27,590 nt of DNA from positions 1-27,590 of IMG/VR virus record IMGVR_UViG_3300029309_000277. One strand, 5' to 3'. Under the pieces are notes generated by a model. It did no database searches. It was given only the letters and a program-made list of their open reading frames with translations, and was not told where the DNA came from. Shown here one piece after another: positions 1-27,590 of this stretch (positions within the stretch are counted from its first letter, which is position 1; each line of letters begins with the position of its first letter). The stretch is from a virus. A program made the position numbers and the translations under genes.

Positions 1-326
1 AAACTAGTTTGGCTACGTTTACAACTAACGATATTATTGGAATAGCCTTAAATATGGATACAACATCAGGTAATGTAGCATTTACAAAGAATGGTGTTGC
101 TGTAGGATCTGCTCAAGATTTTACAAGCAAACCAAATTTTGCAGGTTTCTATATACAGACCCATACAAGTGGTGGTAGTCAAAAGGGTGAGTTTAATTTT
201 GGTCAGCCAGTGTTTACCATCGCTTCGGGTAACGCAGATGCAAACGGCTACGGTAATTTCGAATACGCTGTACCTTCAGGGTATTATGCATTATGTACAA
301 AGAACTTAGGACAATACGGAGGGTAA
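1..326 (+). CDS. SPRY/concanavalin-like virion protein, 5' truncated
   Basis: The reading frame is open from the first bases of the window, so the true start lies upstream; the TTG at position 9 is just an internal codon. The visible part resembles a SPRY (concanavalin A-like) module: 'IIGIALNMDTTSGNVAFTKNG' is the typical 'IGIALDxxxGxxxFxKNG' strand pair, followed by 'GEFNFGQ' and the closing 'PSGYYALCTKNL'. As I recall, this ending is common in marine phage surface proteins that sit next to a DUF7483-type protein, as here. The likely role is a decoration or receptor-binding subunit of the tail. The stop is two bases before the next start, and the GGAGGG at its 3' end probably serves as that gene's ribosome binding site. 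The fold assignment is fairly firm; the exact role is inference. Confidence 0.7.
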   Translation, partial: TSLATFTTNDIIGIALNMDTTSGNVAFTKNGVAVGSAQDFTSKPNFAGFYIQTHTSGGSQKGEFNFGQPVFTIASGNADANGYGNFEYAVPSGYYALCTKNLGQYGG

Positions 327-327
327 C

Positions 328-1383
328 ATGGCAGTATACACATCAATAAACGATCCTTCGGCATTTTTTCAAGTAGCTTTATGGACTGGTAATAGTAGTT
401 CAACACAAGCAATTACAAATGATGGTACTTCTAATTTACAGCCAGATTTTGTTTGGTTAAAAAGAAGAAGCGATGCTGAAAATCATACTTTAGCTGATAC
501 ATCCAGAGGAATTACTAAAAGAATGGTTTCTAACAGTGATGCAGCAGAAAATACTGCAGATGGCGTAGTTAGTGTTCAAAGTGATGGATTTACAGTTGGT
601 GGTGGTTACAATGGAAATACAAACGGTGCAACTTATGTAGGGTGGCAATGGAAAGCTAATGGTGGAACCACTGCTTCAAACACAACTGGAAGCACTAATG
701 TAACCACACAAGTTAATTCTACCGCTGGATTTTCTATAATTACAGGAAATGGTTCAAGCTCAGCTGGTCAAACTTTTGGTCACGGATTAAGTCAAGCACC
801 AGAATTTTTTACGTTTAGAATGAAAGATGAAACAGCACATTGGATTTGTTATCATAAAGATATGGGTCCAGGTCATTATTTAAGATTAGATCAAAACGTT
901 ACAAAAGTAAGTAATACTAATATTTTTTCTAACACCGATCCATCATCAACTTTAATTTATTATGGTGGCAACTCAATGTTTACTAGTAACGCTCCTTTTA
1001 TTTGTTATGCTTTTCATTCTGTTCAAGGATACAGTAAATTTGGTACTTATACAGGTAATGGTAGTTCGGACGGGCCGTTTATCTACACAGGATTTAAACC
1101 TGCCTATGTAGTAACCAAAACTATTGATACCACAGCTAATCAGTGGGCTATAAAAGATCACAGAAGAAATCCTCATAATGAAAGAACTCTATCTTTGTAT
1201 GCAAATTTAAATAATGCTGATGATACAGGCGGTGGTAATATTGCTTTAGATTTTCTTTCAAATGGATTTAAATGTAGAAAAACAGATAGTCAAATAAATG
1301 AAAATGGCACTGCATATATTTATTTAGCATTTGCAGAATCACCTTTTGTTTCGTCAACAGGCGTACCAACAGTAGCGGAATAA
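328..1383 (+). CDS. DUF7483-type tail/fibre protein
   Basis: The 351-aa product starts at ATG behind GGAGGG. The N-terminal part carries the pattern 'PDFVWLKRRS', 'HTLADTSRG', 'SDGFTVGGG' and 'YVGWQWKANGG', which matches my memory of the DUF7483 family found in marine phages next to SPRY proteins. The second half repeats a related theme: 'GFSIITGNGSS..GQTFGHGLSQAPEFF' followed by 'YTGFKPAYVVTKTID' and 'YIYLAFAESPF', so the protein may be an internal duplication of a lectin-like beta sandwich. No signal peptide or membrane segment is visible. It probably forms part of the tail tip or fibre. Product class is moderately sure; receptor specificity cannot be read. Confidence 0.72.
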   Translation: MAVYTSINDPSAFFQVALWTGNSSSTQAITNDGTSNLQPDFVWLKRRSDAENHTLADTSRGITKRMVSNSDAAENTADGVVSVQSDGFTVGGGYNGNTNGATYVGWQWKANGGTTASNTTGSTNVTTQVNSTAGFSIITGNGSSSAGQTFGHGLSQAPEFFTFRMKDETAHWICYHKDMGPGHYLRLDQNVTKVSNTNIFSNTDPSSTLIYYGGNSMFTSNAPFICYAFHSVQGYSKFGTYTGNGSSDGPFIYTGFKPAYVVTKTIDTTANQWAIKDHRRNPHNERTLSLYANLNNADDTGGGNIALDFLSNGFKCRKTDSQINENGTAYIYLAFAESPFVSSTGVPTVAE

Positions 1384-1740
1384 ATGAAGATTTCAGAAAA
1401 CACTGCAATATCAATGCCTATGCGAAACTTGCTTTCAATATTAGGAGCAACTGCTGTTGGAGTGTGGGCGTATTTTGGAGTTATAGAAAGATTAAATAAC
1501 ATAGAAACTAGAGCAACTTTATTTGAAGCTGACTTATTAAAAGCTGCAGATCAAAAACCTATTGATCAGGAACAATATATGTTGTTAGAATTTACAGCTT
1601 CTCAATTAGAGAAAGTAACAACTGAAATGGAATCTATGATGAATAATCGTGTAAATATAGATTTTCTTAGAAAACAAGTAGATAAGTTACAAAAAGATGT
1701 AGAGCAACTAAAAGATAAGGTAAGACAGAATGGTGGTTGA
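1384..1740 (+). CDS. Small membrane-anchored coiled-coil protein
   Basis: The 118-aa protein has one hydrophobic helix at about residues 15-34 ('LLSILGATAVGVWAYFGV') followed by a helical, charged region. Residues about 86-115 look like a coiled coil ('FLRKQVDKLQKDVEQLKDKV'). It starts at the first ATG after the upstream stop, with no clear Shine-Dalgarno, which suggests translational coupling. The segment 'WAYFGVIERLNNIETR' resembles 'FYAWGEFNTRLSAIENQ' in the protein at 18027, so the two may share an architecture. I do not recognise a named family. A membrane-attached virion or assembly factor is possible, but its function is unknown. Confidence 0.65.
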   Translation: MKISENTAISMPMRNLLSILGATAVGVWAYFGVIERLNNIETRATLFEADLLKAADQKPIDQEQYMLLEFTASQLEKVTTEMESMMNNRVNIDFLRKQVDKLQKDVEQLKDKVRQNGG

Positions 1741-1960
1741 AACAGTATTCGCTATGATGATGATAGTAAATGGATCAATGGATGGATTCATGAAAACAGA
1801 GGGTTTATCTCACTGTCTTAAAGTTAAGAGAGAAAGTGAACGCAATTTAGCAGATAATAGAACGAATGTTATTCGTTATGAGTGTGGTTTAGTTAAAGCA
1901 GAACTAGAGCCAGATTCAGAAGGCGTTCTTAAAATAAAAAAGATACTTGAGAAAAAATAA
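1730..1960 (+). CDS. Small conserved phage protein with two cysteines, unknown function
   Basis: The 76-aa product overlaps the upstream gene by 11 bases, starting at ATG 1730, and stops in a TAATG with the next gene. The N-terminus is hydrophobic ('VFAMMMIVNG'), followed by 'MKTEGLSHCLKVKRESERN', a basic helix, and a second cysteine in 'RYECGLVKAEL'. Proteins with this 'EG..HCLK.KR...RN' pattern occur in marine phage tail modules as I recall, always without a function. Two cysteines (about residues 28 and 52) and a short hydrophobic start would fit an exported, disulfide-bonded protein, but the hydrophobic stretch is too short to call a signal peptide with confidence. Confidence 0.6.
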   Translation: MVVETVFAMMMIVNGSMDGFMKTEGLSHCLKVKRESERNLADNRTNVIRYECGLVKAELEPDSEGVLKIKKILEKK

Positions 1961-2733
1961 TGCTGTTCGGCTCTACAGCATTTGCAGAAGCTCCGTTTTC
2001 ATCAACATCTTCGACTAATGTAACCTTGGCAGTATCAGGGCAAGAAATGTCCATGTTTACTCCAGGAACAGTAATTCCTAAAGGCTCTATGGTTTTAACT
2101 GCTGGAGGGCAGGAAATGTCTATGTTTACTCCAGGCACAGTAATCCCTAAAGGAGCGTCTATTTTAACCGCTGGAGGGCAAGAATTAACGCCAACGCCTG
2201 GTAATATCAGCGCAAATACCGAACAAAAAATAGTGGCGTCTGGACAAGAAATGTCTATGTTTAGTCCAGGGACAGTCGTTCTTAAAACTGGAGTAGGCGT
2301 TTCTGTAAGTGGAGAACAATTAACAGTTACTGAGGGAGACGTTGGTTTTGGATTAGGTGTTTTAGTTAATGCTACAGGTCAACAACTACAAGCGGTAGTA
2401 GATGACGTAATAAATAAAACTGGAGTTAAAGTAATTCCAACAGGAATACCTGCTTCAATCGTTGTAAATGACGTAACTTTAAAAACTAGCATTATTACAG
2501 TGGCTTCTGGAATAGATTTAAATGTTCTTGGCGGCTCAATTAGTTCAGTAAATACTGATCAAATACTGTCAATTTCTGGAAATTCTGTTAATATAAGAGG
2601 AGGTTCAGTTATTTTTTGGGATCCAGTAATTCCTGGTGCAACAAATAGCTGGAGCAACGTAAACGCTGCAACAGGCAGAACATGGACTAATGTAAATGCA
2701 ACAACAAATACAACATGGACTAAACAAAACTAA
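1960..2733 (+). CDS. Tandem-repeat virion protein (22-23-residue repeats)
   Basis: The 257-aa product starts in a TAATG overlap with the preceding stop. The first residues 'MLFGSTAFAEAPF' look like the end of a signal peptide but without a full hydrophobic core. Residues about 27-228 are nine repeats, each beginning at a Gly ('SGQEMSMFTPGTVIPKG' in the most regular copies) and spaced 22 or 23 residues apart. Each unit has short hydrophobic strands separated by Gly turns, as in a beta-solenoid or stacked beta repeat. The C-terminus switches to a W-x-x-V motif ('SWSNVNAATGRTWTNVNAT'), repeated about every ten residues, a tail I recall from marine phage structural proteins. The location between tail genes suggests a fibre or decoration protein. 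Its function is inferred only from context. Confidence 0.68.
   Translation: MLFGSTAFAEAPFSSTSSTNVTLAVSGQEMSMFTPGTVIPKGSMVLTAGGQEMSMFTPGTVIPKGASILTAGGQELTPTPGNISANTEQKIVASGQEMSMFSPGTVVLKTGVGVSVSGEQLTVTEGDVGFGLGVLVNATGQQLQAVVDDVINKTGVKVIPTGIPASIVVNDVTLKTSIITVASGIDLNVLGGSISSVNTDQILSISGNSVNIRGGSVIFWDPVIPGATNSWSNVNAATGRTWTNVNATTNTTWTKQN
2038..2643 (+). repeat. Nine in-frame coding repeats of 66-69 bp
   Basis: Repeat units start at the Gly codon at 2038, 2107, 2176, 2242, 2311, 2377, 2443, 2509 and 2578, giving spacings of 69, 69, 66, 69, 66, 66, 66 and 69 bases. The first two and the fourth copies are nearly identical in protein ('GQEMSMF(T/S)PGTV') and similar in DNA, which points to recent duplication. 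The later copies have diverged to a Gly and hydrophobic skeleton. The end is approximate. Confidence 0.8.
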
Positions 2734-2739
2734 GGAGGT
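2732..2739 (+). promoter_or_regulatory. Strong Shine-Dalgarno for the collar-type tail fibre
   Basis: AAGGAGGT overlaps the upstream stop codon and lies just before the ATG at 2743. It is the most complete Shine-Dalgarno I see in the window, where most genes instead rely on stop/start overlap, so this fibre gene may be translated at a high and independent rate. Confidence 0.75.
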
Positions 2740-2742
2740 ATA

Positions 2743-3726
2743 ATGGCGTCAACATATTCATCAAGACTAAAGTTAGAACTCATGGAAGCTGGTGCTAATA
2801 CAGGTACATGGGGTAATAACACAAACGAAAACTTACAAGTAATCGATGCGAGTATCGGTGGCTATTTAAGTAAATCAGTAGCAGGAAGTGCTAACGTTAC
2901 TTTAACAACTGCTAATAGAGATGCTGATGTAGAAACTACTAATGAAGCTGGAAATAAAGTAATAGATTTAAATGGAACTTTATCTGGTAATATTTATGTA
3001 TTTCTACCAGCAGTAGAAAAAGAATATACTTTATTTAATAATACAGCAGGCAATCATACATTACAAGTAGCACCAACAGGACACGCTGCTAATAATGTTA
3101 CTTTAACTAAAGGAGCGCATACAACAGTTTATGTGCAAAATGGTAATAAAGTTATAGATGAGTTTGCTGCAAATGTAGGAACAACCACTACAACTTACAT
3201 AGGAAATGGCGCTAACTTAACAGGAATACAACCTTTTGCACAAGGCACGAGAATGTTATTTCAACAAACAGCTGCGCCAACGGGATGGACGAAAGATACT
3301 TCGCACAATAATAAAGCACTTCGTATTACTTCTGGCTCTGTAACTACTGGAGGAAGTGTCGCTTTTACTGACGCTTTTAAAAGTCAAACTGTAAGCATAT
3401 CAGGAACAACTGGAGGTAGTACAGTTAGTATAACAGGTAGTGTTGCTTCTCATACTTTGACTGTAGACGAAATACCAGCTCACAATCACTTAGAAGGTGG
3501 ACACGTTGAGTTTGGTACAGGAAGTAGTCAATCAGCAGGAACTAGAAATACTGGTAACTCTGGTGGTGCAAAAAGATTTTTTACAGCAGATACTGGTGGA
3601 GGTCAAGGTCATACACATGCTGCTGGCACATTAGCTGGTGCTTCTCATACACATTCTTTTTCTGATACTGATGCAGTCGATTTAGAAGTTCAGTATGTAG
3701 ACGTAATCATTTGCGCTAAGGATTAA
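2743..3726 (+). CDS. Tail fibre with collar-like (short tail fibre) C-terminus
   Basis: The 327-aa protein starts behind a strong Shine-Dalgarno. Residues 1-50 ('STYSSRLKLELMEAGANTGTW..NTNENLQVID') form a conserved N-terminal domain that I recall in many marine phage fibres and take to be the virion attachment part. Residues about 150-200 carry the collar pattern 'GTRMLFQQTAAPTGWTKD'. The C-terminus is Gly/Thr/Ser-rich and has three His-x-His pairs: H247/H249 in 'EIPAHNH', H290/H292 in 'GHTHAAG' and H302/H304 in 'SHTHSF'. It ends 'VQYVDVIICAKD'. In T4-like short and long fibres, His-x-His pairs bind metal along a trimeric fibre tip. This protein is likely the receptor-contacting trimer, though the receptor is unknown. 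Confidence 0.82.
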   Translation: MASTYSSRLKLELMEAGANTGTWGNNTNENLQVIDASIGGYLSKSVAGSANVTLTTANRDADVETTNEAGNKVIDLNGTLSGNIYVFLPAVEKEYTLFNNTAGNHTLQVAPTGHAANNVTLTKGAHTTVYVQNGNKVIDEFAANVGTTTTTYIGNGANLTGIQPFAQGTRMLFQQTAAPTGWTKDTSHNNKALRITSGSVTTGGSVAFTDAFKSQTVSISGTTGGSTVSITGSVASHTLTVDEIPAHNHLEGGHVEFGTGSSQSAGTRNTGNSGGAKRFFTADTGGGQGHTHAAGTLAGASHTHSFSDTDAVDLEVQYVDVIICAKD

Positions 3727-3727
3727 T

Positions 3728-4015
3728 GTGAAGTTAGAGGTAAAAGACAATTGTCCTTTAAATAACTTTGAGCCTTGCAAAAAATTTGATTGCGCTTGGT
3801 TTATACAAGTAAAAGGAACACATCCTCAAACCGGTCAAGACATAGATGAGTACGGCTGTTCTATGGCTATGCTTCCAATGTTAATGATAGAAAATTCTAG
3901 ACAGACTAATCAAGCTGGTGCTGCTATTGAAAGTTTTAGAAATGAAATGGTAAAAACTAATAAAGAATTAAACATACAAATTATAGAAGCTAACAATAGG
4001 AAAAAATTAAAGTAA
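3728..4015 (+). CDS. Conserved four-cysteine phage protein, unknown function
   Basis: The 95-aa protein reads from a GTG start right after the previous stop. An ATG at 3726 is immediately followed by TGA and cannot be used, so GTG 3728 is the only sensible start. Cysteines at residues 9, 17, 22 and 44 ('NCPLNNFEPCKKFDCAWF' and 'EYGCSMAML') are spaced in a way that could bind a metal or an Fe-S cluster. The C-terminal half is helical and polar. I recall this family in marine phages between the fibre and gp10-like genes, but no function is known. It ends in TAATG with the next gene. Confidence 0.65.
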   Translation: MKLEVKDNCPLNNFEPCKKFDCAWFIQVKGTHPQTGQDIDEYGCSMAMLPMLMIENSRQTNQAGAAIESFRNEMVKTNKELNIQIIEANNRKKLK

Positions 4016-5868
4016 TGGCATATACAAGCATACAATTTGTACCAGGAATAAATAAAGAAACTACAGAGTATGGTGCTGAAGGTCAATGGGTAGATTGCGA
4101 TAAAGTTCGTTTTAGATATGGTTTACCACAAAAAATAGGTGGTTGGGAAAAAGCTTCTCCTCATGCTCTCATAGGAGTTTGTCGTGGATTATTTTCTTGG
4201 TTTGATTTAAATGGAATACGATACGCTGCAATAGGAACTAATAAAAAAGTTTACTTATTTAGTGGAGGTAACTATTACGATATTACCCCTATAAGAACTA
4301 CTAAATCATCTCAAACTAATTGTTTTACTTCTTCTAATGGTCAAGCTTTAATTACATGTACTGTTGTTAATCACGGTGCAGTAGCAGGAGAATTTGTTAC
4401 AATAAGCGGTACTTCAAGTTTATCGAATACTAATTTTACTGCTTCTGATTTTAACCAAGAATTTGAAATAACTAGTGTAGTTGATAACGACAACTTTAAA
4501 ATTACAATGCCTAGTAACGAAACAGGAACTGGAATGTCTACAGTAGGAACTGCTACATTTGCATTTCAATTAGAAAATGAACCAGATAGTCAAACTTTTG
4601 GTTTTGGTTGGGGAACAAATACTTGGAATACCGCAGCATGGGGTACAGCTCGTTCTACATCTAACGTTACTCTTGACGCTGGTATATGGAGTTTTGATAA
4701 CGCAGGTGAAGATTTATTTGCATGGTTAAAAAACGGAGGATTATATAAATGGGATGTTACTTCTGGGTTTGGCTCTCCACTAGCTGCAGTAAGTGGTGCT
4801 CCTACTTCTTCAGTTACAGGTTTAATTTCTACTCCAGATAGACATGCTATATGTTTTGGAACAGAAATAACAATAGGAAATGCTTCAACACAAGATAAAA
4901 TGTTTATTCGTTGGTCAGATCAAGAAAACTTTACAAGTTGGAATCCAACTACAACTAACACTGCTGGATCACAACGATTAGGAGAAGGTAGTAGAATAAT
5001 ATCAGCGTCATCAACTAGAGGTGAAATATTAGTATGGACAGATACAGCACTACATTCAATGCAATTTATTGGTCCACCGTTTACTTTTGGTTTTAAATTA
5101 CTCGGTACAGACTGCGGATTAGTTGCACTTAATGCAGCGGTCGTAGTAAACGATAAAGCGTACTGGATGACTGACGGTCGATTTATGACTTACGCAGGTG
5201 CTATTTCAGAAATACCTTGTAGTGTAAAACAATATGTATTTGACGATATAAACAGAACACAATATTCACAAGTTTATGCAGGAGAGAATAATCAATTTAA
5301 CGAAGTCATATGGTATTACTGTTCTCAAAGTTCTGGATTTATAGATAGATATGTTATTTACAATTACATAGAAAATGTTTGGTCTATTGGTAATTTAAAT
5401 AGAACAGCATGGGTAGATAACGCAGTATTTCAAAACCCTATGGCTTTAGAATATTTACCAAATTCTACTGCAGCTACTCAAACTACAGTTAATGGTGCTA
5501 CTGCTGGTCGTTCTTTTTTATATGATCATGAAAAAGGTTCGTCAGATGATGGTGCTATTTTAGAATCTACATTAACTAGTGGAGATGCTGACGTAGGCGA
5601 TGGAGACGTGTTTACTTTTATACGAGGCGTAATACCTGATTTTAAAAATTTAGCAGGAACAGTAAAATTAAATATACAATCTAGAGATTTTCCAGCAGAT
5701 TCACAACGTACAACAGGAGATTTATCTGTAACTACTTCTACTCGATTTGTAAATACACGAGCTAGAGGTAGACAAGTATCATTGAAAATAACTAATGATA
5801 GTTCAACTTCTGATAATTGGAGATTTGGAACTTTACGATTAGATACAAAAGCGGACGGTAGAAGATGA
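4015..5868 (+). CDS. P22 gp10-like phage stabilisation (tail accessory) protein
   Basis: The 617-aa product starts in a TAATG overlap. The N-terminus 'FVPGINKETTEYGAEGQWVDCDKVRFR' with 'GLPQKIGGWEK' is the hallmark opening of the phage stabilisation protein family related to P22 gp10, which closes the portal and forms the tail hub of short-tailed phages. The body is beta-rich, with Trp motifs such as 'FGWGTNTWNTAAWGTAR' and 'ENVWSIGNLNRTAW' that fit a beta-propeller-like fold. It should sit between the portal and the tail needle or fibres. This gene is the best evidence that the phage is a podovirus. The family call comes from recognised sequence patterns and was not checked by alignment. Confidence 0.8.
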   Translation: MAYTSIQFVPGINKETTEYGAEGQWVDCDKVRFRYGLPQKIGGWEKASPHALIGVCRGLFSWFDLNGIRYAAIGTNKKVYLFSGGNYYDITPIRTTKSSQTNCFTSSNGQALITCTVVNHGAVAGEFVTISGTSSLSNTNFTASDFNQEFEITSVVDNDNFKITMPSNETGTGMSTVGTATFAFQLENEPDSQTFGFGWGTNTWNTAAWGTARSTSNVTLDAGIWSFDNAGEDLFAWLKNGGLYKWDVTSGFGSPLAAVSGAPTSSVTGLISTPDRHAICFGTEITIGNASTQDKMFIRWSDQENFTSWNPTTTNTAGSQRLGEGSRIISASSTRGEILVWTDTALHSMQFIGPPFTFGFKLLGTDCGLVALNAAVVVNDKAYWMTDGRFMTYAGAISEIPCSVKQYVFDDINRTQYSQVYAGENNQFNEVIWYYCSQSSGFIDRYVIYNYIENVWSIGNLNRTAWVDNAVFQNPMALEYLPNSTAATQTTVNGATAGRSFLYDHEKGSSDDGAILESTLTSGDADVGDGDVFTFIRGVIPDFKNLAGTVKLNIQSRDFPADSQRTTGDLSVTTSTRFVNTRARGRQVSLKITNDSSTSDNWRFGTLRLDTKADGRR

Positions 5869-6119
5869 CATTTAAACCACCACCAAGTTTACCAATAGCA
5901 ACGAAAGAAATTGATGTAAAAGAAACTCTTAACGTTACAACTAAAACGATAGAACAATATTTGACTGAAGTAAATCAGCCAGCAGCGAATGGTTATTCTA
6001 CATCTAATATCGTAGATACTCGCACTTTAAATGGCTCTACAGCCAGTTTAGCTGACGTAACTAACGTATTAGGCACGTTAATAGAAAGACTTAAAGGAAA
6101 GGGATTATTAAGTGATTAA
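5865..6119 (+). CDS. Small conserved tail-module protein, unknown function
   Basis: The 84-aa product starts at an ATGA overlap with the gp10-like gene and overlaps the next gene by eight bases, so it is probably translationally coupled to both. It opens with a proline-rich stretch ('FKPPPSLPIATKEID'), then a predicted helix 'TLNVTTKTIEQYLTEV' and a C-terminal helix 'DVTNVLGTLIERLKGKGLL'. No membrane segment or cysteine is present. I do not recognise a domain. Its position after the stabilisation protein suggests a small virion or assembly factor. Confidence 0.6.
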   Translation: MTFKPPPSLPIATKEIDVKETLNVTTKTIEQYLTEVNQPAANGYSTSNIVDTRTLNGSTASLADVTNVLGTLIERLKGKGLLSD

Positions 6120-6555
6120 GCTAAGAAAAGCAATAGAAACTGATGTTATTCAGATACGAGAGCTTTTAAAGAAATGGTTAATTGAAACAAAATTAAACTT
6201 TGGTGTAACAAACAATAGCAAAGCAAGGGAAAATATATTAGAATACATACGTCAAAACTTTGTCGTAGTGGCAGTTAAGGACGGTAAAATTATTGGAAGT
6301 ATAGCAATGGCGCATTGTGATACTTGGTATACCGATAAAGCTTTTTATCGAACACTATGGTTTTTTGTCGATGAAAACGAGAGAAACCCTAGTATTGCAA
6401 AATCTTTATTAGACTTTGCGAGAGAATATGCTAAAGTACAAAATATTCCAATGATTTTAGAAATTATGCAAGGAAAAGATATGGATAGAAAACATCAATG
6501 GATTACTCGACAAAACCTTGACTATCTTGGTGGAACTTATGCAGAGGGATTATAA
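6112..6555 (+). CDS. GNAT-family N-acetyltransferase
   Basis: The 147-aa protein starts at GTG 6112, inside the end of the previous gene, and stops in TAATG. The order of elements fits GNAT: 'IRKAIETD..QIRELLKKW' (read as LRKAIETDVIQIRELL) for the first strand and helix, 'VVVAVKDGKIIGSIAMA' for the central strands, then 'TLWFFVDENERNPSIAKSLLDFAREYA' as acetyl-CoA motif A, and 'RQNLDYLGGTYAEGL' at the end. The usual Gly pair of the pyrophosphate loop (R-x-x-G-x-G/A) is weak here ('ERNPSIAKSLL'), as in some phage GNATs. The substrate is unknown; it could be a virion protein, a host protein or a small molecule. Finding it between structural genes is a recurring marine phage arrangement in my memory. 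Confidence 0.72.
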   Translation: MIKLRKAIETDVIQIRELLKKWLIETKLNFGVTNNSKARENILEYIRQNFVVVAVKDGKIIGSIAMAHCDTWYTDKAFYRTLWFFVDENERNPSIAKSLLDFAREYAKVQNIPMILEIMQGKDMDRKHQWITRQNLDYLGGTYAEGL

Positions 6556-7658
6556 TGGGAAGTATCTTCAAACCTAAAACTACTACTGTACCAGCTTCTT
6601 CATCAGGAACAGTTACATACGAAATACCAGAATATTTTAAGAAAGCTCAAGAAGAATTATTTCAACGAGCTACAGCTGAATCTAAAAGACCTTATGAATC
6701 TTTTCAAGGGCAACGAATAGCTGATTTTACACAAGCACAGCGTGATGCAATATCTGCAGCAGGCGGACAAATAGGTGCTTTTGAAAGATCAGGTGCTACT
6801 ACAGAAGCAAGGGGCATGTTAGATGAAATGAGAAATGTAGGTGAAAGAAGATTTACAGGCTCTACTGTAGATGAATACATGAATCCTTACATAGAAAATG
6901 TTGTTAACAGATCAGTATCAAGAATAGCTGATATGGAAGGTCAAAGAAGAAATGCAGCTAGTGCAAATCAAATAAGTGCAGGTGCATACGGCGGTAGTCG
7001 TGGTGCAATAGAACAAGCTGTTGGTGCTGCAGAGAGTGGAAGAGCAGCAGGTGATTTAGCTGCGGGATTATACGCTCAAGGATTTAACACAGCACGAGGT
7101 GCATTTGATCAAGATAGAAATATTGAAATGGCAAATTTAGGTGCACTAGCGCAAGCAATACCTGCGCTTCAATTACAAAAACAAGGCGCTGCTATGCAAG
7201 AAGCAGAGGGTGCGATGAAGTTTGGAGCAGCAGAACAAGGATTAGAACAAGCTAGATTAAATGAAGCTTACAAAGATTTTATAGAACAGCAAGGTTTTGG
7301 AAGAGGGCAACTTGCTTTTTTAACTTCTATCTTATCTGGAGCACCTATAAGAAGTTATGGTCAATCTTCTACAGGCACTCAAGATCAAGTTATAGGAGGT
7401 ACTTCACCTTTTGCACAAATAGCAGGAACAGCAATGGCGTTTGCAAGACCGCCTTCTGATGTAAGACTTAAGAGAGATATCGAGCTAGTTGGTAAATCAC
7501 CTAGTGGAATAAATGTTTATAACTTTAAATATCTAAATTCTGATGACACTTATCAAGGGGTTATGGCACAAGAGGTTCCAGAAGCTTCTGTATTGATAAA
7601 CAATTATTATCATGTTGATTATTCGAAAGTAGATGTAGAATTTAAAAAATTAAGTTAA
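6555..7658 (+). CDS. Ejection-type helical virion protein with C-terminal S74 chaperone
   Basis: The 367-aa protein starts in TAATG. Residues 1-290 are Ala/Gln/Glu/Arg-rich and mostly helical ('ADFTQAQRDAISAAGG', 'YGGSRGAIEQAVGAAESGRAAGD'), which resembles the P22 gp7/gp20 type of DNA-injection protein more than a fibre. Residues about 301-367 are a short S74 (intramolecular chaperone) domain: 'SDVRLKRDIELVGKSPSGINVY', 'YQGVMAQEVPEASV' and 'HVDYSKVDVEF'. Ser301 and Lys306 have the five-residue spacing of the endosialidase Ser/Lys cleavage dyad, so self-release of the C-terminus is plausible. S74 is usually attached to tail spikes, and here it follows a helical protein. Role as the first ejection protein is inference from length and order with the next two genes. 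Confidence 0.72.
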   Translation: MGSIFKPKTTTVPASSSGTVTYEIPEYFKKAQEELFQRATAESKRPYESFQGQRIADFTQAQRDAISAAGGQIGAFERSGATTEARGMLDEMRNVGERRFTGSTVDEYMNPYIENVVNRSVSRIADMEGQRRNAASANQISAGAYGGSRGAIEQAVGAAESGRAAGDLAAGLYAQGFNTARGAFDQDRNIEMANLGALAQAIPALQLQKQGAAMQEAEGAMKFGAAEQGLEQARLNEAYKDFIEQQGFGRGQLAFLTSILSGAPIRSYGQSSTGTQDQVIGGTSPFAQIAGTAMAFARPPSDVRLKRDIELVGKSPSGINVYNFKYLNSDDTYQGVMAQEVPEASVLINNYYHVDYSKVDVEFKKLS

Positions 7659-7665
7659 AAAAGCG

Positions 7666-10092
7666 ATGGCTATACGAAATTTTTTTAACCCGAATGGAAG
7701 TGCAACAGACGATATTACTCAATTAAAATCATTAGTAGATGCTTCATCTACTGGAGATGTAGATGACGTTGTACAACAACAAATAATAAATAAGTATGGA
7801 AGTTATGATGCTTTGTATGATGCATATCAAGAAGAACAAAACTATCAAGATTTAGTTAGTAGAACTATCGCTGAGGGCGGAGGCACAGGCAACGATATGA
7901 TGGCTGATTTCTACGCTAATCAAACAGATGCTCTTGGTCAAATGCAATCTTTAGTAGACCAATCAGGAACTGGTGGAACTGTTTTACAAGCTTCTACTAC
8001 TAATAATCAAAATCAAAATGAAGAACCACCAGAAGATGATAGAAATTTAAGAGAAAAAATAACTGACTCTATTGTTGAGATAGTTGGTTTTCCAGGTAGA
8101 GTAGCAGGAAATTTAAGAGATACTGTAAGTAGTCCAGATAAATTTACAAACTTTTTATTAGACCCTAGAACACAAGCTGGATTACGAATGATACAAGAAG
8201 GTGGAACGCCTAGTTTTTCTTCTCCTTTTGCTCGTATATCAAAAGCTTTAATAGATACTTCGACATCTTTACAAGCACAAGCGGCGGCTGCTGCGAGTGC
8301 TAAGTCTGGAAAAGTAAACGCAAGAAGTCAAATCTATATACCAGGACAAAACCCAGTAGTTGATACTTATCTTATGAGTTTACCTTATGAATTAACTGAA
8401 GATGGTAAAGGAGTTAAAACAACTTATTATGACTACTTAACACAACAAGCTGCTCTTAATAATTATAGTGATATAACTTTAGAATTTGATGATCAAAACA
8501 ATTTAGTTGGTGTATCTAATATTCTTAAACAACATGATATGACTAAATACAAAGATGAAATATTTGAAAATTATATTATAGGAACTAACAAAAATATTGA
8601 TAATTTATTAGGAGACACTAATTCAACATTAGTAAAAAATAATACTGAAGCTGGAGGAACGAATAAAATCATAGTAGAGACAGGGCCTAAAGGTTTATAC
8701 AAAGTTGAAGCTATGGAACTTGAAGGATTAACATATACAAATCAAGAATTTTTTGCAATAACAGGGCAAAACGATACGTTAGATAAAGCACTTAAAAAAT
8801 CAGGTTATGAATTTCCTGAAGGAACTAGAATAAAAGTAGAGGGACTAGTAGGAGATTTAAATGGAAAACAAGTCTATGGAGATTTAAATGCAGCAGAAGC
8901 TCCAGCAAGCACTGCGGGTAAAAAAGCTGATGATGTTCAATTAGATGAATTACCAATGCAAGAGGTAGCTACTACAGAAGTAACTGAATTTTTAGAAAAA
9001 AGTAAAACAAGTAAAGAACAGTCTAATATTCTTTCTGCTGCAGTTTCAGGGTTAGGAAGTTTAGATCAACCTTTAGAATCTTTAGGTATTATGGAAACAT
9101 ACTTCCAAAGTCTAGCGAATGTTTCAGATAGTATTCTTGGTCCTAATAGTCCACTAAATCAAAAAATTCAAGAAGTATTACAAGGCGGTCAAGATGTTTA
9201 TAGAAAGAGAGAAGAAGTTCAAACGTTATTAAACAACTTACTTCTTCCTAAACTTAAAGATTTATATCCAGTATCAGATAAAGATATTGTTTTTTTAGGT
9301 AAATCACAACCTAGCTTATCGTCTAAATCATTCTTTAAAACAGCGTCATTTAACCAAGGTGTTTTTGCTTATGATGCTTTAATGGAACAAGGAATAGAAG
9401 CTTGGAATAACGCAGCAATTGCAGCAGGCAAACAGGCAGGATTCTTTTATTATCCTGGAGGTTTAGAATTTAACGGTAAAAAATATTACAAAGCGTTAGA
9501 TTATGCTGAAGCATGGGCTAAAAATAGAACGAATGAATTATACGCTGAAGCTCTTGAAGATAATAACGCAGATATTATAGAAGCAACAAAAGCGTTTGGT
9601 TACGCTGATGGTAGTGATGAAACAATGCGTGAAGTTTCTAAACTTGCTATTCTAGATTATGCGAAAACGAAAAAATTTAGAGAAGGTAAGTCTGATCAAT
9701 TTAAAGAAGCTAACTCAGATTATGTTAAAGGAATATTCCAAGTTGGATATACTTCAGGACAAGATAGTGACGCTTATAAAAATATGGTAAGTGTATCGGA
9801 TAGAATACATAGAGATAGACTTCAAATCTTATATATGATTCAAGCACTAGATAAAAAAGATGTTGACCTTACAAGAATAAATGATCAAATTGGAAAATTA
9901 GTTACACAGTTCGAAGATTCTTATGGAATAAATTTTGATTCACCAACTCGTGAAGGAGAATTTATGATAAGTAACGTAGATAGCTATATAGAAGGATTAG
10001 GTTGGGCAAACCTTCAAGCTGATCAAAACAACATCATGTCATACATATATACTAATGATTTAGGTTTAAGTTTAGTAGGAACACAACAATAA
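7666..10092 (+). CDS. Large internal virion / DNA ejection protein (808 aa)
   Basis: This is the second of three long consecutive genes. Residues 1-110 are rich in Gln, Ser, Thr and Asp. A Pro/Glu/Asp linker follows at about 120-130 ('NEEPPEDDRN'), then an amphipathic stretch 'ITDSIVEIVGFPGRVAGNLRD' and an Ala-rich helix 'LQAQAAAAASAKSG'. The C-terminal half is long mixed helix with Lys and Glu. I see no lytic transglycosylase motif, no signal peptide and no clear transmembrane helix. Length and order match internal proteins ejected ahead of the DNA in podoviruses (T7 gp15 is about 750 aa, P22 gp20 about 470 aa). It stops in TAATG with the next gene. The function is inferred from position and size, not from a recognised domain. 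Confidence 0.62.
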   Translation: MAIRNFFNPNGSATDDITQLKSLVDASSTGDVDDVVQQQIINKYGSYDALYDAYQEEQNYQDLVSRTIAEGGGTGNDMMADFYANQTDALGQMQSLVDQSGTGGTVLQASTTNNQNQNEEPPEDDRNLREKITDSIVEIVGFPGRVAGNLRDTVSSPDKFTNFLLDPRTQAGLRMIQEGGTPSFSSPFARISKALIDTSTSLQAQAAAAASAKSGKVNARSQIYIPGQNPVVDTYLMSLPYELTEDGKGVKTTYYDYLTQQAALNNYSDITLEFDDQNNLVGVSNILKQHDMTKYKDEIFENYIIGTNKNIDNLLGDTNSTLVKNNTEAGGTNKIIVETGPKGLYKVEAMELEGLTYTNQEFFAITGQNDTLDKALKKSGYEFPEGTRIKVEGLVGDLNGKQVYGDLNAAEAPASTAGKKADDVQLDELPMQEVATTEVTEFLEKSKTSKEQSNILSAAVSGLGSLDQPLESLGIMETYFQSLANVSDSILGPNSPLNQKIQEVLQGGQDVYRKREEVQTLLNNLLLPKLKDLYPVSDKDIVFLGKSQPSLSSKSFFKTASFNQGVFAYDALMEQGIEAWNNAAIAAGKQAGFFYYPGGLEFNGKKYYKALDYAEAWAKNRTNELYAEALEDNNADIIEATKAFGYADGSDETMREVSKLAILDYAKTKKFREGKSDQFKEANSDYVKGIFQVGYTSGQDSDAYKNMVSVSDRIHRDRLQILYMIQALDKKDVDLTRINDQIGKLVTQFEDSYGINFDSPTREGEFMISNVDSYIEGLGWANLQADQNNIMSYIYTNDLGLSLVGTQQ

Positions 10093-13000
10093 TGGCAGAT
10101 ATAACAACAAATTTAGATACTAGCGAATTAGATGATGATATTTTAAAAATATTACAAGACGATGCTGGAATAACAGAGGAAGTAGCTACTACAGAAAATA
10201 TAGATCAATCTAACGCAGATTATCTCGCTACATTTGGATTAAGTTTAGACGCCATGAAACAAGGCTCTGACATGAAAGCGAAAAGAGAATCTGAGGGTAA
10301 ACAGGCTTACTATCAAGATGTATTTCAAAATTTTATAGTTCCTAACGAACTTTTAATGCAACAAATACAAACTGACACTACTAATTTATACGGACAAAAA
10401 TATGGAAGTGTAGATAACATAGATAATTTTTTATTTGACGAATTAAAACAAGAAGTTATTGGCATGACTGTTGATAGAATGTTTGATCAACAAATTCCAC
10501 AAGTTATGGGTGCGTATGAAAATTATATAAATAAATTAGAAGCTGATACACCAGCAAAAGAAGCAATGCTACTTGGCGGTATTGACGAAAATTTAAAAAT
10601 GAATATAGGGCCAAGAATCATCACAGAACTTGTAGGACCTAACGCTGATATAAATGTTAAAAAAGATTTAGTAAAAGCTGTTTTAATGAACGCTAACCCT
10701 GACATGGACCCATCATTAATTACAGTAGGCACGTTTAACGAAATCACCGGCGGAACATACAAAGGTGAAAATGGAGATATGCTTGCGTACAGAATAGGTA
10801 ATGGCTTAGTTCAACCAGTAAATGTTCCAGGTATGGACTCAGGTGATATGGCTATGATCATAAGAGAAATACCTAATATTATAGCAGGAATAGGTGGAGG
10901 TGTAGTTGGCTCGCCAGGTGGAATATTTGGAAGTGCTGGAGGAGCAGCTGCAAGTGTAGCAGTAACAGAACTTATTGTAAACAGTATAGGTCATGCTTAT
11001 TCTTTACAAGCTAAAGAAGGCGATATATCTGAAGAGCAAATAGTACAATTTATAAAAGATAATTATAAAAATGTTTTAGGAGATGTTGCTATGGCTGCAA
11101 CATTTGAAGCTGCATTTGGTGTAGCAATACCAGGTATAGCTAGATTCGTTAAAAGATTTGTAGCTAAAAGAGCAGGGGCTTTGCCACCTAATAAATTAAT
11201 AAAAGCATATGAAACATTTCAAAAAGCTGGTGGAGAGGTAAATGAAGCTTCTGTTAATAGAGTTAATAAAATATTACAAGACGAATTAGGACCAGACGCT
11301 CCTCAAGTCGATATTACAATTTTACAAGCTTTTAAATCTGGAGCAGTTCCAGTAACTAAAGATGCTTTAAATAAAACTTCTACGCCATATCAAGTAACTG
11401 CATTTGATTTAGCACAAGTTCAAATAATAAGAGAAGTTAGTGAAGCATTTACAGAATTAAGTAAAAAAACAGCTAAAGGAGATATATCAGATGTTCCTGA
11501 TTTTGCTGTCAGCCCTCAAATATTATTTGGTAATGACTTTCTCGCTGCAGCGAATAAAATAACACAACAACAATTAGACGAATCAAGTTCTTTGTTTGTT
11601 AATCCTTATAACGAATTAAATGCTATTTTATACAGCGTAGTAAAAACTGCTGACGGTGAAACATTTAACCCTAACATGATAGCTCAAACTGCTAATAAAT
11701 TTACGCTAGAAATGATACAAAAACAAAACAATAAAATAGCAACTTTATTAGAGGGTGCATTAGGAAAAGATCCGTTAAATGTAAAATTTATAAAACCACA
11801 ACAATATAGACAAACAGCTTATTCTTTAATTAGAACACTTAATAAGTCTTTTATGAAAGACATGGATAAAGGACAAAGAGAAGCTTTAAAAAGTATAATT
11901 GATCAAGTATCAATATTTACAAAAAGCACGCCGGGACCGGGTAAGATAAAAGCTTTTTCTTATGGTGAAATAGATTCTTTATTAAATGACTTAAACGATA
12001 TTATTGATAATCCTGGAACTTATGGAGCTTTAGCTAAAAAGCAAAAAGTTGTAAGTTTAGCAAGTAGTTTACGTGATGATTTGTACGGAGCGATAAACAG
12101 AGAATTTAGAGATAAATTTGGACTTCAAGAAGGACCTGCTAAATTTAAAGAATTTTTAAATACAAGAAATTTTGCAAGACAGTTAAACAATTTAAAAAAC
12201 TCTGACTTGTTAATGAAAGTATTAAGAAATGACGAAATAGGATTTACTCAAGGTGGAGAAAATTTATTTATGGGCATGATGTCCAGTCAAGCTGGAAAGA
12301 AACAATTAGGACAAATAAGTTATCTATTTAATGAGATTCCAGAACTAGCTCCTCAAAAAGAATTATTTAAAGAAAGTATATTGCAGACTTTAGCGAAAGC
12401 ACTAGATGGTGAAACTGGAGATGGCTTACAAACTGCGATGAATAATAAAGATTTTGCAGGTATAAATAAAATTTTTAAGAAATGGATAAATCAAAATGGC
12501 GCTATTGCAGAACAATTTTTTAGCCCAGCAGAATGGAAACAAATTTCTAAAGGTGGAATAAACGCTGTTAATAAATTAAAACAATTAACGTCAGAGAGAG
12601 CTGCTTTAAATAGTTACATAAAAGGATTTACAGGGAAAATTGGAAGTATGGAGTATCAAAGTCTGTACAAATTTTTTCAAGATAACCCTACTAAATTAAA
12701 TGAATTTATAACAGAAGGTGTTAAGCGAAAAGTATTAAGTAAAGAAATGGTTAATAATTTTAGAAGATACTCGATGATGCAGTTCAATAATAAAACTATG
12801 ATACAAGCTGGAGAAGGTATATTTATATTTGATCCTAAAGCACTAAAGAACGAAATTGCTAGTAAACCAGAATTTTATAGAGAAATGTTTGGTGAAAAAT
12901 GGCTTAATTCTTTTACAGAAATGTCTAGTTTCTTAGATCAATATTACAGCCCTGTTGTTGCTGCGTTAAGAAGTGGAGATGCTGCAGTTGCAGATGCTCT

Positions 13001-13337
13001 TAAAAACGTTTTCTTCGGTCAGTTAGATAGAAAAAGAACTTTAATAAGAGGTATTGCTAATCTAATGAGATTGAACGATAATAGAGGATTTGTAAATTTC
13101 TTTAAGTTTGAAGATTTTAAAAGTGCTTATAAGAACGCAAACCTTTCTACAACAGCTATGAATGTATCTCAGATAATAGAGTCAAGTGTGGCAGGTGGAT
13201 TTAGAGCTGATGAAGATAGACAAAATACAACTGTAAGTAATGTAACCGATGCTGCAATAATAACAGGAGCAGCTACAGTAGGGGCTGTTGATAAAGGATT
13301 AGAAATAGGCGCAGATATTATAGGGTTAGGTGAATAA
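10092..13337 (+). CDS. Very large internal virion / DNA ejection protein (1081 aa)
   Basis: This is the largest gene in the window and the third in the putative ejection block. Residues 1-250 are acidic and helical. Residues about 256-300 are a Gly/Ala-rich hydrophobic segment ('IIREIPNIIAGIGGGVVGS' then 'GGIFGSAGGAAASVAVTELI') and residues 329-352 form a second hydrophobic stretch ('DVAMAATFEAAFGVAIPGI'). The C-terminus ends in another hydrophobic Gly/Ala helix ('AAIITGAATVGAVDKGLEIG'). Such membrane-active segments fit a protein that inserts into the inner membrane to form the injection channel, like T7 gp16 (about 1318 aa) or P22 gp16. The rest is Lys/Asn/Glu-rich helix. No peptidoglycan-cutting domain is visible. 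The assignment is inference from size, position and hydrophobic pattern. Confidence 0.65.
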   Translation: MADITTNLDTSELDDDILKILQDDAGITEEVATTENIDQSNADYLATFGLSLDAMKQGSDMKAKRESEGKQAYYQDVFQNFIVPNELLMQQIQTDTTNLYGQKYGSVDNIDNFLFDELKQEVIGMTVDRMFDQQIPQVMGAYENYINKLEADTPAKEAMLLGGIDENLKMNIGPRIITELVGPNADINVKKDLVKAVLMNANPDMDPSLITVGTFNEITGGTYKGENGDMLAYRIGNGLVQPVNVPGMDSGDMAMIIREIPNIIAGIGGGVVGSPGGIFGSAGGAAASVAVTELIVNSIGHAYSLQAKEGDISEEQIVQFIKDNYKNVLGDVAMAATFEAAFGVAIPGIARFVKRFVAKRAGALPPNKLIKAYETFQKAGGEVNEASVNRVNKILQDELGPDAPQVDITILQAFKSGAVPVTKDALNKTSTPYQVTAFDLAQVQIIREVSEAFTELSKKTAKGDISDVPDFAVSPQILFGNDFLAAANKITQQQLDESSSLFVNPYNELNAILYSVVKTADGETFNPNMIAQTANKFTLEMIQKQNNKIATLLEGALGKDPLNVKFIKPQQYRQTAYSLIRTLNKSFMKDMDKGQREALKSIIDQVSIFTKSTPGPGKIKAFSYGEIDSLLNDLNDIIDNPGTYGALAKKQKVVSLASSLRDDLYGAINREFRDKFGLQEGPAKFKEFLNTRNFARQLNNLKNSDLLMKVLRNDEIGFTQGGENLFMGMMSSQAGKKQLGQISYLFNEIPELAPQKELFKESILQTLAKALDGETGDGLQTAMNNKDFAGINKIFKKWINQNGAIAEQFFSPAEWKQISKGGINAVNKLKQLTSERAALNSYIKGFTGKIGSMEYQSLYKFFQDNPTKLNEFITEGVKRKVLSKEMVNNFRRYSMMQFNNKTMIQAGEGIFIFDPKALKNEIASKPEFYREMFGEKWLNSFTEMSSFLDQYYSPVVAALRSGDAAVADALKNVFFGQLDRKRTLIRGIANLMRLNDNRGFVNFFKFEDFKSAYKNANLSTTAMNVSQIIESSVAGGFRADEDRQNTTVSNVTDAAIITGAATVGAVDKGLEIGADIIGLGE

Positions 13338-13579
13338 TGACTGACTTAAGTACACAAACGGTAGAATTAGCTGTGCATGAAGCTCAAGAAAAAGAAAAGT
13401 GGAAAAGACAAAACGAAATAAATTTAAGATTAGAAGAATTGGTAGAAAAAAATACAGAAGCGATTAACAGTTTAAATGTTACCATTGCAAATAGTAAAGG
13501 AACATTGAAAGCGTTAGGTATAGTCAGTTTGATAATAGGTATAATTGTATCTTTATCAAACATATCATGGCCGAGATAA
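13337..13579 (+). CDS. XhlA-like small membrane protein of the lysis module
   Basis: The 80-aa product starts in TAATG. It has an amphipathic, charged N-terminal helix with coiled-coil character ('AHEAQEKEKWKRQNEINLRL', read as VHEAQEKEKWKRQNE, and 'LEELVEKNTEAINSL'), then one C-terminal transmembrane helix at about residues 58-75 ('LKALGIVSLIIGIIVSLS'). This layout matches the XhlA-type accessory holin protein. The gene lies directly before holin and lysozyme genes, which supports a lysis role. An alternative is a generic membrane-tethered coiled-coil protein. It overlaps the next gene by 13 bases. Confidence 0.6.
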   Translation: MTDLSTQTVELAVHEAQEKEKWKRQNEINLRLEELVEKNTEAINSLNVTIANSKGTLKALGIVSLIIGIIVSLSNISWPR

Positions 13580-13878
13580 GTAAAGTTAGATTAGGAATAG
13601 TTGCAGAACATTACGCCGTTCAATGGTTATTGAAACAAGGACATCAAGTATTCAATAATGTAGTTCATACTGGACCGATAGATTTAGTAATATTGAAAAA
13701 CAATAAACTAATACCAGTTGACGTTAAAGTTGTTAGTCATAGAAAGAACAAAGACTTGTTAGAATGTCAACGTAAAGTATTTAGGTCGCCAAATACTAGG
13801 CAAAAAGAGCTAGGAGTTAGAATTTTAAACGTTGATTTAATCAATAATCACTGTTATTGGAACGAAAATATAGTATAA
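13567..13878 (+). CDS. PD-(D/E)XK-type small endonuclease
   Basis: The 103-aa protein starts at ATG 13567 inside the end of the upstream gene. It shows the core of the PD-(D/E)XK nuclease fold: an N-terminal helix with an acidic residue ('LGIVAEHYAVQWLLKQGH'), the pair 'GPIDLVIL' with the catalytic Asp, and 'NKLIPVDVKVV' with the D-x-K of the active site. Such small single-domain proteins resemble group I intron endonuclease-like or Holliday-junction resolvase-like nucleases, and UPF0102-type proteins. Substrate is unknown. The position in the lysis cassette is odd, because resolving enzymes usually sit with replication or packaging genes. The motif is visible; the specific reaction is inference. 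Confidence 0.72.
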   Translation: MAEISKVRLGIVAEHYAVQWLLKQGHQVFNNVVHTGPIDLVILKNNKLIPVDVKVVSHRKNKDLLECQRKVFRSPNTRQKELGVRILNVDLINNHCYWNENIV

Positions 13879-13879
13879 T
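13851..13879 (+). promoter_or_regulatory. Possible sigma70-like promoter before the holin genes
   Basis: TATAAT lies at 13874-13879, just before the 39-aa membrane gene. The spaced position 17 bases upstream reads CTGTTA, a poor -35 match (3 of 6). The gap between genes here (13879-13903) is one of the very few in the plus-strand run, so a lysis promoter is possible, but AT-rich DNA produces TATAAT by chance. Confidence 0.25.
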
Positions 13880-13903
13880 CGAAACAATAACAAAGGAGTT
13901 TTT

Positions 13904-14023
13904 ATGAAACTTTTACAAGATTTATGGGCGCATTTAAAAGAGTGGTCTGATTGGAGCATGAAAGATTGGATTAAAGCTGCGATAGTAGCAATAATTGTAA
14001 TCATAGTGATAGGGGCTTTATAG
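13904..14023 (+). CDS. 39-aa single-span membrane peptide, putative small holin
   Basis: The short gene starts at ATG 13904 behind AAAGGAG with good spacing. The product begins with an amphipathic Trp-rich helix ('LLQDLWAHLKEWSDW', then 'MKDWIKAA') and ends in a strongly hydrophobic helix 'AAIVAIIVIIVIGAL'. Its place between the XhlA-like gene and the 3TM holin gene, with its own Shine-Dalgarno, supports a lysis role such as a small holin or pinholin-type regulator. A membrane-active Trp-rich helix would fit pore formation. I recall near-identical peptides in marine phages without a proven function. The gene itself is well supported by its RBS and context; the holin role is a guess. Confidence 0.65.
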   Translation: MKLLQDLWAHLKEWSDWSMKDWIKAAIVAIIVIIVIGAL

Positions 14024-14026
14024 AAA

Positions 14027-14422
14027 ATGGTTTGGCAGTTGTTAGCAAAACCCTTACTAGGCGTTGTCGCTGATGGCGTCAAGGGTTTTGTTGACACTAA
14101 AAAAGCCAAAGCTCAATTAAAAGTTACAGAAATAAAAGCACAGACTAAATTAAAGCAAGACCAGATTGCTGGTAAAGTTGCATGGGAACAGAGCGCAGTT
14201 GATCAAATGCAAGGGTCATGGAAAGATGAATTAAGTCTCATAGTCCTTTTGGTCCCTGCAGTTTTGGTGTTCATTCCAGGGATGACTGAACATGTAGAAC
14301 GAGGGTTTATAGCGTTACAGCAATTACCAGAATACTATCAACATTTATTATACATTGCAATAAGTGCTTCCTTTGGTATAAAAGGAGTAGGAGGAGCAGT
14401 TAAAATGCTCAAGAAAAAATAA
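14027..14422 (+). CDS. Holin, 3TM superfamily-like
   Basis: The 131-aa product has a helical, Lys/Gln-rich N-terminal half ('TKKAKAQLKVTEIKAQTKLK'), then the typical segment 'GSWKDELSLIVLLVPAVLVF' leading into the first membrane helix (about residues 69-84), an amphipathic loop with 'ERGFIALQQLPEYYQHLL', and a second hydrophobic stretch 'YIAISASFGIKGVGGAV'. This pattern matches the GTA/3TM holin family I know from alphaproteobacterial phages. Three nearby membrane proteins (13337, 13904 and this one) plus a lysozyme form a lysis cassette. Stop and next start overlap in TAATG. The role is to release the lysozyme across the inner membrane. Confidence 0.75.
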   Translation: MVWQLLAKPLLGVVADGVKGFVDTKKAKAQLKVTEIKAQTKLKQDQIAGKVAWEQSAVDQMQGSWKDELSLIVLLVPAVLVFIPGMTEHVERGFIALQQLPEYYQHLLYIAISASFGIKGVGGAVKMLKKK

Positions 14423-14844
14423 TGGAAGATTTAGAAAAAAGAATCAAGCATCACGAAGGTTACAGAAATATGGTGTACAAAGATACACTTGGAAAAAGAA
14501 CAATAGGGTGGGGACATCTATGTCGTAAAGACGAAACTTGGGAAGATGATACAGAATACCCTGAAGAAGTATTACAGCATTATTTCGATATAGATTTCGA
14601 TACTGCAATAGCTGGCGCAGATAGACTATGCGGAAACATGAATTTACCAGAAAAAGCAGAAGAAATAATTATAGAAATGTGTTTTCAGTTAGGGGAAACA
14701 GGAGTATCTAAGTTTAAAAATATGCTTAGTGCTTTAGAGAAAAAAGATTTTCAAACAGCGGCTGACGAAATGATGGACTCTAGATGGGCGAAACAAACGC
14801 CTAATAGAGCTAAAGAGTTAAGCGAAACAATGAGGAGTGTATAA
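14422..14844 (+). CDS. T4-type lysozyme (endolysin, GH24)
   Basis: The 140-aa enzyme is a muramidase that cuts the peptidoglycan glycan chain. The catalytic triad is clear: Glu12 in 'HHEGYR', Asp21 in 'VYKDTLG' and Thr27 in 'KRTIGWGH', with the same spacing as Glu11, Asp20 and Thr26 in T4 lysozyme. Further family residues are 'LPEKAEEIIIEMCFQLGETGV' and the C-terminal 'SRWAKQTPNRAKEL'. There is no signal peptide, so it depends on the adjacent holin. The length is slightly shorter than T4 lysozyme (164 aa), mainly at the C-terminus. No spanin gene is recognised nearby. Confidence 0.93.
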   Translation: MEDLEKRIKHHEGYRNMVYKDTLGKRTIGWGHLCRKDETWEDDTEYPEEVLQHYFDIDFDTAIAGADRLCGNMNLPEKAEEIIIEMCFQLGETGVSKFKNMLSALEKKDFQTAADEMMDSRWAKQTPNRAKELSETMRSV

Positions 14845-14975
14845 TGCCAGGACTTTGGGCTAATATTCATGCTAAAAGAAAGCGTGGAGAAAAAATGAGA
14901 AAAAAAGGCCAGAAGGGTGCGCCAACAGAAAAAGCTTTGAAAAGAGCGCAACAAAAAAGTAAAAAGAAAAAATGA
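14844..14975 (+). CDS. Small lysine-rich basic protein 1 (43 aa)
   Basis: This gene starts in TAATG with the lysozyme stop and ends in ATGA with the next gene. The product begins 'MPGLWANIHAKRKRGEKMRK' and ends in a KKKK run, so it is strongly basic. The opening is a signature I recall from many marine phages, where the protein is always uncharacterised. It has no hydrophobic helix. A nucleic-acid-binding or virion-DNA condensing role would fit the charge, but nothing proves it. The position between two well-supported neighbours with overlapping starts supports it as a real gene despite its length. Confidence 0.7.
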   Translation: MPGLWANIHAKRKRGEKMRKKGQKGAPTEKALKRAQQKSKKKK

Positions 14976-15166
14976 AAAAGATACCTAAAAAATATCTTTC
15001 TGGCACTAGCGGTAAAACAAGAACTGCTAGAAAAAAAGCAATACAAAGATTAAATAAAAATAATAAAGGATCTGGAGTTTTACCTGGAGATAAGAAGGGT
15101 GGAAAATTTGTAGGCTCTAAAAAAGAGAGTGTACACAATAAACGATTTAGGAGAATGTATGGCTAA
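14972..15166 (+). CDS. Small lysine-rich basic protein 2 (64 aa)
   Basis: The product starts at ATGA overlap and reads 'MKKIPKKYLSGTSGKTRTAR' with a later 'VLPGDKKGGKFVGSKK' and a basic end 'NKRFRRMYG'. It resembles a family of small basic phage proteins ('K.IP.KYL.G..GK.R.AR'). No acidic cluster, cysteine or hydrophobic segment is visible. It overlaps the next gene by eight bases. Role unknown; nucleic acid binding is possible from charge alone. Confidence 0.68.
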   Translation: MKKIPKKYLSGTSGKTRTARKKAIQRLNKNNKGSGVLPGDKKGGKFVGSKKESVHNKRFRRMYG

Positions 15167-15443
15167 AAAGAAATCAAGTAGTACGTCAACAGCTATTGCT
15201 AACAAAGCAAAAAAAGCAGGTGTATCGCCAAGTAAAGTAAGAGCTATTTACAATAGAGGATTAGCAGCTTATAGAACTAGTGGACACAGAAAAGGTGTTT
15301 CTCCACAAGCATGGGCTATGGCGAGAGTAAACTCAGCTTTAACTGGTGGAAAAGCAGCGAAAGTAGATAGTGATATTTTAAAAGGAAAGAAAAGTAAAAA
15401 TAGAAACCCTGACGGTACGACTAAAAAGAAAAAGAAAAAATAG
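15159..15443 (+). CDS. DUF5824-like small basic protein 3
   Basis: I place the start at ATG 15159 because TAGGAG lies just upstream and the longer ATG at 15129 would overlap the previous gene by 38 bases. The 94-aa product is Lys-rich at both ends. Its core 'VSPSKVRAIYNRGLAAYRTS' plus 'GHRKGVSPQAWAMARVNS' matches a pattern I recall in phage proteins of the DUF5824 type, also seen as a domain in large polyvalent phage proteins. It ends in a KKKKKK run. Stop and next start overlap as TAGTG. No enzymatic residues are obvious. Confidence 0.7.
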   Translation: MAKKKSSSTSTAIANKAKKAGVSPSKVRAIYNRGLAAYRTSGHRKGVSPQAWAMARVNSALTGGKAAKVDSDILKGKKSKNRNPDGTTKKKKKK

Positions 15444-15727
15444 TGAAAAAAGAACACAAAAATAAAAAAGGCGGTCTATCTGCAAAGGGCAGAGCTTTTT
15501 TTAATTCTAAAGGTGCTAACTTAAAAGCACCTGTAAAGAAAGGTACCAATCCTAGAAGGGTATCGTTTGCTGCCAGATTTGCTGGTATGAAAGGACCAAT
15601 GAAAGACGAGAAGGGTAGACCAACTCGAAAAGCACTAGCACTTAAAGCATGGGGTTTTGGCTCAGTAGAAGCAGCTAGAAACTTTGCTAACAAAAATAAA
15701 AAATCAGCTAAAAAGAAAAAATCTTAA
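15443..15727 (+). CDS. DUF6321-like small basic protein 4
   Basis: The 94-aa product starts at GTG 15443 in a TAGTG overlap. It contains 'KGGLSAKGRAFFNSKGANLK', 'NPRRVSFAARFAGMKGPMKD' and 'EKGRPTRKALALKAWGFGS', a pattern found as a domain in many phage and some plasmid proteins (DUF6321 as I recall). The C-terminus is a Lys-rich tail 'KNKKSAKKKKS'. The run RRxSFxARxxGMKGPMKDExGRPTRKA is the most conserved part, which suggests a specific binding surface rather than simple charge. Together with the previous three genes it forms a four-gene basic cluster. Role unknown. Confidence 0.75.
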   Translation: MKKEHKNKKGGLSAKGRAFFNSKGANLKAPVKKGTNPRRVSFAARFAGMKGPMKDEKGRPTRKALALKAWGFGSVEAARNFANKNKKSAKKKKS

Positions 15728-15728
15728 A

Positions 15729-16490
15729 ATGCGTTATTATTTATGTACATTAATAACGTTCGTAAGTATTGTTCTTTTTTGTTTTAAAGTAAATGCAACA
15801 GACACAAACAGTCAAACAAATACATCGGGCAGTAATACGAACATTACAGGGGGCTATACATCGACTACTACCAACACATATTCCGGTGGACAAACGAATA
15901 CGACAACATCAACAACATCAAATGCATCAACTACCAATGGGTCAGATATACCACCACCTTCCGCAAACTCACCATCTTATTCTTCCATGTCTCAAGATGT
16001 TTGTAGTATGGGTGTTAGCGGTAGTCTTTCTACTGGTGTCGTTGGTTTTTCTGGCGGAAAGCATGTCATAGATGAAAATTGTGAACGAATAAAATTAGCT
16101 AAAGTATTACAAGATTTTGGTATGAAAGTTGCTTCTGTTGCAATACTATGTCAAGATGCTCGTGTATTCGCAGCTATGGAATCTGCAGGAACACCTTGCC
16201 CTTTTGCTGGTAAAATAGGCGATGAAGCTAAAAAGTTATGGGCTACATATCCAATGTTAAGACCTGACTATGAAACATACTTAGAGAGAAAAGAAGTAGT
16301 CACTGAAGTAAACGAAAAAATAAGAGAGCAAAAAGAAAAAGAAGAAGCTGAACTTGCAAAAAAAGAAGCAGAAGAAAGAGCAGCAGAAGCATTAAGACTT
16401 GAAAGAGAATTACTAACACTAAAGGAAAAAGATGAAGTTGAAAATATTGAGCCTATTGCTGACTCTCCTGTTATCAACGTACACGAATAG
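15729..16490 (+). CDS. Secreted Thr/Asn/Ser-rich protein with four-Cys domain and coiled-coil tail
   Basis: The start at ATG 15729 is chosen because it gives a clean signal peptide ('MRYYLCTLITFVSIVLFCFK' with cleavage near 'VNA'), whereas the longer ATG at 15684 would add a basic extension and overlap the upstream gene. The mature product (253 aa with signal) has a low-complexity Thr/Ser/Asn segment at about 24-75, a domain with four cysteines (92, 118, 141, 157) around 'SMGVSGSLSTGVVGFSGG' and 'VAILCQDARVFAAMESAG', and a charged C-terminal coiled coil (about 185-235). Exported phage proteins of this kind may act in the periplasm or at the cell surface. No named family is recognised. The last 59 bases overlap the next gene. 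Confidence 0.7.
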   Translation: MRYYLCTLITFVSIVLFCFKVNATDTNSQTNTSGSNTNITGGYTSTTTNTYSGGQTNTTTSTTSNASTTNGSDIPPPSANSPSYSSMSQDVCSMGVSGSLSTGVVGFSGGKHVIDENCERIKLAKVLQDFGMKVASVAILCQDARVFAAMESAGTPCPFAGKIGDEAKKLWATYPMLRPDYETYLERKEVVTEVNEKIREQKEKEEAELAKKEAEERAAEALRLERELLTLKEKDEVENIEPIADSPVINVHE

Positions 16491-18030
16491 TATAGAAGTA
16501 ACTACTGGAAATTTACTGCCTAACGCAGGTGACGGAGTAGATTGGAATTCATCATCTACTGATATGATTAATGATGGCGGTAGCGGATTCGTTACTAATG
16601 GTCAATCGTTTAATGGATTTACTATAACTTGCCCTACAGGACAAGCTAATTGTGGATATAAATACGATGTTGGCGGAGACTTCGAAGTAACAGGAACAGC
16701 TACAGTTAGTGCAGATGATATAAAATTATACAGTAATTCTATTACTCAATCAATGTTAGATACAGGAATTACATTAAATAGTAACGTAGATGTAGCTAAC
16801 TGTGAAAGTGTAGAAGGTAATTGTGAAAGTAAAACTGGAAGTAACGATACACATACAACTATTATGGTTTTAAAAGATTCTGATGGAAATATTTTAAGTT
16901 CAGTATCACAGACTAGAAATGAAATAACTGGATTTAAAGGTAATTGTAATGGATATCCAGGATCAAATGCTTCTGGAGTAACTGCAGCATGTGGTCAGTA
17001 CACTGATACTCTTATACATAATGATGTAGGTGCTAACAATATAGATTGGTCTTGGTCAGGAACAGATAGTCATGGATCATCAACTTCAAGAGGAGGACCT
17101 AATTTACTCGGCACTTCTTTGTACATGACATACAATACTGACGAATATAACCCAATAGATGATGACGCACAAGATGCGATAGATGAAATAGAAAATAACA
17201 TACCAGACTTACCAGATTTTGAAGAAGAATTTACTTTTGAGGAAATTGATTTTAATGACGATTTTTATTTTCCAGAAGAATTTGATATGCCAGAAGAATT
17301 TGAAATAATAGAAATGCCTGATGATATGGAAGAAGCATTTTCAATTGTAGCAGAGGAAATGCCTGGCGAGTTTGAAGAAATGGAAATGGAAGAAGAATTT
17401 GTAGAAATGGAAGAACAACCTGAAATGGAAACTATGGAAGAACAACCAGAAGAAATGGAAATATCAGAGAACAAAGAAATGAAAGAGCCTGAGCCAACAG
17501 AAGAAGAAATGACTGAACCTGAAGAGGAGGTTACAAATGATGAACCTACTGAAGAAGATAATTCTACTATGGAAAACGAGTCAGAGGAGAAAGAAAGCGT
17601 TTCAGAGGCTGCTGAGAATGAATCAGAAGAAGATGGTCCAAGCGAAAAGAAGGCCGAAGATACCGCAGTTAACGATACAAACGAAACTAAGATAGCTGAC
17701 AAGAAAGTAAACAAATCTGTAAACATAGATGAAATAAAAGTAGATGAAGTAAAAGTCGATGTGAAAGAAGTAACATTGTTCTCAGAACAAGATTCTTTAG
17801 ATAGCTATTCTACAATGGCATTTTATGGAGAAGAAAATTTAGATTACGAAGTAAACAACGACTTTTTTATTCAAACTAATCTTATTGGATATACTAAACA
17901 AATATACGAAAATGTGTCACTTACAGTGTATATTGAAAATGATCCAGTAGAAATACAACGAAAAAAACTAGAAGAATTGTCTATACAGAAAGCAGGAATT
18001 ATGTTAGAACTTAAATTATTAAAGCAATGA
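16432..18030 (+). CDS. Secreted six-Cys protein with extremely acidic Glu/Met-rich segment
   Basis: The 532-aa product starts at ATG 16432, behind AAAGGAAAAAG, inside the upstream gene in another frame. The N-terminus is a signal peptide ('MKLKILSLLLTLLLSTYTNS'). Residues about 21-240 form a beta-rich domain with six cysteines (67, 74, 124, 131, 172, 187), two pairs being spaced C-x6-C. Residues about 245-410 are intrinsically disordered and dominated by Glu, Met, Pro and Asp ('EEFEIIEMPDDMEEAFSI', 'MEEQPEMETMEEQPEEME'). The C-terminal part has a 'DEIKVDEVKVDVKEV' stretch and a helix 'RKKLEELSIQKAGIMLELKL'. A surface or periplasmic role is likely, with the acidic region possibly binding cations or basic partners. 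I know no named homolog; function unknown. Confidence 0.72.
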   Translation: MKLKILSLLLTLLLSTYTNSIEVTTGNLLPNAGDGVDWNSSSTDMINDGGSGFVTNGQSFNGFTITCPTGQANCGYKYDVGGDFEVTGTATVSADDIKLYSNSITQSMLDTGITLNSNVDVANCESVEGNCESKTGSNDTHTTIMVLKDSDGNILSSVSQTRNEITGFKGNCNGYPGSNASGVTAACGQYTDTLIHNDVGANNIDWSWSGTDSHGSSTSRGGPNLLGTSLYMTYNTDEYNPIDDDAQDAIDEIENNIPDLPDFEEEFTFEEIDFNDDFYFPEEFDMPEEFEIIEMPDDMEEAFSIVAEEMPGEFEEMEMEEEFVEMEEQPEMETMEEQPEEMEISENKEMKEPEPTEEEMTEPEEEVTNDEPTEEDNSTMENESEEKESVSEAAENESEEDGPSEKKAEDTAVNDTNETKIADKKVNKSVNIDEIKVDEVKVDVKEVTLFSEQDSLDSYSTMAFYGEENLDYEVNNDFFIQTNLIGYTKQIYENVSLTVYIENDPVEIQRKKLEELSIQKAGIMLELKLLKQ

Positions 18031-18545
18031 GTATTGTAAACAAACTAACAAACTGGGCTTCTCTTGCTGGAGTAGTCGGAGCTTTAGGTGGAGGATTCTA
18101 CGCATGGGGAGAATTTAACACTAGATTAAGTGCAATAGAAAATCAAGAATTTGTAATAAACGAAACTGTAGATTTAACAGACATAGAAGTAAAATTAAAA
18201 GAATTAGAAACTACAATAATAGGTTTAGATAATGATGTCTTAGATAATTTAAGAAATGACATTGCAGGTAACAGCAATGATATAAAAGCTATGACAAGCG
18301 ACATTATCAAAGACATAAAAGTAATACAATCTGCTTTAGCAGACGCAGCATCTAATGATGATTTAGATAAGTTAGATAAAAAATTACGCACACCTATAAA
18401 AGAGTTAGAAGAATATGCTTGGGAATTAGAAGAGGACATAGAAGAAAATTCTAAAGGTATAGCAATTATTAAAAAAGAAAATGAATTACAAGACGTTTTG
18501 ATTGAAGAAATAAAAGAATCAGCGTCTAATCCGTTAAACGGTTAA
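18027..18545 (+). CDS. Membrane-anchored coiled-coil protein
   Basis: The 172-aa product starts in an ATGA overlap with the acidic protein gene. It has an N-terminal hydrophobic helix (about residues 8-28, 'NWASLAGVVGALGGGFYAWG'), then a long acidic helical region with coiled-coil heptads ('IEVKLKELETTIIGL', 'NDDLDKLDKKLRTPIKELEE'). No enzymatic motif is visible. The arrangement TM helix plus 'RLSAIENQ' resembles the 118-aa protein at 1384. The stop codon overlaps by four bases with the stop of the minus-strand helicase, so transcription from both sides converges here. It probably extends from the membrane into the periplasm or cytoplasm; role unknown. Confidence 0.68.
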   Translation: MSIVNKLTNWASLAGVVGALGGGFYAWGEFNTRLSAIENQEFVINETVDLTDIEVKLKELETTIIGLDNDVLDNLRNDIAGNSNDIKAMTSDIIKDIKVIQSALADAASNDDLDKLDKKLRTPIKELEEYAWELEEDIEENSKGIAIIKKENELQDVLIEEIKESASNPLNG

Positions 18546-20011
18546 ATCCATTCTTTCCAATTATCGCCGGTAATGCTGTTAGCTAAAGATAATTTATTTT
18601 TTAAACTTGTAAATATTTTTTCGTCAATAGTTTTAGGAGTTACAAAGTCTATATATGTTACATTATTTTTTTGACCAATTCTATGTGGTCTATCTTCTGA
18701 TTGTAATCTTGCTTCTAAATCGTATGTATTAGCATAATAGATTACAGTATTTGCTGCAGTTAAAGTAATACCGTAACCACCCATACGAGGATTAGCTACG
18801 ATATATTTATAATAACCGCTTTGAAACTTCTTAATTATGTTTTGTCTATCTTCAGCTTTAGTATCACCAAAGTAAGTAGCTACAGGTATTTTAAAATGTT
18901 CTTTTAATTTTTCTTGTATTTCTCTTATAGACCTTTTATAATTAGCCCATATAATAACTTGTCCATCTGTTTCTTCTAACACTTGAATTAATTCATTAAG
19001 TCTAGAATTAGTTCCAGGTATAGATTCTTCAGTGCCATCATCATGTTTTAAAAATCCACATAATACTTGGTGAAGTCTTAACAAACGAGTAATAACTAAA
19101 GGAGCTGTTACTGATTTTTCGTTTTCTAATTCTACATAAGCTTTTTTTCGTAATGTTTCGTATATTTTCTTTTGCTCTGGAGATAATTCTATTTCTCTTT
19201 TTTGATACAATTTATCTGGTAAATCTAAGCATTCATCTTTCTTAACTCTAAACATATGGTCTTTTATATAAGCTTGTAACTCATCTAAGTTTTGATAGTC
19301 AACTACTTCGTGAAATGTTTTCATGTTTATCGTTCTTCGTCTTAACACGCAATATCTATTTCTAAATCCGTAATAACTACAATTTAAAATGTATTGAGAT
19401 AAAAAAGTCATCTGAGTATAAATATCAATCGGGCTTTGCGTTATAGGTGTACCTGTTAGTATTCTTCTATACTTAGATGTTTGCGTTAATTTTAAAATGT
19501 TTTTAGTTCTTCTAGCAGTTCTATGCTTTATGGTACTTGATTCATCAACAACTACCATAGTTTTATGCACATTTAAAAATCTTTGAATATAATGAAACCC
19601 TTTATTTGTACTAAAAGCTTCTACATTTATGACAAATATTTTTAATTCATGCGTTTGTTTAGTAAGAAAATTTTTTAATCTTTCTACATTAGATTTAGTT
19701 TCTAGTGGCTTCCAAAGTTCTATGTACGAGTAATCATAAACATCTTCTGGCATATGCGTAGGTATTTCTTGCAGTTGCCAGTTACGATACACGCCTTTAG
19801 GGGCTACGATTACTGCAGCATTAATTTCGCCTTTTCTATATAAATAAGCTATATTATCTACGATTACTTTAGATTTTCCAGTGCCTTGTTCCATAAACAA
19901 AGCATAATACTCTTTATCTCTACTAATGTTAAACGCCTCTAATTGATGGTCAAAAGGTTTAGTCTTAAATTTAAAATCTTTTTTCTGTACTTTGTCTAAC
20001 TTTAATTTCAT
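18542..20011 (-). CDS. SNF2-family DNA helicase/translocase
   Basis: The 489-aa enzyme is the only minus-strand gene. Motifs in order: Q-motif-like 'FDHQLEAF' (20-27), Walker A 'MEQGTGKSKV' with Lys46, 'VVAPKG'-type motif Ia ('AVIVAPKGVYRNWQ'), Walker B 'VVVDESSTIKH' (Asp156, Glu157), motif III 'ILTGTPITQ', and the C-terminal lobe 'QVIIWANYK', 'GGYGITLTAANTVIYYA' and 'DRPHRIGQ'. This is the SNF2 signature, and the small size is normal for phage members. It may remodel or translocate on DNA during replication or recombination, or help strip host proteins. The divergent AT-rich region at 20012-20096 should carry its promoter. ATG at 20011 follows an AAGAAAG-like sequence on the minus strand. 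Confidence 0.93.
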   Translation of the reverse strand: MKLKLDKVQKKDFKFKTKPFDHQLEAFNISRDKEYYALFMEQGTGKSKVIVDNIAYLYRKGEINAAVIVAPKGVYRNWQLQEIPTHMPEDVYDYSYIELWKPLETKSNVERLKNFLTKQTHELKIFVINVEAFSTNKGFHYIQRFLNVHKTMVVVDESSTIKHRTARRTKNILKLTQTSKYRRILTGTPITQSPIDIYTQMTFLSQYILNCSYYGFRNRYCVLRRRTINMKTFHEVVDYQNLDELQAYIKDHMFRVKKDECLDLPDKLYQKREIELSPEQKKIYETLRKKAYVELENEKSVTAPLVITRLLRLHQVLCGFLKHDDGTEESIPGTNSRLNELIQVLEETDGQVIIWANYKRSIREIQEKLKEHFKIPVATYFGDTKAEDRQNIIKKFQSGYYKYIVANPRMGGYGITLTAANTVIYYANTYDLEARLQSEDRPHRIGQKNNVTYIDFVTPKTIDEKIFTSLKNKLSLANSITGDNWKEWI

Positions 20012-20096
20012 TTTCTACTTTCTTGTATAAATTATTTTATTTACTATATATTAAAATAATATAAAAATATATTTTTTTATAGAAAGGTAAGAAATT
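20012..20096. promoter_or_regulatory. Divergent 85-bp AT-rich control region, possible origin
   Basis: This is the only spacer between divergent genes and the longest non-coding stretch in the window. It contains only 9 G or C in 85 bases, and between 20029 and 20081 just one C (20044) and one G near the end. It should hold promoters for the minus-strand helicase and for the plus-strand replication genes, e.g. TATATT at 20047-20052 with a weak TTGTAT at 20023. AAAGG at 20083-20087 is the ribosome binding site for the gene at 20097. AT richness and palindromes would also suit DNA unwinding at an origin. Confidence 0.6.
20047..20076. repeat. Two small inverted repeats in the divergent region
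   Basis: Arms TATATTA (20047-20053) and TAATATA (20057-20063) form a hyphenated 17-bp palindrome with an AAA centre. Immediately adjacent, 20063-20076 is a perfect 14-bp palindrome of five A, TATA-type centre and five T. They could be operator sites or part of an origin, but AT-rich DNA makes such palindromes easily. Confidence 0.45.
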
Positions 20097-20429
20097 ATGA
20101 AAGGTAAAGTATATGTAGTTCAAGAGAATCCTAAGTTCAGCGTAATATCTGCTGGCAACTATGGAGAACTTGTACCACTTCTTCCTTTCGGCTCACAAGT
20201 TGTATTGAGCGTTGCACCTACACTAAGTCTATGTAGAAAAAAATTGTCTAGTTTTTCAGATAACGATTATATTATGGCGATTGGCGACCCTACAGCAATA
20301 GCTATTGCTTGTATGGTGGCGGGAGAGAATAATAGAGGTGTAGTTAAAATGCTTAAATGGGATAAACGAGAGAAGATGTATTATCCCGTAACTATAAACT
20401 TGACAGGTAGAAAGGTAGAAGAATCATGA
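20097..20429 (+). CDS. Conserved phage protein at the start of the replication module, unknown function
   Basis: The 110-aa product is the first gene right of the divergent region, with AAAGG nine bases before ATG. It opens 'MKGKVYVVQENPKFSVISAG' and has hydrophobic patches 'SQVVLSVAPTLSL' and 'DYIMAIGDPTAIAIACMVAG', then a basic end 'WDKREKMYYPVTINL'. The 'YIMAIGDPTAIAIAC' run fits a buried strand-loop-helix. I recall this family at the same place in marine podoviruses, but not a function. As the first gene after the promoter region it may be an early regulator or a replication accessory. It overlaps the next gene in ATGA. Confidence 0.65.
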   Translation: MKGKVYVVQENPKFSVISAGNYGELVPLLPFGSQVVLSVAPTLSLCRKKLSSFSDNDYIMAIGDPTAIAIACMVAGENNRGVVKMLKWDKREKMYYPVTINLTGRKVEES

Positions 20430-21007
20430 GTAATGTAGATATATTTAAGTCGTTAGAATCTGATGCTAAAGAGCAGAAAGAAATACCTAGTGACGAAAAA
20501 TTTAAACAACTAAATACTCTTGCTAAAAAATTTGTAGACACAAAGAACGATATTAGTGTGGCTGAAGAAGAAATTAGCAAATTAAAAGATAACTTAAAAC
20601 AGATTAGAGAGAATGATTTACCAGAAATGATGTCATCTCTACATATGGATCAATTTAAGTTAACAGATGGAACAGTTATTATGGTGAAAGATGACGTGTT
20701 CGCATCAATTAAAAAAGATAAACAAGTCGAGGCGTTACAATGGCTAGACGATAATGGATTAGGCGATATTATAAAACATAAAATATCTATCTCTTTCAAT
20801 CGTGGAGAACATGAAGATGCTGAGAAGTTTAAGAAACAGTTCGGTGAATCGTTTAAACAAGAGATGGACGAGAAGTCGACAGTACATCCTCAGACTCTAA
20901 AAGCGACAGTTAAAGAAATGGTACAGAGTGGCCAGAATTTACCTGAAGAATTTTTTAGTGTTTACGAGGCTAAAGTTGCAAACGTGAAATTATCGAAAGG
21001 AGAATAA
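20426..21007 (+). CDS. Conserved phage replication-module protein (gp52/DUF7173-like)
   Basis: The 193-aa product begins with an acidic helical N-terminus containing a coiled coil (about 35-65, 'ISVAEEEISKLKDNLKQIRE'). The core 'MDQFKLTDGTVIMVKDDVFA', 'ALQWLDDNGLGDIIKHKISI' and 'KSTVHPQTLKATVKEMVQSG' with 'LPEEFFSVYEA' matches a family that I recall lying next to the SSB gene in many podoviruses (possibly DUF7173). It may be a DNA-associated or SSB-cooperating factor; no catalytic residues are evident. ATGA overlap upstream, and the following gene begins after GGAG only two bases downstream, so all these genes are likely one transcript. Confidence 0.68.
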   Translation: MSNVDIFKSLESDAKEQKEIPSDEKFKQLNTLAKKFVDTKNDISVAEEEISKLKDNLKQIRENDLPEMMSSLHMDQFKLTDGTVIMVKDDVFASIKKDKQVEALQWLDDNGLGDIIKHKISISFNRGEHEDAEKFKKQFGESFKQEMDEKSTVHPQTLKATVKEMVQSGQNLPEEFFSVYEAKVANVKLSKGE

Positions 21008-21008
21008 T

Positions 21009-21764
21009 ATGTCAGATACACAAGTTGCAAAGAAGAAGAATGGCGCATTAAGTATTCCTAGTGAGGACTTATTAGCCGATGTCGGTAAGGGTTTAGAAAA
21101 AGCTAACTCTGACGATATGACGATACCTAGATTGGCTTTAGTACAATCAGGTAGTCCACAACGAAAAAAGAAAGACGATAAATATATTGATGGAGCAGAA
21201 GAGGGTATGGTCTTTAATACTGTATCTAACAAGCTTTATTCTGATACATTTTACGTTGTACCCTGCGAATTTGAAAAAGTTTTTATCGAATGGGTACCTA
21301 GAGAAAGCGGTGGTGGTTTAGTTACAATATACAACTCAAGTAATAAACCGCAGGCGCAAAAAGAAGAAAATGGAAGAAGATTTTTATTAGAAAATGGAAA
21401 TCAGTTAGTCGATACTGCACAGCACTATGTTATGGTAGTAAGTAAAGATGGTTCTTTTGAGCCAGCAGTTATGTCTATGTCATCTTCTTTATTAACAGTT
21501 TCTCGTAATTGGGTAACTCGTATGAAGTTACAGAGAGAAAATGTAAATGGTAAATTAGTTGAGCCACCTACTTTTTATTATAAGTGGCCAATATCAACTA
21601 TTGAGAAAACTAATTCAGATGGATCATGGTTTATTTATAAAGTAGGTAACCCAGAGCCCGTTGATAATCTTGATTTATACAACGCAGCTAAAAGTTTATC
21701 TGAATCAGTAAGAAAAGGAACTGCTACTGCAGATACATCTACGGATTCTGACGTACAGTTCTAA
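21009..21764 (+). CDS. Single-stranded DNA-binding-like protein
   Basis: The 251-aa product starts at ATG 21009 behind GGAG. The N-terminus is Lys-rich, then 'DDMTIPRLALVQSGSPQRKK' and a beta-rich core ('FYVVPCEFEKVFIEWVPRES', 'VSRNWVTRMKLQRENVNGKL', 'PPTFYYKWPISTIEK'), which resembles the phage SSB-like family placed before primase genes. The C-terminus is low complexity and acidic, ending 'DSDVQF', like the acidic, aromatic-tipped tails of E. coli SSB or T7 gp2.5 that recruit replication partners. Order with primase supports this. The OB fold itself is not proved from sequence. Stop and next start form TAATG. Confidence 0.7.
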   Translation: MSDTQVAKKKNGALSIPSEDLLADVGKGLEKANSDDMTIPRLALVQSGSPQRKKKDDKYIDGAEEGMVFNTVSNKLYSDTFYVVPCEFEKVFIEWVPRESGGGLVTIYNSSNKPQAQKEENGRRFLLENGNQLVDTAQHYVMVVSKDGSFEPAVMSMSSSLLTVSRNWVTRMKLQRENVNGKLVEPPTFYYKWPISTIEKTNSDGSWFIYKVGNPEPVDNLDLYNAAKSLSESVRKGTATADTSTDSDVQF

Positions 21765-23263
21765 TGTCAGCACAAGACTTCTTTGAATTATTCAAAGGTC
21801 TTGAGCGTGCTCATGGCCGTTATGACCTAGCTCCCGAAAGCGATAACGGCCAAAAGCAAGGTGGCAGTGCACGAACTGTTCAAGAATCTTTAACTGTACA
21901 CGAGTGGGAATTACACTTAAAAGGCGAGAGAGGTCTCGGCGTAATACCTATTCGTGATGACAGTAAAGTTTATTGGGGAGCAATAGATATAGATATTTAT
22001 GACATAGATTTAGAAAAATTTAGCGAGAATCTAGGATCATCATCAATATTTCCATGTAGGACTAAGAGTGGAGGTTTACACCTCTATATATTTTTTAGCG
22101 AGCCAGTGTTAGCTAAATTAGTTGTACCTAAATTAAGAGAGATAGCAACAGCTTTAGGACATTCGTCTGCTGAGATATTTCCTAAACAAATAAAAATAAT
22201 ATCAGAAAGAGGAGATGTTGGAAACTGGATAAATATGCCATACTTTGGTGGAGAGTTTTCGACACGTTATTGTATTTATAATGGCAAAAGATTAACGACA
22301 AAAGAGTTTATAAGATTAGCAAATGAAAGTAAAGTAGATAACATTAGTAAAATATCTTTACCAAATTTTAAAAAAGAAGATACAGAAATACTACCAGATG
22401 GTCCGCCATGTTTACAGTATTTATTAAAAACAGGATTTCCACAAGGAACTAGAAACAACGCCTTATATAATTTAGGAGTGTATGCGAAGAAGGCATTTCC
22501 TAATGAATGGGAAGAGAAATTAGAAGATTATAACCTTGAGCACATGCAACCGCCGTTGAAGTCCAAGGAAGTAATAACTGTAATTTCTTCTTTAGATAAG
22601 AAATCGTATAACTACATGTGTAGTGAACCTCCTATTCAACCATTCTGTAATAGGGCGTTGTGTGTATCTTGTAAGTTTGGTATATCGGAAAATGGAACAA
22701 TGCCTAGAATAACTGGCATATCAAAAATACAAACAGACCCTCCTACATATTTCTTAACTGTAGATGATTTAAGAATAGGTCCATTAGAATCAATAGATAT
22801 ACTTAATCAGAAAAACTTTCAACGTGTGGTATTTGAGCATATAGATAAAGCTATTCCTTTAGTATCGCCTCATCTATGGATAGAGATGATGAACGATTTA
22901 ATGTCTAAAGTAGAACTAGTCGAAGCAACTACAGATTCATCTAATAAAGGTAGGCTATGGGAATTATGCGAAAGATTTTCTACAGGAGTTTCATCTTCTG
23001 ATTCAATAGAAGATTTATTAAGAGGTAAAGCTGTAACGATAGACGGATCTACTATGTTTAGAATAAATGATTTTATAGAGTTTCTTGAGAAGCATAGGTT
23101 TAGAGAGTTTAAATTACACGAAGTAACTGCACATTTAAAAGAAAAGAATGCGAAACACCAGACTAAAAAAATAAAGGGAAAGCATGTAAACATATGGGTA
23201 ATACCAGAGTTTGAAAAACAAAAAGAAGAATTTACTGAACCTAACGTAGAGGAGATATTATGA
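21764..23263 (+). CDS. Archaeo-eukaryotic primase (TOTE-like AEP)
   Basis: The 499-aa protein starts in TAATG. Residues 70-110 carry AEP motifs: 'VYWGAIDIDIYD' with metal-binding Asp75 and Asp77, and 'RTKSGGLHLYIFF' with His106 in the s-x-H motif. 'GDVGNWINMPYFGGEF' (150-164) matches the third region of the TOTE-type primases. A helical PriCT-like segment follows (about 210-280), then cysteines 286, 295, 300 and 303 ('MCSEPPIQPFCNRALCVSC'), which look like a Zn or Fe-S site. The C-terminal 190 residues are likely a DNA-binding extension ending in a basic winged-helix-like stretch ('FREFKLHEVTAHLKEKN'). It should make primers for phage DNA replication. No helicase domain is fused; SNF2 and UvrD helicases are nearby. 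Confidence 0.82.
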   Translation: MSAQDFFELFKGLERAHGRYDLAPESDNGQKQGGSARTVQESLTVHEWELHLKGERGLGVIPIRDDSKVYWGAIDIDIYDIDLEKFSENLGSSSIFPCRTKSGGLHLYIFFSEPVLAKLVVPKLREIATALGHSSAEIFPKQIKIISERGDVGNWINMPYFGGEFSTRYCIYNGKRLTTKEFIRLANESKVDNISKISLPNFKKEDTEILPDGPPCLQYLLKTGFPQGTRNNALYNLGVYAKKAFPNEWEEKLEDYNLEHMQPPLKSKEVITVISSLDKKSYNYMCSEPPIQPFCNRALCVSCKFGISENGTMPRITGISKIQTDPPTYFLTVDDLRIGPLESIDILNQKNFQRVVFEHIDKAIPLVSPHLWIEMMNDLMSKVELVEATTDSSNKGRLWELCERFSTGVSSSDSIEDLLRGKAVTIDGSTMFRINDFIEFLEKHRFREFKLHEVTAHLKEKNAKHQTKKIKGKHVNIWVIPEFEKQKEEFTEPNVEEIL

Positions 23264-23421
23264 CAGAAAAGAAAGACGTTGTAGTAAAAGTTAAAGGATT
23301 AGCTTTTAACTTAACCAATAAACCGGAGAAAAAAGATGTCAAAGACACCGAGCCACTTAAAGACAGGGATAACAGTAAAGACAGTCCCGCAAAGAAAGAC
23401 GAAACACATGGGAAAACATAA
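23260..23421 (+). CDS. Small charged Lys/Asp-rich protein
   Basis: The 53-aa product starts in ATGA with the primase stop. It opens 'MTEKKDVVVKVKGLAFNLTN' and continues as a low-complexity run of Lys, Asp and Glu ('KKDVKDTEPLKDRDNSKD'). No hydrophobic segment or cysteine is visible. The overlap with both neighbours and the clean frame support expression. It may be a disordered partner of the primase or exonuclease; function unknown. Confidence 0.55.
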   Translation: MTEKKDVVVKVKGLAFNLTNKPEKKDVKDTEPLKDRDNSKDSPAKKDETHGKT

Positions 23422-23494
23422 CCCTATCTATACTAAACATAGAAAAGGTAAACGTCAGTTTAAAAGAAAAAATGATCATTGGAGTCAATTATGA
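23408..23494 (+). CDS. Tiny basic peptide (28 aa)
   Basis: The gene begins at ATG 23408 inside the end of the previous gene and stops in ATGA with the exonuclease start. The product 'MGKHNPIYTKHRKGKRQFKR' and then KNDHWSQL is strongly basic. The perfect stop/start overlap with a recognised downstream gene is the main support; the size alone would not be. It might only act to couple translation. Confidence 0.45.
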   Translation: MGKHNPIYTKHRKGKRQFKRKNDHWSQL

Positions 23495-24276
23495 AATATT
23501 TATTTTTTGATGTAGAAACAACTGGATTATGGAGGCGAGATTTAGAAGCTACAGATAAAAATCAACCTCGTATAGTTCAAATAGCAGCGCAATTAACAGA
23601 TGAAAAAGAAAAAGTGCATGGACAATTAGCGTGTATAGTTCAGCCAGATGGTTGGAAAATACCTAAAGAGGCGTCAGATATTCATAAAATAACTGAAGAA
23701 ATAGCTTTGCAACATGGACTTCCTTTGATAAATGTGTTAAGTATGTTTAATTCTATGGCAGCACAAGCTGATGTATTAGTTGCTCATAACACTTCTTTTG
23801 ACTTACAGATGGTGTTAAGAGAATTTAATCACATAGGTAAAAATTTTAGAGCGCCTAAAACACAACATTGTACGATGATGACTGCGAAAGATATTCTAAA
23901 ATTAGAAAGTGATTTTGACGATTACAAATTTCCTAAATTAGAAGAAACATATAAACATTTTTTAGGTGGCGGTTATATGAATTGGCACGATGCACTAACT
24001 GATATTATAGTTTGTCGTATAATTTATTTCCACATGAAAGCGAAAGGAATAGAAATGGTAAAACCTAGAGATATGCCTAAAGCATTAATAAAAAACCTTG
24101 ACGAAAAAGTGTTTAAAGAAGTAAAAAATCTTTTAGAATTATCAGATACGAAGGACTTAACAGATTGGGAAAGTAAATTTGTAAATGATCAGAAAGAAAG
24201 ATTAGAGAAATATGGAGAAAAAATACTTATGAGTGATAAACAATTAAATGTATTGAGAAAGATAGCAGACAAATGA
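23491..24276 (+). CDS. DEDDh 3'-5' exonuclease (DnaQ-like)
   Basis: I use ATG 23491, which makes an ATGA overlap and has GGAG upstream, rather than a TTG four codons earlier. The 261-aa product has all active-site residues: Asp7 and Glu9 in 'FFDVETTGLW', Asp104 in 'AHNTSFDLQMV' and His166/Asp171 in 'NWHDALTDIIVC', the DEDDh arrangement. The C-terminal part after residue 180 is a helical extension with 'LTDWESKFVNDQKERLEKYG', a region absent from the minimal fold. It could proofread for the phage polymerase or process DNA ends in recombination. The polymerase itself is not in the window. It overlaps the next gene in ATGA. Confidence 0.9.
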   Translation: MKYLFFDVETTGLWRRDLEATDKNQPRIVQIAAQLTDEKEKVHGQLACIVQPDGWKIPKEASDIHKITEEIALQHGLPLINVLSMFNSMAAQADVLVAHNTSFDLQMVLREFNHIGKNFRAPKTQHCTMMTAKDILKLESDFDDYKFPKLEETYKHFLGGGYMNWHDALTDIIVCRIIYFHMKAKGIEMVKPRDMPKALIKNLDEKVFKEVKNLLELSDTKDLTDWESKFVNDQKERLEKYGEKILMSDKQLNVLRKIADK

Positions 24277-25235
24277 AGATAGTAGTAACAGGTGGCGCAG
24301 GATTTTTAGGCTCACATTTAGTACAACATCTTGTACAAAAAGATCATGAGGTATATTCTATTGATAATTTTTTAACAGGTCAAGAAGAACACACTATATT
24401 TTGTGATAATTTTACTAAAGCAGATATTTCTGATACTTACGATATGAAACAAGTATTTGAACAAATAAGTGCTAGTGGTCCAATAGATGTAATTTATAAT
24501 TTAGCTTGTCCTGCAAGTCCTGATCATTATCAAAAACATTCTCTTAAAACATTAGATACGTGTTACATGGGAGTTAAAAATATTTTAGAAGCAGCGAAGC
24601 AATCTAACGCTATGGTTATACATACTTCAACTTCAGAAGTATATGGTAACCCTGATCATACTCCACAAGAAGAAACTTATTATGGAAATGTAAATTCTTT
24701 TGGACCACGTGCTTGTTATGACGAAGGCAAGAGAGTTGCTGAAGCACTTATATTTGAATATACTAGACTGTTTAAAACAGATGTTAAGATAGCTAGAATA
24801 TTTAATACATACGGTCCTCGTATGTCTATACAAGATGGTAGAGTAATATCTAATTTTATATGTAACGCATTACAGAATAAAGACCTTTTACTTTATGGAG
24901 ATGGAAATCAATCTCGTTCTTTTTGTTATGTAAGCGATACGATACATGGTTTATTGCAAATGATGAATACGACTAGATTAAAATTACCAATAAACATAGG
25001 TAATCCATCAGAGTATACAGTAAAAGAAATAGCAGAATTAGTAATTAGTATGACTGGTTCCACATCAGGAATCATGTCAGTATCACCAAAGAAAGATGAT
25101 CCTTTACAAAGATGTCCAGATATAAATAGAGCAAAAGAACTTTTACATTGGACTCCAAGAGTAGGACTTGTAGATGGATTAAAGAAAACAGTAGAATATT
25201 TTGAAGAATGTTTACAGCAAGAGATACAAACTTAA
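24273..25235 (+). CDS. NAD-dependent epimerase, UDP-glucuronate decarboxylase-like
   Basis: The 320-aa short-chain dehydrogenase starts in ATGA. The Rossmann motif is 'VVTGGAGFLGSH' (Gly7, Gly10, Gly13). 'YNLACPASPDHYQ' and 'HTSTSEVYGNPDHTPQEE' (Glu122 region), followed by 'CYDEGKRVAE' with the Tyr149-x3-Lys153 catalytic pair and 'ARIFNTYGPRM', match UDP-glucuronic acid decarboxylase (UXS), which makes UDP-xylose, better than a plain UDP-glucose epimerase. It acts on a nucleotide sugar in the cytoplasm. In a phage this is an accessory metabolic gene; possible uses are changing surface polysaccharide or supplying a sugar for DNA or virion glycosylation. No glycosyltransferase is visible in the window. 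Its last 28 bases overlap the following helicase gene. Confidence 0.88.
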   Translation: MKIVVTGGAGFLGSHLVQHLVQKDHEVYSIDNFLTGQEEHTIFCDNFTKADISDTYDMKQVFEQISASGPIDVIYNLACPASPDHYQKHSLKTLDTCYMGVKNILEAAKQSNAMVIHTSTSEVYGNPDHTPQEETYYGNVNSFGPRACYDEGKRVAEALIFEYTRLFKTDVKIARIFNTYGPRMSIQDGRVISNFICNALQNKDLLLYGDGNQSRSFCYVSDTIHGLLQMMNTTRLKLPINIGNPSEYTVKEIAELVISMTGSTSGIMSVSPKKDDPLQRCPDINRAKELLHWTPRVGLVDGLKKTVEYFEECLQQEIQT

Positions 25236-26722
25236 TACTCGGTCCACCTGGAACTGGCAAGACAACTTCGTTACTTAACAAGTTAGAGAAAGAGATTGCT
25301 TCAGGAATACAGCCAATAAACATTGGTTTTGTTAGTTTTACAAAAAGAGCAATAAGAGAAGCACGAGAAAGAACTGTACAAAAATTTAACATTACAAACG
25401 AAAATGATTTAGATTATTTTAGAACGTTGCATAGTTTGTGTTTTAGAACATTAGCTTTGAATGGAGAGCAAGTTTTTAAAGGTACACACATTACCGAATT
25501 TAAAAAGTTATTAAAGATAGAAATGAGCGGTGGAGTTGACGAAGAAGAAATTGTACATTCAGGAACTAAATTAGGCGATCAAATGTTATTCTGCGATCAG
25601 TTAGCTAGAGCTACGTTACAACCCTTAAAAGAAATGTGGCGACACTTAGAGTTTGAATATTCTTGGAAAGAACAAGAGTTGTTTTCTAATACACTTATTA
25701 AATTTAAACAGAAAAGAGGTCTGTTAGATTTTACTGATATGTTACAAGAGTTTCTAGAAAGAGGCGACCCTCCTAAATTAAAAGTTTTATTTGTAGATGA
25801 AGCGCAAGACTTGACAATATTACAATGGAAAGTTGTACAAAAACTTTCGCAAGATATTGATAAACTTTACATAGCAGGAGATGATGATCAAACTATTTAT
25901 AAATGGGCTGGTGCTGATATAAAAACATTTCTTAAATTAAAAGGTAATGTAGAAGTATTGCCGTATAGTTATAGACTGCCTAAAAAAGTATATGATCTTG
26001 CGATAAAGATAAGCTCACGAATAAAAAACAGATTTGATAAAGAGTGGAAAAGCAAGAAAGAAGAAGGCACGGTAAATTATGTATCGTCAATAGAATATAT
26101 AGACATGAAAAAAGGGTCATGGCTCATCCTTACTCGATACAATTATCAACTTTCTCCTATACAAAAGTTTCTTAAAAATCAAGGGTTTGTATTCGAAAAC
26201 AGATACGGCGGCTTCAAAGCTAATAAACATGTGCAAGGTATTCGTGCTTGGAAAAAATTACATCAAGGAGAAAAACTTGTATATTCTGAAATCAAGAAAT
26301 TATATTCTTGCTTGAGAACAGGAACAGGTATAGAAAGAGGATTTAAGAATTTAAAAACTATTGACGAAAACGAACAGTATGAATTAGAAACTTTAGTCAT
26401 GCATCATGGGTTGATAGCGCAAGGTCCGTGGCAACAAGCATTAGAAATGATACCAGAAGAAGATAAATTTTATTACGAAGCACTAGAAAAAACAGGAGAT
26501 ATTGATGAAGATAATCCTAGAATTAGAATAAGCACTATACATGGCAGCAAAGGTGCTGAAGCAGATAATGTTATTTTATTTACAGATGTTTCTTACAAGA
26601 CTTGGAAAAACTTAGTTCAAGAGGACGATGATGAGCATCGTGTTTTTTATGTTGGAATTACAAGAGTTAAAAACAATTTATTTATTGTAAATCCACAAAC
26701 AGAATACAGTTATAGGATATAG
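25208..26722 (+). CDS. UvrD/Rep-type SF1 helicase
   Basis: The 504-aa protein starts at ATG 25208 within the end of the epimerase gene. Motifs in order: Walker A 'LGPPGTGKTTSL' (12-20), 'FVSFTKRAIREA' (Ia), 'FRTLHSLCFR', Walker B 'LFVDEAQDLT' (Asp197, Glu198), motif III 'AGDDDQTIYKWAGAD' (223-237), 'YSYRLPKKV' (IV), 'IRISTIHGSKGAEADNVIL' (V) and 'VGITRVKNNLFIV' (VI). It is about two thirds the length of UvrD, so domain 2B appears reduced, as in other phage SF1 enzymes. Likely role is DNA unwinding in replication or repair. Start overlap suggests coupling to the epimerase, though their functions look unrelated. Confidence 0.92.
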   Translation: MFTARDTNLILGPPGTGKTTSLLNKLEKEIASGIQPINIGFVSFTKRAIREARERTVQKFNITNENDLDYFRTLHSLCFRTLALNGEQVFKGTHITEFKKLLKIEMSGGVDEEEIVHSGTKLGDQMLFCDQLARATLQPLKEMWRHLEFEYSWKEQELFSNTLIKFKQKRGLLDFTDMLQEFLERGDPPKLKVLFVDEAQDLTILQWKVVQKLSQDIDKLYIAGDDDQTIYKWAGADIKTFLKLKGNVEVLPYSYRLPKKVYDLAIKISSRIKNRFDKEWKSKKEEGTVNYVSSIEYIDMKKGSWLILTRYNYQLSPIQKFLKNQGFVFENRYGGFKANKHVQGIRAWKKLHQGEKLVYSEIKKLYSCLRTGTGIERGFKNLKTIDENEQYELETLVMHHGLIAQGPWQQALEMIPEEDKFYYEALEKTGDIDEDNPRIRISTIHGSKGAEADNVILFTDVSYKTWKNLVQEDDDEHRVFYVGITRVKNNLFIVNPQTEYSYRI

Positions 26723-26723
26723 T

Positions 26724-27386
26724 ATGATAAATGAATACATGAAATATTTTTTACAAAAAATAGATAATGACATCTATGACGAACCTAAATCTCAATTACA
26801 TTACAGTGTTATATTACCTATGACAGGAAAAGTTTTAGCTGAGTACAATTTACAAACAACCGATAAGATATTAGACATGGGTTGCGGTGATGGATATTTT
26901 TTAAAATTATTAAAAGAAAAAGGATTTACTAATTTAGTTGGAGTAACAAAAGCAGATAAAGATATAGAACGTTGCAAAGAAAAAGGTTTAGATGACATAA
27001 GAAAAATAGACATGACTTTTTCTGGTATAAAAGAAGAATTTGATTTTTTATGGTGTAGACATGCATTAGAGCATAGCCCTTTTCCTTATTTAACTTTACA
27101 TGAATTTAATAGATTAGTTAAGATGGACGGCGGAGCATATGTAGAAGTTCCTGCTGCTATTAATGTAGCTAATCATGAAGATAACAGGAATCATTATTCT
27201 TTACTTACAAAAACTAATTGGATAGCATTAATGTTGCGTTCTGGTTTTGATGTAGATAGTGTAGAAGAAATAAAGTTAGATATAAAAAATCCAAACTACA
27301 AAGATGGAGAAGCATATCCAGAAACATGGTGGGGATTTTTCTTGAGAAAAAAAGTAGAACTTAACTTTATGAAAGGAGTATTATGA
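26724..27386 (+). CDS. Class I SAM-dependent methyltransferase
   Basis: The 220-aa protein starts one base after the helicase stop. SAM-binding motif I is 'KILDMGCGDGYFLKLL' (about 48-62) followed by 'LVGVTKADKDIERCK' (motif II acidic position weak), then 'FDFLWCRHALEHSPFP' and 'LHEFNRLVKMDGGAYVEVP', typical of the Methyltransf_11/23 group that acts on small molecules, sugars or proteins. There is no NPPY or DPPY motif, so a direct adenine methyltransferase is unlikely. Being next to the epimerase and a C5-type methyltransferase, it may act in nucleotide-sugar chemistry or base hypermodification, but the substrate cannot be read. Confidence 0.82.
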   Translation: MINEYMKYFLQKIDNDIYDEPKSQLHYSVILPMTGKVLAEYNLQTTDKILDMGCGDGYFLKLLKEKGFTNLVGVTKADKDIERCKEKGLDDIRKIDMTFSGIKEEFDFLWCRHALEHSPFPYLTLHEFNRLVKMDGGAYVEVPAAINVANHEDNRNHYSLLTKTNWIALMLRSGFDVDSVEEIKLDIKNPNYKDGEAYPETWWGFFLRKKVELNFMKGVL

Positions 27387-27590
27387 AAGCAATAGGAAGT
27401 TATATATTTGCTGGTGGTTTTACTATTGGAGTTAAAAAACATTTTAATGTATTGGCACATTTTGAAGGCGATGGTGCTTATGGAGCAGATACATTTAGTT
27501 TAAATTACCCCGATATACCAGTTTATTCTGGTCCTGATAAATGGCCAACAGGAGATTATAAAGACATAGATTTTGTATATGGAAATCCAC
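27383..27590 (+). CDS. C5-cytosine DNA methyltransferase-like protein, 3' truncated
   Basis: The gene starts in ATGA behind AAAGGAG and runs off the window end after 69 codons. The visible part has the motif I-like start 'IGSYIFAGGFTIGVKKHF', then 'VLAHFEGDGAYGADTFSLNY' and 'PDIPVYSGPDKWP', and ends at 'FVYGNPP', which is where the motif IV Pro-Cys of C5 methyltransferases would be expected. The catalytic Cys is just beyond the edge. As I recall, divergent proteins of this kind occur in marine phages. If active it could methylate phage DNA to block host restriction. The truncation limits confidence. Confidence 0.65.
   Translation, partial: MKAIGSYIFAGGFTIGVKKHFNVLAHFEGDGAYGADTFSLNYPDIPVYSGPDKWPTGDYKDIDFVYGNP

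Follow-up and report, generated by a model that had tools for sequence, protein, structure and literature searches.

Downstream of the lysis genes of a viral contig lie three overlapping genes, here termed A, B and C, which raise the question of what two exported proteins and one membrane-anchored coiled-coil protein could accomplish together in the envelope of an infected cell. The stretch of DNA analysed (the window; G000, 27,590 bases) is a partial virus record. A first-pass annotation had seen in these genes a set without a described role and had suggested that they form a complex spanning the periplasm and acting in lysis in place of an otherwise missing spanin, in superinfection exclusion, or in the virion. 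No description of the cassette was found in the literature covered, which was open-access and took in few subscription journals and preprints.

A-B-C may well be a so far overlooked component of the machinery with which phages open the cell. The phages concerned kill SAR11 bacteria, whose cells rank with the most numerous in the ocean. The analysis joins three protein families without known function into one unit, which occurs in hundreds of marine viral contigs across phage types and is a concrete, testable candidate for outer-membrane opening.

Gene layout and proteins of the cassette

On the + strand of the window, virion and tail genes are located upstream of the lysis genes and A-B-C. The open reading frames confirm two signal-peptide proteins followed by a membrane-anchored coiled-coil protein, with overlapping ends. 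The placement of the cassette between lysis and SNF2 genes holds in part: both are present, but K-rich small ORFs (DUF5824, DUF6321) separate the lysozyme from A, and the SNF2 gene is encoded on the opposite strand.

1384–1740, + strand: protein D, a type-II transmembrane (TM) coiled-coil protein and i-spanin candidate (phrog_20984)
13337–13579, + strand: small TM/coiled-coil ORF
13567–13878, + strand: UPF0102/NERD-like nuclease ORF
14027–14422, + strand: holin-like membrane protein, neighbour of A-B-C (phrog_2524, formally of unknown function)
14422–14844, + strand: GH24 endolysin (lysozyme), neighbour of A-B-C (PF00959, E 8.5e-11)
15729–16490, + strand: gene A, exported protein of 253 aa (PHROG 20531)
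16005–16070, + strand: A residues 93–114, amphipathic β-hairpin (93–102/105–114; AF2)
16074–16247, + strand: A residues 116–173, four-helix domain with invariant Cys118, Cys141 and Cys157 (AF2)
16269–16442, + strand: A residues 181–238, long C-terminal helix (AF2)
16432–18030, + strand: gene B, exported acidic protein of 532 aa
16495–17136, + strand: B residues 22–235, jelly-roll domain with six Cys and a carbohydrate-binding-module (CBM) fold (AF2, Foldseek)
17164–17781, + strand: B residues 245–450, Glu/Met/Pro-rich acidic tether, mostly disordered
17797–18027, + strand: B residues 456–532, conserved domain at the C-terminus with a helix at its end
18027–18545, + strand: gene C, 172 aa, N-terminal TM segment and putatively periplasmic coiled coil
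18528–18536, + strand: NPL motif at the C-terminus of C
18542–20011, other strand: SNF2 helicase gene, convergent with A-B-C

The best start of A is the ATG at 15729, with an in-frame TTG at 15684. B starts at ATG 16432, resulting in a 59-nt overlap with A, and the start of C lies in an ATGA overlap with the stop of B. In many related contigs (L002–L015), the UPF0102/NERD-like nuclease ORF is likewise found close to the holin-like gene and the lysozyme gene.

The signal peptides of A and B were judged by eye rather than with a dedicated predictor. In A, an n-region, a hydrophobic core and an “NA” cleavage context can be read, and AF2 predicts a helix at residues 2–17 that matches the signal region; it is followed by a disordered S/T/N-rich segment, the hairpin, the confidently predicted four-helix Cys domain and the long helix. 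Positions of the hairpin alternate between hydrophobic and Gly/Ser residues, and the spacing from Cys92 to Cys118 is constant in length across 86 sequences. A is a member of PHROG 20531, for which no function is recorded; the profile matches the window protein over the Cys domain (E 1.3e-11) and is matched by 85 of the 86 A proteins. No PDB match to A was found, by sequence or by fold, and its viral matches, including one in Achromobacter phage phiAxp-2, are uncharacterised; the alignments for structure prediction were built without proteins from GenBank phage records. In phiAxp-2, the distant A homologue is preceded by a Gly/Ser/Ala-rich signal-peptide protein (L209 44598–45155, 45216–45710). 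Pfam assignments of A to New_glue or Mucin were below the cut-off and look like composition effects.

B likewise begins with a signal peptide. The six Cys in a beta domain and the long acidic segment (about residues 245–410) that had been pointed out earlier are borne out by counts per segment: there are exactly six Cys, every one inside the beta domain, and the acidic fraction is 0.11 for residues 1–245, 0.45 for 246–410 and 0.20 for the rest, at a net charge of about −98. In the AF2 model, disorder spans residues 276–450, followed by the helical end. Foldseek matched the head to Fbs1 and CBM4/16/6 domains and several CBM families (E 7e-7 to 4e-4). The head thus shares the jelly-roll fold of family 4/16/6 CBMs and of the sugar-recognition domain of Fbs1, but the best matches are only roughly 10–14% identical, and B is devoid of a catalytic partner; a PDB sequence search returned weak matches only (E 0.2 or worse).

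C has a single N-terminal hydrophobic segment and then a predicted coiled coil, with charges that, as read by eye, fit an N-in topology. NPL is found at most five residues from the end in 123 of 129 C proteins and slightly further in for three more; among about 4,000 other ORFs, nine carry such a tail. The tail was used to tell the C family apart from the coiled-coil family D. The window proteins B and C had no convincing PHROG or Pfam family match; Pfam coiled-coil families proposed for C were below the cut-off and look like composition effects.

Spread of the cassette and its linkage to lysis genes

IMG/VR contains at least 598 relatives of A and 102 of B. Among 182 loci, 138 of the 140 usable cases have B downstream of A at a distance of no more than 2.3 kb, and C comes after B in 122 of 124. 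A-B-C is, therefore, a real, widespread and conserved three-gene module, its gene order preserved in well over 100 contigs, rather than a set of genes whose homologs occur singly and far apart. The exceptions are roseophage CRP-207 and podovirus MW202481, in both of which an exported protein nevertheless precedes a TM coiled-coil protein with NPL or NPLSK at its end. Gp73 of CRP-207 (L089 3292–3873), annotated as “putative lysozyme”, is a TM coiled-coil homologue of C ending in NPL, and in CRP-810, the A gene (L290 3489–4244) is annotated as “OmpA family protein” and followed by one gene and then a lysozyme.

Carriers span very different pelagiphages, both podo- and myophages, with a divergent form present in roseophages. 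Cultured pelagiphages with A-B-C are HTVC033P, HTVC202P, HTVC023P, HTVC115P, Baldr and the myophage Mosig; the central domain of the window A protein is ~59–68% identical to that of most of them, including Mosig, and 54% to that of HTVC115P. The HTCC1062 phages HTVC010P and HTVC019P are without the cassette.

A-B-C is physically linked to lysis genes. Of 17 contigs, 11 encode an endolysin at most 3 kb from the cassette (against an expectation of 2.8; 0 of 20,000 shuffles), and 16 of the 23 contigs with a detectable lysis gene have an endolysin or phrog_2524 gene at that distance (4.1 expected upon random placement); these contigs include relatives and are, hence, not phylogenetically independent, and clustering of late genes alone yields some nearness to lysis genes. 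Gapless orders of holin-like gene, A-B-C and endolysin (GH24) occur in L150 and L163; in these two loci and in L031, L109 and L179, A comes immediately after the holin-like gene or overlaps with it, and an M15 endolysin starts 0–2 nt past C in L026, L030, L068, L086 and L142. The endolysin precedes A-B-C in the window and, by its own annotation, in HTVC033P, and follows it in HTVC023P, L026 and L030; this variable order in a constant lysis neighbourhood argues for function and not for one frozen arrangement. In several carriers—HTVC202P, Baldr, HTVC115P and some IMG/VR contigs—the endolysin is 9–25 kb away; in HTVC202P and Baldr, the cassette is situated just before the terminase and head genes, and in Mosig beside primase and ribonucleotide reductase genes, away from lysis genes.

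Relation to spanins and lipoproteins

Two-component spanins (lambda Rz/Rz1, T7 gp18.5/18.7) resemble C plus its exported partners in having overlapping genes, often beside holin and endolysin. In contrast to these, A-B-C comprises three genes, a long acidic tether and a CBM-like domain, and A and B of the window are without a lipobox. Curated spanin families in PHROG and Pfam did not match A, B or C, and a unimolecular spanin does not fit, given that none of the three window proteins has a lipobox and C carries its TM segment at the N-terminus.

A lipobox scan, which recovered both T7 gp18.7 and lambda Rz1 as controls, gave no convincing coding-strand lipoprotein in the window (a partial genome) or in HTVC202P, HTVC033P, HTVC023P, HTVC115P and AP013540; Baldr has one candidate of 54 aa. 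The same scan found no o-spanin lipoprotein in HTVC010P and HTVC019P. Overall, an ordinary o-spanin is absent from most genomes examined, with or without A-B-C, so that its absence is not specific to phages with the cassette. Conversely, L157 contains a canonical overlapping pair 0.8 kb upstream of A (5587–6060, phrog_739, and 6047–6418, phrog_812; “Rz-like spanin”, E 1.7e-8 and 1.1e-8), upon which the idea of A-B-C as a general spanin substitute was dropped.

That a spanin is otherwise missing from the window is itself weakened by protein D, a plausible i-spanin. D occurs in 45 phage records, 40 of which are named Pelagibacter phages (other sites are L208 25223–25585 and L207 38973–39338), and in HTVC019P it has the tail genes on one side and the maturase gene on the other, the position of the T7 Rz gene 18.5. 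In non-redundant A-B-C loci, 32 of its 33 occurrences lie in the cassette or no more than 1.5 kb from it, a count favoured by the loci having been cut around it; of the six cultured pelagiphage carriers, only HTVC115P has D.

Lipoprotein genes recur close to the cassette. A itself bears a lipobox in L107, L137 and L154, and in CRP-207, a lipoprotein ORF weakly similar to A overlaps the start of A. L152 (162–533) encodes an o-spanin-like lipoprotein 27 nt before A, homologous to its L157 counterpart, and in L181 (8265–9099), such a gene upstream of A overlaps a phrog_20984 coiled-coil gene. In 12 loci, a small lipoprotein of a second family, E (51–55 aa; SACSVGKKCTYTQDGTKLSS...DLDKNNC; e.g., L055 4187–4348), immediately precedes A or follows either A or C; the match of this family to the Cor superinfection-exclusion PHROG is weak and confined to the signal region. 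Non-redundant loci have five lipoproteins near the cassette and three elsewhere, a weak enrichment. Lipidated A, family E and the o-spanin-like genes likely place an outer-membrane partner repeatedly beside A-B-C, without making A-B-C a spanin.

Proposed role and rival readings

Our tentative preference, at somewhat less than an even chance, is that A-B-C serves SAR11-type and related marine phages as an accessory trans-envelope module for lysis. C would be anchored in the inner membrane with its coiled coil in the periplasm and NPL as a conserved C-terminal docking motif. B would reside in the periplasm as a soluble protein and bind a glycan (peptidoglycan or LPS) through its jelly-roll head, with the long acidic tether linking this head to a helical tail that would dock on C or A. 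At the outer-membrane side, A would expose its rigid hairpin and, in some relatives, be lipidated. Produced late, and kept in place across the peptidoglycan until this layer is cleaved by the endolysin, the complex would contribute to opening the outer envelope, together with a spanin or alongside it in phages that have one.

This reading draws on the A-B-C order kept in otherwise different genomes, the proximity to endolysin and holin-like genes with its gapless arrangements, the lipoproteins beside A or C, the lipobox on some A proteins, the nearness of D, the NPL tail of C, the sugar-binding-type fold of B, and the location in the window, on the strand of the virion and lysis genes and downstream of them. 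Against it count the distant endolysins in several carriers, the location in Mosig, the lack of A-B-C in HTVC010P and HTVC019P, the formally unknown function of phrog_2524 and the non-independence of the contigs. Lysis, as first suggested, thus gains from gene linkage, while action in place of a spanin is not supported as first put, given the L157 pair, D and the phages that have neither the cassette nor an o-spanin lipoprotein in the scan. A bolder version, in which A forms an oligomeric outer-membrane β-barrel from one rigid 10+10-residue amphipathic hairpin per subunit and is tethered via B to C in the inner membrane—an outer-membrane opening device that is neither spanin nor disruptin—is clearly improbable.

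The main rival, itself unlikely, is superinfection exclusion or receptor masking, in which the exported proteins, acting from the periplasm, would bind a surface glycan or the receptor, shut out later phages and prevent released progeny from adhering to debris; T5 Llp is a precedent for masking that protects released progeny in this way. Export and the sugar-binding-type fold of the B head suit it, as do the weak, signal-region match of family E to Cor and the accessory-gene behaviour of the cassette, which many phages infecting the same host lack and which passes from one phage type to another. However, exclusion does not account for the preferred place beside holin and endolysin or, in the window, after virion and lysis genes, and the three-component trans-envelope architecture exceeds the needs of known exclusion proteins. 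T4 controls lysis timing through the periplasmic holin regulators RI and RIII, and its lysis inhibition uses exported proteins. By analogy, A and/or B could be holin regulators, with C and D as membrane partners; the five loci where A adjoins the holin-like gene speak for this, but similarity to RI/RIII is lacking, B with its tether is larger than such a regulator needs, and in many loci no phrog_2524 gene was detected adjacent to A-B-C, making this quite unlikely.

Very unlikely, in our estimate, is a channel in the outer membrane, or a surface structure, that serves uptake or cell–cell contact as an alternative to phage curli. Among published proposals, phage curli (PMC9004378, PMC9599517) come closest to an exported gene set of this kind in SAR11 phages; they are an outer-membrane-directed accessory set (CsgF/CsgG) also proposed for lysis timing (PMC9004378). 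A-B-C is likewise an exported, putatively outer-membrane-directed accessory set, but no sequence relation was seen. The alternation in the A hairpin would suit a channel, and A and CsgG were never together: none of 29 A-carrying records tested, many incomplete, matched CsgG, and none of 13 CsgG contigs tested had A. Related pelagimyophages hold one set each, i.e., CsgF/G in HTVC008M (L182 7562–9557) and A-B-C in Mosig (L085). Yet this non-co-occurrence, resting on few complete genomes, may reflect only phage lineages, no known pore matched by fold, and the neighbourhood is one of lysis genes. A virion role is extremely unlikely, owing to two Sec-type signal peptides, accompanied by a TM anchor within one operon, and no structural-family match, despite the cassette preceding terminase and head genes in HTVC202P and Baldr.

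Elsewhere in the window, two genes at 20426–21764 have Pfam matches to phage Pam3 gp33-like and gp34-like families and adjoin a primase with an AEP-TOTE domain (21764–23263). The region 24273–27386 encodes a GDP-mannose dehydratase/epimerase-like protein, which may alter surface sugars, a UvrD-like helicase and a methyltransferase.
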